Assembly (NCBI RefSeq): GCF_036967205.1
Contig: NZ_CP146022.1
Location: 3,162,001-3,226,000 of the forward strand
Length of the DNA: 64,000 nucleotides
From: Streptomyces sp. Q6
GTDB taxonomy: Bacteria > Actinomycetota > Actinomycetes > Streptomycetales > Streptomycetaceae
Direction: 5' to 3'
Shown: positions 1 through 64,000 of the stretch, one piece after another
How positions within the stretch are numbered: position 1 is the stretch's first letter
Layout of the letters: each line of letters begins with the position of its first letter
Program-made: the position numbers and the translations under genes
Notes under the pieces: model-generated
Told to the model about the DNA's origin: nothing
Seen by the model: only the letters and a program-made list of their open reading frames with translations
Database searches by the model: none

Positions 1-457
1 GTCGCTCGGCACGGGCGGTGGCTGTCTGATCTCGGGGCTGCTCTTCGGCTGGTTCCGCTCCCGGTCGCAGACCTTCGGCGCGTTCCCGCCGCAGGCCGCC
101 TCGACCATCAAGGACATGGGCCTCGCGGTCTTCATCGCCTGCACGGGTCTGGTGTCGGGGCCGCAGGCCTGGCCGCTCCTCAAGGAGTACGGGGCGCTGC
201 TGCCGTTCGCCGGGATCGCGATGGTGCTGGTCCCCGCGACGCTCTCACTGGTCGTCGGACGCAAGCTCCTCAAGATCGAGAAACCGCTCCTCATCGGCGC
301 CATCGCGGGACAGCAGTGTTCGACCCCCGCGATCACCGCCGTCACCCAGGTGGCGCAGTCGTCGGTGCCGATGCTCGGCTACACGATCACCTACGCCCTC
401 TCCAACTTCCTGCTCCCCCTGACGGGCCCCGTGCTCGTCGGCGTACTCGGACACTGA
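1..457 (+). CDS. AspT/YidE-family antiporter, C-terminal part (truncated by window edge)
   Basis: The frame is open from the window edge (first full codon at base 2) to a TGA at 455-457, giving 152 visible codons. The visible protein is a chain of hydrophobic segments. It starts with SLGTGGGCLISGLLFGW, which parallels SLSTSGGALIMGLVFGW in the next gene, and it also shares the GxxAGQQCSTPAI-type segment near the end. It is therefore a paralogue of the downstream aspartate:alanine antiporter, lying 16 bp ahead of it in the same operon. The family exchanges anionic aspartate for alanine or related dicarboxylates across the membrane. The N-terminal half and the central cytoplasmic TrkA-C-like region lie outside the window, so the substrate cannot be judged. 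Confidence 0.85.
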   Translation, partial: SLGTGGGCLISGLLFGWFRSRSQTFGAFPPQAASTIKDMGLAVFIACTGLVSGPQAWPLLKEYGALLPFAGIAMVLVPATLSLVVGRKLLKIEKPLLIGAIAGQQCSTPAITAVTQVAQSSVPMLGYTITYALSNFLLPLTGPVLVGVLGH

Positions 458-473
458 GAGGACGGTCCGCGAG

Positions 474-2177
474 ATGATCGACTTCCTCAATCGGAACATC
501 TTCCAGCCGTATCCGGAGCTTCTGGTGTTCATCACCGTCGCCTTCGGGTTCCTGCTCGGGAAGATCCGCTACAAGGCCATCGCGCTGGGCGCCGTCACCG
601 GCTGTCTGGTCGCGGGGCTGCTGCTCGGCTCCTGGTCCAAGGTCCAGATCGACGGCACGGTGAAGAGCCTGTTCTTCATCATGTTCCTGTTCGCCCTGGG
701 CTACAAGGTCGGTCCGCAGTTCTTCCGCGGTCTGAAGAAGGACGGCCTGCCGCAGGTCCTGAACGCCATCGTCGTGTGTGTGACCGGCCTGCTGGTGTGC
801 TGGCTGTTCGCGTCGATGCTCGGCTACGGCCCCGGTCTGTCGGCCGGACTCCTCGGCGGGGCGCTCACCCAGTCCGCCGTCATCGGTGTCGCGCAGGACG
901 CCATCGGCACCCTGCCCGGCCTGTCGTCGGGCGCGGCCAAGAACGAGGAGAACCTCGTCGCCATCGGCTACGCCGTGACGTATCCGCTGGGCACGATCCT
1001 GTGCGCGATGCTGCTCGCCAACATCCTGCCGAAGATCTACAAGAAGGACCTCGCCGCCGAATCGGCCATCATGGCGAAGGAGCTGGACGCCCCGGACGAC
1101 GACCCCGACCTCCACGAGGGCTACTACGAGGTCGTGCTGCGGGCCTACACGATCCAGCGCCCCGACATCGTCGGCCGCACGATCGAGGACTTCGAGCAGC
1201 AACAGCAGCAGCTCGGTCACCGCATCTACCTCACGCGGGTCCGCCGCGACGGGGCGATCATCGACCACACCCAGCAGACGGTGCTGCGCGAGGGCGATGT
1301 CGTGGCGCTGAGCGCGCTGCGCGGCTCCCTCGTCGACTACGACGCCCGTACGCACATCGGCATGGAGACCGACGACGTCGAACTCCTCGGCTACCAGACC
1401 GAGTCGCTGCACGTCGTCGCGTCGGAGAAGGCCCAACTGGGCAAGACCGTCGCGGAGTTGCGGCGCGAGCCGTTCATGGTCGGCGTCTACATCGAGAAGA
1501 TCTACCGCTCGGGCGCCGAGTTCCCGTACCGCCTCTCCACGAAGATCGAGCGGGGTGACACGCTCATCCTCACCGGGCCCAAGCGGCTCGTGGACCCGGC
1601 GGGCAAGGAGATCGGCAAGCCGGTCCCCACCTCGTTCGCGACCGACATGATCTGGGTCGGCCTCGGCATCTTCCTCGGCGGCTGCCTCGGCATCCCCGCG
1701 CTCACCGTCTCCGGCGTCCCGATCTCGCTGTCCACCTCGGGCGGCGCGCTCATCATGGGCCTGGTCTTCGGCTGGATCCGCGGCAGGTACCCGACGTACG
1801 GCAACGTGCCGCCCGGCGCCCAGTGGTTCATGGACACGCTCGGCCTGTGCATGTTCGTCGCGATCGTCGGCATCAACGCGGGTCCGAGCTTCACCTCGGG
1901 TCTGTCGGAAGCGGGCTGGGGCCTGCTGATCTTCGGCGCGGTCGCCACCGTCATCCCGCTGATCATCGGCTTCCTCTTCGGCCACTACGTGCAGAAGATC
2001 CGCTTCCCGATCCTGATGGGCGTCCTGGCCGGCGGCCAGACCACCACCGCGGCCATCGGCGCGATCAACGAAGCCTCCCGGTCCCAGGTCCCGACGCTCG
2101 GCTACACGATCCCGTACGCCGTCGGCAACGTCCTGCTGACCATCTGGGGCGCCGTCATCGTCCTCCTCCAGCACTGA
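474..2177 (+). CDS. aspT: Aspartate:alanine antiporter (AspT family)
   Basis: A 567-residue membrane protein with the AspT layout: an N-terminal set of hydrophobic helices (about residues 15-190), a central soluble stretch of about 200 residues with two TrkA-C-like halves, and a C-terminal set of helices (about 390-565). Length is close to known AspT. It starts at ATG 474 shortly after the previous antiporter gene and is followed after 24 bp by the aspartate decarboxylase gene. The pairing is the known aspartate-to-alanine-plus-CO2 proton-motive cycle: AspT brings aspartate in and lets alanine out while AspD decarboxylates. Two tandem antiporter paralogues are unusual and may form a heteromer or have different substrates (inference). 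Confidence 0.9.
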   Translation: MIDFLNRNIFQPYPELLVFITVAFGFLLGKIRYKAIALGAVTGCLVAGLLLGSWSKVQIDGTVKSLFFIMFLFALGYKVGPQFFRGLKKDGLPQVLNAIVVCVTGLLVCWLFASMLGYGPGLSAGLLGGALTQSAVIGVAQDAIGTLPGLSSGAAKNEENLVAIGYAVTYPLGTILCAMLLANILPKIYKKDLAAESAIMAKELDAPDDDPDLHEGYYEVVLRAYTIQRPDIVGRTIEDFEQQQQQLGHRIYLTRVRRDGAIIDHTQQTVLREGDVVALSALRGSLVDYDARTHIGMETDDVELLGYQTESLHVVASEKAQLGKTVAELRREPFMVGVYIEKIYRSGAEFPYRLSTKIERGDTLILTGPKRLVDPAGKEIGKPVPTSFATDMIWVGLGIFLGGCLGIPALTVSGVPISLSTSGGALIMGLVFGWIRGRYPTYGNVPPGAQWFMDTLGLCMFVAIVGINAGPSFTSGLSEAGWGLLIFGAVATVIPLIIGFLFGHYVQKIRFPILMGVLAGGQTTTAAIGAINEASRSQVPTLGYTIPYAVGNVLLTIWGAVIVLLQH

Positions 2178-2201
2178 CCTCCCCCGCCCTAAGGAAGAGC
2201 C

Positions 2202-3851
2202 ATGCCCAAGACGACCCTGACCCGCGAACAGATCCAGCAGTACGCCCAGCTCTCCCCGTTCGAGCTGAAGAACATCTTCATCGACCTCGCCAAGGAGGCG
2301 CAGGCCGACAAGCCCGGCCAGAAGGGCACCTCCAGCGTCCAGATGCTCAACGCGGGCCGCGGCAACCCGAACTGGGTGGCCACCGGCCCCCGTGAGGCGT
2401 TCTACGCGCTCGGCCACTTCGCCCTGGAGGAGTCGCGCCGCGTGTGGACGGCCGACAACCTCGGCGGCATGCCCGAGCTGAAGGGCTCGTACGAGCGCTT
2501 CGACACGTTCGTGCGCCGCCACCCCGACATGCCCGGCATCGAACTGCTCGCGCAGTGCGTCCAGCTCGGCATCCAGCGCTTCGGGTTCGACAAGGACGAC
2601 TTCGTGCACGAGCTGACGGACAGCTCGATCGGCGACAACTACCCGGTGCCGGACCGCATCCTGACGCACGTCCAGGAGATCGTGCGCGGGTACGTCGCGG
2701 ACGAGATGTTCGACAAGCGGCCGCCGGCCGGTGACATCTCGTACTTCGCGACCGAGGGCGGCACCGCCGCCATGTGCTACATCTTCGACTCGCTCATGAA
2801 GAACGGGCTGCTGAAGAAGGGCGACAAGATCGCCCTCATGGTGCCGGTCTTCACGCCGTACATCGAGATCCCCGAGCTCGACACGTACGAGTTCGACGTG
2901 ACGTACGTCGAGGCGAGCATGTTCGCCGAGACGGGGGTCCGCGAGTGGCGCTATCCGGAGGAGGAGGTCGCCAAGCTGGAGGACCCGGAGATCAAGCTGG
3001 TCTGCCTGGTCAACCCCTCCAACCCGCCCTCGCTCGCGCTGTCGCAGCGGGTCGCGGACCAGCTGAAGAACATCGTCGCGACGAAGAACCCGAACCTGCT
3101 CATCGTCACGGACGACGTGTACGGCACGTTCGTGGAGGGCTTCCGCTCGGTCGCCGCCGACATCCCCCGCAACACGCTGCTCGTGTACTCGTACTCGAAG
3201 CACTACGGCTGCACCGGCTGGCGGCTCGGTGTCATCGGGCTGCACGACGACAACGTCATCGACGAGCGCATCGCCGCGCTCCCGCAGGACGAGAAGGACC
3301 GCCTGAACAAGCGGTACGGCTCGCTCACGCTGGAGCCCGAGAAGATCAAGTTCATCGACCGGCTGGTCGCGGACTCCCGACAGGTCGCCCTCAACCACAC
3401 GGCGGGACTCTCGCTCCCCCAGCAGGTCATGCTCGCCATGTTCTCGCTCTTCGACATGCTCGACGAGGGCCAGGAGTACAAGCGCCGGATCCGCGCCATC
3501 GTGCAGCAGCGCCTCCAACTCCTCCTGGAGGGCTCGCAGATGAAGATCGCGGAGGACGCGCACCGGGCCGGCTACTACATCGAGCTCGACCTGCTGGCGC
3601 AGGCGCAGCTGGAGCACGGCGAGGAGTTCGCGGCGTATCTGCAGAAGACCTACGAGCCCATCGACCCGCTGTTCCGCCTCGCCCGGCAGACGGGCGTCGT
3701 GCTCCTGAACGGCGGCGGCTTCGAGGGTCCCGAGTGGTCGGTGCGCGTCTCGCTCGCCAACCTCGACGACCTGGACTACCTGAAGATCGGCCACCACCTG
3801 CGGGCGATCTTCAACGACTACGCGGAGGAGTGGCGGGCGTCGAAGGGCTGA
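2202..3851 (+). CDS. aspD: Bifunctional aspartate transaminase / aspartate 4-decarboxylase
   Basis: A 549-residue fold-type I PLP enzyme. The Schiff-base lysine motif is SYSKHYGCTGWRLG (about residues 329-342). The family's long N-terminal extension is present (MLNAGRGNPNW near residue 50). AspD converts L-aspartate to L-alanine and CO2 and has side aminotransferase activity. The ATG at 2202 has a good ribosome site (AAGGAAGAG). It is the last gene of the aspT-aspT-aspD operon, which would generate proton-motive force or consume acid by decarboxylating aspartate. The length fits the known enzyme (about 530-550 residues). Confidence 0.92.
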   Translation: MPKTTLTREQIQQYAQLSPFELKNIFIDLAKEAQADKPGQKGTSSVQMLNAGRGNPNWVATGPREAFYALGHFALEESRRVWTADNLGGMPELKGSYERFDTFVRRHPDMPGIELLAQCVQLGIQRFGFDKDDFVHELTDSSIGDNYPVPDRILTHVQEIVRGYVADEMFDKRPPAGDISYFATEGGTAAMCYIFDSLMKNGLLKKGDKIALMVPVFTPYIEIPELDTYEFDVTYVEASMFAETGVREWRYPEEEVAKLEDPEIKLVCLVNPSNPPSLALSQRVADQLKNIVATKNPNLLIVTDDVYGTFVEGFRSVAADIPRNTLLVYSYSKHYGCTGWRLGVIGLHDDNVIDERIAALPQDEKDRLNKRYGSLTLEPEKIKFIDRLVADSRQVALNHTAGLSLPQQVMLAMFSLFDMLDEGQEYKRRIRAIVQQRLQLLLEGSQMKIAEDAHRAGYYIELDLLAQAQLEHGEEFAAYLQKTYEPIDPLFRLARQTGVVLLNGGGFEGPEWSVRVSLANLDDLDYLKIGHHLRAIFNDYAEEWRASKG

Positions 3852-3869
3852 CGGCACCGCACACCACGA

Positions 3870-3909
3870 CCCCCGGCCGGGTGGGGGGAGCGAACGACCG
3901 GCCGGGGGG
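3870..3909. terminator. Hairpin between convergent aspD and chitinase genes
   Basis: Arms cccccggccgg and ccggccggggg face each other around a 17-base loop in the 94-bp gap between convergent genes. There is no T run, as is usual in high-GC actinobacteria. It could terminate transcription from both sides. Confidence 0.55.
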
Positions 3910-3945
3910 CGTGGACCCCGTTGATCCAGAGGACCCGCGGGCCCT

Positions 3946-5415
3946 CTAGCTGAAGGACGCGAACGCCTTCTGGAAGGCGTTCGCGCCCTGCTCGATGGAG
4001 GAGCAGGTCGGCTGCGCCGCGTTGGAGGCGCCGCCCTCGCACTGCTTGTCGCGGGTCGCGGACCACATCGACAGGCCGCCGAGACCCTTGGCCTTGGCGA
4101 ACGAGACGAGCTGCGTGGCGTCCTCGACCTTGAAGACCTCGGACGCGACGTCGTTGACGCCGATCATCGGGGTGATCGCGACGGCCTTCCACGCGGCCGC
4201 GTCGGACAGGCCGAGGGCCGACTTGATCTGCGCCTGCGTGGCGGTGGCCGCCTGCTCGGCGTAGGTGCCCATGTCGCCGCTGTACGAGGCCCCGTAGTCC
4301 ATCGCCATGATGTTGACGAGGTCGGTGGAGACGTCGTTCTCCTTCGCGTTCTTCAGGAAGTTCACGCCGTCCGAGGTGAGGCCCTCGGGCATGACGGGCA
4401 GCGTGAAGGAGACATTGAGCTCCGGGTTGTTCTTCTGGAGCGTGGCGATGGCCTGCGCCCGCTTCGTGTTCGCGGCGGTGTCCGGCAGCGCGCCGCCCTC
4501 GACGTCGAAGTCGACCTTGGTGAGCTTGAACTGGTCGATGACCTTCTGGTACGCCGCCGCCAGCTCGGACGCCGACGAGCAGGCCTGCGCCAGCTCGGTG
4601 CCGGACGCGCCGCCGAAGGAGACCCGGACGTCGCCGCCCGCGGACCTCAAGGCGCCGATCTGCGCGGCGACTTCGTCGCTGCCGAGATCGGTGACGCCGC
4701 CCCACTTGGGGGTGCAGGAGCCGCCGGAGGTGATGAAGGCGAGGTTGTACTCCTTGACGCCGGTGGCCTTGGACGAGGCGACCAGGTCGAACTTCGGGTA
4801 CAGCGACGTGTCCACGTACGGCGCGAAGCCGGCACTCGCGGCCGAGCCGGAGCCCGTGCCCGTGCCGGACGTGGCGGAGGCGGACGGGCTCGCCGTCGTC
4901 GTCCCGCTGGGCTTCGGGGTGGCGGAGGCCGTGGGCGTCGGGGTGGCCGATCCGGTCGGGCGCCCGGACGGCTCCGGGGTCGCGGCGTCGTCCACCGAGC
5001 ACGCGGTGTCGTCGATCAGACAGCCGGTCGGGTCGGCGTCGCCGGACACCACGAAGCCGACGGTGACGGACTTGCCGGCGGCGATGCCCTCCTTGTCCCA
5101 GGAGGCGGGCTTCACGGTGACGTGCTGCCCGTCGGTCGTCGACTCGGCGTTCCACAGCGAGCTGAGCCGGGTGCCCGAGGGCAGGTCGAACTCCAGGGTC
5201 CAGTCGGACCGGACCGTGTCCGTGTCGTTCGTGACGACGTACTGCCCGGTGTAGCCGCCGGACCAGCTGCTGGTCCTGGTGTACGCGGCGCCGACCGAGG
5301 CCGCCGACGCGCTCGACGCGAACAGGAAGGCGCCGCCGCCCACGACGGCCGCGGCGACGACGCCGCCTATCGCCTTGTTCCTGCCACTGATCCTGCGCCG
5401 GTGCGTGCTGCTCAT
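3946..5415 (-). CDS. Secreted chitinase (CBM2-like domain + GH18)
   Basis: A 489-residue secreted protein. The N-terminus is basic, followed by a hydrophobic helix and an ASAASA-type cleavage region near residue 38. Residues about 40-140 resemble a family 2 carbohydrate-binding module rich in W, T and S. A Pro/Thr/Ser linker follows (about 145-190), then a GH18 catalytic domain with the active-site strand KVDFDVEGG, in which the glutamate is the expected acid. GH18 chitinases hydrolyse chitin outside the cell. The gene is transcribed alone; no DasR-like operator was recognised upstream. It converges with aspD. Confidence 0.9.
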   Translation of the reverse strand: MSSTHRRRISGRNKAIGGVVAAAVVGGGAFLFASSASAASVGAAYTRTSSWSGGYTGQYVVTNDTDTVRSDWTLEFDLPSGTRLSSLWNAESTTDGQHVTVKPASWDKEGIAAGKSVTVGFVVSGDADPTGCLIDDTACSVDDAATPEPSGRPTGSATPTPTASATPKPSGTTTASPSASATSGTGTGSGSAASAGFAPYVDTSLYPKFDLVASSKATGVKEYNLAFITSGGSCTPKWGGVTDLGSDEVAAQIGALRSAGGDVRVSFGGASGTELAQACSSASELAAAYQKVIDQFKLTKVDFDVEGGALPDTAANTKRAQAIATLQKNNPELNVSFTLPVMPEGLTSDGVNFLKNAKENDVSTDLVNIMAMDYGASYSGDMGTYAEQAATATQAQIKSALGLSDAAAWKAVAITPMIGVNDVASEVFKVEDATQLVSFAKAKGLGGLSMWSATRDKQCEGGASNAAQPTCSSIEQGANAFQKAFASFS

Positions 5416-5538
5416 CGCGTGCCTGCCTTAGCTGTACTGGGGGTGGGTGCCCTGGGGGGAGGGCGCGGCAGCACGCTAGCGATCCGGAACCCGTCAATTC
5501 GGGCAAGCGGGAAGGGCGTTGAGGATCTTAGGGTTGAC

Positions 5539-6951
5539 TTAAGGGAGGGATCGGGAGCGATTAAAGGTAGAGACCAATCCTTTACGTTCCCGGCCCCGAT
5601 GTCCGCGTCCCCGGCGCCCCTCGCCCGGGGCGCGCCCGGCCCGCTGGTCGGTCTGCACCCAGATCCGCACCTCGGTGCCGCCGAGCACGGACGAGCCGAT
5701 CCGTACGTCGCCGCCGGTCGACTCGGCGAGGCGGCGCACGATGTCGAGGCCCAGTCCGGTCGAGCCGACCTTGCCCTCGCCGCCCGAGCCCCGGCCGCGG
5801 GCCATCGCGGCCTCCGGGTCGACGATGCCGGGCCCCGCGTCCGAGACGAGCACGATCACGGCGTCCTCGCCGCTGTGCACGTCGACCGCGAAGGCGGTGC
5901 CCTCGGGGGTGTGCCGGAAGACGTTGCCGAGCAGCGCGTCGAGGGCGGCCACCAGATCGCCCCGCGCGACGGGGATCCGTACCGGCCGGTCGATCCCGGC
6001 GACCCGCACCTTGCGCCCCTCGTCCTCGGCGAGCGCCGACCAGAAGTCCATCCGCTCACGGATGACCTCGGCGGCGTCGCAGCCGGCGCCCGGCCCCGCG
6101 GCGGCGGTCCGGGGCTTGGCGTCCCTGGCCGTACGGATGATGGTGTCGACCTCACGCTCCAGCTGCTCGACGGCGACGCGGGTCTGCTCGGCGGCGGGAC
6201 CGTCGCCGAGCGAGGCGGCGTTGAGCCGGAGCACAGTCAGCGGGGTCCGCAGCCGGTGCGACAGGTCGGCCGCCAACTCCCGCTCATTGGCCAGCAGTTG
6301 CACGACCTGATCGGCCATGGAGTTGAACGCGACGGCGGCCAGGCGCAGTTCGGTGGGCCCGTCCTCGGGCACGCGCGCGCCGAGCCGGCCCTCCCCCAGT
6401 TCGTGCGCCGCGCCCACCAGCCGCTGGGCCGGCTGCACCATCCGGACGCCGAGCCGGTCCGCGACCGCCACGGAGCCGATGACGAGCGCGATCCCGACGC
6501 CCGCGAGGACGACCCACGCCGTCGTCACTCCGTTGGTGACCTCGGCCTCGGGGACGTACACGCCGACGACGGCGATCCCGGTGCTCACCGCGATCGGCTG
6601 GAGCCACACGGAGCCGCCCGGCACGTCCGCGACGGTCGCCCGCGCGATGCGCAGCTGTCCGTCGTCGACCCGCTGCTCGCCGAGCCGGATCGCCGGGTCG
6701 CCGCCGCCGGCCGGGACGTACACGGACATCCGCTCGTCGTCGCCGGCCTGCGCGGTGGCGAGGGCGCGGACGAGCTGGTCGCGGTCGGTGGTGATGGACA
6801 GCGTCGGCCCGATGGCGGTCGCGGTCCGCTCGGCGTTCGAGAACGCCCGGTCGCGCGCCATCTCCTTGATGACGAGTCCGAGCGGGATCGCGAACGCGAC
6901 GACCACCATGGTCGTCACGGCCAGACAGACCCTGACGAGCGCCCACCTCAT
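5539..6951 (-). CDS. Sensor histidine kinase
   Basis: 470 residues. A transmembrane helix lies at about residues 5-25 and a second around 165-185, enclosing an extracytoplasmic sensor region. A HAMP-like segment and a HisKA domain follow (phospho-accepting His in LSHRLRTPL). A HATPase_c domain is last, with N box GNVFRHTP, DAGPGI and GLGLDIV. The ATG at 6951 overlaps the TGA of the response regulator (ATGA), so the pair is translationally coupled. The signal is unknown. The C-terminal tail of about 35 residues is rich in R and G and probably disordered. Confidence 0.93.
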   Translation of the reverse strand: MRWALVRVCLAVTTMVVVAFAIPLGLVIKEMARDRAFSNAERTATAIGPTLSITTDRDQLVRALATAQAGDDERMSVYVPAGGGDPAIRLGEQRVDDGQLRIARATVADVPGGSVWLQPIAVSTGIAVVGVYVPEAEVTNGVTTAWVVLAGVGIALVIGSVAVADRLGVRMVQPAQRLVGAAHELGEGRLGARVPEDGPTELRLAAVAFNSMADQVVQLLANERELAADLSHRLRTPLTVLRLNAASLGDGPAAEQTRVAVEQLEREVDTIIRTARDAKPRTAAAGPGAGCDAAEVIRERMDFWSALAEDEGRKVRVAGIDRPVRIPVARGDLVAALDALLGNVFRHTPEGTAFAVDVHSGEDAVIVLVSDAGPGIVDPEAAMARGRGSGGEGKVGSTGLGLDIVRRLAESTGGDVRIGSSVLGGTEVRIWVQTDQRAGRAPGEGRRGRGHRGRERKGLVSTFNRSRSLP

Positions 6952-7652
6952 GGCGAGGGCTCCCACCTCGGCGGTTCCAGCTTCACGCCGACACCGCGCA
7001 AGGTGTGCAGATAGCGCGGCCGCGCGGCCGTCTCGCCCAGCTTCCGCCGCAGCCACGACAGATGGACGTCGATGGTCTGGTCGTCCCCGTAGCTCTGCTG
7101 CCAGACCTCGGCGAGCAGTTCCTTGCGGGGGACGACGACACCCGGCCGGCCGGCGAGGAAGGTCAGCAGGTCGAACTCGCGGCGGGTCAGGTCGAGCCGC
7201 GCGCCGTCCAGCTCGGCCTGCCGGCGCAGCGGGTCGATGGCCAGGCCGCCGACGCGGATGACCCGGGACGGCGGTTCGGCGGCCGCGCTCCCCCGCGAGC
7301 GCCGCAGCACGGCGGCCATCCGGGCGGACAGGTGCTCGGGCGAGAACGGCTTGGTCAGGTAGTCGTCGGCGCCGTCGTTGAGCAGCCGCACGATCTCCGC
7401 CTCGTCGTCCCGCGCCGTGGCGATGATCACGGGTACGTCGGTGATCCCACGGAGCATCTTCAGCGCCTCGGCCCCGTCCAGATCGGGCAGACCGAGGTCG
7501 AGGATGACCACGTCGAACCGGAGATGGGCGACCTCGCGCAGCGCCTCCAGGGCCGTGCCGACACTGCGCACGGTGTGCGCCGCGTCGGTCAGGTGCCGGA
7601 TGAGGGCTGAGCGTACGAACTGGTCGTCCTCGACCACGAGCACACTTGCCAT
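6948..7652 (-). CDS. OmpR-family response regulator
   Basis: 234 residues. The receiver domain (1-115) has acidic residues in VEDD, a phospho-acceptor Asp in VVILDLGLPD and the conserved Lys in TKPFSP. A C-terminal winged-helix domain includes RREFDLLTFL and DVHLSWLRRKLG. It starts at ATG 7652 and its stop overlaps the kinase start. It is divergent from the gene at 7752, leaving a 99-bp shared promoter region. The target genes are unknown. Confidence 0.94.
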   Translation of the reverse strand: MASVLVVEDDQFVRSALIRHLTDAAHTVRSVGTALEALREVAHLRFDVVILDLGLPDLDGAEALKMLRGITDVPVIIATARDDEAEIVRLLNDGADDYLTKPFSPEHLSARMAAVLRRSRGSAAAEPPSRVIRVGGLAIDPLRRQAELDGARLDLTRREFDLLTFLAGRPGVVVPRKELLAEVWQQSYGDDQTIDVHLSWLRRKLGETAARPRYLHTLRGVGVKLEPPRWEPSP

Positions 7653-7751
7653 GGGCGGCACCGTACGCCATCCGGGCGTTCGGGGGCCTCTCCCGGGTGA
7701 CTGTGGCCCGTACGGGACAGCGGGGTCGGGTGTGGTGCAGTATGGCCCGCG

Positions 7752-8363
7752 ATGCAACCGACGCCCCCACCGCCGCAGCGGACCCCGGACGCACCGCGGG
7801 CCCCGCGCCCGTCGCGCCGCGGGCTCGTGCACGCGGCGGCGTGGCTGCTCGCGACCGGCGCCTCGGTGACGCTGTCGTGGTGGGGTGTGCACACGGTGAT
7901 GTCGGGCACGGCGTACGACCCGCCGCGGGCGCTGCCGGTCATGGCGACGCACGACGCCTCGGACCCGTCGTCGCCGCTCTCGTCCTCCACGCACCGCCCG
8001 GAGCCGTCGGGCTCGTCCCCCTCGAAGGCCACGTCGAAGGCGTCCCGACCGGCGTCGACGTCGCCGTCCGCGAGCCGCGAACCGTCGGCGACACCGCGGG
8101 CCGGAGCGTCGTCCGCCGCCTCCTCGCCGCCGTCGTCGTCCGGCACCGTGAAGAGTTACGCGACGGCCGGCGGGCGGGCCGTCTTCGACCTCGGGGAGGC
8201 GTCGGCGACGCTGGTGTCGGCGACGCCGGACGCGGGCTGGTCGGTGCAGGTGTGGAAGCAAACCACCTGGATCCGGGTCGAGTTCACGTCCGGCACGCAG
8301 AAGGTGTCGGTGTTCTGCACGTGGCACGACCACAAGCCGACGGTGGAGATCGCGGAGTACTGA
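7752..8363 (+). CDS. Membrane-anchored or secreted protein with Ser/Pro-rich stalk, function unknown
   Basis: 203 residues: a proline-rich N-terminal tail, one hydrophobic segment (about residues 24-45, HAAAWLLATGASVTLSWWGV), a long low-complexity Ser/Thr/Pro stretch (about 65-130), then a compact beta-rich C-terminal domain with several Trp. This is the layout of an extracytoplasmic domain held on a stalk. It faces away from the two-component system and could be regulated by it (inference). I do not recognise the C-terminal domain. Confidence 0.75.
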   Translation: MQPTPPPPQRTPDAPRAPRPSRRGLVHAAAWLLATGASVTLSWWGVHTVMSGTAYDPPRALPVMATHDASDPSSPLSSSTHRPEPSGSSPSKATSKASRPASTSPSASREPSATPRAGASSAASSPPSSSGTVKSYATAGGRAVFDLGEASATLVSATPDAGWSVQVWKQTTWIRVEFTSGTQKVSVFCTWHDHKPTVEIAEY

Positions 8364-8385
8364 CCGCCCCCCGACCGGCTACCGG

Positions 8386-9252
8386 CTACCGGAAGACCGA
8401 GGGCGGTGGCGCCGGGGACGCCTTGGCCGAGGCGTCCGCCACGGGCAGCGCGCCGCCCGTGAAATCCGTCAGCTCCCTGCCGTGCTCCACGCGCCCGGGG
8501 TGCGGGTCGCCCGCCGCCCGCCGCGTCAGCTCGGCCACGGGCAGCGGCAGCGCCGACGCCACGAGCACCGCGTTGCCGAACCGCTTGCCGCGCAGCACCG
8601 TGGGGTCGGCGATCAGCGCGAGCTCGGGGAAGACGGTCGCGGCGGTGGCGATCTGGGCGCGCAGGTGGGCCAGCGGCGGGCCGTCGGCGAGGTTCGCCAC
8701 GTACGTGCCCGCGGGCCGCAGCACGCGCCGCACCTCGGTGAGGAACTCGGTGCTCGTCAGGTGCGCCGGGGTGCGGGCCCCGCTGAACACATCCGCGACG
8801 ATCACGTCGGCCCAGTCGTCCGGCACCTTGCCGAGGGCCTCACGGGCGTCGGCCGTCCGCACCCGGATGCGGGCGCCGGGGTCCAACGGCAGCGAGGCGC
8901 GCACCAGTTGGACGAGCGCGCCGTCCCGCTCGACGACCTGCTGCGTGGAGCGCGGGCGGGTCGCGGCGACGTAGCGGGCCAGGGTGAAGGCGCCGCCGCC
9001 GAGGTGCACGGCCTGGATCGGGCGGCCCTTGTCGGCGGCCAGGTCGAGGACGTGGCCGATGCGGCGCTGGTACTCGAAGGAGAGGTGGGCGGGGTCGTCG
9101 AGGTCGACGTGCGACTGCGGGGCGCCGTCCACGAGCAGGGTCCAGCCCGCGGGCCGGTCCCGGTCGGGTATGAGTTCGGCGAGACCGCCGTCGACGCTCC
9201 GCACGACGGACTCCCGCCCTCCGCGCTGCTGATTCCCTCGTGACCTCGCCAT
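8386..9252 (-). CDS. Spermidine synthase-like SAM-fold protein
   Basis: 288 residues with a Rossmann methyltransferase/aminopropyltransferase fold. VHLGGGAFTLARYV is the cofactor-binding loop, VVERDGALVQLV the acidic end of strand 2, and DVIVADVFSGA the spermidine synthase-like D-x-F segment. Such proteins are common in actinobacteria as spermidine synthase-like proteins with unproven substrate. It is convergent with the gene at 7752. Real polyamine synthase activity is uncertain because there is no neighbouring polyamine gene. Confidence 0.8.
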   Translation of the reverse strand: MARSRGNQQRGGRESVVRSVDGGLAELIPDRDRPAGWTLLVDGAPQSHVDLDDPAHLSFEYQRRIGHVLDLAADKGRPIQAVHLGGGAFTLARYVAATRPRSTQQVVERDGALVQLVRASLPLDPGARIRVRTADAREALGKVPDDWADVIVADVFSGARTPAHLTSTEFLTEVRRVLRPAGTYVANLADGPPLAHLRAQIATAATVFPELALIADPTVLRGKRFGNAVLVASALPLPVAELTRRAAGDPHPGRVEHGRELTDFTGGALPVADASAKASPAPPPSVFR

Positions 9253-9330
9253 TCGCCCATTATCGGGGGGCGGCGATCAAAAGGGCGCCCCGAAGGGGCG
9301 TGCACGGGGCGGTGGTGGGCGACGGGCGGC

Positions 9331-9774
9331 TCAGCGACAGTTGTCGGCGGCCTCGATCAGGCGGGCCGCCTCGTCGAGCGCGGCGCGCAGCACGGCCGGG
9401 TCGGTGACCAGGTCGGCGGCCTCCGTGCCGTTCGGATCCGGGGGCAGCAGCCAGCCGGTGCCCTCGACGGGCGGGGCCTCGGGCACCGGGCCGATCACGA
9501 GACCGCGGCCCTGCGTGTGCGTACAGGCACTGCCCGGGACGTCCCAGGCGTCGGCGGTGCCGGGCGGGACGAGGAAGCCGAGGGTGTCGCCACCGCCGTC
9601 GTGCAGCACCGGGCCGACCGGCTGGGCGGGGCCGCGGCGCAGGATGTCGACCGCCTCCAGGCCCTGCCGGGACGGAACCGTCACCAGGTCGCAGGCGCCC
9701 GGTGGCTGCGCGCTGCGCTCCTCGGTCGGGCGGTGTTGCGCCGTCGATGTCATGGGGTGTGCCGCGTCCAACAT
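9331..9774 (-). CDS. Conserved hypothetical protein
   Basis: 147 residues from ATG 9774, chosen because a strong AGGAGGGG sits 6-8 bases upstream; an in-frame start further out lacks one. The protein has a loop region with LGFLVPPGTADAW and TGWLLPP and a C-terminal amphipathic helix (LRAALDEAARLIEAADNC). It has no membrane segment. Such proteins are often encoded beside Streptomyces regulators, here divergent from the TPR regulator at 10029, but I cannot name a function. Confidence 0.75.
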   Translation of the reverse strand: MLDAAHPMTSTAQHRPTEERSAQPPGACDLVTVPSRQGLEAVDILRRGPAQPVGPVLHDGGGDTLGFLVPPGTADAWDVPGSACTHTQGRGLVIGPVPEAPPVEGTGWLLPPDPNGTEAADLVTDPAVLRAALDEAARLIEAADNCR

Positions 9775-10028
9775 GTCGGCCCCTCCTGGCTCGTGGGGAT
9801 CGCCGTATGTATCAACGCCCCACGGCGTCAACGGCTACGGCGGCACGCCGCCGCAAAGGATGGCAGTTCATGGCGGATCGTGGGTGAGATATCCGGTTTG
9901 TAGCCAAACCCTGCGTGTCGAACCCGTGACAGCCGGTACCTTCGAGCCTCGCCGGAACAAGGGAGTTCGGGCCGCTGTGCGGACAACTCCCTTGGCGTCC
10001 GGCACGGTTCGCTCGGGAGGACCCGACC

Positions 10029-11400
10029 ATGACGACGTCTCCGTACACCCAGGCGGCGCAGTCCCCGCGGCCGAACCTCGCCTTCCGTGCGCTGCGCGGG
10101 CAGCGGTCACCGGGCGAGTTCGCGGCCGCGGTACGGCGTGCGGCGCGACAGATCGGCGAGCGGGTCAGTTGCGACGCCCGCTACATCGGCCGCGTGGAGG
10201 CCGGCGAGATCCGCTGCCCCAACTACGCGTACGAGCGGGTCTTTCTGCACATGTTCCCGGGCCGGACCCTCGCGGACCTCGGGTTCGCGCCCCGGTCCGC
10301 GGTACGCGGGCGCAGCGCGCGCCCCGCGCCGCCCGCCGACGAGAGCCGGCACCACGACTACACGCACCACCACGAGGAGAGCGACGTGCGGCGTCGCGCA
10401 TTCATGACCGGCATGACCGGTTCCACGGCGACGGTGGCCGTCGCCACCCTGACGCCCTTCAGCGTCCCCTCCCTGCCCTCCGGGCTCGACCGGCATCCCG
10501 CGCGGGCCGGGGTCGGCGCCGTGGAGGAGGCGATCCGGCGGATCCGGCTGCTCGACGACCGGCACGGCGCCGACGGCCTGTACCGGCGGGCCGCCGATCC
10601 GCTGCGGACCGCCTTCGAACTGCTCGACTCGGGCACCGCGCAGCGCGACGTCGCCGAGCGGCTCCAGGCTGGGGCGGGTGAACTGGCCATCTCCGTCGGC
10701 TGGTTGGCGCACGACTCCGGCCGGTTCGACGACGCGCGCTCGCACTACGCGGAGGCGCTCGCCACGGCGCGGATGGCCGGGGACGAGGCGCTGGAGGCGC
10801 ACGCCTTCTGCAACACGGCGTTCCTGGCGCGGGACGCGGGGCGCCCGCGCGAGGCGGTGCGGGCCGCGCAGGCCGCGACCCGGATCGCGGCGCACCTCGG
10901 CTCGCCGCGCCTGCTGTCGCTGCTCGCGCTGCGGGAGGCGGGGGCTGGGCCGGGCTCGGCGACCGTCGGGCGTGCGAGCGGTCGCTGGCGCGGGCGCAGG
11001 CGTTGTTCGCGCGGGGCGCGTCGGAGGCCGACCCGGAGTGGATGTCGTTCTACGGCGAGGCCGAGCTGGAGGGCCTGGAGGCGCAGTGCTGGTCGGCGCT
11101 CGGCGACTGGGGCCGTGCGGCCCGGCACGCGCGGCGGGCCGCGGCGCTCCAGGACCCGCACTTCACGCGGAACATCGCGCTCTACACGGCCCAGTACGCG
11201 GACGACCTGGCCCGCGCGGGCCAGCCCGACGAGGCCGCCGCCGCGGGCTGCGGACGCTCGCGTTCCTGCGCGAGGTCCGCTCGTCGCGGATCGAGTCGAT
11301 GCTGGCCACGACGGCACGGGTGCTGCTGCCGCACCGGCGGGCTTCGGGGGTGGCGGCGTTCCTGGACGCCCACGCGATGGCGTCCCGCCGGTCGGTGTGA
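10029..11400 (+). pseudogene. XRE/TPR-type transcriptional regulator, interrupted by two frameshifts
   Basis: The ATG at 10029 has a clear GGGAGGA site. The N-terminus (about residues 20-90) looks like an XRE-type helix-turn-helix with YIGRVEAGEIRCPNYAYERVF. A segment starting RRRAFMTG and then TPR-like alanine-rich helices follow. The frame slips near 10945-10950 (coding continues as WAGLGDRRACERSLARAQAL) and again near 11245 (coding continues as LRTLAFLREVRSSRIESML), ending at TGA 11398-11400. Adding one base at each G/C run restores a single 457-residue protein. The layout resembles Streptomyces regulators that couple an HTH to TPRs (NsdA-like), but that identity is tentative. It may be genuinely decayed or a sequencing artefact. 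Confidence 0.75.
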
Positions 11401-11404
11401 GTTC

Positions 11405-11541
11405 GTCCGCGGGTGCGTGGGAGTCGGTCGCGCGGTTCCCCGCGCCCCCAGAAGGCATGCTCATCGGGGAAACGCGACGCGAAGCGGCTGCGTTGCAGGG
11501 ACGCGGGGAACTGCGCGACCCACCACGGCGCGCCCGCGGAC
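11405..11541. repeat. 137-bp imperfect inverted repeat
   Basis: Arms of about 40 bp face each other. The left arm runs 11405-11445 and contains ggtcgcgcggttccccgcg; the right arm, 11501-11541, contains cgcggggaactgcgcgacc. They match as reverse complements with few mismatches. The element fills the gap between the convergent regulator and phosphatase genes. The inner core is a motif I associate with dispersed Streptomyces intergenic repeats. It may be a MITE-like element that also acts as a bidirectional terminator. Confidence 0.75.
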
Positions 11542-11581
11542 GCCAGCGCACCGCTCACGGCAGCCGCAGCCGCGTATCCGC

Positions 11582-12181
11582 TCAGCCCACCGCCAGGTGC
11601 CCCGTCTCGTTCCAGCTCTCCACCGCAGGCTCCCCGTAGGCCCAGCCGAGCACCGACAGCGACGTCGGGTTCAGCCGGATCCGGGACGCGAAATCGAGCG
11701 GCAGGCCCAGCCAGCGCGCGCCGATCGACCGCAGGATGTGCCCGTGCGCGAACACCAGCACGTCGCGGTCCGCGCTCCGCGCCCACGCCACGACCTCGTC
11801 GGCCCGCGCGGTCACCTCGGTCAGCGTCTCGCCGTCCGGGACGCCGTCCCGCCAGATGAACCAGCCGGGCCGCAGCTCCTGGATCTGCGCCGGGGTGAGG
11901 CCCTCGTACGCGCCGTAGTCCCACTCCATGAGCGCGTCCCACGCGGTGGCCCGCTCGCCGAACCCGGCCAGCTCGCACGTCTCGCTCGCCCGCACCAGCG
12001 GTGAGGTGCGCACCTCGACGCCGTCGAGCCCGTCGTACGGGGCCCGGTTCAGGCGCTCGCCCAGGAGCTTCGCACCGCGTCGGCCCTCTTCCAGGAGCGG
12101 GATGTCCGTCCTGCCGGTGTGGCGGCCGGACAGGGACCATTCCGTCTGTCCGTGCCGGGCCAACAGGATGCGCGGTGCCAT
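11582..12181 (-). CDS. Histidine phosphatase family protein (phosphoglycerate mutase-like)
   Basis: 199 residues from ATG 12181. The catalytic motif LARHGQTEW sits at the N-terminus, the second His is in [10 protein letters not shown], and conserved Arg and Glu residues ([19 protein letters not shown]) are present. These are cofactor-independent-looking phosphatases of the broad PGM/SixA superfamily. The substrate cannot be told from sequence. A longer open frame extends upstream, but the RHG motif normally lies a few residues from the start, supporting 12181. Confidence 0.9.
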
Positions 12182-12419
12182 GAGCGGGGCCTTTCCCAAT
12201 CGGAGACGTACGCCGTGACGTACGGGGTACAGGAGGCGAACGGCATGTTTCGCCCGACCATCATCGCCCAACCGGATCGGGGGCCGCCCGTCGGGCAACC
12301 CGGGGGCCGATCTCCGCGTCTACGAGGGTCAGGGGTCCCCCGCGCGGGCCCCCGTGTACACCGTAGGGTGGTCAATGGGGCCGGAGGCCGCACGACGAGG
12401 ATGAGGGGGAGCGGCCCGC

Positions 12420-13358
12420 ATGTCGCAGACGATCGACGACGCACCACACACCGGAGCGATACCAGGAGCCCGGCTCCGTTGGTGGACCGAGCTCCCGTTG
12501 ATCGTCCTCGTGTACGGCGCGTACTCCGCCGGCCGGCTGCTCGCCCGGGGCGACGTGTCCACCGCCGTCGACCACGGCCTCGCGATACTCCGGGCCGAGA
12601 AGGCCGTCCGCCTCAACTTCGAGCACCCGCTGAACCGGCTCTTCACGCGCGAGGCGTGGATCGGCGTCCCCGCCGACTTCTGGTACGCCTCGCTGCACTA
12701 CATGATCACGCCGGCCCTCCTGATCTGGCTCTTCCGGCGCCGCGCCGACGTCTACCGCAGGGCCCGCACCTGGCTGATGACGTCCACCATGATCGGCCTC
12801 ATCGGCTTCACGCTGCTGCCGACGTGCCCGCCCCGGCTCCTCTCCTCGGGCCACGGCTTCGTCGACACGATGGCGCAGTACAGCTCGTACGGCTGGTGGG
12901 GCGGGGCGGCCAGCGCGCCCAAGGGCATGGGCGGGATGACCAACCAGTACGCGGCGATGCCCAGCCTGCATGTCGGGTGGGCGCTGTGGTGCGGGGTCAT
13001 GCTGTGGCGGCACGGCCGCACCCCGTACGCGAAGGCCGCCGGTGTCGCCTACCCGCTGATCACCACGATCGTCGTCATGGGCACCGCCAACCACTACTTC
13101 TTCGACGCGCTCGCCGGGGGCGCCGTGATGGGCGTGGGACTGCTGCTCACGAAGCCGGTCATGGCGGTCGCGGCGCGGATCCGGGACCGGGCCGCGCTGG
13201 TGTTCGCGGCGGTCTCGGGCACGGCACCTTCCACCACAGGTTCCTCGATTGTCAGTGGAGAGTGCCAGACTTCCCCGGGTGAGCGAATTCCCCGACAGCG
13301 CAAGGCCGCCGCAGCAGCCCCCGAGGCAGAGGACGGGGCTACGGCACCAGCTCGCTGA
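12420..13358 (+). CDS. PAP2-family phosphatase / membrane protein
   Basis: 312 residues with about six hydrophobic helices. PAP2 motifs are visible: PSLHVGWALW (SxxH core) and GTANHYFFDALAG (His and Asp of the third motif), as in AUR1-like inositolphosphotransferase proteins. The ATG at 12420 follows a GGGGGAG site. The last 40 or so codons (after about 13220) have poor third-position GC and overlap the promoter and start of the next operon. The natural C-terminus may therefore be shorter or altered by an indel. Confidence 0.85.
   Translation: MSQTIDDAPHTGAIPGARLRWWTELPLIVLVYGAYSAGRLLARGDVSTAVDHGLAILRAEKAVRLNFEHPLNRLFTREAWIGVPADFWYASLHYMITPALLIWLFRRRADVYRRARTWLMTSTMIGLIGFTLLPTCPPRLLSSGHGFVDTMAQYSSYGWWGGAASAPKGMGGMTNQYAAMPSLHVGWALWCGVMLWRHGRTPYAKAAGVAYPLITTIVVMGTANHYFFDALAGGAVMGVGLLLTKPVMAVAARIRDRAALVFAAVSGTAPSTTGSSIVSGECQTSPGERIPRQRKAAAAAPEAEDGATAPAR
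13249..13271 (+). promoter_or_regulatory. DNA-damage promoter (PafBC / RecA-NDp type) for the nuclease-helicase operon
   Basis: The sequence TTGTCAGTG (13249-13257), then exactly 8 bases, then CAGACT (13266-13271), matches the actinobacterial RecA-independent damage promoter as I know it (TTGTCRGTG-N8-TAnnnT) at every defined base except the first of the -10 hexamer. The -10 ends 7 bases before GTG 13279, so transcription would start at or next to the start codon and give a leaderless message. The site lies inside the 3' end of the PAP2 reading frame. Confidence 0.75.
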
Positions 13359-14520
13359 GCTGCGCGGTCCCGACATTCCGCCCCGCCCGCTCGACGCCAG
13401 GGCGCTGGCCGCGCTCGCGGCGAACCCCGGGTGCAGGCGGCGTGCGCTCCTGGACGGGGCGGGCGTCGACAAGGCGCGGCTCGCGGACGCGCTGGGTTCG
13501 CCCTCGGGCTTCGGCCAGTCCCAGTTCGCGCTCGCGCGCGGCAATGTCTTCGAGGCGCGGGTCAAGGCCGACGGCGGCGCGGACCTGCTGCGCCTGGTGC
13601 ACGCGTGCGTGGGCGGCGGCGACCCGGAGCCCTCCCCGACCTGATCCGCGCCCCCGACCTGTCGGCGATCGGACCCGAGGGCCGCACGGCGCGTACGGCG
13701 CTGGCGCTGCGCGAGGCGGTCGGGTCGCCGGGCACGTGGACCTTCCTCGACCATCCGATGCTGGCGCTCGACGTGGCGGGCACCCCGGCGTTCCTGGAGC
13801 CGGACGCGGTGGTCGTGCACCCGGACGGGACCTGGACGGTCGTCGAGATCAAGTCCTTCCCGATGATCGACGGCGCGGCCGACCCGGCGAAGGTCGGCGC
13901 GGCCGCCCGCCAGGCGGCGGTGTACGTGCTGGCCCTGGAGGACGTCGCGGCGCGGATGCCGCAGGCCGAGGTGCGGGTGCGGGAGCGGATCGTACTGGTC
14001 TGCCCCAAGGACTTCAGCAACCTGCCGGCCGCGTCGGCGGTGGACGTGCGCAAGCAACTCTCGGTGACGCGGCGGCAGTTGCGGCGGCTGACCCGGATCG
14101 AGGACATCGCGGCGGAGCTCCCGCCCGGCACCGTCTTCGACCCGGACCTGCCGGCGGCCGAGCTGACGGCGGCCGTCGAAGCGGTCCCCGCCACGTACGC
14201 GCCGGAGTGCCTGGCCGCGTGCGAGCTGGCGTTCCACTGCCGTGACCGCTCGCGCGAGGCGGGCGCGGTGACGGCGCTCGGCCGTCCCCTGCGGGCCGAG
14301 CTCGGCGGTCTGACCACGGTGGACGCGGTGCTCGCCGCGGCCCGCGGCGAGGCGGGTGACCCGGCGGACCCGACGGTGGCGGCACTGCGGCGCGCGGCCG
14401 CGCTGCGGGCGGAGGCGCTCGGGGTGCGCGGTGCTGAGCCCCGTCCCGTACCCGGGCGACCCGCACGACCTCCGCATCGCCCGCATCGCCCGCATCCCCC
14501 GCGAGGAGCCCGTCCCATGA
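13279..14520 (+). pseudogene. RecB/Cas4-like Fe-S nuclease, with two compensating frameshifts
   Basis: Restored, the gene runs from GTG 13279 to a TGA at 14518-14520 that overlaps the next ATG (ATGA), about 413 residues. One base appears lost near 13633 and one gained near 14430; third-position GC shows the coding frame moving and returning. The PD-(D/E)XK core is present: EPDAVVVHPDG then VVEIKSFP, and RQAAVYVLALE (Q-xxx-Y). One Cys before the core (ANPGC) and three after it (CLAACELAFHC, a C-x3-C-x5-C) match the iron-sulfur arrangement of Cas4, AddB and Dna2 nucleases. Start choice: a TTG at 13249 is part of the promoter, and codon bias begins at 13279. It is the first gene of an operon with the unknown protein and the SF1 helicase. 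The indels may be assembly errors. Confidence 0.72.
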
Positions 14521-16106
14521 GCCTGATCACGCACCTCGCCCGGCTCGAAGCCACCAGTACCGGCCGTGCGCAGCCCACCGCCACCACCCGGCACCGGCAT
14601 CTGTCGCAGCGCCCGCTGGTCCTCGTGCCGCTGACCACGGCGGGCGAGACCGGTGCCCCGCTCGGCGCGCTCGTCGGCACGGAGCGGACCTCGCCGCGCC
14701 TCCTCGTCGTCGCGCAGCCGCGCGACCGCGATCTGCGCTTCGCGTTCCTGACGCAGCTGGCCGAGACGGTGCTGCCGTACATCGACACCTACGCCGCCGA
14801 CGTCGAGGCGGCCGAGCGCAGCGAGACCGATCCGGAGACCGGCAAGAAGGTCAAGGTCGAGGTCGAACTGTGCGCGGACGCGCCGCAGTTGATCGTGCCG
14901 AGCCGCGCGGGCATCGAGTTCGTCCGTCTGCTGGGCCGCTCGATGCGCTTTCGCCGCACCGCCGAGCAGGACCCGCAGACGCCGTACCCCGCTCCCCCGC
15001 ACGTGCCGCTGCTCGGCCGCTGGCTGACGCACTACGGCGAGCGGGCCCGCGTCCCCGGCTCGTCGCTGCTCCTCGCGATGACGGACCTGCTGTCCCGGCA
15101 CTGGGCCACGGGCCAGTCGAGCCTGGAGGACCAGCACCTGGGCGCGCTGCTCGCCTGGATCGACGCGCCGGAGGGCACTTCGGGAGCGGAGGCCGCGCGC
15201 CGCGCCGAACTGGACCGTGACGCGCGGGGGCAGTTGCTGTGCCCGCCGGCCGGACCCGCCACGGACCCGGCGTTCGACAACAAGCTCCTCGCGCCCGCGA
15301 TCGAGCGCTACGACAAGGCCCGTACGCGACTGGCGGCGGCCGAGGACGCGGTGGAGGCCGACGGCCGGCTGGCCGAACTCACCGCGGCCGAGCGGGAGAT
15401 CCACGCTTTGGTCGAGTCGCGGACCCGCCCCACGTGGGACGCGGTGTGGCGGGGCCTGGACGTGCTGTGCACGCTGCCGGAGGGCCCGCGCGCGGCGGAG
15501 CGCTGGACGCGCGACCGCTGGTCGTTCACCGGCCACCGCGACCGGGTGGCGGCGGGCGAGCCGCCGCAGCCGCGCCGCGACGACGCGGTGACCGCGGCGA
15601 ACAAGCTGGCCACGCGCGAGCGCGAACAGGCCCGCCTGGACGCGCAGGAGGCGCTCGACGACCCCCTGGTGATGGCGGGGCGCCGGCTCTCCGGGGAGGC
15701 GTTCGCGGGTGAGGTGACGGAGGTCGTGGCGGCGTACAACGACAAGAAGCGGCCGCGTCCGCTGGTCACCGTCCGCACGGACGACCGGCCGCATCTCGGG
15801 GAGCGCGTGAAGGTGTACCGCTCGCTCGACGGCAAGCCGCAGACGGCCGAGTTCGTGGCGTACGAGAGCCCCGAGGGCCAGGGCTCCGTCGTGCTGCGGG
15901 TGCTGGACAAGATGGGGCGTGGCAAGGAGCCCGAGGAGGGGTCCCTGCCGGTCAAGGGGGATCTGGTGTGCTGGACGCTGTTCGAGCACGAGCAGCGCGG
16001 CGGTCCCACGCTGCCCGACCCGGAGGCGACGCCGTGGACCCATGGCGGGCCGCCGCGTTCGGACGCGGAGGCGCCGGACACCGTGACGACGGAGGACCTG
16101 CTGTGA
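14517..16106 (+). CDS. Unknown protein between nuclease and helicase
   Basis: 529 residues from ATG 14517, which overlaps the restored stop of the nuclease gene; the stop overlaps the helicase GTG, so all three are coupled. The N-terminal third is mixed alpha/beta, the middle (about 230-400) is charged and helical (possible coiled coil around residues 260-300 and 350-390), and the last 120 residues look like a beta-rich domain (GERVKVYRSLDG, GSVVLRVLDKMG). There is no membrane segment and no recognisable nuclease or ATPase motif. It could be the third subunit joining the two enzymes (inference from context). I do not recognise the family. Confidence 0.8.
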   Translation: MSLITHLARLEATSTGRAQPTATTRHRHLSQRPLVLVPLTTAGETGAPLGALVGTERTSPRLLVVAQPRDRDLRFAFLTQLAETVLPYIDTYAADVEAAERSETDPETGKKVKVEVELCADAPQLIVPSRAGIEFVRLLGRSMRFRRTAEQDPQTPYPAPPHVPLLGRWLTHYGERARVPGSSLLLAMTDLLSRHWATGQSSLEDQHLGALLAWIDAPEGTSGAEAARRAELDRDARGQLLCPPAGPATDPAFDNKLLAPAIERYDKARTRLAAAEDAVEADGRLAELTAAEREIHALVESRTRPTWDAVWRGLDVLCTLPEGPRAAERWTRDRWSFTGHRDRVAAGEPPQPRRDDAVTAANKLATREREQARLDAQEALDDPLVMAGRRLSGEAFAGEVTEVVAAYNDKKRPRPLVTVRTDDRPHLGERVKVYRSLDGKPQTAEFVAYESPEGQGSVVLRVLDKMGRGKEPEEGSLPVKGDLVCWTLFEHEQRGGPTLPDPEATPWTHGGPPRSDAEAPDTVTTEDLL

Positions 16107-17437
16107 CGACCGACGAGCTCGCCCCCTCCGCCGCGGCGGGACGCGCCACCGACGCGATCCTGCACGACACGCTGCACGGCACCGCGCGCGGTGTCGTCGT
16201 CGACTCGCCGCCGGGCGCGGGGAAGTCGACGCTGGTCGTGCGGGCCGCGCTCGAACTGGCGGAGGCGGGGCGGCCGTTGATGGTGGTCGCGCAGACGAAC
16301 GCCCAGGTCGACGACCTCGTCGTCCGCCTCCACGAGAAGAATCCGCAGCTGCCCGTCGGGCGGCTGCACAGCAGTGATCCGGACGCGTACGACAAGGCGC
16401 TCGACGATCTGCCGAGCGTGCGCACCTCGACCAAGGCGGCCGACCTCGCGCCGCTGCCCGTCGTGATCTCGACGGCCGCGAAGTGGGCGCACGTGAAGAA
16501 CGTGGACCCGTGGCGGCACGCGATCGTCGACGAGGCGTACCAGATGCGCTCGGACGCGCTGCTGGCCGTGGCGGGGCTGTTCGAGCGGGCCCTGTTCGTG
16601 GGCGACCCGGGGCAGTTGGACCCGTTCGCGATCGTCGGCTCGGAGCAGTGGGCGGGCCTGTCGTACGACCCGTCGGCGTCGGCGGTCTCCACGCTCCTGG
16701 CCCACAATCCGGAGCTGCCGCAGCACCGCCTCCCCGTGTCGTGGCGCCTCCCGGCGTCGGCGGCGCCGCTGGTCTCGGACGCGTTCTACCCGTACACGCG
16801 GTTCCGCAGCGGGACGTCGGAGGGCGACCGGGAGCTGGAGTTCCGTGCGGCGTCGGACGGTTCGGGCCCGGACCGGGTGATCGACGAGGCGGCGCGGGCG
16901 GGCTGGGGCCTGCTCGAACTGCCCGCGGCGCACACCCCGCGCACGGACCCGGAGGCGATCCGGGCGGTGGCCCTCGTCGTGCGGCGGCTGCTCGACCGGG
17001 ACGGTGTGAGCCGCTCGGAGCGGGGTCCGCGGGCGCCGCTGACGGCGGACCGGATCTGCGTCGGCACGGCGCACCGCGACCAGGCGGCGGCGGTGCGGGC
17101 GGCTCTCGCCGAGCTGGGCGTGCGGGATGTCACGGTCGACACGGCGAACCGTCTTCAGGGCCGGGAGTTCGACGTCACGGTGGTCCTGCACCCGCTGTCG
17201 GGGCGGCCCGACGCGACGGCGTTCCACCTGGAGACGGGCCGCCTCTGCGTCCTCGCGTCGCGCCACCGGCACGCGTGCATCGTGGTGTGCCGGGCGGGCG
17301 TCGCCGACCTCCTGGACGAGCATCCGTCGACGGAGCCGGTGCAGTTGGGGGTGACGGTGAAGTTCCCGGACGGGTGGGAGGCGAACCACGCGGTGCTCGC
17401 GCGGCTCGGGCGGCATCGGGTGGCGTGGACGCCGTAG
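16103..17437 (+). CDS. SF1 (DNA2/UPF1-like) helicase
   Basis: 444 residues from GTG 16103. The motifs run in order: Walker A SPPGAGKST (about residues 35-43), Ia QTNAQVDDLV, Walker B VDEAYQM, III FVGDPGQLDPF, a 3'-half Arg region PVSWRLP, V VDTANRLQGREFD and VI LASRHRHACI. This is an SF1B-type core similar to DNA2, UPF1 and RecD2. With the Fe-S nuclease two genes upstream it forms what looks like a split Dna2-like machine. It is transcribed from the damage-type promoter at 13249 (inference). Confidence 0.88.
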   Translation: MTTDELAPSAAAGRATDAILHDTLHGTARGVVVDSPPGAGKSTLVVRAALELAEAGRPLMVVAQTNAQVDDLVVRLHEKNPQLPVGRLHSSDPDAYDKALDDLPSVRTSTKAADLAPLPVVISTAAKWAHVKNVDPWRHAIVDEAYQMRSDALLAVAGLFERALFVGDPGQLDPFAIVGSEQWAGLSYDPSASAVSTLLAHNPELPQHRLPVSWRLPASAAPLVSDAFYPYTRFRSGTSEGDRELEFRAASDGSGPDRVIDEAARAGWGLLELPAAHTPRTDPEAIRAVALVVRRLLDRDGVSRSERGPRAPLTADRICVGTAHRDQAAAVRAALAELGVRDVTVDTANRLQGREFDVTVVLHPLSGRPDATAFHLETGRLCVLASRHRHACIVVCRAGVADLLDEHPSTEPVQLGVTVKFPDGWEANHAVLARLGRHRVAWTP

Positions 17438-17574
17438 GCGGTGGCCCGGGGCGCCCCGTGCTCTTGTCGCCGGGACCTTGGCGCCGGGGCCCCGAGGCGC
17501 ACTTGCGCCCCGACGGACAATAGAAGGTGGCCCGCGCAGCGAACGGGCCGGAACCGTACCGAGGAGGACCCACC

Positions 17575-17931
17575 ATGGCGGAGCCCGAGCGGCCCCGTAC
17601 CCCGCAGCCGCGGCTGCGACCCGCCCCGCTGATCTTCGAGCCGGCCGAGGCCGCCGCCGATCCGGAGCACTTCTTCGACCTGGAGTCCATCGAGGACCCC
17701 CGCGAGCTGCTCGCCCGCGCCACGGAACTGACGCACGCGTTCCGCGCGGCGACCGACCGGTCCGTCGAGTTCCAGGCGATCGCGGCCGCCCAGCTCGCCG
17801 ATCCGCGCCGCTTCGACCGGCTGACCACGGCGGACATCGCGGAGCGCGCGGAGTGGACCGAGGACTATGCCAAGAAGATGGTCGAGTTCGGCCGTGACCT
17901 GCTGCGCGGGGCCGCCGACCGTACGCCTTGA
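17575..17931 (+). CDS. Conserved hypothetical small protein
   Basis: 118 residues from ATG 17575, with a strong GAGGAGGACC just upstream. It is mostly helical. The C-terminus (LTTADIAERAEWTEDYAKKM) looks like a helix-turn-helix or a helical bundle, and the N-terminal 30 residues are proline-rich. It is separated from the helicase by 137 bp and probably has its own promoter. I cannot assign a function. Confidence 0.75.
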   Translation: MAEPERPRTPQPRLRPAPLIFEPAEAAADPEHFFDLESIEDPRELLARATELTHAFRAATDRSVEFQAIAAAQLADPRRFDRLTTADIAERAEWTEDYAKKMVEFGRDLLRGAADRTP

Positions 17932-17951
17932 TCATCCCCGTAAAGATCATT

Positions 17952-17963
17952 TGGCATATGCCA
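17952..17963. promoter_or_regulatory. 12-bp perfect palindrome TGGCATATGCCA
   Basis: A perfect palindrome in the 123-bp gap upstream of the gene at 18055. The identical 12-mer occurs again at 31684-31695 upstream of the IclR gene. An AT-centred 12-bp palindrome recurring twice in intergenic DNA of such high GC suggests an operator. The cognate regulator is unknown. Confidence 0.45.
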
Positions 17964-18054
17964 GAGGGGCAAGATACTCCACCCCGCACCCTCCTGTCCC
18001 GATTTCCCGCAACCCTTTGGAGCTGACCCCTCACGCCCTGTAGATGTAGGGGTC

Positions 18055-18676
18055 ATGAGCACCGTTTACCCCCACATCGCCCCGGCCACCGCCCCCCACG
18101 ACCGCTTCGACGTCTCCGGTGTCACGCCCGAGGGCGCCGCCTGGCTGGCCTCCGCAGGAACGTATCCGCGCTCCACGCTCTCCCACTGGGAGACCCGGCC
18201 CACCGCGCCCGTGGTGCTGCCCTGCGGCTCGGTCTTCGACGTGGTGAACGTGCCCGCGATCTTCGGCCGCCGGATGTTAGACCGGCTCTGGGACGAGGGC
18301 CCCGGCTCCGGCCCCGTCGCGGCGCACCGCGGCCGCATGCTCCTGTTCTGCGCGCCGGGCACCGCGCAGCGCCTGCCGTCGCTCCTGGAGTGGGAGGAGT
18401 GGGGCCCCTCGGTGCCGCCGCTGCTCTGCCACGGGCCCGGCGACGCGGTGACCGTGCCCTCCCCTGACCGGCGTCGGCCCCCGCGCCGACCAGCACCTGG
18501 AGTCCCGCTGGGTGGTCGCCCCCGACACCCGCAGGCCCTGGCTGCCGGGCCCGGAGGTGCTCCTCTGGGCCTGCGTCCGGGCGGCGCGGGCCCAGGCCCA
18601 GGCCGCCGTGCGTATTTCGATTTTTCCTGCCGCCGATCAGGGTGCTAATGTCTACGACGTCAACCGGCGCCATTAG
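18055..18676 (+). pseudogene. Primase/polymerase-like conserved protein, one frameshift; stop lies inside a tRNA
   Basis: The ATG at 18055 starts a frame beginning MSTVYPHIAPA that resembles Streptomyces proteins labelled bifunctional DNA primase/polymerase, N-terminal. One extra C in the CCCC near 18461-18464 shifts the frame. Reading on from there gives TGVGPRADQHLESRWVV and ends NVYDVNRRH at TAG 18674-18676, for 206 residues in all. The stop falls within the 5' arm of the tRNA-Lys at 18667. A TTA codon at 18277-18279 would make it bldA-dependent. It may be an intact gene with a sequencing indel. Confidence 0.7.
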
Positions 18677-18740
18677 CTCAGTTGGTTAGAGCAGCGGACT
18701 CTTAATCCGCGTGTCCGGGGTTCGAGTCCCTGATGGCGCA
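18667..18740 (+). tRNA. tRNA-Lys (anticodon CTT)
   Basis: A 74-base cloverleaf. The acceptor arm gcgccat pairs with atggcgc, the D arm is agctcagttggttagagc, the anticodon loop ctcttaa gives CTT, and the T arm is ggggttcgagtccc. CCA is not encoded. The first ten bases overlap the end of the upstream reading frame. Confidence 0.97.
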
Positions 18741-18750
18741 CCGAAGACGA

Positions 18751-18776
18751 AAGCCCCCCGCAACAGCGGGGGGCTT
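18751..18776 (+). terminator. Terminator after tRNA-Lys
   Basis: aagccccccg, a short loop, then cggggggctt followed by tcttctttg. This is a strong stem with a T-rich tail, 10 bases after the tRNA. Confidence 0.85.
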
Positions 18777-18813
18777 CTTCTTTGTCTTGCCGGGGCGGCC
18801 TTGTCCGGCCGGG

Positions 18814-20100
18814 TCAGCCCGTCGTCACCTTGATCGTCCAGGAGCCTGACGGGGTGCGGTCGCCCACCTCCACGCGGACGTTCTCGCCGGGGATCGTGAA
18901 GCTCTCGCCGACGCCGACCGGGGCGTCGGCCAGCGGGGGGTAGACCGAGTCGCCGTAGCAGGCCTCGGTGTAGGGGTGGGCGTCCAGGACCTGGATGGGG
19001 CCGCCGCCGGACGAGGAGTCGCTGCGGACGCGGTAGGCGAGGACGCCCTGGGTGCAGGTCGCCGCGTCGTTGCCGCCCCCGCCGCGCGCCTCCAGCGCGA
19101 TCGCGCTCGCCGGGCCGGTGCGGACGACGGCGAGCTTGGTGCCGTCCCCCGTGCCGAACGGCGCGCCGGCTGCGCGCGGCGCCGTGTTCAGCGGCTCCAG
19201 GGTCAGCCGCGTCGACCCGGTGCGCGTCACGCACGCCACCTGCCGGGGATCGAGCCACCCCAGCTTCCACTTGTGCCAGCCGAAGAAGTCCGGCGCGAGC
19301 CCGAACTGGCTGCCCATGACGTCCCAGTCCCCGACGTACGTGTCCCAGTCCCCCTTGCCGTCCGACGGCCGGTGGTAGAGGTCGGGCAGGTCGAAGACGT
19401 GGCCCGTCTCGTGCGCGAGGACGTTGCGGTCCGGCGGGTGCTGCTCGAAGACCGTGACGATCCGCCGGATGTCAGCGCCGTCCGCCCGCATCGGACGGTC
19501 GAAGTTCACGACCTTCGTCGCGTCCGAGTCGACGCCCGGCGCGTCCGGGTCGGCGACGAAGTAGACGACGTCGTACTTGCTGAAGTCCGTGCGCGGATCG
19601 GCCACCTTCAGCGCGTCGCGCAGATACGCGCTGCGGTGCGCCGCGCTCCAGTCACGCTGTATCGCGTACGAGGTCGAGTCCTTCGGCATCTCGATCCACG
19701 CGTGCTGCGGGTGCGGCACCAGCGTGAACTTGCCGTACGACGCCCGCTCGAAGAAGCGGCTGGTGGCCGGGAAGTAGTCGGCGGCGAGTTCCTCCGGCGT
19801 CGTCAGCGGCGGCGAGTCCGGGAACGAGAGGAAGACCATCACCGCGTTCAGGGTCCGCCGCGGGCGCGGGTAGGACGCGTTCCAGGTGTCCACGCCCTCC
19901 GAGTGGTGGGCCGCGGTGCGCTCCAGCGCGCAGGGGCCCGCGTACGGCGCGGCGGCCGCGGGGCCCGCGACCAGACCTGTGGCGGCCAGGGCGGTGAGAG
20001 CGGTCAGCGCCGCCGCGGCTGCGCGCAGGCGAGGCTTCTCCACTCCCCCGAGTGGCTGCGGACGCGGCAAGTCGACCTCCGGGAGGGGAAAGCGGGACAC
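18814..20100 (-). CDS. Secreted M6-family metalloprotease
   Basis: 428 residues. A signal segment (LRAAAAALTALTALAATGLVA, about residues 25-45) ends in an AAAAP-type cleavage region. The zinc motif HETGHVFDLPD is that of M6 (immune inhibitor A-like) peptidases, with VVYFVADPD upstream and GDWDVMGSQFG (Met-turn region) downstream. Homologues are secreted proteases. The start is uncertain: GTG 20100 gives 24 residues before the basic/hydrophobic signal, while an internal GTG at MEKPRLRAAAA would give a more typical signal peptide. It is transcribed alone, convergent with the tRNA. Confidence 0.88.
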   Translation of the reverse strand: MSRFPLPEVDLPRPQPLGGVEKPRLRAAAAALTALTALAATGLVAGPAAAAPYAGPCALERTAAHHSEGVDTWNASYPRPRRTLNAVMVFLSFPDSPPLTTPEELAADYFPATSRFFERASYGKFTLVPHPQHAWIEMPKDSTSYAIQRDWSAAHRSAYLRDALKVADPRTDFSKYDVVYFVADPDAPGVDSDATKVVNFDRPMRADGADIRRIVTVFEQHPPDRNVLAHETGHVFDLPDLYHRPSDGKGDWDTYVGDWDVMGSQFGLAPDFFGWHKWKLGWLDPRQVACVTRTGSTRLTLEPLNTAPRAAGAPFGTGDGTKLAVVRTGPASAIALEARGGGGNDAATCTQGVLAYRVRSDSSSGGGPIQVLDAHPYTEACYGDSVYPPLADAPVGVGESFTIPGENVRVEVGDRTPSGSWTIKVTTG

Positions 20101-20395
20101 CTCACCCAGACTGTGGGGATTTACTGGCCTTCGCCCTGTTTATCTGGCCCGGACGAGTGAGCGGGCCTCGCGTGAGCGATCACAGAACGTCACAAATGAT
20201 CGAGGGGAGAACGAAGGCCGACGCGGGGCGCGCAGAAACGATCTGCCGGGCCGGGGTGTGTCCATCCGCTGCGCGGCCACCCTGTGGACAAGGCTGGATG
20301 GGCCGTCCGACCTGCCTCTATGATCGGCACACTTTCCTGCCAAGACCCGGCTGCACCAGACCACGCAACCAGACGACGCACTGCGGGAGCGAGCG

Positions 20396-22216
20396 GTGAG
20401 CGCACAGCCCGATGGGCCCACGACCGCGGCGGAGGCGTCCCCGCCCGGCCCGCGCCTGGAATCCCTCACGGAGCGTGGCCGCTCCAGGCCGCCACTGACC
20501 GCGGCCGCCGTGCGTTCCACGTTCCTCGCCGCGCCGCTGCCCCTGCTCGTCGTCGACCGCGGCGGGGCGGTCGTGGACGCCAACACGGCGGCGCGCGTCC
20601 TGCTGCGCGGCGACAGCGCCGAGCCGCTGACCGGGCTGCTCGCCGCCGAGCTGCTCGACCTCTCCTCCGACCCGCGCACCTGGCACTCCTACAGCGAGGT
20701 GCTGCGCGGCCGACAGGCCCGGCTCAGCCGCACCCGGCGCCTCAAGGACGCGGCGGGCCACTCGGTGTGGACGCGGGTCACGGTCTCCCCCGTGCCGGAC
20801 GCGGACATCGTCCTGATCTCGCTCAGCGACATCAGCGCGCACCGCGAGCTCCAGTCCCGGCTGCGCCGCTCGCAGATGTACGACCCGGTGTCGCGGCTGC
20901 CCAACCGCGCCCTCTTCCTGGAGCGCCTGAGCGCGGCGCTCGAAGCGGGTACGTGCGAGGGCACGGGCGCGACCGGGCGGATCGGTCTGTGCTACCTCGA
21001 CCTCGACGGGTTCAAGGCGGTCAACGACGCCCTGGGTCACCATGTCGGCGACCGGCTGCTGACCGCCGTCGCCGAGCGGCTCACGCGCTGCGCCGACCGG
21101 GCCCGGCACGCCACCGGCGCCCCCCTGGTGGCCCGGCTCGGCGGTGACGAGTTCGCGCTGCTGGTGGAGGAGTCGACGGACACCGAGCAGGTGACGGAGC
21201 TGGCGGGGTCGGTCTTGGAGGCGCTCCAGGAGCCGTTCGACCTGAACGGGCAGCGGCTGTCGGTCTCGGCCTCGATCGGCGTCGTCGAGCGGGACGCGGC
21301 GGGCACCACCACGACGGGCCTGATGCAGGCCGCCGACACCACGCTGTACTGGGCCAAGGCCGACGGCCGGGCCCGCTGGACCCTCTTCGACCCGGAGCGC
21401 AACGCCCATCGCATGACGCGGCAGGCCCTCGCGTCGAGCCTGCGGCCCGCCGTCGAGCGCGGCGAATTCGTACTGGAGTACCAGCCGTTGGTGCAGTTGG
21501 AGGACGGCGGGCTGCGCGGCGTCGAGGCGCTGGTGCGCTGGCAGCACCCGCGGTTCGGGCTGCTGCCGCCGAATCGGTTCGTCGGGCTCGCCGAAGAGGA
21601 CGGCTCCATCGTGCAGTTGGGGCGCTGGGTGCTGCGCACGGCCTGCCGACAGGCGCGGGAGTGGCAGCTCGCGCACCCCGGGGTGCCGCCGGTGTTCGTG
21701 AGCGTCAACGTGGCGGTGCGTCAGGTGTGGGACTCGGACCTGGTGGCCGACGTCGCGCGCATTCTGGCGGAGACCCGGCTCGCGCCCGAACTGCTCCAGT
21801 TGGAGCTCACCGAGTCGGCCGTGATGGGGTCGGCGGGCGGGCCGTTGCAGGCGTTGCAGGCGCTCAGCGAGATGGGCGTACGGATCGCCATCGACGACTT
21901 CGGCACCGGGTACTCGAACCTCGCCTATCTGAGCCGGCTCCCGGTGTCAGTACTGAAGCTGGACGGCTCGTTCGTGCGCGGGTTCCAGGACGCCGGGGAG
22001 GCCGGGGTCGCGCCCGCGGATCCGGCGGACGCGGTGATCGTGGAGGCGCTGGTGGCGCTCGCGCACCGGCTCGGGCTCACGGTGACGGCGGAGTGCGTGG
22101 AGACCGTGGAGCAGGCGGAGCGGTTGCGGGCGATCGGCTGCGACACCGGGCAGGGGTGGCTGTACTCACGGCCGGTCGCGCCCGAGCGGATCGCGTCGCT
22201 GCTGGCGGGCGGATAG
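20396..22216 (+). CDS. PAS-GGDEF-EAL cyclic-di-GMP enzyme
   Basis: 606 residues: a PAS-like domain (about 40-150), GGDEF domain (about 155-330, intact GGDEF at 249-253) and EAL domain (about 340-600, EALVRW at 377-382 and DDFGTGYSNL further on). Both active sites look intact, so it could make and break cyclic-di-GMP. No RxxD inhibitory site precedes GGDEF. No membrane helix is seen, so it is probably cytosolic. Cyclic-di-GMP controls development in Streptomyces through BldD and WhiG-RsiG (known biology). The GTG at 20396 follows a GGGAGCGAGC site. Confidence 0.93.
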   Translation: MSAQPDGPTTAAEASPPGPRLESLTERGRSRPPLTAAAVRSTFLAAPLPLLVVDRGGAVVDANTAARVLLRGDSAEPLTGLLAAELLDLSSDPRTWHSYSEVLRGRQARLSRTRRLKDAAGHSVWTRVTVSPVPDADIVLISLSDISAHRELQSRLRRSQMYDPVSRLPNRALFLERLSAALEAGTCEGTGATGRIGLCYLDLDGFKAVNDALGHHVGDRLLTAVAERLTRCADRARHATGAPLVARLGGDEFALLVEESTDTEQVTELAGSVLEALQEPFDLNGQRLSVSASIGVVERDAAGTTTTGLMQAADTTLYWAKADGRARWTLFDPERNAHRMTRQALASSLRPAVERGEFVLEYQPLVQLEDGGLRGVEALVRWQHPRFGLLPPNRFVGLAEEDGSIVQLGRWVLRTACRQAREWQLAHPGVPPVFVSVNVAVRQVWDSDLVADVARILAETRLAPELLQLELTESAVMGSAGGPLQALQALSEMGVRIAIDDFGTGYSNLAYLSRLPVSVLKLDGSFVRGFQDAGEAGVAPADPADAVIVEALVALAHRLGLTVTAECVETVEQAERLRAIGCDTGQGWLYSRPVAPERIASLLAGG

Positions 22217-22240
22217 TCCCCGGCGTCCCCGGTGCCGTAC

Positions 22241-22370
22241 GGATTCGTACAGACTCGTACGGACTCGTACGGACTCGTACGGACTCGTACGGACTCGTAC
22301 GGACTCGTACGGAGAAGAGGGCGGCGCCGCCCCTCGACGGTTCGACGGATCGAACGGATCGAACGGATCG
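22241..22370. repeat. Two blocks of 10-bp tandem repeats in a convergent gap
   Basis: From 22241 to 22310, seven copies of ggactcgtac (the last five perfect, the first two each with one change) run head to tail. After about 30 bases, about three copies of cggatcgaac follow (about 22345-22370). They fill most of the 181-bp gap between the c-di-GMP gene and the convergent oxidoreductase gene. Both units are 10 bp, close to one DNA turn. Confidence 0.85.
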
Positions 22371-22397
22371 GCTCGTCGGCGAGGGGCGGCGTTCGCG

Positions 22398-23507
<1,110 letters not shown>

Positions 23508-23595
23508 GGGGTCCTCCTGGTGACGTGGGTCTGTACAACCCGGTCGTAACGGAGGGCTGCTCCGTTTTATTCCGGAAGGGTCGCTCCGGGACCGG

Positions 23596-23627
23596 CCGGC
23601 CCCCGCCGCCCGTGCGGCGGGGGCCGG
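23596..23627 (-). terminator. Strong GC hairpin after the maleate isomerase-like operon
   Basis: ccggcccccgccg and cggcgggggccgg face each other across a short loop, just downstream of the stop of the minus-strand gene ending at 23636. Confidence 0.7.
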
Positions 23628-23635
23628 GTCCGGTT

Positions 23636-24367
23636 TCAGACCTGGATCAGCGGCTGCTTCGTGAACAGGGCGCCCAGCGCGGGCACGTTCACGCGGCGGT
23701 CGACCAGGCGCAGGGCCTCCCAGACCGTGACCTGGTTGGCGGTGAGGACCGGTTTGCCGAGGGCCTCCTCCAGGCCCTGGACGTGCGCCGCGGTGTGCAG
23801 CGCCGTGTCCGGCAGGAGCACCGCCTCCGCGTCGGGGTGATCACCCGCCCTGGCCATCGCCAGGACCTCGTCCCACCCCCATGTGCCGACCTCCGCGGCC
23901 GTGATGATCCCGCTGCCGCGCACGGAGAGGACCTCGGCCCCGGCGGCCTTCAGGAACGTGGCGAAGTGGTCGGCGACGTCCGCCGGGTACGTCGCGGCGA
24001 CGGCGACGCGCCGCACCCCGAGCTCCCGGATCGCGTGCGCGAAGGCGAAGGACGTACTGGAGGCGGGGAGCCCGGCGGCTCGTGCGAGGCCGCGGACCTG
24101 GTCGTGCGCGCCGTCCCAGCCGAAGACGAAGCTGCCGGACGTGCACGCCCAGACCACCGCCTCCGCGCCCGACAGGCGCAGTTCCTCGACACCCGCCGCG
24201 AGGCGCTCGGGCGCGCCCATGCGCAGCAGCGCGTCGACCCGGTGCGCGTCCTCACCGATGTCCGTGTGGACGACGGGCAGGCGTACGTCGCTGTCGATCA
24301 GCATCTCGATGCGCGGGTAGTCGTCCTCGGCCGAGTGTCCGGGGTAGAGAAATCCGAGCGCGGTCAT
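23636..24367 (-). CDS. Maleate isomerase / Asp-Glu racemase-family protein (second copy)
   Basis: 243 residues. The two-cysteine fold of the Asp/Glu racemase superfamily (maleate cis-trans isomerase, arylmalonate decarboxylase, EutA) is recognisable: [13 protein letters not shown] supplies the first Cys. The second half has LLPDTALHT where a second catalytic Cys is expected, so the second Cys seems replaced. The start lies 3 bp after the stop of its upstream paralogue. Loss of one Cys would abolish two-base racemisation but could permit one-sided chemistry (inference). Confidence 0.82.
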
Positions 24368-24370
24368 GCT

Positions 24371-25201
24371 CTATGCCCATCCTTCCTGGCCCTCCGGAAG
24401 TTCCGGGAGACCCGGCAGCCCTGTCCCGGGCAGCCCTGGCGTACCTGGCAGGGGCCACTGGTGCCGCGCCGCCGGATCCAGCAGCGCCTGGTACGGCCCC
24501 ACGGCACGCGTACCCAGTCGCGCGAGCGCTGCCCACATCGTGACCTGATTCGCCGAGATCACGGGCATCCGCAGTTCGGCCTCCAGCTGCGGGATGACGT
24601 CGTACGTGGGCAGGTTCGTGCAGCTGATGAACAGCGCGTCGGCCTCGCCGCGCACGGCCTCGCGGGCCATGGCGGCGACGTCCCGGTACGGGACCTTCCA
24701 GATGTGCCGGGTCAGTCCGAGGTAGGCGCGCCCGGTGACGACGATGCCCGCCTCGGCGAGGTACTCCTCCAGGGATTCCGTGACCGAGCGCGTATAGGGC
24801 GTGACCAGGGCGATCCGTCGGGCGCCCAGTTCGGCGAGCGCGTCGAGGAGCGCGCCCGACGTGGTCAGGGCCGGTAGTTCGCCGGACCTGCGCATCGCCT
24901 CGCACATGGCGCGTTCACCGGCGATGCCGCCGACGAAACTGCCGGAGGTACAGGCGTACGCGAGGACTTCGGGTTCCGCGGCGCCCAGGGCCCGTACGGC
25001 CTCGCCGAGCGTCTCGTGCTCGCTGACCAGGCGCGCCAGGTCGAGGCTGACCTCGACCGGGACGAACGGGGTGCGGGTGAGGTGGAGGGAGATCTCGTCG
25101 GGTACCCACCGCCACAGTTCGCGGTCCAGGGCGAAGTCGAACGGTGCGACGACGCCCACGCCGCGCTGCGGCTGCGGTCCCCCCAGAAAAGAGACGTCCA
25201 T
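24371..25201 (-). CDS. Maleate isomerase / Asp-Glu racemase-family protein (first copy)
   Basis: 276 residues from ATG 25201. Both characteristic cysteines are present: [11 protein letters not shown] in the first half and FISCTNLPTYD in the second. This suits maleate isomerase or the EutA-type enzymes found in ectoine catabolism. The C-terminus carries a proline/glycine-rich tail (about residues 245-276). It is the first gene of a two-gene operon with a paralogue and diverges from the D-2-hydroxyacid dehydrogenase. Confidence 0.85.
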   Translation of the reverse strand: MDVSFLGGPQPQRGVGVVAPFDFALDRELWRWVPDEISLHLTRTPFVPVEVSLDLARLVSEHETLGEAVRALGAAEPEVLAYACTSGSFVGGIAGERAMCEAMRRSGELPALTTSGALLDALAELGARRIALVTPYTRSVTESLEEYLAEAGIVVTGRAYLGLTRHIWKVPYRDVAAMAREAVRGEADALFISCTNLPTYDVIPQLEAELRMPVISANQVTMWAALARLGTRAVGPYQALLDPAARHQWPLPGTPGLPGTGLPGLPELPEGQEGWA

Positions 25202-25345
25202 AGCAGACCCCAAGTTCAGCTGACGTGATGGATGCGGGGTGGTGCCCGGGTGATGCTGGAACCGGCGAACCGCCGGGACGTCGGGACAGAAAGGGGCCGC
25301 GTCCGCGCGTGGGAACAGGCGCGGAATACACGCGAAGTACCCCTG

Positions 25346-25374
25346 TTGACGAAGGTAGGTTCAGGTGCCAGCGT
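25346..25374 (+). promoter_or_regulatory. Housekeeping-type promoter for the dehydrogenase-amidase genes
   Basis: TTGACG (25346-25351), 17 bases, then CAGCGT (25369-25374): a good match to the vegetative sigma factor pattern in Streptomyces. It lies about 30 bases before the GTG at 25406. Confidence 0.55.
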
Positions 25375-25405
25375 GGTCAATCCGCGCATGTCAGAAGGGT
25401 TCCAT

Positions 25406-26413
25406 GTGTCTACCCAGGAAAGCGGAGTTTCGTTGCGAAGCGATTTCCCTGCCGTTCCGACCGTGCTCGTCCTGGACGCCGCGCCGTCCGAGCCGGCGCC
25501 TCGCCTCGGCAGCCTGACCGGCCGCGCCCGGATCCTGCACGCGTCGGGCGTCGCCGACCTTCGCGATCAACTCCCTTCCGCCGACGTGCTGTTGGTGTGG
25601 GACATCTTCTCCGATGCCGTACGGGAGGCCTGGCCCGCCGCGGACGGTGACGCGCGGCCGCGCTGGGTGCACACGGCGAGCGCGGGCGTGGACCGGCTGA
25701 TGTTCCCCGAACTCATCGACTCCGACACGCAGTTGACGAACGCGCGGGGCGTCTTCGACCAGCCGATCGCCGAGTACGTGGCCGCGCTCGTCCTCGCGAT
25801 GGGCAAGGACCTCCCCCGCACGCTCGCCCTCCAGGCGGAGCGCACCTGGCGCCACCGCGAGTCGCAGCGCATCGCGGGGACCCGGGCCTGTGTGGTCGGC
25901 TCCGGCCCCATCGGGCAGGCGATCGTCAAGCAGCTCAAGGCCCTGGGGATCACCACGGCCCTGGTGGGGCGCAGGCCGCGCACCGGGATCCACGGCCCCG
26001 CCGACCTCGACCGGCTCCTCGCGCGCGCCGACTGGGTGGTGTGCGCGGCGCCGCTGACCGACGACACGCGCGGCATGTTCGACGCGCGCCGGTTCGGCGT
26101 GATGCAGCCGGCGGCGCGCTTCATCAACGTAGGACGAGGGGCGCTGGTCGTGGAGTCCGACCTGGTGGCGGCGCTGGAGAAGCGGTGGATCGCGGGCGCC
26201 GCGCTCGACGTCTTCGAGCACGAGCCGCTCGCGCCGGACTCCCCGCTGTGGACGACTCCGGGGCTGATCGTGTCGCCGCACATGAGCGGGGACACGGTGG
26301 GCTGGCGCGATGAACTGGGGCGCCAGTTCCTGGAGTTGTACGGGCGCTGGGAGAGCGGGCGGACGCTGATGAATGTAGTCGACAAGAAACGTGGGTATGT
26401 CCCCGGGAACTGA
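25406..26413 (+). CDS. D-2-hydroxyacid dehydrogenase
   Basis: 335 residues from GTG 25406, preferred over longer starts because AGAAGGG lies just upstream. The NAD-binding loop is VVGSGPIGQAI, followed by the family's catalytic Arg in INVGRGALVVE, Glu in DVFEHEPL and His in SPHMSGDT. These enzymes reduce 2-oxoacids to D-2-hydroxyacids or the reverse. It is followed after 33 bp by the amidase and probably co-transcribed. The context suggests work on a hydroxy- or oxo-acid freed from an amide (inference). Confidence 0.9.
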   Translation: MSTQESGVSLRSDFPAVPTVLVLDAAPSEPAPRLGSLTGRARILHASGVADLRDQLPSADVLLVWDIFSDAVREAWPAADGDARPRWVHTASAGVDRLMFPELIDSDTQLTNARGVFDQPIAEYVAALVLAMGKDLPRTLALQAERTWRHRESQRIAGTRACVVGSGPIGQAIVKQLKALGITTALVGRRPRTGIHGPADLDRLLARADWVVCAAPLTDDTRGMFDARRFGVMQPAARFINVGRGALVVESDLVAALEKRWIAGAALDVFEHEPLAPDSPLWTTPGLIVSPHMSGDTVGWRDELGRQFLELYGRWESGRTLMNVVDKKRGYVPGN

Positions 26414-26446
26414 TCTTCGGGTACGACCGCAACCGTAGGAGAGCGG

Positions 26447-27853
26447 ATGACGACCGAGCTCACCGGACTGACCGCGCAGGAACTCGTCGACGGCTACCGC
26501 AAGGGCGAGTTCGGCCCCGTCGACGCCACCCGGGCCGTCCTCGCCCGGATCGAGGAGACCGAGCCCGCGCTGAACGCGTTCGTGCGGATCGACGCGGCGG
26601 GCGCCCTCGCCGAGGCGGAGGCGAGCACCCGGCGATGGCGGCGCGGTGAGCCGCAGGGCCTGGTGGACGGCGTGCCGGTGACGGTGAAGGACATCCTGTT
26701 GCAGCGCGGCGCACCGACCCTGCGGGGCTCGAAGTCATCGCGTACGGACGGCACGTGGACGCAGGACGCGCCGTCCGTGGCCCGGCTCAGGGAGCACGGC
26801 GCGGTGTTCGTCGGGAAGACGACGACGCCCGAGTTCGGCTGGAAGGGCGTCACCGACTCGCCGTTGTCGGGGGTGACGCGCAATCCGTACGACACCTCGC
26901 GCACGTCCGGCGGGTCGAGCGGTGGCAGCGCGGCGGCCGTCGCGGTGGGCGCGGGGCCGCTGTCGCTGGGCACGGACGGCGGGGGTTCGGTGCGCATCCC
27001 CGCCGCGTTCTGCGGGATCTTCGGCCTGAAACCGACGTACGGGCGGGTGCCGCTGTATCCGGCGTCGGCGTTCGGGACGCTGGCGCACGTGGGGCCGATG
27101 ACGCGCAGCGCGGCCGACGCGGCGCTGATGATGGACGTGATCTCGGGGCCCGACCCGCGCGACTGGTCCGGGCTCGCGCCCGCGCCCGGGAGCTTCCTGG
27201 ACGGGCTGAGCGGCGGGGTGCGCGGGCTGCGGGTGGCCTTCTCGCCGTCGCTCGGCGGCCAGGTGGCGGTGCGGCCGGATGTCGCGGCGCGGGTGCGGGA
27301 CGCCGTCTCGCGCCTCGCCGGACTCGGGGCGTACGTCGAGGAGGTCGACCCCGACTTCTCCGATCCGGTCGAGGCGTTCCACACGCTGTGGTTCAGCGGC
27401 GCGGCACGGGTGACGCAGCAACTGTCCGCGTCCCAGAAGGAGTTGCTCGACCCGGGGCTGAAGGAGATCTGTGCGCGCGGGGCGCGGTACAGCGCGCTCG
27501 ACTATCTCGCGGCGGTGGACGCGCGGATGGAGCTCGGGCGGCGGATGGGGGCCTTCCACTCGACGTACGAGGTGCTGATCACGCCGTCGCTGCCGATCAC
27601 GGCGTTCGAGGCGGGGGCGGAGGTGCCGCGGGGCTCGGGGCTTCGGCGGTGGACGGGGTGGACTCCGTTCACGTATCCGTTCAACCTGACGCAGCAGCCC
27701 GCGGCGAGCGTTCCCGTCGGACGGGACCGGGACGGGCTGCCGGTGGGGCTCCAGGTCGTGGCCGCCCGGCATGCGGACGCGCTGGTGTTGCGGGTCGCGC
27801 ACGCGCTGTACGAGGCGGGGGTCGCCGGGACGGAGCCGGTCGCTCTCGGCTAG
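26447..27853 (+). CDS. Amidase signature enzyme
   Basis: 468 residues with the Ser-cisSer-Lys triad of the amidase signature family: Lys81 in VTVKDIL, the GGSSGG segment at 155-160, and nucleophile Ser181 in GTDGGGSVRIP. The ATG at 26447 has GGAGAGCGG upstream. The family hydrolyses amides such as aryl or alkyl amides, malonamate or maleamate. Beside two maleate-isomerase-like proteins, a maleamate-type or cyclic-imide-derived substrate is attractive but unproven. Confidence 0.92.
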   Translation: MTTELTGLTAQELVDGYRKGEFGPVDATRAVLARIEETEPALNAFVRIDAAGALAEAEASTRRWRRGEPQGLVDGVPVTVKDILLQRGAPTLRGSKSSRTDGTWTQDAPSVARLREHGAVFVGKTTTPEFGWKGVTDSPLSGVTRNPYDTSRTSGGSSGGSAAAVAVGAGPLSLGTDGGGSVRIPAAFCGIFGLKPTYGRVPLYPASAFGTLAHVGPMTRSAADAALMMDVISGPDPRDWSGLAPAPGSFLDGLSGGVRGLRVAFSPSLGGQVAVRPDVAARVRDAVSRLAGLGAYVEEVDPDFSDPVEAFHTLWFSGAARVTQQLSASQKELLDPGLKEICARGARYSALDYLAAVDARMELGRRMGAFHSTYEVLITPSLPITAFEAGAEVPRGSGLRRWTGWTPFTYPFNLTQQPAASVPVGRDRDGLPVGLQVVAARHADALVLRVAHALYEAGVAGTEPVALG

Positions 27854-27904
27854 GGGCTCCGCCCCGGGGCCCCGCGCCTCGATCGCCTGAGGGGCGAGGC
27901 GTGC

Positions 27905-28432
27905 CTAGACGCGGCTGAAGCCGAGCGTCTCGCCCACCGCGCCCGCGCGCCACAGGTCCTGGCACGCGGTCGCCATCTCCTCCAGGCCCTCCACGACCTG
28001 GCCCCACACGATGCCCGGGACCCAGCCGACGTCGCCGTTGAGGAGGAGGTTGTTGCGCTCGTAGAAGAGCGCCAGGTCGATCACGGGGGCGCCGGCCGCG
28101 AGGGAGGCGCCGCCGCCGTAGCCGTACGACTGGGTGCCCAACTGCGTTCCGTTGAAGGAGAAATAGCAGAGGTCACCCGGAATGGGCGTGACCGTCGGAT
28201 TCTCCAGCGGTGGTTCCTGTTCCGCGAATGCCGGGAACAGGGCGTAGATCTCGTTGCGCGCGTATTTGGCGTGGTACACGTCGGAGACGAGCGGGAGCGC
28301 GTCCCAGACCGCCGCACAGGTCAACGGCGCCCGATCGTCGAGGAGTTTCGCCGTACAGGAAACCCCCCTTTTCGCCAGAGTGATGTGAATGTACCGGTCC
28401 GGATTCGCAGCATTCGCAGCCATACGCTCCAT
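27905..28432 (-). CDS. DUF3830-family (cyclophilin-like fold) protein
   Basis: 175 residues from ATG 28432 (GGTGAGG upstream). It resembles the DUF3830 proteins that accompany amidase, racemase and ABC transporter genes: ITLAKRGVSCTAKLLDD, AAVWDALPL and YGGGASLAAG. The fold is cyclophilin-like; no activity is established as far as I know. It diverges from the ABC transporter operon, sharing a 100-bp promoter region, and converges with the amidase. Confidence 0.8.
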   Translation of the reverse strand: MERMAANAANPDRYIHITLAKRGVSCTAKLLDDRAPLTCAAVWDALPLVSDVYHAKYARNEIYALFPAFAEQEPPLENPTVTPIPGDLCYFSFNGTQLGTQSYGYGGGASLAAGAPVIDLALFYERNNLLLNGDVGWVPGIVWGQVVEGLEEMATACQDLWRAGAVGETLGFSRV

Positions 28433-28532
28433 GGTCGACCTCACCCACCCCTCCCGGTCAAGACCGCATCGCCCGTAACAGGGGCGGGAATTGATCGGCA
28501 TAGGTCGAGTCGAGTCGGGTAGCCGCGCGCCC

Positions 28533-29438
28533 ATGGCTCCACCAACAGAGATACGTACGCAGGAGACAGGGAACGAACGATCCGTACGCAGACGCTCACT
28601 GCTCGTCGGCGCGGGAGCGCTCGGCGCGGTCGGTGCCCTGGGGGCGGCGGGATGCAGCCGGGTGCCGGAGGGTGACACGCTGGCCCGGCTCAAGGGGCAG
28701 GGCACGGTGCGTCTGGGCATCGCGGGAGAGGTGCCGTACGGGTACATCGATGACAGTGGGGAGTTCACCGGAGAGGCGGTGGAACTGGCCAAGGTCATCT
28801 TCAAACGGCTCGGAGTCGGCCATGTCCAGCCCGTGGCCACCGACTTCGCCTCCCTCATCCCCGGCCTGAACACGCAGCAGTTCGACGTCGTGTCCGCCGG
28901 GATGTACATCAACAAGGAGCGCTGCCAGCAGGTCATCTTCGCGGATCCCGAGTACCAGATGCTGGACTCGTTCATCGTCCGCAAGGGCAACCCGAAGAAC
29001 CTGCACGACTACGCGGACTGCGTGAAGGCCAAGGCGAAGATCGGGACCGGCACCGGGTACGCCGAGATCGGGTACGCCGTCGAGGCCGGGTACAAGGAGT
29101 CGGACATCGTGATCCTCCAGGATCAGGTGGCCGGTCTGAACGCGGTCGAGTCGGGCCGTATCGACGTCTTCGCGGGCACGGCCCTGACCACGCGCGAGGT
29201 CACCAAGAAGAGCCACAAGGCGGAGAGCACCGAGCCGTTCGCCCCGCTCGTCGGCGGCAAGAAGCACGTCGACGGCGGCGGCTTCACCTTCCGGCCGACC
29301 GACACGAAGCTGCGTGACGCCTTCAACGTCGAGATCCACAAGATGAAGAAGAGCGGCGAGCTGTTCCGGATCCTCCAGCCCTTCGGCTTCACCAAGGCGG
29401 AGATGACGACGCTGACCGCCAAGGAGCTGTGCCGATGA
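28533..29438 (+). CDS. ehuB: Ehu-type ABC transporter substrate-binding lipoprotein
   Basis: 301 residues from ATG 28533. A twin-arginine-like start (VRRRSLLVGAG) leads to a lipobox (GALGAAGC), so the mature protein is a membrane-anchored lipoprotein. The rest is a family 3 polar amino-acid binding fold: GTVRLGIAGEVPYGYID, FDVVSAGMYINKERCQQV, GTGTGYAEIGYAV. It is most like the ectoine/hydroxyectoine binding protein group. It is the first gene of a tightly overlapping four-gene transporter operon. The name rests on overall resemblance; the true ligand may differ. Confidence 0.85.
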   Translation: MAPPTEIRTQETGNERSVRRRSLLVGAGALGAVGALGAAGCSRVPEGDTLARLKGQGTVRLGIAGEVPYGYIDDSGEFTGEAVELAKVIFKRLGVGHVQPVATDFASLIPGLNTQQFDVVSAGMYINKERCQQVIFADPEYQMLDSFIVRKGNPKNLHDYADCVKAKAKIGTGTGYAEIGYAVEAGYKESDIVILQDQVAGLNAVESGRIDVFAGTALTTREVTKKSHKAESTEPFAPLVGGKKHVDGGGFTFRPTDTKLRDAFNVEIHKMKKSGELFRILQPFGFTKAEMTTLTAKELCR

Positions 29439-30184
29439 CCGCCGGACTGTGGGAACACTGGGTACTGCCCGGCATCTGGATCACGATCCAGCTGACCGTC
29501 TACAGCGCGGCGCTCGCGACCGTCGTGGCGTTCGTCGCGGGTACGGCGCGCACGCACCGGGTGTGGATCGTACGGTTCGTCGCCGGCTTCTACACCGAGG
29601 TCTTCCGGGGCACGTCCGCCCTGGTCCTGATGTTCTGGATCTTCTTCGTCCTGCCCCAGCTCGCGGGCTGGTCACTGGTCCCGATGTGGGCGGCCGTCCT
29701 CGCGCTCGGCCTGTCCTACGGGGCCTACGGAGCGGAGATCGTGCGCGGCGCCCTGAAGGCGGTGGCACCCGCGCAGCGCGAAGCGGGGGTCGCGCTGAGC
29801 TTCACGCCGTGGCAGCGGATGCGGCTGATCCTGCTGCCGCAGGCCGTGCCGGAGATGATCCCGCCGTTCTCGAACCTCCTCATCGAGCTGCTCAAGGGCA
29901 CCGCCCTGGTGTCGCTGCTCGGCATCGGTGACGTGTCGTTCGCCGCGAACCTGGTGCGGCTCGCGACGACGGAGAGCGCGGAGATCTACTCCCTCACCCT
30001 CGTCATCTACTTCGTGATCGCGTTCCTGCTCACGCGCGTGATGCGCGGGGTGGAGCGCAAGGCCAAGGCGGGCATCGGCCAGCGTCCCGCACCCGGAACC
30101 GGAGTCATGCGCAAGCTCGGCCTCCGCCGGCAGAACGAGACCGCCCAGCTCCCCGTGGGCGGCGCAGGAGGTGCCTCGCTGTGA
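29435..30184 (+). CDS. ehuC: Ehu-type ABC transporter permease
   Basis: 249 residues from ATG 29435, overlapping the previous stop (ATGA). About five membrane helices are present, with the polar amino-acid permease EAA-type loop EIVRGALKAVAPAQREAGVAL. It pairs with the next permease to form the channel of the importer. Confidence 0.88.
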   Translation: MTAGLWEHWVLPGIWITIQLTVYSAALATVVAFVAGTARTHRVWIVRFVAGFYTEVFRGTSALVLMFWIFFVLPQLAGWSLVPMWAAVLALGLSYGAYGAEIVRGALKAVAPAQREAGVALSFTPWQRMRLILLPQAVPEMIPPFSNLLIELLKGTALVSLLGIGDVSFAANLVRLATTESAEIYSLTLVIYFVIAFLLTRVMRGVERKAKAGIGQRPAPGTGVMRKLGLRRQNETAQLPVGGAGGASL

Positions 30185-30838
30185 TCACCACCGCTGCGTC
30201 GGGCTGGGACTGGAACGCGGTCTCGGACTTCATGCCGCATTTCTGGGACGGGCTGCTCGTCACGTTGCAGGCCCTGGTCCTCGGCTCGCTGATCTCGTTC
30301 AGCGTCGGCCTGGTGTGGGCCGTCGCGTTCCGCGCGCCCACCCGTTTCGTCCGCTGGCCCGTCGGGCTCGTCACGGAGTTCATCCGTAACACCCCGCTCC
30401 TGGTCCAGCTGTTCTTCCTCTTCTTCGTGCTGCCGGAGTGGGGCGTGCAGTTCTCGGCGCTGACCACCGGTGTCGTGGCGATCGGCCTGCACTACTCGAC
30501 GTACACGGCGCAGGTGTACCGCGCCGGCATCGAGGCCGTCCCGGCCGGCCAGTGGGAGGCGGCCCGCGCGCTGAGCCTGCCGTACCGCAGGACGTGGACC
30601 GCGGTGATCCTGCCGCAGGCCATCCGTCGTGTGGTGCCCGCGCTCGGCAACTACGTCGTGGCGATGCTGAAGGACACCCCGCTGCTCGCGGGCATCGGCG
30701 TCCTGGAGCTGCTTCAGCGCTCGCGCCTCCAGGCGGCCCAGACGTTCCAGTACACGGAGGCCCTCACGGTCGTCGGTGTCGCCTTCATCGTCATCTCCTA
30801 CACCGCATCCCTTCTCCTCCGATCCCTGGAGCGACGCC

Positions 30839-30849
<11 letters not shown>
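30181..30849 (+). CDS. ehuD: Ehu-type ABC transporter permease
   Basis: 222 residues from GTG 30181, overlapping the previous stop (GTGA). It is a membrane protein of the His/Glu/Gln permease type with the loop YRAGIEAVPAGQWEAARAL that contacts the ATPase. It forms the second half of the channel. Confidence 0.88.
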
Positions 30850-31654
<805 letters not shown>

Positions 31655-31683
31655 CCTGCCGCGCACCGGATGGGGCATGACTT

Positions 31684-31695
31684 TGGCATATGCCA
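31684..31695. promoter_or_regulatory. 12-bp perfect palindrome TGGCATATGCCA (second copy)
   Basis: Identical to the site at 17952-17963, here in the gap between ehuA and the IclR regulator. The 7 bases to its left and the GG-rich run to its right are also partly conserved between the two sites. A separate small inverted repeat, ggaaccgttcc, sits at about 31801-31811 near the regulator start and could be the IclR operator. Confidence 0.45.
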
Positions 31696-31826
31696 GGGTG
31701 GCGCGGGCCTGCTGAGAGGCACGGAACGCGCCACCAATCTCCCCAACAGCCGCCCCTATTGGGTGTGTTGGCGGCTATCGTGGACGGAGCTTAGCTGTCC
31801 GGAACCGTTCCATGCAGGGGGATCCC

Positions 31827-32597
31827 GTGGCGCTGAAGCACGAGCCGAGCGCGTCGTCGTACCAGCCGCACCAGTCGGTGCAGCACGCCTTGCGCGTGCT
31901 GGAGACCGTCGCCCAGCGGGGCGTCGGCGTCACCGACGTCGAGCTGGCGCGCGTCTGCGAACTGCCCGCGGACCAGTTGACGGCGCTGCTGCGGATGCTG
32001 CGACGCGAGGGCTTCGTCCGGCAGATCGCCGACGGCGCGTACGTCACCGGCGAGACCCTGACCAGGCTCGACTCCGCCGAGGGCCGGGAGGCCGCCCTCG
32101 CCGACCAGCTCCAGCGGACGCTGGACGAGCTGCGGGACCTGGTGGGCGCGGCGGTCTACATGAGCCGGTACGTCGACGGGGAGATCCGCGTCACCCAGTA
32201 CGCGGCGGGGCCCGAGACACCCGCGGTGAACGAGTGGGTGGACTTCCGCTCCTCGGCGCACGCCAGCGCGATCGGCAAGAGCCTGCTCGGTCAGCTCGAC
32301 GTGAACGGGCGGCGCGACCACCTCTCCCGGCACAAGATGGCCCGCCTCACCTCGCGCACCATCACGAACGAGAAGGTGCTCCTGTCCAAGCTGGCGTCCC
32401 AGCCGCCGACGGTCCCCGTCCTCGACCTCCAGGAGTACGCGGTCGGCACGGTCTGCGCGGCGGTCCCGATCACGGCGGGCGCCACGGTCGGCTGCCTGGC
32501 CCTCTCCCTCCCGCTCGAACACGCCCACCGCCTGCACCGAGCGGCGGACCGCCTGAACAGGGGCGCGGCACCGGTCCTGCTGTCGCTGGCGATCTGA
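31827..32597 (+). CDS. IclR-family transcriptional regulator
   Basis: 256 residues from GTG 31827, chosen because AGGGGG lies 6 bases ahead. An N-terminal winged helix (about residues 10-75, VTDVELARVCELPADQLTAL) is followed by an IclR effector domain (about 80-250) with RSSAHASAIGKSLL. IclR proteins usually control an adjacent catabolic operon in response to its substrate, so it probably regulates ehuBCDA and the neighbouring enzymes. It is followed by the tRNA-Lys. Confidence 0.9.
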   Translation: MALKHEPSASSYQPHQSVQHALRVLETVAQRGVGVTDVELARVCELPADQLTALLRMLRREGFVRQIADGAYVTGETLTRLDSAEGREAALADQLQRTLDELRDLVGAAVYMSRYVDGEIRVTQYAAGPETPAVNEWVDFRSSAHASAIGKSLLGQLDVNGRRDHLSRHKMARLTSRTITNEKVLLSKLASQPPTVPVLDLQEYAVGTVCAAVPITAGATVGCLALSLPLEHAHRLHRAADRLNRGAAPVLLSLAI

Positions 32598-32659
32598 GGC
32601 GCGGCCGGGCCGTGGTCACGACCACCCCCGGGGACCAGGTACGATTTACGAGTCAGCAA

Positions 32660-32733
32660 GCGCCGCTAGCTCAGTTGGTTAGAGCAGCTGACTCTTAATC
32701 AGCGGGTCCGGGGTTCGAGTCCCTGGCGGCGCA
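32660..32733 (+). tRNA. tRNA-Lys (anticodon CTT), second copy
   Basis: 74 bases. The acceptor gcgccgc pairs with gcggcgc, and the anticodon loop ctcttaa gives CTT. No CCA is encoded. It lies at the left border of the biosynthetic cluster, and its 3' half is duplicated downstream. Confidence 0.97.
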
Positions 32734-32742
32734 CCGACAGAC

Positions 32743-32772
32743 GAAGGCCCCCCGAGAAATCGGGGGGCCTTC
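32743..32772 (+). terminator. Terminator after tRNA-Lys
   Basis: gaaggccccccg, a loop of agaaat, then cggggggccttc: a perfect 12-bp stem ten bases after the tRNA. Confidence 0.85.
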
Positions 32773-32815
32773 GCCGTTACCCACCCCCACGCACCCGGGA
32801 CCACGCCTCGCCTGT

Positions 32816-32850
32816 CCGGCTGGGGGTCCGGGGGTCATCCCCCGGAAGAC
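32816..32850. repeat. Small dispersed hairpin repeat (copy 1)
   Basis: ggggtccgggggtcatcccccggaagac; a related copy lies at 38031-38064. The ccggggg and cccccgg parts form a short stem. It sits between the tRNA and its partial duplicate. Confidence 0.6.
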
Positions 32851-32855
32851 GCAGC

Positions 32856-32931
32856 ATCAGCGGGTCCGGGGTGCGAGTCCCTGGCGGCGCACCGACAGAC
32901 GAAGGCCCCCCGAGCGATCGGGGGGCCTTCG
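32856..32931 (+). other. Partial tRNA-Lys duplication (possible att site)
   Basis: These 76 bases repeat 32698-32773 at a constant offset of 158 bp with about four changes. They contain the 3' part of the anticodon arm, the variable and T arms (ggttcgagt changed to ggtgcgagt), the 3' acceptor strand and the whole terminator. There is no 5' half, so it is not a functional tRNA. A duplicated tRNA 3' end is what site-specific integration of a mobile element leaves behind, so this may be an attL/attR scar at the edge of the cluster. Confidence 0.75.
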
Positions 32932-33098
32932 TCGTTCCTTCGTGGCCCCCGCCGTCTCCCCTGGCGGTGAGCGCGTGAGCGCAGGTGGGGCTCATGAAAC
33001 CGTCATGTGCGAGCCATGACGTGTGGCATTTCGTCGGGGACGTGGGGGCGCAAGACTCGTCGGGTCCGGGCCTCATGACTTGCCGCGGAGGACTTCGC

Positions 33099-34079
33099 AT
33101 GGACCCCACACTGACGCTGGCCCCTTTCTTCCCCGGCCCGCAGCACCTCGTGCACAAGCCCGACAGCCCGGAGGCCTACCTGCTCGGGGCGGGAACGCCG
33201 GCGCCGCAGCGGTTCACCTTCGCCACCGAGCTGCCCGACGCCCATCCGCTGTTCGACGGGGCGGACCGGCCGTTCCACGATCTGCTGTTCCCCGTCGAAG
33301 CGCTGCGCCGTGCCGCCCTGTTCGCGGCGCGGCAGTACTTCCGGGTGCCGGAGAAACGCGTCACCGCGATGGCCACGGCCGGCACCGAGATCACCGAGGT
33401 CGAGGCGTGGCGCAGCAGCGGCGCGGCCGGGGTGTCCGCGCGGATCTCGCTCGACCTGACGCTCACCCCCGTCGACGTCGTCACCGGCGTACCGCGGGGC
33501 ATGGAGTGCGAGGCCGTCGTCGCGATCGACGGGCGGCGCTGCGGCACCGCCATGGCCCGGCTCGTCTTCCTCAGCCCCGGCGTGCACCGCGCCCACCGCA
33601 CGGCCGGGCGGCAGCAGAGCGAGCGGAGCCTGGCCGGACGGCCGCGGGCGGTCACCGGCAGCCCGACGCCGGAGCAGGTCGGGCGGGGCGCCGCGCACCA
33701 CGTGTTCGTCGGGCTGCCCGTGCCCGACGGTGACGACACGCTCGTCCTGCCCGTGGACACCGCCGCCGCAGCGACGCTGCTCGGCGACGGCTCCGACGCG
33801 GTGCCGCCGGCCCTGTTCCTGGAGGCCTCCCGGCAGGCCGCGCTGATCGCCGCCGCCGAACTGCACGGCTTCCTGCCCGCGCACGCGGTCCTCACCCGGT
33901 GGCGCGCCGCGTTCCGCGGCTACGCCGAGCCGGAACTCGCCCTGCACTGCGCCGTACGCAGCAAGGGCACCCCCGTCCGGGACGCGGCCCGCCGCCCGGC
34001 GATCCGACTGCACCTGTCGTTCCTCCAGGGCGACCGCGAGGTGGCCCAGGTGGCGGCGACCGTGCTTCAGGACTGCTGA
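33099..34079 (+). CDS. AfsA/ScbA-family gamma-butyrolactone biosynthesis protein
   Basis: 326 residues from ATG 33099 (GGAGGA upstream). It has two A-factor hotdog repeats (about residues 10-160 and 200-320). Family features include LHKPDxxEVxLT-like LVHKPDSPEAYLLG, FPVEALRRAALF in the first repeat and LFLEASRQAALIAAAE in the second. AfsA-type enzymes join a beta-ketoacyl chain to dihydroxyacetone phosphate to begin gamma-butyrolactone signal synthesis. The gene is 7 bp before the SARP and likely forms an operon with it. No receptor repressor gene is seen nearby. Confidence 0.9.
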   Translation: MDPTLTLAPFFPGPQHLVHKPDSPEAYLLGAGTPAPQRFTFATELPDAHPLFDGADRPFHDLLFPVEALRRAALFAARQYFRVPEKRVTAMATAGTEITEVEAWRSSGAAGVSARISLDLTLTPVDVVTGVPRGMECEAVVAIDGRRCGTAMARLVFLSPGVHRAHRTAGRQQSERSLAGRPRAVTGSPTPEQVGRGAAHHVFVGLPVPDGDDTLVLPVDTAAAATLLGDGSDAVPPALFLEASRQAALIAAAELHGFLPAHAVLTRWRAAFRGYAEPELALHCAVRSKGTPVRDAARRPAIRLHLSFLQGDREVAQVAATVLQDC

Positions 34080-34086
34080 GGTCCCC

Positions 34087-36723
34087 ATGCGTTTCCGTGT
34101 CCTCGGGCCGGTCCGGATGGCCCCCGCCACGCCCTCCGCGGCCAAGCCGAGGGCAGTGCTCGCGACGCTGCTCACCCAGGCGAACAGCGTGGTGTCGACC
34201 CACACCCTGATCGACGAGTTATGGGGAACCGAGCCTCCGCGCACCGCCACGACCACGTTGCAGGTCTACGTGTCCCAGCTGCGCAAGGCGCTCCTGGCCG
34301 GCGCGGCCGACGGGCGGCAGCCGCTGCTCACGAGGCCGCCCGGCTACCTCCTGCGCGTCGCGCCGGACGACCTCGACCTGCTGGCCTTCGAGGCGCTGCG
34401 GGAACAGGGCCGGGCCGCCCACACGCGTGGCGAGTACGCCGAGGCGTCCCGCGCCCTCGGCACCGCGCTCGACCTGTGGACCGGGCCCGCGCTGTCCGGC
34501 ATCCCGCACGGCCCGACCCTGGAGAGTTCCGCGATCCGGCTCGACGAGCTGCGCGCGGAGGTCCTCGAACAGCGCATCGCCGCCGATCTGCGGCTCGGCA
34601 AGCACCAGGAGCTGATCGGTGAGCTGAAGTCGCTGGTCCACGACCATCCGCTGCGCGAGACGGTGCACTGCCATCTGATGGTGGCGCTGTACCGGTCGGG
34701 CCGGCAGTCGGACGCCCTGGACGTCTACCACGCGGCCCGCCGCGCCCTCGTCACGGAGCTCGGCGTCGAGCCCGGCCCCGTGATGAGCCGCCTGCACGAG
34801 CGGATCCTGGCCGGCGACCCGCACCTGGCCCGGCACGGCGGCCCGGCACCGACGTCCGCCGTGCCCACGACGGGCCCGTCGGCGGCCGCGGTGGTACGGC
34901 TGCCCGCGCCCGTGCCCGACTTCACCGGACGCACCTCCCAGCTCGCCCTCGGCAGAAGGTTCCTGGCCGCGGCGGGGCCCGGTGCGAGCCGGCTGCTCGC
35001 GGTGTCCGGGCGGGCGGGCGTGGGGAAGACGGCGCTGGTCACCCAGCTCGCGCACGAGGCGGCGGACCGGTTCCCCGACGGGCGGCTGCTGCTGGTGCTG
35101 CGTGACGCGGGCGGCCGAGCGCTGACCCCGCCGGCCGTGCTCACGACGCTGCTGCGGTGGCTGCGCGACCCGGTGGACACGGCGGTCGGCGGCGCGGCGG
35201 ACACCGCGGCGCTCGAACCCGACGAGGTGCTGCACGCCCGCACCCAGGGCCGCCGGATCCTGTTCGTCCTCGACGACGTGGTCTCCGAGGCGCAGGTACG
35301 TCCGCTGCTCGCCGCCGCCCCGGACTGCACCGTCGTCCTGACCAGCAGGCAGCCGCTCGGCGCGCTCGAAGGGGCGCGGCACATCGCGCTCGACGTGTTC
35401 CGGGTGGCCGAGGCCCGGGAGTTCCTGCTGCGCTGCGGCGGCGAGTCGCTGCGCGCGGACCCGAAGGCCGTCGCCGAGATCGCCCGGCTGTGCGGCAGCC
35501 TGCCGCTGGCGTTGCGGGTCGCCGCCGCCGGGCTCGCGGCGCGGCCGCACTGGAGCGCCGAGGACCTGGTCGCGCGGCTCACCGACGAGCGGACCCGGCT
35601 GGCCGCGCTGGCCCTCGGCGACCTCGACGTGCGCAGCGGGCTGCTCGCCGCGTACCGGGAGGCGGGCGTGCAGGAGCGGCTCGCGTTCCGGCTGCTCGGC
35701 CTCGCGCCGCTGCCCGACTTCCCGCTGTGGGGCGCGGCGGCGCTGCTCGCCTGCGATCTGCCCGAGGCGGACCGGCACGTCGAGGAGCTGGTACGTACCC
35801 AGCTGCTCGAGGCGCGGCCCTGCCCGGGGCGGCTCACGCCCAAGCGGTACGGGTTCCATCCGCTGCTGCGCTCGCTGTCCCTGGAACTGCTCGGCGCGGG
35901 GTCGCCGGGTGCGACGGAGCGGCTGTGCCGGGCGTATCTGGCGCTCGCCCAGCACTCGGACGCCCGGCTCGCCCCGGGCCGCGACCGGCTGGCGCGGGCG
36001 GTGACACCGCCGCCGGGCATCGATCCGTTGGAGGTGGTGGGCGACGCGGCGCTCTCCTGGTTCCAGGAGGAGGCGGCCGGGCTGCTCGAAGCGGTGCGGC
36101 AGGCGCACGCCGGCGGGCTGTGGGAGCTGTGCTTCGGGATCGCGTCGGCGAGCGCCGGGTTCTACGAGGCCGGCGCGGTCTGGGACGACTGGGAACTCAG
36201 CCACGAACTCGCTCTGGACGCCGCACGGCAGGCCGACGACCGGCAGGCCGAGGCGGTGCTGCTCCAGTCGCTGGCCGCGCTCGACTGGCAGCGCCACCTC
36301 GCGGCGTCGTCGCTGGACCGCTACCGCCTCGCCTGGCACCTGTTCACCCGGCTCGGCGACCACGCCTCGGCCGCGCGCTGTCTGTCCGGTGAGGCGGACG
36401 TGGTGCTCGGCCAGGGCCGGGTGGCGCGGGCCGAGCGCGGTTACGTACGGGCGCTGACCGGGGCCCGTGCCGCGTCCGACGCGCGCGGCGCCGCGCACGC
36501 GCTGCGCGGGCTCGCCCTGGTGGCGGTGCGCGAGGGCCGTTTCGAGGAGGCGCTCGGCCGGCTCGCGGAGTGCGAGCGGTGGGCGCGCGGGGTGGGCGAC
36601 CGGCGCTGGCAGGAGTACACGGCGCGGGTCAGCCGTGCGGTCGGCGAGGGCGCCGGCCGGGCGGGTCTGCCGTTGGAGGTGCGGCCGGGCATGTGGCTGC
36701 TCTCGTCGCCGGCCGGGGCCTGA
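34087..36723 (+). CDS. SARP-family pathway activator (AfsR-type, large) with a TTA codon
   Basis: 878 residues. The N-terminal OmpR-like DNA-binding domain (about 1-95; LIDELWG, TLQVYVSQLRKAL) is followed by a bacterial transcriptional activation domain (about 100-250), an NB-ARC-type ATPase (about 285-560; SGRAGVGKTALV, ILFVLDDVVSE) and a C-terminal helical region, probably TPR-like. Leu45, in the ELWG motif, is encoded by TTA (34219-34221), the rare codon read by the bldA tRNA, so translation should be tied to development. It is the likely cluster activator. Confidence 0.93.
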   Translation: MRFRVLGPVRMAPATPSAAKPRAVLATLLTQANSVVSTHTLIDELWGTEPPRTATTTLQVYVSQLRKALLAGAADGRQPLLTRPPGYLLRVAPDDLDLLAFEALREQGRAAHTRGEYAEASRALGTALDLWTGPALSGIPHGPTLESSAIRLDELRAEVLEQRIAADLRLGKHQELIGELKSLVHDHPLRETVHCHLMVALYRSGRQSDALDVYHAARRALVTELGVEPGPVMSRLHERILAGDPHLARHGGPAPTSAVPTTGPSAAAVVRLPAPVPDFTGRTSQLALGRRFLAAAGPGASRLLAVSGRAGVGKTALVTQLAHEAADRFPDGRLLLVLRDAGGRALTPPAVLTTLLRWLRDPVDTAVGGAADTAALEPDEVLHARTQGRRILFVLDDVVSEAQVRPLLAAAPDCTVVLTSRQPLGALEGARHIALDVFRVAEAREFLLRCGGESLRADPKAVAEIARLCGSLPLALRVAAAGLAARPHWSAEDLVARLTDERTRLAALALGDLDVRSGLLAAYREAGVQERLAFRLLGLAPLPDFPLWGAAALLACDLPEADRHVEELVRTQLLEARPCPGRLTPKRYGFHPLLRSLSLELLGAGSPGATERLCRAYLALAQHSDARLAPGRDRLARAVTPPPGIDPLEVVGDAALSWFQEEAAGLLEAVRQAHAGGLWELCFGIASASAGFYEAGAVWDDWELSHELALDAARQADDRQAEAVLLQSLAALDWQRHLAASSLDRYRLAWHLFTRLGDHASAARCLSGEADVVLGQGRVARAERGYVRALTGARAASDARGAAHALRGLALVAVREGRFEEALGRLAECERWARGVGDRRWQEYTARVSRAVGEGAGRAGLPLEVRPGMWLLSSPAGA

Positions 36724-37129
36724 GGTGGGTGCCGTGCGCCGGGGCGCGGGTGCCCGCGGGCCCGCCGCGGCCCGGGGATGGGGGCCTGCGGCGGGCTCTC
36801 TTCACGGGGACGCCGACATCCTGCGGCGCGGTCACGACTCTGCCGCGGACCGCTAAAGGCTCGGCTCAGCCGACGCCCGCCGAACCGTCCGTAGGGCCCA
36901 ACTCGCTCACGTACGGCCAGATTTGGCCACGCTTTAGCCGTCAACCGCATGCTGACTGGCGTCGGCCGGGATCCGCCTCGCGGCTTCGACGGCGTCCTCC
37001 CGGTCGGGAGCCCGCCCCGCCCGTGCGCACCTCACGGCACGGGCCGGGCCTCGCCCGTCCGATCGGCCGCCGCACGCGACGGATCCCGGCCGACGCACCC
37101 ACGCTGGACGGAACCCGAGGCGGAGCAAG
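36724..37129. other. Intergenic region between SARP and thioesterase genes
   Basis: 406 bases with no convincing gene. The first 110 bases are extremely GC-rich. Bases 36850-36945 are less so and contain cgctaaaggc (36851) and gctttagccg (36931), opposite-strand versions of a CTTTAG-type word that also appears before other cluster genes. A promoter for the thioesterase is expected here. No butyrolactone-receptor operator was recognised. Confidence 0.5.
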
Positions 37130-37906
37130 ATGACGCGATACCTGTCCCGGAGCAGCATCGACGAGAGTGCGGGCGCGGACGTGCGGCTGTTCTGCTTCCC
37201 GTACGCGGGTGGCGGCGCCTCCGCGTACGGGCGGTGGCAGCGCATCCTGGACGCCCATGGCGCGGGGGTGCGGGTCCTGCCCATCCAACTGCCCGGCCGC
37301 GAAGGACGTATCGACGAACCGCGGTTCACGGATCTGAGCGCCCTGATCGACGACATGGACGCCGAGCTCGACGACGAGCTCGACCGTCCGCACATCTTCT
37401 ACGGGCACAGCATGGGTGCCCTCATCGCCTATTCGCTGGCCTGGCGCCGGCAGCAGCGTGGCGCGCCGCTGCCGCTCGCCGTGGCCCTGAGCGCCTACCG
37501 GGCCCCGCACCTGCCCGCGCCCCTGATCGCCCGTCCCGAGGCCAGTGACGAGGAGCTGATCGAGAGCCTCGCCTCGCTGGGCGGCATCCCCCAAGTGCTG
37601 CTCAACCACCCGGACTTCCTGTCGGCACTCCTGCCGGTGGCCCGCGACGACCTGCTGCTGTGCACGGGCAACGCGGCGTCCCTGACGTCCGAACCGCTGC
37701 GGGTGCCGCTGCACCTGTTCGCGGGCCGGCGCGACCGGCTGGTGTCGGTGCCCGAGGTGGTGTCGTGGCGGCGGCACGCGGGGCGCGGCTGCGAGGTGCG
37801 CACGATGCCCGGCGGGCACTTCTTCGTACGGGCCCACGAGGACACGTTCCTGCGGGAACTGGCCACGCTGGCACGGCAGTACGCCCGGGTCCCCGTCGCC
37901 GCGTGA
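37130..37906 (+). CDS. Type II thioesterase
   Basis: 258 residues of the RifR/TEII alpha/beta hydrolase family: LFCFPYAGGGASAYGRW at the N-terminus, nucleophile in YGHSMGAL, an acidic residue in FAGRRDRLVS and His in MPGGHFFV. These enzymes remove stalled or wrong acyl groups from carrier proteins of PKS and NRPS lines. The ATG at 37130 follows GGAGCAAG. It stands alone between the SARP and the DXS-like gene. Confidence 0.92.
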   Translation: MTRYLSRSSIDESAGADVRLFCFPYAGGGASAYGRWQRILDAHGAGVRVLPIQLPGREGRIDEPRFTDLSALIDDMDAELDDELDRPHIFYGHSMGALIAYSLAWRRQQRGAPLPLAVALSAYRAPHLPAPLIARPEASDEELIESLASLGGIPQVLLNHPDFLSALLPVARDDLLLCTGNAASLTSEPLRVPLHLFAGRRDRLVSVPEVVSWRRHAGRGCEVRTMPGGHFFVRAHEDTFLRELATLARQYARVPVAA

Positions 37907-38030
37907 GCGACATCCCGAGATCGGTTCCCGGACGGCCGGGCCATGACGTCCTCATGGCCCGGCCGTCCGCGTGTTCACCGGAATCCACCCCCCGAAGGCG
38001 ATCCGACGCGCCTCACCGACCTGCTCGTTC

Positions 38031-38064
38031 GGCCGGGGGTCCGGGGCTCGCTCCCCGGGAAGAC
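38031..38064. repeat. Small dispersed hairpin repeat (copy 2)
   Basis: ggccgggggtccggggctcg then ctccccgggaagac; related to the copy at 32816. It lies in the 187-bp gap before the DXS-like gene. Confidence 0.55.
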
Positions 38065-38093
38065 ACCGCACCCCCGCGCCCAGGAGGCACGTC

Positions 38094-39635
38094 TTGATCC
38101 TCGCCCCCCATGAGATACGCGTCCTTCCGCACCGGCGTCTGCCCCTGCTCGCGCGGCAGGTGCGGGCGGCGCTGGCGGCGCGGCCCGACGGAGCCGCCGC
38201 GCGGGACGCGGTGGAGCCCGCGCTCGCCCTGTGCCGGGTCTTCGACTCCGCGAGCGATGTGTTCGTCTCCGACGGCCACGAACTCGCCCTCGTCTGGCAC
38301 CTCCTCACCGGGGCGCCAGAGTTGCCCGGCCCGCGCTCGTGCCCGCACCCGCCGTCGGGGGTGCGGGCACTGTCGTACGCGGAGGGGCTCGCCCGTGCGC
38401 TGTGGCTGGCCGGGGACACCGGTCGGCGGGTCGTCGTCGTGGCGCGGGCGGCGACGCTGTCCACCGCCACGGGGCGCGCGGCGCTCGACACGCTGGCCCG
38501 CTGCCCGGCCCCGGTCGTCGTCCTCGCCCTGACCGACGCGGACCACACGGATCACGCGGGTCACGCGGGTCACGCGGGCCCCGTGCGGACATCGGACGTG
38601 CTGCCGGTGGTGCTGCGCCGGGCTCGTGAACTCCTGGCTCCGGGACGCGAGATGGAGGTGCTCGGTCCTGTCGACGCGGCGCGCGGGCGGGAGTTGGAGG
38701 CTGCTCTGGTACGGGCCAGGGACGCGGGGCGCACCGTCGTCGTGCGGTGCCGGGTCGACGGCGGGAGCCGTGCCGTGGCGCCCGCCTCGCCGGCGTGGGA
38801 GGCGGTCCTCGGTGACGAGCTTGCGGCGGTGGGCGCGGAGCTGCCCGAGGTGATAGCCGTACGGGTGCAGGGTGAACTCGACGCGGGAACCGCGCCGTTC
38901 GCCCGGCGGCACCCCGAGCGCACGGTGACGCCCGCGGGCGCCGAGCCGCAGATCGCGGCCTGCGCGGCCGGCCTCGCCGCGGGTCGGCTCCACCCGGTCG
39001 TGGTCGCCCACGACGACTTCGCCGGGCGGGCCCTCGCCGGGTGCCAGGCCGGTCCCGAGCACGCCGGGGTGACGTTCGCGCTCGGCGGGAGCGGTCCGGT
39101 CGCGGCGGTGCCTGGGGTGCGGCGGGCCCAGCCGCGCGACGCGGCGCGGCTGCGGGCGCAGTTGCGGGAGGCGCTCGGCGTCGAGGACGCGCCCACCCTG
39201 GTCCGCTTCCCCTCGGGACCGGTCGGCCCCGACATCGAGGCGCAGGCCCACGACCGGGGCGTCGACGTGCTGTACGGCGTGGAGGGCGGGGCCCGCGGTG
39301 ACGCGCTGATCGTGTCGGTCGGGGCGCACGCCCGGCTCGCCCTGGCGGCGGCGCGGGTGGCGCGGAGCCGGGGGCTGACGGTGACCGTGGTGGACCCGCG
39401 GTGGGCCGATCCGCTGCCCGACCGGGTCGTCACCCTCGCCGCGCGGCACCTCCTGGTGGCTGTCGTCGAGGACGGCGACGGTGCGGGTGGGGTGCGGGAG
39501 GAGTTGGCGCGGCGGTTGGCGGAGGCGGGGGCCCGGGTGCCGGTGGTGGCCGCGGTTCCTTGGGAGTCCGAGGCGGAGGCGCTGGCCGCTGTGTTGGTTG
39601 CCGGGGTGGGGGCGGCTGACTCCGTCGGGGCGTAG
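38094..39635 (+). CDS. Degenerate 1-deoxyxylulose-5-phosphate synthase-like protein
   Basis: 513 residues from TTG 38094, chosen for its AGGAGG 6 bases upstream. Similarity to DXS is visible in pieces: GHELALVWHLLTG, LGPVDAARGRELEAAL, PERTVTPAGAEPQIAACAAG (catalytic Glu region), VTFALGGSG and DAPTLVRFPSGP. The GDGxxxGGM thiamine-diphosphate loop of DXS is missing, and the protein is over 100 residues shorter than usual. It therefore looks inactive as a DXS, or altered in reaction. Its place inside the cluster, ahead of the exporter, suggests a role in the pathway, but none is known. A repeat of DHAGHAGHAG is present near residue 150. Confidence 0.7.
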   Translation: MILAPHEIRVLPHRRLPLLARQVRAALAARPDGAAARDAVEPALALCRVFDSASDVFVSDGHELALVWHLLTGAPELPGPRSCPHPPSGVRALSYAEGLARALWLAGDTGRRVVVVARAATLSTATGRAALDTLARCPAPVVVLALTDADHTDHAGHAGHAGPVRTSDVLPVVLRRARELLAPGREMEVLGPVDAARGRELEAALVRARDAGRTVVVRCRVDGGSRAVAPASPAWEAVLGDELAAVGAELPEVIAVRVQGELDAGTAPFARRHPERTVTPAGAEPQIAACAAGLAAGRLHPVVVAHDDFAGRALAGCQAGPEHAGVTFALGGSGPVAAVPGVRRAQPRDAARLRAQLREALGVEDAPTLVRFPSGPVGPDIEAQAHDRGVDVLYGVEGGARGDALIVSVGAHARLALAAARVARSRGLTVTVVDPRWADPLPDRVVTLAARHLLVAVVEDGDGAGGVREELARRLAEAGARVPVVAAVPWESEAEALAAVLVAGVGAADSVGA

Positions 39636-39767
39636 GGCTCCGCCGGGGTGAGGGGTCGCCGGGGTGGGGTTCGCCGGGGTGGGGTGAGGGCGGGGTCTGT
39701 TCCTCGGGCCTGATGGAGTCCACGCCACGGGGCTCCGCCCCGGCCCCGCTGCTCAATCGCCGCAGGG

Positions 39768-39950
39768 GCTTGATTCTGGATCGCTTGTCGGTCACCGCGG
39801 GGCTTGATTGTGGATCGCTTGTCCGTCACCGCGGGGCTTGATTGTGGATCGCTTGTCCGTCACCGCGGGGCTTGATTGTGGATCGCTTGTCCGTCACCGC
39901 GGGGCTTGATTGTGGATCGCTTGTCCGTCACCGCGGGGGTTGATTGTGGC
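39768..39950. repeat. 34-bp tandem repeat, five units
   Basis: Five head-to-tail copies of a 34-bp unit (gcttgattgtggatcgcttg then tccgtcaccgcggg) with anchors at 39781, 39815, 39849, 39883 and 39917. Three inner copies are identical and the outer ones differ slightly. There are no spacers. They lie in the 395-bp gap between the convergent DXS-like and MFS genes; the rest of the gap (39636-39767) is a run of short GGGGT-rich near-repeats. Confidence 0.92.
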
Positions 39951-40030
39951 CCGGGTGTGCCCCCCATGAAGAACACACCTGCGGCCCGGCACCTCGGGAG
40001 GTGTCGGGCCGGGGGTGGTTGGGGTGGGGG

Positions 40031-41551
40031 TCAGCCGACCTTTTCGTTCTGGCGGTGGGGGGTCGCGGGCTGGACGGGGGTCGGGGGCAGGGGTTCCGTC
40101 GTGGGCAGGGGGTCGGCCGACTCCGTGGGCTGGGTGATCACTCCTCGGCGGAAGCCGAAGAGGCCGTTCAGGACGGAGAGGGCCAGGAAGACGAACAGGA
40201 CGAGGAACGCGGCCTGGAGGCCGTGGACCAGGGCCACGTTCGGGGTCGCGCCGTCCGCCACCTGGGCGGCGGTGCGGTTGTTGAGGACGGTGACGGCGAC
40301 GGCGATGCCGAACGCGGCGCCGATCTGCGTCGACGCGTTGAGCAGCGCGGACGTGGTGCCCGCGTCCTCGTCGGTGGCCTCGGACGTGCCGACGACGGGC
40401 GTCGGGATGAGGCAGCACACCAGGCCGATGCCGAACAGCGCGGTGACCGGCAGCAGGAAGCTCCAGTAGCCGCTGTGCACCGGCATCCGGGTCAGCAGGA
40501 AGACACAGGCGGCGAGCGCCACCGTACCGAGCAGGTACATGGAGCGCGGCCCGGTCTTGCCGATCATCTGCGAGGCGACCGGCGCGAGCGTCATCAGGGC
40601 GATGCTCACCGGGAGGTAGGCGAGGCCGGTCTGGAGCGGGCTGTAGTCGAGGACGCCCTGCATCCACAGCGGCAGCAGGAAGAAGATCGGCATCATCATC
40701 GCGGCGGTGAGGAACTCACCGAGGCTGCCGGCCACCACGGACCGGGAGCGGAACAGCCGCAGCGGCACGAGCGGCGCGGCGCTGCGCTGCTCGACGAGGA
40801 CGAACGAGACGAGCAGGACGGCGGCGACGATCAGCGAGCCGTAGGTGCGCCAGTCGCCCCAGCCGTGCTCGCTGCTGGTCACGATGCCGTAGACGAGCAG
40901 CAGCAGACCGCCGGTCGCGGTGACGGCGCCGGCCAGGTCGGCGGGCGGCCGGGCTCCGGTGGGACGCGGGACCTTGATGAGCGCGACGGCACCGACGGCG
41001 ATCAGCACGCCGACGGGCACGTTGATCCAGAACGCCCAGCGCCAGTCGGCGTTGACGATGGCGCCACCGAGGATCGTGCCGATGCTGGCGCCGATGCCGA
41101 TGACCGCGCCCCACACGCCGAACGCCTTGGCGCGTTCCTTCGCGTCGGGGAAGACCGTCACGAGGATCGACAGGGAGGCGGGCGACAGCGCGGCGGCGCC
41201 GATGCCCTGGAGTGCGCGGGCGGTGAGCAGCGCGCTCTCGGAGTCGGCGAGGCCGGCGCCGAGGGAGGCGAGGGTGAACAGGCCGAGGCCGGCCAGGAAC
41301 ACGACACGGCGCCCGACGACGTCGGCGAGCCGCCCGCCGAGCAGCAGGAGCCCTCCGAAGAGGAGGACGTAGATGTTCATGACCCACTGGAGTCCGGTCG
41401 TGGACAGGCCGATGGCTTCCTGCAGCCGGGGGCCCATCACGTTGACGACGGACGAGTCGATGGCGATGACGAACTGGGCAAGGGAGATGACTCCGAGCAC
41501 CCACCAACGCCGGGGGTCCGGCGGGGCGGTGGCGGCCGAGTCGGTGTTCAT
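40031..41551 (-). CDS. MFS drug exporter (DHA2/EmrB-QacA type, 14 TM)
   Basis: 506 residues from ATG 41551 (GAGGAG upstream). About 14 hydrophobic helices are present. Motif A-like GGRLADVVGRRVVF lies after TM2 and motif C-like GAVIGIGASIGTILGGA in TM5. The C-terminal 30 residues are polar. The DHA2 family expels antibiotics by proton antiport; here it is the likely product exporter and self-resistance pump. It is divergent from the FAD monooxygenase gene, leaving a 265-bp regulatory gap. Confidence 0.93.
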   Translation of the reverse strand: MNTDSAATAPPDPRRWWVLGVISLAQFVIAIDSSVVNVMGPRLQEAIGLSTTGLQWVMNIYVLLFGGLLLLGGRLADVVGRRVVFLAGLGLFTLASLGAGLADSESALLTARALQGIGAAALSPASLSILVTVFPDAKERAKAFGVWGAVIGIGASIGTILGGAIVNADWRWAFWINVPVGVLIAVGAVALIKVPRPTGARPPADLAGAVTATGGLLLLVYGIVTSSEHGWGDWRTYGSLIVAAVLLVSFVLVEQRSAAPLVPLRLFRSRSVVAGSLGEFLTAAMMMPIFFLLPLWMQGVLDYSPLQTGLAYLPVSIALMTLAPVASQMIGKTGPRSMYLLGTVALAACVFLLTRMPVHSGYWSFLLPVTALFGIGLVCCLIPTPVVGTSEATDEDAGTTSALLNASTQIGAAFGIAVAVTVLNNRTAAQVADGATPNVALVHGLQAAFLVLFVFLALSVLNGLFGFRRGVITQPTESADPLPTTEPLPPTPVQPATPHRQNEKVG

Positions 41552-41816
41552 GGGTTCTCCTCGCAGGCCGGGCCGGGAAGCCGGCGGCGACTTGGGGTCT
41601 GGGGATTCGGGTGGTGCAGGGGTCGCACACGGGGGTTCAGGGGTGATCGCGAGCGGGTTTGCGTACGAGGAAGCAGGCTGCCCCCGGCCGCTTGTGCGGT
41701 GCTGAAGCCGGGCGTCCGTACGGCGGTGCAAGGCGTCCTTTAGGCCATCGCGGCACGGTGGCGCCATCGGTTCAGCAGCACCTCAGCAGCAGGATCAGCA
41801 GCAGGAAGGGGAAACC

Positions 41817-43100
41817 ATGGCTGCGGCAGTGTCCGCGCAGGTGTGCGTCGTCGGGGGCGGTCCCGCCGGTCTGACGCTCGCCCTGGAACTGGCCCGGCGC
41901 GGTGTCGAGGTCGTGGTGGTGGAGCAGAGCGCTCACTTCGACCGGTCGTTCCGCGGCGAGTCCATCTCGCCCGACTCCGTATGGCTCCTGAAGCAGCTCG
42001 GCATCCTCGGCAAGGTCGAGGACCAGACGCTGGTCACCCGCCGGATGGAGATCACCGACGCGGGCCGCACCGTGCTGTCCGCCGACTTCTCGCGCTTCGA
42101 CCAGCCGTGCCCGTATCCGATGGAGCTGCCCCAGCCGCCGCTGCTCGACGCGCTCGCCGAGGAGGCCGGCGCGCTGCCGACGTTCCGGATGCTGCGCCGG
42201 GCCAAGGCCGTGCGGCTCCTGACCGAGGGCACCCGGGTCTCGGGCGTGGTGGCCCAGCTCCCCGACGGCCCGGTGGAGATCTCGGCGGCGCTGACGGTGG
42301 CGGCCGACGGCCGCTTCAGCAAGGTCCGCGAGATGGCCGGAATCGACTACACGAAGATTCCGCTGGAGCGGGACTTCGTGTGGTTCAAGGCGCCGATGCC
42401 GAAGGAGTGGGATCTGCACACCTACCGGGTGCGGATCCTCGGCGACCGGCACGGCCTGTTCATCCCGACCGTGCCGGACCTCGTGCGGATCGGGTTCAAC
42501 ATCCCCAAGGGCGGGCTGCGCGAGCTGCGCGCGCAGGGCATCGGCGCGCTGCACGCGCGGATCGACGCGCTGGCGCCGCAGGCGGGCCCGGGGGTGCGGG
42601 AGCACGTGACCAGCTGGTCGGACACCTCGATGCTGGACATCTTCACCACGGTCGTCCCGAAGTGGTGGCGGCCCGGGGTCGCGCTGATCGGGGACGCCGC
42701 GCACACGCTGACGCCGGTCCTCGGGCAGGGCGTCAACCACGCGATCATCGACGCGGTGACGCTGGCCCCGCTCGTCGCCCGCGCGCTGAAGGGCGGCGGC
42801 GCGCCGGACGCGCGGCTCGACACCGCGTGCACCCGGTTCCAGTCCGCGCGGGAGGCGTCGGTCGCCACGGCGCGCGGACTCCAGCTGCGCCAGGAGAAGG
42901 CGTTCGCGCTGGCCTCGCCGGTCGCGGTCGCGCTGCGCCGCACCGCCTACCGGACCGTGTCCGCGAGCGATGTCCTCAAGCGCCGCATCCTCTCCGGCGT
43001 CTACTACCAGCTCCAGCAGGCGGTGCGCGACGGCCGCACCCGGCTCGACCTGGCCGACCGCTCCGCTTCCCCGTCGCCCACTGGAGGACCGCAGTCATGA
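41817..43100 (+). CDS. FAD-dependent monooxygenase
   Basis: 427 residues of the PHBH-fold group: N-terminal VVGGGPAGLTLALELARRG (FAD), catalytic-region DG in VAADGRFSKVR, and GDAAHTLTPVLGQGVNHAI for the ribityl contact. These usually hydroxylate or epoxidise with NAD(P)H and O2. The ATG follows GGAAGGGG. Its stop overlaps the P450 start (ATGA), so the two tailoring oxidases are coupled. They may modify the acyl chain or ring (inference). Confidence 0.92.
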   Translation: MAAAVSAQVCVVGGGPAGLTLALELARRGVEVVVVEQSAHFDRSFRGESISPDSVWLLKQLGILGKVEDQTLVTRRMEITDAGRTVLSADFSRFDQPCPYPMELPQPPLLDALAEEAGALPTFRMLRRAKAVRLLTEGTRVSGVVAQLPDGPVEISAALTVAADGRFSKVREMAGIDYTKIPLERDFVWFKAPMPKEWDLHTYRVRILGDRHGLFIPTVPDLVRIGFNIPKGGLRELRAQGIGALHARIDALAPQAGPGVREHVTSWSDTSMLDIFTTVVPKWWRPGVALIGDAAHTLTPVLGQGVNHAIIDAVTLAPLVARALKGGGAPDARLDTACTRFQSAREASVATARGLQLRQEKAFALASPVAVALRRTAYRTVSASDVLKRRILSGVYYQLQQAVRDGRTRLDLADRSASPSPTGGPQS

Positions 43101-44323
43101 CCGAGCAGCTCGACAAGCCCGTGACGCAGGACGCCGAGGAGGTGCTCGGCTACCCGTTCGCGCGTGCCTCGGCGCTGGAGCCCTGCCCGCACTACGCCCG
43201 GCTGCGCGCGACGTCACCGGTGCAGCGGGTACGGATGCCCAGCGGCGACCAGGCGTACCTCGTGACGACGTACGACGACGTGCGCACGGTGCTGTCCGAC
43301 GCGCGCTTCAGCCGGGCCGCGACGACCCGGCCCGACGCGCCGCGGATGGGCGCCGCCACCCAGAACTTCCGCAGTCTGCTGAACATGGACGCGCCCGAGC
43401 ACACCCGGGTGCGCAAGCTGGTGTCGCGGGAGTTCACCGCGCGCCGGGTCGCGGATCTGCGGCCGCGCATCCAGGAGCACACCGACCGGTTCCTGGACGC
43501 GATGGAGGCGTCGGGTTCGCCCGCGGACCTGATCCCGGCGCTCGCGTTCCCGCTGCCGGTGACGATGATCTGCGAGCTGCTCGGGGTGCCGTTCGAGGAC
43601 CGGGAGAAGTTCGGGTCCTGGTCGGCGACGTTCCTGGCGGCCGGGTCGCTGCCGGCCGAGGAGGTGCTCGCCTCGCAGGTGGCGCTGCGCGACTACCTGG
43701 CCGAGCAGGTCGCCCTCAAGCGCGACAGGCCGGGCACGGACCTGCTCTCCGCGCTGGTGTCGATCCACGACGCGGACGAGGGGCGCCTGGACGAACAGGA
43801 GCTGATCTTCCTGGGGATCTCGCTGCTCGTCGCGGGCCACGAGACGACGGTCAACCAGATCGGCAACAGCGTTCTCGCGCTGCTCACCCACCCCGAGGAG
43901 CTGGCCGCGGTGCGCGCGGACCCCGAGCGGATCGGGCGGGCCACCGAGGAGCTGCTGCGGATGTACCCGCCGGGTGACGAGGCGCTGCTGCGGATCACGC
44001 TGGAGGACGTCGAGCTGAGCGGGACCGTCGTGCCCGCGGGCAGCGCGGTGCTGCCCTCGCTCGGATCGGCGAACCGCGACGCCTGCCAGTTCGCCGGCGC
44101 GGACACCCTGGACATCTCCCGCGAGACCAACCCCCATCTGACCTTCGGGCAGGGCACCCACTACTGCCTGGGCTCCGGACTCGCCCGTGCCGAGCTCCAG
44201 ATAGCCGTCGGCACGCTGCTGCGTCGTTTCCCCACGTTGCGGCTCGCGGTGGACGAGAGTGAACTGCCCCGTCCGGAGGGCAGGTTGGTGCACGGGGTGT
44301 CGTCGCTGCCGGTCGCCTGGTGA
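43097..44323 (+). CDS. Cytochrome P450
   Basis: 408 residues. The I-helix oxygen motif is LVAGHETTVNQ, ExxR is in EELLRMYP, and the heme loop is FGQGTHYCLGSGLA with the Cys ligand. It is a soluble bacterial class I P450 of CYP105/107-like type, needing ferredoxin. A ferredoxin gene lies at 63231, but that one is 7Fe type and is probably not its dedicated partner. It is coupled to the FAD monooxygenase. Confidence 0.95.
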   Translation: MTEQLDKPVTQDAEEVLGYPFARASALEPCPHYARLRATSPVQRVRMPSGDQAYLVTTYDDVRTVLSDARFSRAATTRPDAPRMGAATQNFRSLLNMDAPEHTRVRKLVSREFTARRVADLRPRIQEHTDRFLDAMEASGSPADLIPALAFPLPVTMICELLGVPFEDREKFGSWSATFLAAGSLPAEEVLASQVALRDYLAEQVALKRDRPGTDLLSALVSIHDADEGRLDEQELIFLGISLLVAGHETTVNQIGNSVLALLTHPEELAAVRADPERIGRATEELLRMYPPGDEALLRITLEDVELSGTVVPAGSAVLPSLGSANRDACQFAGADTLDISRETNPHLTFGQGTHYCLGSGLARAELQIAVGTLLRRFPTLRLAVDESELPRPEGRLVHGVSSLPVAW

Positions 44324-44384
44324 CCGAAGCGGCCGACCCCCATGTGTGCCGCTTAGGAAGCACCCCCACGAAGGAGAAAGCAGG

Positions 44385-44771
44385 ATGCGGATGACCACGG
44401 GACTCGGCTACCACCCGGCCATGCTCGGCCTCAGGTTCGTGCTCGAACTGACGGCCCTCGTCTGCTTCGGGTACTGGGCCTGGCGGACGAGCCCCGGCGC
44501 GCTGCGGTATGTCGCGGTGGTCGCGGTGCCGCTCCTGGTGGCCGTCGCCTGGGGTGTGTTCGCCACCCCCGGCGACGAGTCGCGCAGCGGCGACGCCGTC
44601 GTCGCGACCGCCGGAGGCCTGCGGCTCCTCCTCGAACTCGCCGTGTTCTTCGGCGGCGCCGCCGCGCTGTACGCGGCCGGCGCGCACATCCCGGCCGTGG
44701 CCCTGACCGCGGTCCTCCTCGCCTACCACGCCGCGTCCCTCGACCGAGTCGCCTGGTTGCTGCGCCACTGA
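44385..44771 (+). CDS. YrdB/DUF2568-like small membrane protein
   Basis: 128 residues from ATG 44385 (AAGGAG upstream). Four hydrophobic segments: about 13-32, 39-57, 75-96 and 100-120. It resembles YrdB-family integral membrane proteins of unknown function. It lies 61 bp after the P450 and 53 bp before the FkbH gene, inside the biosynthetic strand. Confidence 0.75.
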   Translation: MRMTTGLGYHPAMLGLRFVLELTALVCFGYWAWRTSPGALRYVAVVAVPLLVAVAWGVFATPGDESRSGDAVVATAGGLRLLLELAVFFGGAAALYAAGAHIPAVALTAVLLAYHAASLDRVAWLLRH

Positions 44772-44824
44772 CATGACGTGGCGGCCCGAGGCGCTTCGGT
44801 CCACGCCGACAGGAGAAGACTGAC

Positions 44825-46753
44825 GTGACCCAAGCAGTGACCACCGCCGAGGACGTTCGCCTCGGGCCGCTGGACCGGCTGCGCGCGCTGCACCAGGAGG
44901 GGAGGATCGCCGAGGAGTATCCGGCGATCGCCCCGCTCCTGGCCGATCTGGCCCTGCCCGACCCGGATTTCGCGGCGCTCGCGCGGGCCGGCCGGATTCT
45001 TTCCCGCACCTCCGTGGACCGTATCGAGGAGCTGCATCCGTCCGCCGCGGCCGTCCGGGTCGCGGTGGCCGGGCACGGCATGCTCGACGCGCTGACCCCG
45101 GCGCTGACCGCCCAGTTCGCGCGGCACGGCATACCGCTGCGCTGCGGCGAGGCCGAGTACGACTCGTGGCTGCGCGATCTCCAGGACCTGTCCAGCCCGC
45201 TGTACGCGCCGGGCACCGACCTGGCGCTGTGCGTCCTGGACGGGCAGCTCGTGTTCGACGAGCTGCCCGTGCCGTGGTCGGCCGCGGACGTGGGCGCCGC
45301 CCTCGACGCCAAGCTGGAGCAGCTGACCGCGCTGGTCGCCCGGTACGGCGAGCACGGCCCCGGCACCCTCGTGCTGAACACGCTGCCGCTGCTCGGCACG
45401 CAGCTGCGGCAGCTCGTCGACCATGCGAGCCGCGCCGAGCTGGCGGCGCGCTGGCGGGAGTTCAACGCGGCGCTGCTGCGGCTGACCGCCGCCCATCCGC
45501 GGCTGCACGTCGTCGACCTGGACGTGCTGGTCGCCGAGTCGGGGCCGGTGCGCGACACCCGCCTCGCGGTGTACGCGAAGGTGCATCTCGGCGAGGAGCT
45601 CCTCGGCCGCTACGCCCGCGAGGTCGCCCATCTGGGCCGTACCCTGCGCGGCCGGGCCAAGAAGGTGCTCGTCGTCGACCTCGACAACACGCTGTGGGAC
45701 GGCATCCTCGGCGACGACGGCCCGGACGGCATCGCGGCCGCCACCACCTACCGGGGTGAGGCGTTCGGCAAGTTCCAGAAGGCCGTCAAGCAGATCGGGG
45801 CGCAGGGCGTGCTGCTCGCGGTGAGCAGCAAGAACGACCAGGAGCCCGTGCTCGCGGTGCTGCGCGACCATCCCGACATGGTGCTGCGCGAGGGTGACTT
45901 CGCCCGGGTCCACGCCAACTGGGATCCCAAGGACGGCAATCTGCGCGCCATCGCGTCCCGGCTCAACCTGGGCGTGGACAGTTTCGTCTTCGCCGACGAC
46001 TCGCCGTTCGAGTGCGGTCTGGTCTCCTCCAGCCTGCCCGAGGTCGCGGTCGTACGCCTCGACGAGGAGCCGGCGCTGCACGTGGACCGGCTGCTCGCGG
46101 ACGGCTGGTTCGACGTGCGGGCGCTGACCGCGGAGGACCGGCTGCGCGCCGAGCAGTACCGGAGCGAGGCCGACCGGCAGGACCTCCAGGAGTCGGCGGG
46201 GTCGATGGAGGAGTATCTCGCGGCCCTGGACGTGCGCCTGGACATCTCGCCGGTCCGCGACCACGAGGTGGCCCGGATCGCCCAGATCACCCTGCGCACC
46301 AACCAGTTCAACCTGACCACCCTGCGGCTCCAGCAGACCGAGGTGCAGCAACGCCGGGACGCCGCGGACCAGTTGGTGCTCGCGGTGCGGGCCCGGGACC
46401 GCTTCGGTGACAACGGCGTCGTCGGCGCGGTCTTCGCGCACCGCGCGGACGGCGTGCTGCACCTGGACAACATGCTGCTCAGCTGCCGGGTCTTCGCCCG
46501 CGGCATCGAGCAGGCCACGGTGTCCGTGCTGCTCGCCCACGCGGCCGCGACCGGCGCTTCGGCGGTGCACGCCCGCTACCGGCCGACCGCCAAGAACCAC
46601 CGGGTCCGCGACTTCTACCCCTCGCTCGGTTTCACGACGACCGCCGAATCGGCGGACGGCGAGCTGGACTTCGCGCACGATCTCACCGACCTTCCGGAGG
46701 TGCCCGCGCACCTCACCCTCGCCGTCGACCTCACCGAGGGGCAGCCGTCATGA
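44825..46753 (+). CDS. FkbH-like glyceryl-ACP synthase (HAD-IIIC)
   Basis: 642 residues. The HAD catalytic motif VVDLDNTLWDGILGDDG lies at about 283-299, with Ser in LLAVSSKND and acidic FADDSPFE downstream. The N-terminal 270 residues are a long extra domain, and the C-terminus ends in a GNAT-like fold. FkbH enzymes dephosphorylate 1,3-bisphosphoglycerate and attach the glyceryl group to an ACP, the three-carbon source of tetronate rings and methoxymalonyl units. No methoxymalonyl genes (dehydrogenases, O-methyltransferase) are present, whereas a KASIII, an ACP and an E2-type acyltransferase are, so the tetronate role is favoured. Confidence 0.93.
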   Translation: MTQAVTTAEDVRLGPLDRLRALHQEGRIAEEYPAIAPLLADLALPDPDFAALARAGRILSRTSVDRIEELHPSAAAVRVAVAGHGMLDALTPALTAQFARHGIPLRCGEAEYDSWLRDLQDLSSPLYAPGTDLALCVLDGQLVFDELPVPWSAADVGAALDAKLEQLTALVARYGEHGPGTLVLNTLPLLGTQLRQLVDHASRAELAARWREFNAALLRLTAAHPRLHVVDLDVLVAESGPVRDTRLAVYAKVHLGEELLGRYAREVAHLGRTLRGRAKKVLVVDLDNTLWDGILGDDGPDGIAAATTYRGEAFGKFQKAVKQIGAQGVLLAVSSKNDQEPVLAVLRDHPDMVLREGDFARVHANWDPKDGNLRAIASRLNLGVDSFVFADDSPFECGLVSSSLPEVAVVRLDEEPALHVDRLLADGWFDVRALTAEDRLRAEQYRSEADRQDLQESAGSMEEYLAALDVRLDISPVRDHEVARIAQITLRTNQFNLTTLRLQQTEVQQRRDAADQLVLAVRARDRFGDNGVVGAVFAHRADGVLHLDNMLLSCRVFARGIEQATVSVLLAHAAATGASAVHARYRPTAKNHRVRDFYPSLGFTTTAESADGELDFAHDLTDLPEVPAHLTLAVDLTEGQPS

Positions 46754-47841
46754 CCTCCCTGTTCGACCGCACCACGATGGCGGGCCTGTCCCTGCCCAAC
46801 CGCATCGCCATGGCGCCGATGAACCGCGGCCGCGTCGACGACGAGGGCGTGCCGAGTCCGCTGATGGCCGAGTACTACGCGCAGCGCTCCTCGGCGGGGC
46901 TGCTGATCGCCGACTCGACGTACCCGGGGCCGCTGGGCCGCGGCTACCGGATGCCGGGCCTGTGCACCGCCGACCACGTCGAGGGCTGGACGCGGGTGAC
47001 GCGGGCCGTGCATCTCAACGGCGGCCGGATCTTCGTCCAGTTGCAGCACGCGGGGCGGATCAGCCATCCCGATCTGCTCGACGGGCAGCTGCCGGTCGCG
47101 CCGTCGGCGGTGCGCCCGCCGGACGCGGTCCTGGAGTACGAGGGCCGCAAGCCGTTCGAGGTGCCGCACGCGCTGACCACGGCCGAGGTCGAGGACACCG
47201 TCAGGGAGTTCGCGGCGTCGGCCCGGCGGGCGGTCCTCGCCGGGTTCGACGGGATCGAACTCCAGGGCGCCAACGGGTACTTGCTGCACCAGTTCATGGG
47301 CGTCAACACGAATCTGCGCACCGACCGCTACGGCGGTTCGCCGGGCGCGCGGGCCCGGATGGCGATCGAGACGGCGCAGGCCGCGGCCGAGACGATCGGC
47401 GCGCACCGGGTCGGCATCCGGCTCTCCCCCGGCAACATCTTCAACGACATGGACGAGGGCGACACCCCGGCGCTGTACGAGGCGCTGGTGCCGGCGCTGG
47501 CCCGGCTCGGCCTCGCCTATGTGCACGTCGTGGAGAACGGGGAGCGCGAGTACACCCGGCTGCTGCGCAAGCTGTGGCCGTACACGCTGATCGTCAGTCC
47601 GCGGCACGAGCCGATGGTGCATCCGACGACGGGCTGCTTCGCCGAGCCGGTGGGCCTCGACGCGGCCCGTGAGGTCCTCGACGAGCAGCTGGCCGATCTC
47701 GTCGCGTTCGGGCGGCACTTCATCGCCAACCCGGACCTGCCGCGCCGGCTCGCCGAAGGGGCGCCGCTGAACCCGCTGGACTTCGCGACGCTGTATCCGG
47801 GGCACGCGGCGGGGTACACGGATTATCCTGCGCTGCCCTGA
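46750..47841 (+). CDS. Old yellow enzyme-family NADH:flavin oxidoreductase
   Basis: 363 residues, overlapping FkbH (ATGA). FMN/TIM barrel signatures: IAMAPMNRGR, FVQLQHAGRISHPD, ELQGANGYLLHQF and TDRYGGSPGAR. It is of the NemA/alkene reductase type that reduces activated C=C bonds. It may reduce an enone or acrylyl bond in the product or an intermediate (inference). Confidence 0.93.
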   Translation: MTSLFDRTTMAGLSLPNRIAMAPMNRGRVDDEGVPSPLMAEYYAQRSSAGLLIADSTYPGPLGRGYRMPGLCTADHVEGWTRVTRAVHLNGGRIFVQLQHAGRISHPDLLDGQLPVAPSAVRPPDAVLEYEGRKPFEVPHALTTAEVEDTVREFAASARRAVLAGFDGIELQGANGYLLHQFMGVNTNLRTDRYGGSPGARARMAIETAQAAAETIGAHRVGIRLSPGNIFNDMDEGDTPALYEALVPALARLGLAYVHVVENGEREYTRLLRKLWPYTLIVSPRHEPMVHPTTGCFAEPVGLDAAREVLDEQLADLVAFGRHFIANPDLPRRLAEGAPLNPLDFATLYPGHAAGYTDYPALP

Positions 47842-47859
47842 GCCGTGCCGTACGCAGAC

Positions 47860-47897
47860 ACCTGGCGTCCGCCCGTCCCCCGGGGCGGGCGCCAGGT
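47860..47897. terminator. Bidirectional terminator between convergent genes
   Basis: acctggcg, then ccgcccg, loop, cgggcg and cgccaggt form a long stem in the 72-bp gap between the OYE gene and the SRPBCC gene. Confidence 0.75.
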
Positions 47898-47913
47898 CTG
47901 TCTGTGAGGGGCG

Positions 47914-48360
47914 CTAGGCGGTCTTCCAGGCGCCCGATTCCACGCGGGTGCGCAGCGCCTCGTTCAGGTCGGTGAAGCGGCCGACGGTCTCCTTGATGAT
48001 CTTCTGCGTGAACGGCACGAGCACGCCCGCGAACGTCTCGGCCTGCACGAGCAGCGTGCCGCCGTCGGGGCGCGGCTTCAGCTCGAAGAGGTGCTCGCCG
48101 TCGAAGATGCCGGGCAGCCACAGCCGGCCGCGCCAGCGCAGTTCGCGCCCCGGCTCCGCGGCCACCACGGTCGGCTTTATCACCATGTGCCGCCCGCTGG
48201 CCTGCCGGAACGTGAGGTCGAGCTGTTCCCCGGGCACGGTCTCGCCCTTCGCCTCGACGATGAACGGGTTCCACTCGGGGAAGCGGCCGAAGTCGGTGAG
48301 GACCGCCCAGACGTCCTCGGGCGACCCGTCGATCACCACTTCGGTAGAGATACGGCGCAC
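47914..48360 (-). CDS. SRPBCC-fold (polyketide cyclase/START-like) protein
   Basis: 148 residues from GTG 48360 (GGAAGGAG upstream). It has the typical START-like pattern: VVIDGSPEDVWAVLTDFGRF at the N-terminus, FPEWNPF and ELRWRGRLWLPG. These bind hydrophobic ligands, and some act as polyketide cyclases. It is the only minus-strand gene in this part of the cluster, divergent from the FAAL gene across a 198-bp gap. Function in the pathway is uncertain; it may be a binding or cyclisation helper. Confidence 0.85.
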   Translation of the reverse strand: MRRISTEVVIDGSPEDVWAVLTDFGRFPEWNPFIVEAKGETVPGEQLDLTFRQASGRHMVIKPTVVAAEPGRELRWRGRLWLPGIFDGEHLFELKPRPDGGTLLVQAETFAGVLVPFTQKIIKETVGRFTDLNEALRTRVESGAWKTA

Positions 48361-48558
48361 CAGCTGATCTCCTTCCGCGGCCCCGGAAACGGGCCGCCGC
48401 AGACACGAACTCCCTCACGCTATCCGCTGATCGGGCCTCACCCCAGGACGCCTCGTTATCGCACAAGCGTCGCCTTAGGGCCGCGTCGGAGCATCTGCGG
48501 TGTCCAAGCAGCCTCGCCGGCGCCACGCCAGCGGATCCTGAGAGGTCAGGGAACGACG

Positions 48559-50349
<1,791 letters not shown>

Positions 50350-50350
50350 C

Positions 50351-52159
50351 ATGGACCATCCGCCGTACCGACTGGCCGAGGACCTCGACCGCTTCCTCGG
50401 CGACCCCGACGATCCGCGGACCACGTTCTCGTACGAGCGGACGATCGCGCTCGACGACGCGGAGGCGTTCCCCGCGGACATCTGCCGCAGCCTTCAGGAG
50501 TGGGGGCTGAGCGACTACTACGTGCCGGTCAGGCACGGCGGACGGCTCGCCGACTACGAGCAGCTGCTCCAGCTCATCAGGGCCGTGGCCCGGCGCGATC
50601 TGACGACCGCGATCGGGCACGGCAAGACGTACCTGGGCGGTGTCTGCGTGTGGGTGGCGGGCGACGACGCGCAGGCCGAGCGGCTCGGCGCGGACGTCCG
50701 CGCCGGGGTGCCGGTCTCGCTCGGCCTGACCGAGCGGGCGCACGGCAGCGATCTGCTCGCCGGGCAGGTCGCCGGTGAGCCCGCGCCTCAACTGCCGGGC
50801 GGTGGCTGGCTGGTGAGCGGCGAGAAGTGGCTCATCAACAACGCCACCCGCGGCTCGCTGATCGCCCTGCTCACCCGCACCGACCCGGCGGGCGGCCCGC
50901 GCGGCTTCAGCGTGCTGCTCGTCGACAAGCGGGAGCTGGACGAGGGCGCCTACCGGCATCTGCCCAAGGTGCACACGCACGGCATCCGCGGCGCCGACAT
51001 CTCCGGTGTCGCCTTCGACGGCGCGAAGGTGCCGGCGAGCGCGCTGGTCGGCACCGAGGGCGGCGGCGTCGAGACCGTCATCAAGGCGTTGCAGCTGACC
51101 CGCACCATGTGCGCGGCGCTGTCGCTGGGCGCCGCCGACCACGGGCTGCGCATCGCCCTGGACTTCGCCGAGCAGCGCGAGCTGTACGGGCGCCGCCTGA
51201 TCGACCTGCCCAAGGCACGGCGCGCCCTGGGCGAGGCCTCGGCCGACGTGCTGCTGCACGAGGCGGTGGCCCTGTACGCGTCGCGGGCCGTGCACACGCA
51301 GACCGCCGAGATGTCGCTGACGTCGGCGGTCACCAAGTACCTGCTGCCCACCGGCACCGAGGAGGTGCTCGCCGAGCTGACCCGGCTGCTCGGCGCCCGC
51401 GCCTTCCTCAAGGACGTGCACGCGCACGGCCGGTTCCAGAAGCTCGAACGGGACCACCGGATCGTGGGCCTGTTCGACGGCAACACGCTGGTGAACCTCA
51501 ACTCCCTGGTGAACCAGTTCCGTTCGCTGCTGCGCGGCCACCGGCGCGCGAGCGGCGACGTGGCCGGCGCGGCCGCCGCCTTCGACCTGGGGCGGCCGCT
51601 GCCGCCGCTCGACCCGACGGCGCTGTCGGTCGTCGCGCGGCGCGGCAGCGGTGTCGTCGCCACGCTGCCGGACCGGGTCGCGGACCTGGAACGGCGCGCG
51701 GCCGAGCGGCCCGAGCTGGTCCCCGTACGGGACGCGGCGCGTCGGCTGCTCGCGACGAGCGAGGCGGTGCACGAGGAGATGGCGGCGCACCAGGACGTGC
51801 TGACGGATCTGCCGCCGGCGGCGTTCGAGACGGCCCGCCGGTACGCGCTGTGCTACGCGGGCGCCGCCTGTGTGGGCCTGTGGACGGCGAACGCGGACGC
51901 GCTCGCCGCCGACGACGGGGCCGGCGCGCTGTGGCGGGACGGTCTGTGGCTGCGCGGCGCGCTGCTGCGGATCCTGGCACGCCTCGACCCGGCGACCCCG
52001 GACGGCGAGGCGCACCACACGTACGAAGCGCTGCTCGCCCAGGTGCGGGCGGCGCGGACGGAGGGCCGGCTGTTCGCGCTGTTCGACCAGCGCGCACCGG
52101 CCGCCGCCCCCGAGAAGGCCGCCGCGGCGGCCGGTGAGAACGAGAGGACGTCATGCTGA
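50351..52159 (+). CDS. Acyl-CoA/acyl-ACP dehydrogenase (first of a pair)
   Basis: 602 residues from ATG 50351, one base after the FAAL stop. The ACAD fold shows FAD and substrate-loop signatures: LGLTERAHGSDLL, GGWLVSGEKWLINNATRG and FAEQRELYGRRLIDLPKARR. It is longer than ordinary ACADs by about 200 residues at the C-terminus. Near FAAL and ACP genes such enzymes act on ACP-bound chains, introducing a double bond (known for lipopeptide starters; applied here by inference). It is paralogous to the next gene. Confidence 0.9.
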   Translation: MDHPPYRLAEDLDRFLGDPDDPRTTFSYERTIALDDAEAFPADICRSLQEWGLSDYYVPVRHGGRLADYEQLLQLIRAVARRDLTTAIGHGKTYLGGVCVWVAGDDAQAERLGADVRAGVPVSLGLTERAHGSDLLAGQVAGEPAPQLPGGGWLVSGEKWLINNATRGSLIALLTRTDPAGGPRGFSVLLVDKRELDEGAYRHLPKVHTHGIRGADISGVAFDGAKVPASALVGTEGGGVETVIKALQLTRTMCAALSLGAADHGLRIALDFAEQRELYGRRLIDLPKARRALGEASADVLLHEAVALYASRAVHTQTAEMSLTSAVTKYLLPTGTEEVLAELTRLLGARAFLKDVHAHGRFQKLERDHRIVGLFDGNTLVNLNSLVNQFRSLLRGHRRASGDVAGAAAAFDLGRPLPPLDPTALSVVARRGSGVVATLPDRVADLERRAAERPELVPVRDAARRLLATSEAVHEEMAAHQDVLTDLPPAAFETARRYALCYAGAACVGLWTANADALAADDGAGALWRDGLWLRGALLRILARLDPATPDGEAHHTYEALLAQVRAARTEGRLFALFDQRAPAAAPEKAAAAAGENERTSC

Positions 52160-53916
52160 CCGGTTCCCCGCCCCAGGGGGCGCACCCCGCGCCCGCCCTC
52201 GACCAGGAGGCCGACGTCGCCGCGCGGGTGGCCGAGTTGGAGACCCGCCTGGGCGATCCGACCGACCCGTCCAACGAAGTGTCGTACGCCCGGCTGCTCG
52301 CGGCGGACGAGGCCGGCGAGATGTCCGAGGCCGGTGAGCGGATCCTCGACGAGGCCGTACTGAACGCCGAGTTCGTGCCGCGCGAGCACGGCGGCCGCCT
52401 GGACCGCATCGACTCGCTGGTGCGGGTCATGCGGCAGGTGTTCCGCCGGGACGTGGCGCTCGGCCTCGGCTACGGCGTCACGTCGTTCATGGCGGGCGTC
52501 AACGTGTGGACGGCCGGCTCCGCCGAGCAGCGCGAGCGGCTCGCCCGGATCCTCCTCGACGGCGGCAAGGTGTCCGTCGCGTACCACGAGCTGGCGCACG
52601 GCAACGACTTCGTGCGCAACGAGTTCGAGGCGCGGCCCGCGCCGGACGGCGGGTTCCGGCTGGCCGGCGAGAAGCAGGTCATCAACAACGCCGACCGGGC
52701 CGCCGCCTGGGTCCTGTTCAGCCGCACCAGCCCGGCGCCGGGCAGCCGCAGCCACTCGGTGCTGCTCGGCGAGCGCGCCGAGCTCGACGCGGACACCTAC
52801 AAGGTGCTGCCGCGCTACGGCGCGACCGGGGTGCGCGGCTGCCACCTGTCGGGGCTGCACTTCGAGGACACCCCGGTCGGCGACGCCGCGCTCGTCGGCG
52901 AGGTCGGGCAGGGCGTCGAACTCGCCCTGCGCGCCTTCCAGATCACCCGTGCCGCGGTGCCCGGCATGGCGCTCGGCGCGGCGGACACGGCGCTGCGCAC
53001 GGTGGTGTCGTTCGCGCGTGGCCGGGAGCTGTACCGCAAGTCCGTGATGGACATCCCGCACGCCAGGGCGACCCTGTCCGGGGCCTTCCTCGACCTGCTG
53101 ATCTGCGACAGCCTCTCGCTGACCGCGACCCGCGCGGTGCATCTGCTGCCCGAGGAGACGAGCGTCTACGCGGCGGCCACCAAGTACCTGGTGCCGAAGA
53201 TGCTCACGGAGACGATGCACGATCTGTCGATCGTGCTCGGCGCCCGCTTCTACGTCCGCGAGGGCGAGTTCGGCATCTTCCAGAAGCACATCAGGGACCT
53301 GCCGGTGCTCAGCCTCGGGCACGCGGGCTCGGCGGCCTGCCAGGCCACGATCATCCCGCAGCTCGCCCGGCTGGCCCGCCGGTCGTGGTTCTCCGGGGAG
53401 GCGGCGCCCGGCGCGCTGTTCCGGCCGCGCGAGGACCTGCCCGGCATCCCCTTCGAGCGCCTCACGCTGGCCAGCGGCCGCGACAGCCTGTCGGCGTCGC
53501 TGGTCGCCTCGGTCGACGAGCTGCCGTCGGGCTCCCCCGTGGAGCGGGCGGTGCACAGCGTGGCGCTGAAGATGATGGACGAGCTGCGCCAGCTCCAGGA
53601 GTCCTCGCTCGCGCTGGCCCCGCAGGACCGCACGGCGCTCGCCTCGCCCGGCACGTTCGCCCTCGCCGACCGGTACGCGGTGCTGCTCGCCGCCGCCTCG
53701 GTGATCGGGGTGTGGCAGCAGGCGCAGGGCGGCGACGACGCGTTCCTCGCCGATCCGGCCTGGCTCGCCGCGGTGCTGCACCGGCTCGCGGTGCGGCTCG
53801 GGCAGCACCCCGCGGACCTGCCGGACGGCGTCGACGCCCGCATCCACGAGGAGGTGCTGCGCCGCTTCGAGCAGCGCCGCAGCTTCGACCTGTACGACAC
53901 CCCGCTGGCCGGCTGA
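52153..53916 (+). CDS. Acyl-CoA/acyl-ACP dehydrogenase (second of a pair)
   Basis: 587 residues from ATG 52153, overlapping the previous gene by 7 bases. It has the same architecture as its neighbour, with matching LGDPTDPSNEVSYARLL start, HELAHGNDFVRNEF, GEKQVINNADRAA and FARGRELYRKSVMDIPHAR. The sequences differ enough that the two probably do different oxidations or form a heteromer. The C-terminal extension is retained. Confidence 0.9.
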   Translation: MLTGSPPQGAHPAPALDQEADVAARVAELETRLGDPTDPSNEVSYARLLAADEAGEMSEAGERILDEAVLNAEFVPREHGGRLDRIDSLVRVMRQVFRRDVALGLGYGVTSFMAGVNVWTAGSAEQRERLARILLDGGKVSVAYHELAHGNDFVRNEFEARPAPDGGFRLAGEKQVINNADRAAAWVLFSRTSPAPGSRSHSVLLGERAELDADTYKVLPRYGATGVRGCHLSGLHFEDTPVGDAALVGEVGQGVELALRAFQITRAAVPGMALGAADTALRTVVSFARGRELYRKSVMDIPHARATLSGAFLDLLICDSLSLTATRAVHLLPEETSVYAAATKYLVPKMLTETMHDLSIVLGARFYVREGEFGIFQKHIRDLPVLSLGHAGSAACQATIIPQLARLARRSWFSGEAAPGALFRPREDLPGIPFERLTLASGRDSLSASLVASVDELPSGSPVERAVHSVALKMMDELRQLQESSLALAPQDRTALASPGTFALADRYAVLLAAASVIGVWQQAQGGDDAFLADPAWLAAVLHRLAVRLGQHPADLPDGVDARIHEEVLRRFEQRRSFDLYDTPLAG

Positions 53917-53985
53917 CCGAGACGGCTTCCCCTGACGACCGTGAACCAACAGCCCGAACCGCCCGACTCGCCTCAGGAGTACACC

Positions 53986-54287
53986 GTGTCCGCTACCTCT
54001 CCCTCCGCTCCCGACTCGCTGGCCGGCCACACCCGTGACTCGCTGATCACGTGGCTGTCCGACCGCATCGCCCTCTACCTGAAGCGGCAGCCCGCCGAGA
54101 TCGACCCGAGCGTGCCGCTGGCCGAGTACGGGCTCGACTCGGTCGCCGCGTTCAGCCTGTGCGGCGACATCGAGGAGGACTTCGACTTCGTCCTCGAACC
54201 GACGGCGGCCTGGGACTACCCGACCGTGCAGGCGCTCGCCGACCACCTGCTCTCGCAGTTCGCGGCCGCGGAAGGCGGCGGCCGCTG

Positions 54288-54288
<1 letters not shown>
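53986..54288 (+). CDS. Acyl carrier protein (starter)
   Basis: 100 residues from GTG 53986, chosen for CAGGAG just upstream (an earlier GTG at 53941 lacks one). The phosphopantetheine Ser is residue 52 in EYGLDSVAAF. It lies between the ACADs and the PKS, with the stop overlapping the PKS start (TGATG), so it likely receives the fatty acyl group from the FAAL and hands it to the KS. Confidence 0.92.
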
Positions 54289-57283
<2,995 letters not shown>

Positions 57284-57287
<4 letters not shown>

Positions 57288-58327
57288 CCCAGGAAGCAGC
57301 GGCACCGGCCGCACCCGTCGCCCACATCGCCTCCATCGGCACGGCCCTGCCGGGCGACCCGGTGGACAACGCGACGCTGGCCAAGGTGCTCGGCGTCAAC
57401 GAGGAGTGGATCGAGGTCTTCATCGGTACGAAGACCCGGCACTTCGCCCGGGACCTGGCCACCGGCGAGGTCCGCTGGTCCCTCGCGGACCTGTGCGCGA
57501 GCGCGGCCCGCAAGGCCCTGGACGCGGACGGGGTGGACGCCGCCGACATCGACTTCATCCTGCTCGGCACCGCGACCCCGGACACCCTGATGCCGGCGAC
57601 CGTCAACAACGTCGCCGACCAGCTGGGCCTCGACCAGGTACCCACGTTCCAGCTCCAGTCGGGCTGCGCGGGCGCCGTGCAGGCGCTCAGCGTCGCCCAG
57701 ACGATGATCGCCTCCGGGCAGTACCGGACCGGTCTCGTCATCGGCGGCGACGTGTGCAGCAAGCACCTCGACGTGCAGCGCGACCTGTCCGGCGCCGCCC
57801 CCAGCGACCTGGTGAACTTCGTGCTCTTCGGGGACGGCGCGGGCGCGGCCGTGCTCACCGCCGAGCCGGTCGGCCAGCGGGTCGCGGTGCGCCATGTCCT
57901 CAACCGGTTCACGGGTCTCGGCCGCAAGGCGGGCCAGGTCATCGAGTGGTTCGGCCTCGCCGACCGCTACGACGACCGGCAGGCGCTGACCGAGGACTAC
58001 AAGGCCATCGAGGAGGGCGTGCCGGTGATGGCCGTGGAGATCCTCTGGGAGCTCCTCGGCGAACTCGACTGGGACGCCGACGACCTGGACTACCTGCTGC
58101 CGCCGCAGCTGTCCGGCCGGATGACCCGCAAGATCACCGAGGAGCTCGGGGTGCCGACGGCCCGCGAGATCTCCTGTGTCGCCGACACCGGCAACAACGG
58201 CAACGCGCTGCCCTTCCTGCAGATCGCCGGACTCCTCGAAGAGATGAAGGCCGGCGAGAAGGCCCTCGCCGTCGCCGTCGAGTCCAGCAAGTGGATCAAG
58301 GCCGGTTTCGCCCTGGAGAAGATATGA
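57284..58327 (+). CDS. KASIII-like tetronate-forming ketosynthase
   Basis: 347 residues, overlapping the PKS stop (ATGA). It is FabH-like, with Cys128 in LQSGCAGAVQAL and Asn304 in DTGNNGNA. The HQAN segment that supplies the FabH His reads PPQLS here, with Pro274 at the His position, so the triad is altered. In RK-682 and agglomerin pathways a homologous enzyme joins glyceryl-ACP to a beta-ketoacyl-ACP by C-C and C-O bond formation; the neighbours (FkbH, small ACP, E2-type acyltransferase) support that job. Confidence 0.9.
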
Positions 58328-58569
58328 GCCAGCCCACCAGCACCTTCACCCTCGACGACTTCACGGCCCTGGTCCGCGACGAGATCGGCATGCCGCTCGA
58401 AGCGGAGCAGGTGCACGCCGACTTCGACGAACTGCCCGACTGGGACTCCCTCTACCTGCTCAAGCTGGTCACCGCCCTGGAGCTGGCCACCGGCCGTCCG
58501 GTGCCGGTCGGCAAGGTCCTGGAGGAGCGCTCCCTGAAGGGCATCTACGACCTGGCGGTGGGCGGGTGA
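58324..58569 (+). CDS. Acyl carrier protein (glyceryl carrier)
   Basis: 81 residues, overlapping the KASIII stop. The phosphopantetheine Ser is residue 42 in PDWDSLYLLKL, a variant of the usual DSL context typical of stand-alone glyceryl-ACPs. Its position between the KASIII and the E2-type acyltransferase matches tetronate cassettes, where this ACP is the FkbH partner. Confidence 0.9.
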   Translation: MSQPTSTFTLDDFTALVRDEIGMPLEAEQVHADFDELPDWDSLYLLKLVTALELATGRPVPVGKVLEERSLKGIYDLAVGG

Positions 58570-59447
58570 GCGGGGCCACGGCGCACGGCTCGCACACGGT
58601 CATCGAGCGGCGCCGCCGGCACACCCTGTTCTTCCTGGAGTGGGCGAACGGGCAGCGTCCCGTGCACCTGGACACCGACATCGACATGACGCGGATCCTG
58701 GAGCACCGGGAGGCGGCCCGCGCCGACGGGCTGCGCTACTCGTACGTGACGTATCTGCTGCACGCGGCGGGCCGCGCCCTGGCCCGCCACCCGGAGGCCA
58801 ACGCGGTGATGGCGCCGGGCTGGCCGAGCGCGTGGCGCGCGCCGCGTATCGTCCGGTTCCGCTCGGTGACCGCGAAGCTGGCCCTGGACCGGCCGGTCGA
58901 CGGTCAGCGGGTGGTCCTCTCGGCACTGGTGCCGCGCCTGGAGCGGGCCTCGCTGCGCGAGATCCAGGAGCAGGTCGACCGCTACCGGGGCCAGGAGGCC
59001 GCGGATCTGCCGGAGTTCAAGGGCGTACGCATGCTGGGGCGGCTGCCGCTGCCCCTCGGCCGGGCGGCGTTCGGTGCCGCCCTGCGCGACGCCCGTAAGC
59101 GGCCCGGTGTCTTCGGCACCGTGTCGGTCAGTTCGCTGGGGCAGGGCGCCGTCGACGGGTTCCACTCGGCGGGCGGCACCGCCGTCACGCTGTGCGCGGG
59201 CCGGATCGCGCAGCGGCCCGTGGTCCGCGCGGACGGCACGATCGAGGCAGCGCCCGTCATGCGGCTCGGCCTCACCTTCGATCACCGGGTCGTCGACGGG
59301 GCGGCCGCGGCCGCACTCCTCACCGATCTCCACGACACCATGGAGGCCTTTGATGACGGCTCCGGGGGGCACGTCCCCGCCGCGCACACTCGGGGAGCCG
59401 ATCGTGATCACGGGGCCGGGAGGGGACTGGCGGGCAGTCCGCGATGA
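58566..59447 (+). CDS. E2-type (2-oxoacid dehydrogenase) acyltransferase
   Basis: 293 residues from GTG 58566, overlapping the ACP stop. Only the catalytic domain of the dihydrolipoamide acyltransferase fold is present, with the His-Asp motif FDHRVVDGA. There is no lipoyl domain. In agglomerin and related tetronate pathways this enzyme type acetylates the hydroxymethyl group of the new ring so that acetate can be eliminated. The C-terminal 30 residues run into the next gene's frame and have poor codon bias, so the true protein may end earlier or be unconserved there. Confidence 0.9.
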   Translation: MSGATAHGSHTVIERRRRHTLFFLEWANGQRPVHLDTDIDMTRILEHREAARADGLRYSYVTYLLHAAGRALARHPEANAVMAPGWPSAWRAPRIVRFRSVTAKLALDRPVDGQRVVLSALVPRLERASLREIQEQVDRYRGQEAADLPEFKGVRMLGRLPLPLGRAAFGAALRDARKRPGVFGTVSVSSLGQGAVDGFHSAGGTAVTLCAGRIAQRPVVRADGTIEAAPVMRLGLTFDHRVVDGAAAAALLTDLHDTMEAFDDGSGGHVPAAHTRGADRDHGAGRGLAGSPR

Positions 59448-60231
59448 CCTCGACCGGCACAACGCCGCGGTCCTCTACGCCCGCCTGGACGACTGGCGTC
59501 CGGAGCGGGCGGGCGGGCCGCGCCTGCGGGCGCTGCTCGGGCGGGACTGGGCGCGCTTCCTGGAGCTGACGCACCCGGACGTGCGCACCCGGTTCGCGTC
59601 GTCTCGGGTGCTGCTCAAGTTCGCGGCGGCGGCGGCGCTCCATGTGCCGCCGCAGTCCGTGGAGTTGGGCTACACGCACACCGGGCGGCCGTTCCTGCGC
59701 GGCTACGACGGCGTGCACATCAGCCTCAGCCACACCGACGAGCTGCTCCTGGTGGGCCTCGCCACCGGCGGGGTCATCGGTGTGGACGCCGAGCGCGCGG
59801 ACCGCAAGCTGTACGGTCCCGGGCTCGGCCGGCACCTGTGCACCCCGCACGAGGTGCGGTCCATCGAGGCGATGCCGGAGCAGGAGCGCAACCCGGCTCT
59901 GGTGCGCCTGTGGACCCTCAAGGAGGCGTACAGCAAGGCGATCGGCCTGGGCATGCAGTTCCGTTTCACCGACTTCGGGTTCCGCCCGGACGGCACGGCG
60001 ACGGAGGTGCTCCAGCCGGACGGCGAGCCGGGTTCGGACGGCGAGTGGACGTTCGGCACGTACACGCTCGACGACACGTACGTGGTGAGCGTCGCGGTCG
60101 GCGACGCCGGGTTCGGCTCCGCCGCGGACACGGCGGCCGGCACGGCGCTCGACGCGGGCATCGTCGACGCGCTCGCCGAGGTCCTGGGCGACGACGACCA
60201 CGGAGGGCCGGAGCCGGACGACTGGTGGTGA
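59353..60231 (+). CDS. Sfp-type 4'-phosphopantetheinyl transferase
   Basis: 292 residues from ATG 59353 with GGAGG 6 bases upstream; GTG 59404, with GGGGAG, is a possible alternative and would halve the overlap with the E2 gene. Motifs: FLRGYDGVHISLSHTDEL, GVIGVDAERADRK (Mg-binding) and RLWTLKEAYSKAIG. It would activate the three carrier protein domains of the cluster. The acidic C-terminal tail (GDDDHGGPEPDDW) is unusual but harmless. Confidence 0.93.
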   Translation: MTAPGGTSPPRTLGEPIVITGPGGDWRAVRDDLDRHNAAVLYARLDDWRPERAGGPRLRALLGRDWARFLELTHPDVRTRFASSRVLLKFAAAAALHVPPQSVELGYTHTGRPFLRGYDGVHISLSHTDELLLVGLATGGVIGVDAERADRKLYGPGLGRHLCTPHEVRSIEAMPEQERNPALVRLWTLKEAYSKAIGLGMQFRFTDFGFRPDGTATEVLQPDGEPGSDGEWTFGTYTLDDTYVVSVAVGDAGFGSAADTAAGTALDAGIVDALAEVLGDDDHGGPEPDDWW

Positions 60232-60273
60232 TCCCCTCCCGAGGGACGCGAGAGAGGGGTGCGTGAGCGAAGC

Positions 60274-60297
60274 GGCCGGGCGACTGCCCGGCCTTTT
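60274..60297 (+). terminator. Terminator after the phosphopantetheinyl transferase
   Basis: ggccgggc, loop gact-like, then gcccggcc followed by tttt: one of the few hairpins in the window with a T run. It separates the operon from the DUF4260 gene. Confidence 0.8.
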
Positions 60298-60406
60298 CGC
60301 TGTGCCGGGCCGCCACGGGGCCCCCGACCTCGTACAAGCGGGCCACAAGCCCCCGCGAGAAGACTGAGCGGCATCAGCGCGGCTCGCTCGCGAGAGGAGA
60401 CACCGT

Positions 60407-60868
60407 ATGAAAGCCGACCTCAGGGTCGCCCCCGCACCTCCCCGCACCACCGCACCCGGCGGCTCGCCGGCCCGCCTCCCCGGCTCGGACGTCCCGGCCG
60501 ACGGGTGGACCTGGCGCAGCCCCGGCGGAAAGCTCCTCAGCGCCGCCGTGGGCGCCGCCGCGTTCGGTACGGGCGTCGCGCTCGGCGGCGTCGTCAGCTG
60601 GCCGTTCTGGGCCGCGCTCGTCGCCCCCGACCTGGCGTTCCTGCACAAGGGCGCGACGCCGCCTGCGGGTCCCGGGCACGTCTCGCCGGAGACCGTCCGC
60701 GTCTACAACACGCTGCACGACCCGCGGCTCGCCGTGGGCCTCGTCGCCGCGGGCGCGCTGACCGCCTCGCGGCCGCTGCTGCTCGCGGGGCTCGGCTGGA
60801 CCACGCACATCGCCGTGGACCGGGCGTTCGGATTCGGCACCCGGCGCCCCGACGGCGCCATCCACTGA
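60407..60868 (+). CDS. DUF4260-like small membrane protein
   Basis: 153 residues from ATG 60407 (GAGAGGAGAC upstream). It has three or so hydrophobic segments (about 42-60, 63-80 and 105-130) and a charged proline-rich start. Sequence such as VYNTLHDPRLAVGL and TTHIAVDRAFGFG fits the DUF4260 family. Function is unknown; it starts the last operon of the cluster. Confidence 0.75.
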   Translation: MKADLRVAPAPPRTTAPGGSPARLPGSDVPADGWTWRSPGGKLLSAAVGAAAFGTGVALGGVVSWPFWAALVAPDLAFLHKGATPPAGPGHVSPETVRVYNTLHDPRLAVGLVAAGALTASRPLLLAGLGWTTHIAVDRAFGFGTRRPDGAIH

Positions 60869-60885
60869 CCCACGGACGGGAAGCC

Positions 60886-61992
60886 ATGGACCACCTCGAA
60901 GAGCTGACGGAATTCGCCCGGCTGCACGCGCGCGGCCAGGGCATGAAGCCCGCCCACGCCGACTCCGTGCTGGCCGGGATCGACAACGACACGGTCGGCG
61001 ACCCCGCCTCGTGGGCCGCGGTGTGGACCGGCGCGGGCAAGGTCGCCGAGGCCCGCGGCGACCTCCTGGACGCCTGCCGGCACTACGCCCTGGCCCGCTT
61101 CCCGTACCACGCCGACGACGACCGGGTGCTCGCGCAGTCCCTGTGCGTGGACACCTTCGACCGCTGGCGCCAGGCCCAGCAGGGCATCCAGCGCCTGGAG
61201 TTCAGCACGCTGGAGGGTTCGTTCGCCGCGTGGGCGTCGGGCCTGGACGCGCGGCGCCCGAAGCCGCTGGTGATCGTGATGGGCGGCATCGTCAGCGTCA
61301 AGGAGCAGTGGGCGCCGCTGCTGCCGCTGCTGCGCAAGCTGGGCTTCGCCGCGGTGGTGACCGAGCTGCCGGGCGTCGGCGAGAACACCCTGCGCTACGC
61401 CCCTGACTCCTGGCGGATGCTCACGTCGCTGCTCGACCGCCTGGAGGGGCGGGCCCGCGTCGCGGACACGTCGATGCTCGCCCTCAGCTTCAGCGGCCAT
61501 CTGGCGCTGCGCGCCGCCGCCCAGGACCGCAGGATCAGCCGCATCCTCACGGTGGGCGCCCCGGTCACCGACTTCTTCACCGACGAGGAGTGGTGGCCGC
61601 GCGTCCCCGGTATCACCGTCGACACGCTGCGCCGTCTCACCCGCACCGACTCCGAGACCGAACTGCGTTCGGTGCTGGCCGAGTTGGCGCTGACCCCGCA
61701 GGAGCTGCGGCGGGTCAGGATCCCCGTGCGGTACGTGGCCTCCAGCCGGGACGAGATCATCCCGGCCCGCGACCAGGCGCTGCTGCGCCGCGATGTGGAG
61801 GACGTCCGCTTCAAGGTCTTCGACGACGTCCACGGCTCCCCCGCCCACCTGGGCGCGATGCGCCGCTGGCTGTTCTCCTCGCTGCTGCGCCTGCGCCTGC
61901 GGGGCGCCCCCGCGCAGGAGCTGACGGTGCCGGCCGCGCCCACCCCGCTCGACGCCCCCGCACCCCTGGACGAGAGGCCACGCCATGACTGA
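60886..61992 (+). CDS. Alpha/beta hydrolase, FrsA-like (candidate acetate eliminase)
   Basis: 368 residues from ATG 60886, 17 bp after the DUF4260 gene. An N-terminal helical part of about 115 residues precedes the hydrolase core. The nucleophile region is ALSFSGHLALR (variant of GxSxG), the acidic residue is in SSRDEIIPA and the His in DVHGSPAH. Alpha/beta hydrolases of this size catalyse elimination of the acetylated tetronate to the exocyclic methylene in agglomerin-type pathways. Which of the two hydrolases here does that is not certain. Confidence 0.82.
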   Translation: MDHLEELTEFARLHARGQGMKPAHADSVLAGIDNDTVGDPASWAAVWTGAGKVAEARGDLLDACRHYALARFPYHADDDRVLAQSLCVDTFDRWRQAQQGIQRLEFSTLEGSFAAWASGLDARRPKPLVIVMGGIVSVKEQWAPLLPLLRKLGFAAVVTELPGVGENTLRYAPDSWRMLTSLLDRLEGRARVADTSMLALSFSGHLALRAAAQDRRISRILTVGAPVTDFFTDEEWWPRVPGITVDTLRRLTRTDSETELRSVLAELALTPQELRRVRIPVRYVASSRDEIIPARDQALLRRDVEDVRFKVFDDVHGSPAHLGAMRRWLFSSLLRLRLRGAPAQELTVPAAPTPLDAPAPLDERPRHD

Positions 61993-62164
61993 TTCCGCAC
62001 CGTCCGCGCGTCACCGCACGGTCCGGCCCTGGCAGTCCCTGGCCTCGCTCGGGGTGACCGAGAGCGATCTGACCACCGTCCATCACCGGCCCGTGGTGCC
62101 GCCCCGTCTGCCCGGTGACCGGCCGGGCGAGCGGCACCACCGCCGCGGCCCCGAGGGAGCCTGA
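61985..62164 (+). CDS. 59-residue conserved-looking small protein
   Basis: The ATG at 61985 overlaps the end of the hydrolase gene by 8 bases; the TGA at 62162-62164 is 5 bp before the next ATG. Third-position GC is very high throughout, supporting translation. It begins MTDSAPSARHRTVRPWQSLA, is basic and proline/arginine-rich, and has no membrane segment. No function is assigned; its tight spacing between the two hydrolase genes suggests it is part of the operon. Confidence 0.6.
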   Translation: MTDSAPSARHRTVRPWQSLASLGVTESDLTTVHHRPVVPPRLPGDRPGERHHRRGPEGA

Positions 62165-62169
62165 CGACC

Positions 62170-63138
62170 ATGACCCCGCCGAGCACCGGCTCCGCGATCC
62201 GGATGCGCTTCCGTACCGTGCACGGCTATCGACGGGCCTTCCGGATGGCCGGCAAGGGCCGGGCGATCCTGCTGATCCACGGCATCGGCGACTCCTCCGA
62301 CACCTGGCGCGACATCATGCCGGGTCTGGCCCGCAACTACCGGGTCATCGCCCCGGACCTGCTGGGCCACGGAGCCTCCGACAAGCCGCGCGCCGACTAC
62401 TCGCTGGCCGCGTACGCCAACGGCATGCGGGACCTGCTCGGCGTCATCGGCGTCGAGCGGGTCACGCTGGTGGGCCACTCGCTGGGCGGTGCCGTCGCCA
62501 TGCAGTTCGCCTACCAGTTCCCCGAGCGCTGCGACCGGCTCGTGCTGGTCGGTTCGGGCGGCATCGGCCGCGAGGTGACCCCGCTGCTGCGGGCCGCGTC
62601 GCTGCCGGGCGCGGAGCTGCTCCTGATGGCGCTGCGGCTGCCGACGATGCGCACCCAGGTGGGCCTGGCCGTGAAGGCGTTGCAGTTCCTCGACACCGGC
62701 CTCGGGGTGGACGCGCCCGATCTGCTGCGGGTGGTGGACGCCCTGCCGGACGGCACCTCGCGCAGCGCCTTCATCCGCACGCTGCGGGCCGTGGTGGACG
62801 GCCGCGGCCAGGTCGGCACGATGCTGGACCGCTGTTATCTGGCCCAGGGCATGCCGACGATGCTGGTGTGGGGCGGCCGCGACCAGGTGGTGCCGGCGAC
62901 GCACGCGGGACTCGGCCACGTGGCGATGCCGGGCAGCCGCCTGGAGATCTTCGAGGACGCGGGCCACTTCCCGTTCCGCACCGATCCGCAGCGCTTCGAG
63001 ACGGTGCTGCGGGACTTCATCGCGACCACCGAGCCCGCCCAGTACAGCGCGGAGCAGTGGCGCCGCATGCTCCGTACCCGCAAGGCCACGGTCCGCACGA
63101 CGACGTCCCGTACGGAACAGCTCCCGCGCACCGCCTGA
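62170..63138 (+). CDS. Alpha/beta hydrolase
   Basis: 322 residues. The fold is canonical: LLIHGIGDSSDTWRDI (oxyanion loop), VTLVGHSLGGAVAMQFA with nucleophile Ser, Asp in VWGGRDQVVPA and His in FEDAGHFPF. It is the last gene of the cluster strand. It may hydrolyse a thioester, ester or lactone, or be the eliminase of the tetronate pathway. Confidence 0.9.
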   Translation: MTPPSTGSAIRMRFRTVHGYRRAFRMAGKGRAILLIHGIGDSSDTWRDIMPGLARNYRVIAPDLLGHGASDKPRADYSLAAYANGMRDLLGVIGVERVTLVGHSLGGAVAMQFAYQFPERCDRLVLVGSGGIGREVTPLLRAASLPGAELLLMALRLPTMRTQVGLAVKALQFLDTGLGVDAPDLLRVVDALPDGTSRSAFIRTLRAVVDGRGQVGTMLDRCYLAQGMPTMLVWGGRDQVVPATHAGLGHVAMPGSRLEIFEDAGHFPFRTDPQRFETVLRDFIATTEPAQYSAEQWRRMLRTRKATVRTTTSRTEQLPRTA

Positions 63139-63181
63139 GAGTTGACGCCCTTCGAGCGACCCGGCGCCGACGCCCACACAC

Positions 63182-63215
63182 CGAGGCCCCTCCCGGAAGT
63201 CCGGGAGGGCCTCGG
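63182..63215. terminator. Terminator between convergent hydrolase and ferredoxin genes
   Basis: cgaggcccctcccgg, loop aagt, then ccgggagggcctcg: a nearly perfect stem in the 92-bp gap. Confidence 0.85.
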
Positions 63216-63230
63216 GCGTGCGGCGGGCGC

Positions 63231-63554
63231 TCAGCCGGCGGCCTTGACCGCCTCGGCCGCCACCACGGGGTGGTCGGCGGCCATCACGCCGGCCGCCGAC
63301 GCGCCGCCCGACACGTCGGCGAGGGCGAAGACCTCCTGGTCGGCGGTGGCGTAGCCGGCCCACTCGTCCGGTACCGCGTCCTCGTAGAAGATGGCCTCGA
63401 CGGGGCAGACCGGCTCGCAGGCGCCGCAGTCCACGCATTCGTCGGGGTTGATGTACATCTTGCGCGGTCCCTCGTAGATGCAGTCGACGGGGCACTCGTC
63501 GATGCAGGCCTTGTCCTTGAGGTCCACGCAGGGCTGGGCGATGACGTAGGTCAT
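63231..63554 (-). CDS. fdxA: 7Fe-type ferredoxin
   Basis: 107 residues from ATG 63554. The N-terminus MTYVIAQPCVDLKDKACIDE and then CPVDCIYEG give the 3Fe-4S/4Fe-4S pattern of the actinobacterial FdxA type, followed by CVDCGACEPVCPVEAI. Its start overlaps the stop of the oxidoreductase beta subunit (ATGA), so it is probably that enzyme's electron acceptor. FdxA ferredoxins also reduce P450s, so use by the cluster's P450 is possible. Confidence 0.93.
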   Translation of the reverse strand: MTYVIAQPCVDLKDKACIDECPVDCIYEGPRKMYINPDECVDCGACEPVCPVEAIFYEDAVPDEWAGYATADQEVFALADVSGGASAAGVMAADHPVVAAEAVKAAG

Positions 63555-64000
63555 GAGGAACGCTCCACGGTCCAGGTGTCGGTGCCGGTCAGCAGGGAAG
63601 CCAGGTCGCCCTTCCCGAACCGCTCGACGGCGAGGTCGAGCTGGTCGGTCATCTGGTCGTCGTAGACGGCCCGTTCGACGTCGCGGAAGACGCCGATGGG
63701 CGTGTGGTGCAGGGTGTCGGGGTCGGCGAGGCGGGAGAGGGCGAAGGCCGTCGTCGGCGACGGGGTGTGGGCGTCGTGGACGAGGATGTCGGCCCGGTTC
63801 GCGTCCGTGACGGCGACGACCTTCAGGTCACCGGTCGCGGGATCGCGGACGACGCCCTTCGAGGCCTGCGCGCCGAACGTGATCGGCTGCCCGTGCTCCA
63901 GCCGGATCACGGTCTCCTGGGCGCGCTGCTTGTCCTTGAGCGCGTCGAAGGCGCCGTCGTTGAAGATGTTGCAGTTCTGGTAGATCTCGACGAGCGCCGT
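63551..64000 (-). CDS. korB: 2-oxoacid:ferredoxin oxidoreductase beta subunit, C-terminal part (runs off window)
   Basis: 150 codons visible, open to the right edge. The visible end includes EIYQNCNIFNDGAFDAL and VIRLEHGQPITFGAQ, characteristic of KorB-type beta subunits that oxidatively decarboxylate 2-oxoglutarate or pyruvate using thiamine diphosphate. The TPP-binding part lies outside the window. It is coupled to the ferredoxin by a 4-bp overlap. Whether it belongs to the biosynthetic cluster or to core metabolism is not clear. Confidence 0.88.
   Translation of the reverse strand, partial: TALVEIYQNCNIFNDGAFDALKDKQRAQETVIRLEHGQPITFGAQASKGVVRDPATGDLKVVAVTDANRADILVHDAHTPSPTTAFALSRLADPDTLHHTPIGVFRDVERAVYDDQMTDQLDLAVERFGKGDLASLLTGTDTWTVERSS

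Follow-up and report, generated by a model that had tools for sequence, protein, structure and literature searches.

Gene content of the locus

The window analyzed here is a 64,000-nt stretch of Streptomyces sp. Q6 DNA (NZ_CP146022.1), and all coordinates are positions within it. Between 41.8 and 63.1 kb, genes follow the order FMO-P450-DUF2568-FkbH-OYE-FAAL-ACAD-ACAD-ACP-(KS-AT-ACP)-KASIII-ACP-E2-PPTase-DUF4260-eliminase-hydrolase. The features are listed below; the starts of the DUF2568, FAAL, starter ACP, and phosphopantetheinyl transferase genes are approximate.

32985..34079, +, AfsA homolog (hotdog), probably butyrolactone-type signaling; Pfam AfsA, 70 bits
34087..36723, +, SARP-type regulator (BTAD, NB-ARC); Pfam BTAD, 168 bits
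37130..37906, +, type II thioesterase; Pfam Thioesterase, 128 bits
37971..39635, +, degenerate transketolase/DXS-like protein, accessory; Pfam Transketolase_C, 47 bits; NCBIfam dxs, 58 bits (cut-off 466)
40031..41767, −, MFS exporter; Pfam MFS_1, 182 bits
41817..43100, +, FAD monooxygenase (FMO); Pfam FAD_binding_3, 150 bits
43097..44323, +, cytochrome P450; top NCBIfam model pentalenolactone synthase, 278 bits (below cut-off of 700)
44409..44771 (frame from 44259), +, DUF2568 small protein, accessory; Pfam DUF2568, 78 bits (longer frame)
44825..46753, +, predicted FkbH, glyceryl-ACP synthase, long tetronate type; TIGR01686, 316 bits (cut-off 147)
46750..47841, +, old yellow enzyme (OYE), accessory ene-reductase; Pfam Oxidored_FMN, 221 bits
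48550..50349 (frame from 48091), +, predicted fatty acyl-AMP ligase (FAAL); Pfam AMP-binding, 230 bits (longer frame)
50351..52159, +, acyl-ACP dehydrogenase 1 (ACAD1), D-type (Asp376), proposed delta-4; Pfam ACAD domains
52153..53916, +, acyl-ACP dehydrogenase 2 (ACAD2), H-type (His390), proposed delta-2; Pfam ACAD domains, middle and N-terminal just below cut-off
53992..54288 (frame from 53941), +, stand-alone ACP (ACP1), starter acyl chain; Pfam PP-binding, 54 bits on 53941–54288
54285..57287, +, KS-AT-ACP, single malonyl module; Pfam on the longer frame 54051–57287
57284..58327, +, predicted tetronate-forming KASIII; PDB 5by7 and tree
58324..58569, +, ACP (ACP2), predicted glyceryl carrier; motif and conserved place
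58566..59447, +, E2-type acyltransferase (Agg4/QmnD3/AbmA4 role); Pfam 2-oxoacid_dh, 72 bits
59404..60231 (start approximate), +, 4′-phosphopantetheinyl transferase; Pfam ACPS, 56 bits (longer frame, 59074–60231)
60407..60868, +, small protein; open frame, homolog in 15 of 30 two-ACAD loci
60886..61992, +, predicted AbyA5/Agg5-type eliminase (FrsA-like); PDB 5no5 and 4ywf (both AbyA5)
62170..63138, +, second alpha/beta hydrolase; Pfam Abhydrolase_1, 126 bits

An earlier note on this DNA, which started at 44825, just to the right of the FMO and P450 genes, had named FkbH, KASIII, E2, FAAL, two ACADs, ACPs, KS-AT-ACP, P450, FMO, and OYE; all were found where it had placed them. The phosphopantetheinyl transferase (about 59404–60231) and the small protein at 60407–60868 were absent from its list. 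The small protein, which had no match in the NCBIfam scan, may be DUF4260-like. The AfsA homolog and the SARP gene (32985–36723) are part of the conserved surroundings.

The cluster genes occupy long open frames whose third codon positions are GC-rich, and several adjacent ones overlap by a few bases in an operon-like manner. Counterparts of all 22 genes compared are present in another genome (G103), and dN/dS against that genome is 0.12 to 0.38 for 21 of them and 0.55 for the DXS-like gene. The gene set is therefore not due to chance, and the part between 41.8 and 63.1 kb is maintained by purifying selection.

Predicted tetronate-forming core

The roles of tetronate genes are as described in PMC5819245, PMC4979870, and PMC7489565. 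Among the matches listed, 34 places share at least 48% identity with the window FkbH and all others share 42% or less, and by this gap the window protein is assigned to the long tetronate type. The window KASIII has the active Cys128 and carries Pro274 in the slot of the FabH His, a pattern kept in all 90 aligned rows. When compared to PDB chains, it scored 387 bits with 5by7 and 118 bits with the next chain. In the tree, it groups among KASIIIs from loci with FkbH; a marked set of 74 rows, 68 of them from loci with a FAAL within the stretch, is set apart from 5by7 and from the KASIIIs of FAAL-less loci. By these sequence criteria, we classify the window enzyme as tetronate-type rather than FabH. 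The placement of KASIII and FkbH, which the earlier note had left to phylogeny, thus falls within tetronate types for both proteins, on the tree for the former and on the identity gap for the latter. The second ACP frame (58324–58569) has a D-S-L motif, read by eye, at the expected position.

Proposed acyl supply by FAAL, two dehydrogenases, and one PKS module

The FAAL matched five NCBIfam fatty acyl-AMP ligase models with 377 to 455 bits, all below their cut-offs. The two ACADs are of the 587- to 602-aa FAAL-linked type. The slot of the catalytic Glu is occupied by Asp in ACAD1 (45 of 45 D-type rows and 8 of 8 non-tetronate loci) and by His in ACAD2 (62 of 62 H-type rows and 20 of 20 non-tetronate loci), and the usual Glu was absent from every aligned sequence of either type. 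One or both enzymes may therefore do something other than plain dehydrogenation. D-type ACADs have an H-type neighbor in 68 of the 78 places listed; H-type ACADs stand alone in 82 of 150. The order FAAL-D-H-ACP is found in all eight paired non-tetronate loci, five of which contain NRPS condensation motifs.

The assignment of delta-2 to the H-type enzyme is proposed by analogy. In PMC9113097, delta-2 and delta-4 double bonds are assigned to the two ACAD types, mechanistic study of FAAL-linked ACADs is described as unreported at that date (2021), and the order of S. ambofaciens accessions could suggest the opposite ACAD gene order. PMC8552735 describes a FAAL-ACAD-ACAD-ACP starter for rotihibin, for which mainly one cis-2 double bond was proposed. 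It is thus conceivable, if rather unlikely, that the window pathway runs with one net desaturation: The H-type enzyme would yield a 2-enoyl chain (perhaps cis), the D-type enzyme would isomerize, assist, or be weak, and the side chain would be monounsaturated. Such a course would fit both the lack of the canonical Glu in the two ACADs and the rotihibin proposal, where the gene order is the same, the acyl group is cis-2-decenoyl, and the second dehydrogenation is possibly not essential; it fits poorly with the delta-2,4 chains of the two-ACAD systems of taromycin and malacidin (PMC9113097), with the invariance of the D-type Asp, and with purifying selection on ACAD1, even at a dN/dS of 0.38, the top value among core genes.

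The gene after the starter ACP encodes KS-AT-ACP, not an NRPS starter condensation domain. The KS Cys-His-His residues are present in 67 of 67 rows; the AT motif H-A-F-H, which we take to be malonyl-type, is kept, residue by residue, in 62, 67, 66, and 67 of 67 rows. Pfam gave no match to KR, DH, or ER domains in this protein. Domain matches thus agree with the earlier description of this half of the cluster as a FAAL, two paralogous ACADs, a lone ACP, and one malonyl PKS module without reductive domains.

Distribution among relatives

In a 392-genome sample, we examined 68 tetronate-KASIII loci; as these were gathered by likeness to the window KASIII, the set may undercount other tetronate routes. 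A FAAL lies within the stretch in 49 of 68 loci and on another contig in two more (G028 and G309), and 30 of 68 contain a FAAL together with D-type and H-type ACADs. The FAAL and two-ACAD tetronate cassette is not rare, and many other Streptomyces carry close relatives of it.

The FMO is present in 22 of the 30 two-ACAD loci and missing from 8, and a whole-genome search of 30 genomes with tetronate loci lacking the ACAD pair revealed no match above 38% identity. The FMO thus accompanies the two-ACAD state. OYE is accessory, being found in 2 of 30 loci, those of the window and G103; the same two contain the DUF2568 protein. The DXS-like gene is present in 4 of 30 loci. An AfsA homolog, often adjoining a SARP gene, occurs in 16 of 30 loci as fetched, and SARP homologs lie close to the cluster edge in many relatives.

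Predicted exomethylene genes

The best structural matches of the protein encoded at 60886–61992 are AbyA5 chains (PDB 5no5, E = 2e-93; 4ywf, E = 1.8e-92). On this similarity, we identify the FrsA-like protein, not the hydrolase at 62170–63138, as the exomethylene-forming eliminase. The members of the tetronate cassette listed in the earlier note are confirmed, but its choice of that alpha/beta hydrolase has to be corrected; the hydrolase is an extra, less conserved gene, and 12 of the 30 two-ACAD loci have a counterpart of it in the stretch fetched. Of the same 30 loci, 26 have E2 within the stretch, and the other four genomes (G088, G128, G138, and G298) have one elsewhere; for the eliminase, the numbers are 25 and five.

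RK-682 of Streptomyces sp. 88-682 retains the 5-hydroxymethyl group and has a saturated chain. Like the window, the RK-682 system includes FkbH (RkE), KASIII (RkD), and ACPs that yield a 3-acyl tetronate; two ACADs, E2, and the eliminase are additional in the window. FAAL, KS-AT-ACP, and the tetronate core probably represent the RK-682 architecture, since S. fildesensis INACH3013 (L105) contains a FAAL-ACAD-ACP-PKS-KASIII-FkbH-ACP set and another strain of this species was reported in PMC6522549 to have a cluster with >50% similarity to that of RK-682. The window could make a plain 5-hydroxymethyl tetronate, with E2 and the eliminase inactive or used elsewhere, and FAAL, KS-AT-ACP, KASIII, FkbH, and ACP are indeed common to classes without E2 in the fetched stretch, one of them in S. 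fildesensis. We consider this improbable: The E2 motif D-H-R-x-x-D-G is present in 55 of 55 rows; eliminase His316, which the window protein has, is lost in all eight loci of the FAAL-bearing class that lacks both E2 and ACADs but kept in all 50 other rows; and both genes are under purifying selection (dN/dS of 0.22 for E2 and 0.30 for the eliminase).

Clusters for methoxymalonyl-ACP contain a short FkbH, a 3-hydroxyacyl-CoA dehydrogenase, and an O-methyltransferase. With a long FkbH, a malonyl-type AT motif, FAAL-linked ACADs, and neither of the latter two enzymes among the genes scanned, it is extremely improbable that FkbH and the ACADs supply a methoxymalonyl- or hydroxymalonyl-ACP extender and that KASIII is a starter enzyme, even though FkbH-type and acyl-CoA dehydrogenase genes co-occur in extender-unit clusters too (PMC6395733).

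DISCUSSION

From which genes are present, how they are arranged, and how well they are conserved, all read from the sequence, we infer that the cluster makes 3-acyl-tetronates with an unsaturated, fatty acid–derived acyl half, a dienoyl chain, and a 5-methylene group (probability of roughly 0.78). The FAAL would adenylate a fatty acid and load it onto ACP1, converted to the holo form by the cluster’s own phosphopantetheinyl transferase. On ACP1, the chain would be desaturated at the 2,3 position by the H-type ACAD and at the 4,5 position by its D-type partner, and KS-AT-ACP would then add one malonyl unit and leave the beta-keto group. FkbH would transfer a glyceryl unit from 1,3-bisphosphoglycerate to ACP2, and KASIII would form C–C and C–O bonds between this unit and the beta-ketoacyl chain, releasing a 3-dienoyl-5-hydroxymethyl tetronate. 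Acetylation of the hydroxymethyl by E2 and removal of acetate by the AbyA5-like eliminase would yield the 5-methylene tetronate. The FMO and P450 would oxidize the product afterward, probably within the unsaturated chain or close to it, and OYE would be a strain-specific addition.

Each module is known singly: the RK-682 core, the lipopeptide FAAL-ACAD-ACAD-ACP starter, and E2 with the eliminase of agglomerin and abyssomicin. The agglomerin (Agg4 and Agg5) and abyssomicin (AbmA1-A5 and AbyA5) systems share with the window the five-gene tetronate and exomethylene set, including E2 and an AbyA5 homolog; in contrast to agglomerin and the spirotetronates, the acyl half in the window would be a FAAL-loaded fatty acid extended by one KS-AT-ACP, and ACADs are present. 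A FAAL, a pair of ACADs, and a free ACP also make up the starters of rotihibin, taromycin, and malacidin, and both ACAD types of the window are found in FAAL loci that adjoin NRPS genes. Ramoplanin and enduracidin have lipopeptide starter cassettes as well. Lipopeptide starters feed the first NRPS condensation domain, whereas that of the window would feed a ketosynthase. The literature searched on FAAL paired with tetronate terms yielded no description of both together, and a term search of a 2025 FAAL review (PMC11837247) did not find “tetron” or “RK-682.” The earlier view that this combination is undescribed for tetronates holds within the limits of that search.

More tentatively, the loci may represent an undescribed, widespread class of fatty-acid 3-(2,4-dienoyl)-5-methylene tetronates made via noncanonical dehydrogenases, in the first of which His390 and in the second Asp376 replaces Glu; we regard this as possible rather than likely. 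Since such a product would combine a conjugated diene with an exomethylene dienophile, it could dimerize or cyclize by [4+2] addition. Quartromicin is likewise an exomethylene tetronate, formed via QmnD3/QmnD4, and cycloaddition links its monomers (PMC4979870). If true, [4+2] addition would make skeletons of the quartromicin or spirotetronate kind accessible from fatty acids.

The cluster would thus combine three known enzyme kits to convert a fatty acid to an unsaturated, reactive five-ring lactone (tetronate). The family makes the mechanism of FAAL-linked ACADs testable, as Asp or His replaces the catalytic residue in all 45 and 62 sequences, respectively. It also forms a natural series, with zero, one, or two ACADs and with or without E2, so that steps can be compared between strains. 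If the proposed pathway is true, FAAL-fed tetronates would constitute a large part of Streptomyces tetronate biosynthesis (49 of 68 loci, 30 of them with both ACADs).

Architecture and conservation of the cluster

Genes in the window, which belongs to an 8.95-Mb genome of two contigs, were called from open frames with high third-position GC combined with Pfam and NCBIfam scans. The gene set proposed in an earlier note (FkbH, KASIII, FAAL, two ACADs, ACP, KS-AT-ACP, and E2) was borne out by the frames and by Pfam/NCBIfam matches, and the core was delimited as follows.

44825-61992, + strand: cluster core, from FkbH to the eliminase (open frames, Pfam/NCBIfam)

Gene ends overlap within the core at FkbH/OYE, ACAD1/ACAD2, ACP1/PKS, PKS/KASIII, KASIII/ACP2, and ACP2/E2. 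In G103, the nearest among the compared genomes, 22 of 22 genes are present at 55-95% protein identity, with dN/dS values of 0.12-0.38 in 21 of them. The cluster is real and conserved. The remaining gene (37971-39635) has a dN/dS of 0.55, and its DXS/transketolase-like product scores weakly against the family models. This gene lies within the cluster in 4 of 30 tetronate loci carrying a FAAL and both ACADs (hereafter two-ACAD loci), namely, those of the window, G103, G123, and G236, and what we take to be the usual thiamine-diphosphate motif seems by eye to be lost.

Two small proteins, one matching DUF2568 (44409-44771) and one that is presumably DUF4260-like (60407-60868), are kept in some relatives near P450/FMO or the eliminase. 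Left of the cluster, what appears to be a separate gene set (24371-31654) encodes an arylmalonate decarboxylase/racemase-like protein, a 2-hydroxyacid dehydrogenase, an amidase, a solute-binding protein, and an ABC ATPase. A second long FkbH of the same genome (40% identity) lies outside the window, at G000:C1 5750679-5752442.

PKS module and tetronate core

The PKS proved to be the single unreduced KS-AT-ACP module that had been expected: KS, AT, and ACP were matched by Pfam, and no reductive domain was matched in the same scan. An alignment of 67 homologues shows conserved active-site residues in the KS and, in the AT, a motif of the HAFH type, which we take to be malonyl-specific. KASIII scored 387 bits against PDB 5by7, titled "3-oxoacyl-ACP synthase III," compared to 118 bits for the next chain, of FabH type, and Pro occupies the FabH His position in all 90 of 90 aligned KASIIIs. 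The roles published for tetronate genes (PMC5819245, PMC4979870, and PMC7489565) comprise transfer of a glyceryl unit, formation of the tetronate, acetylation, and elimination. Long-type FkbH proteins with 53% identity were also seen at G053:C8 1623606-1625477 and G069:C1 348513-350363, in two genomes outside the 67 KASIII-positive ones described below.

Distribution among genomes

The genus sample for the KASIII search comprised 392 genomes, one per species, and in 67 of these KASIII was matched with an E value no higher than 1e-40; the E2 search covered 384 genomes and the ACAD searches 384 and 376. We analyzed 68 loci in 63 genomes, leaving out G168, G070, G305, and G303 (below the 40% limit) and the second copy in G226. 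Within the fetched stretches, FAAL is accompanied by both ACADs in 30 loci (including that of G116, assigned by hand since its D-type ACAD lies just beyond the fetched stretch), by the H-type ACAD only in 10, and by no ACAD in 9. The remainder consists of 17 loci with neither FAAL nor ACAD and 2 with an H-type ACAD and no FAAL. Two of the 17, in G028 and G309, are fragments whose FAAL and ACADs are on another contig; contig breaks aside, no FAAL was found close by the other 15.

Among named loci, 23 of 56 carry FAAL, both ACADs, and KASIII, including those of S. longisporoflavus, S. brasiliensis, S. griseosporeus, S. niveus, and Kitasatospora indigofera. One of 14 plasmid records, from Streptomyces sp. 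NBC_01435 (L141), carries FAAL, both ACADs, E2, and the eliminase in an unannotated locus, with KASIII at 79%. The cluster type is more widespread than the earlier note suggested. In G128, ~7 Mb separate the FkbH and E2 matches from the genes for FAAL, ACAD, and KASIII (G128:C2 2151205-2154061 versus 9298731-9302150), which suggests a split cluster; the H-type ACAD of this genome has one internal TAG.

A KASIII tree of 92 rows was built by a quick method with a very distant outgroup. Alignments and the KASIII, FAAL, and ACAD trees omit nine named loci judged to be copies of sample genomes, as well as rows below identity or coverage limits. One starred set unites 74 rows, 68 of them from FAAL-bearing loci. 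It contains the window clade (40 rows, support 88, unstarred), mostly with FAAL, both ACADs, and E2; a separate two-ACAD set of 8 rows; 14 rows with one ACAD and no E2; and 9 without ACAD and E2. Outside the starred set are PDB 5by7 and the KASIIIs of FAAL-less loci, some of which sit beside multi-KS genes.

E2 and eliminase

The E2 motif is retained in 55 of 55 rows. The hydrolase at 62170-63138, previously put forward as that of the tetronate cassette, is a different gene, and it is the FrsA-like protein at 60886-61992 that matches AbyA5, the counterpart of Agg5. Of the 30 two-ACAD loci, 26 include E2 within the fetched stretch and 25 include the eliminase; for the other 4 and 5, respectively, the gene is found elsewhere in the genome.

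Eliminase His316 is missing in all 8 of the 8 loci from the FAAL class lacking E2 and ACADs and is present in the 50 other rows. Seven of these eight genomes are absent from the 48 E2-positive genomes, among the matches listed; in the eighth, G159, E2 sits in its other cluster. The His316-less homologue, found in tetronate loci without E2 or ACADs (L144, L145, L147, L150, and L153 and genomes G063, G196, and G217), is a candidate for altered or lost function. Three FAAL-less loci (L164, L167, and L168) keep the eliminase His and have no E2 in the stretch, with an E2 ~80 kb off in the genome. Two tetronate-type loci (L181 in G322 and L182 in G268) combine an H-type ACAD, FMO, E2, and a diverged eliminase; no FAAL match was found at either locus.

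ACAD pair and starter cassette

When aligned to ordinary acyl-CoA dehydrogenases, the catalytic Glu slot is occupied by Asp in 45 of 45 ACAD1 (D-type) and by His in 62 of 62 ACAD2 (H-type) sequences. The same residues recur in 20 non-tetronate FAAL loci picked via their H-type ACAD (His in 20 of 20 H-type, Asp in 8 of 8 D-type). The order FAAL-D-H-ACP holds in all 8 of the 8 paired non-tetronate loci, 5 of which have NRPS condensation motifs. Six loci (L198-L201, L203, and L204) represent a recurring non-tetronate type in which a partial KS-like match and a phosphopantetheinyl transferase accompany FAAL, an H-type ACAD, and ACP.

Among the matches listed (150 H-type rows and 78 D-type rows at ≥44% identity), the H-type lacks a D-type neighbor in 82 of 150 places, and the D-type adjoins an H-type in 68 of 78. 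Eight of the 10 D-type places without a listed H-type neighbor were inspected (all except G283:C7 and G375:C1). Seven have some H-type-like match adjoining (one of 50% over 59% of the length, one relative at 37%, and five short ones covering 17-19% of the length); at the eighth, the contig ends. Since the H-type often occurs alone and the D-type mostly beside it, the pattern fits the H-type acting as a putative first desaturase and the D-type as the second. The same order is argued for Tar5/MlcH and Tar6/MlcI (PMC9113097), matched to the H- and D-types here by analogy.

The FAAL tree needs three changes between tetronate and other loci and the H-type ACAD tree four, at least three of them supported by starred branches; both are quick trees with some long branches, and their non-tetronate rows were picked via the H-type ACAD. 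These changes argue that the starter cassette has moved between tetronate and non-tetronate clusters.

FMO and the two-ACAD state

The FMO gene is present in 22 of 30 two-ACAD loci, usually 9-19 kb upstream of KASIII in the window clade. It was found in 0 of 36 stretches of loci without the ACAD pair, a count that weighs little because most of those stretches end ~9-10 kb upstream of KASIII. Firmer evidence comes from searching 35 complete genome sets that carry other tetronate loci. FMO matches of 52-64% identity were detected only in G116, G122, G159, and G285, each of which also carries an intact two-ACAD locus; no match was found in G028, whose two-ACAD cluster is split, and 30 of the 35 genomes had nothing above 38% identity. 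The restriction of FMO matches to genomes with intact two-ACAD loci suggests that the FMO acts on the unsaturated chain.

Comparison with known systems

Foxicin, found via FkbH, was rejected as a counterpart, as its FkbH is fused to a PKS-NRPS (PMC5318452). A pathway to a methoxymalonyl-ACP extender unit was likewise rejected: the ACADs are FAAL-linked, FkbH is of the long type, the AT motif is malonyl-type, and there is no O-methyltransferase or 3-hydroxyacyl-CoA dehydrogenase among the genes scanned.

The window cluster shares its tetronate core with RK-682, its E2 and eliminase with agglomerin and the spirotetronates, and FAAL-ACAD-ACAD-ACP with rotihibin (PMC8552735). The pairing of a FAAL with a single PKS module is probably not novel on its own, because S. 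fildesensis INACH3013 has a FAAL tetronate locus with one ACAD (L105) and strain So13.3 of the same species is reported to have a cluster >50% similar to RK-682 (PMC6522549). The proposal that the combination is undescribed stands for the whole within the searches made of open-licence literature, in which pairing both terms listed no paper with FAAL and tetronate together, but not for the modules, which are known singly from RK-682, agglomerin/spirotetronates, and rotihibin. Overall, the most likely reading of the cluster is a pathway that converts a fatty acid into a dienoyl 5-methylene tetronate, newly combining modules that are already known.
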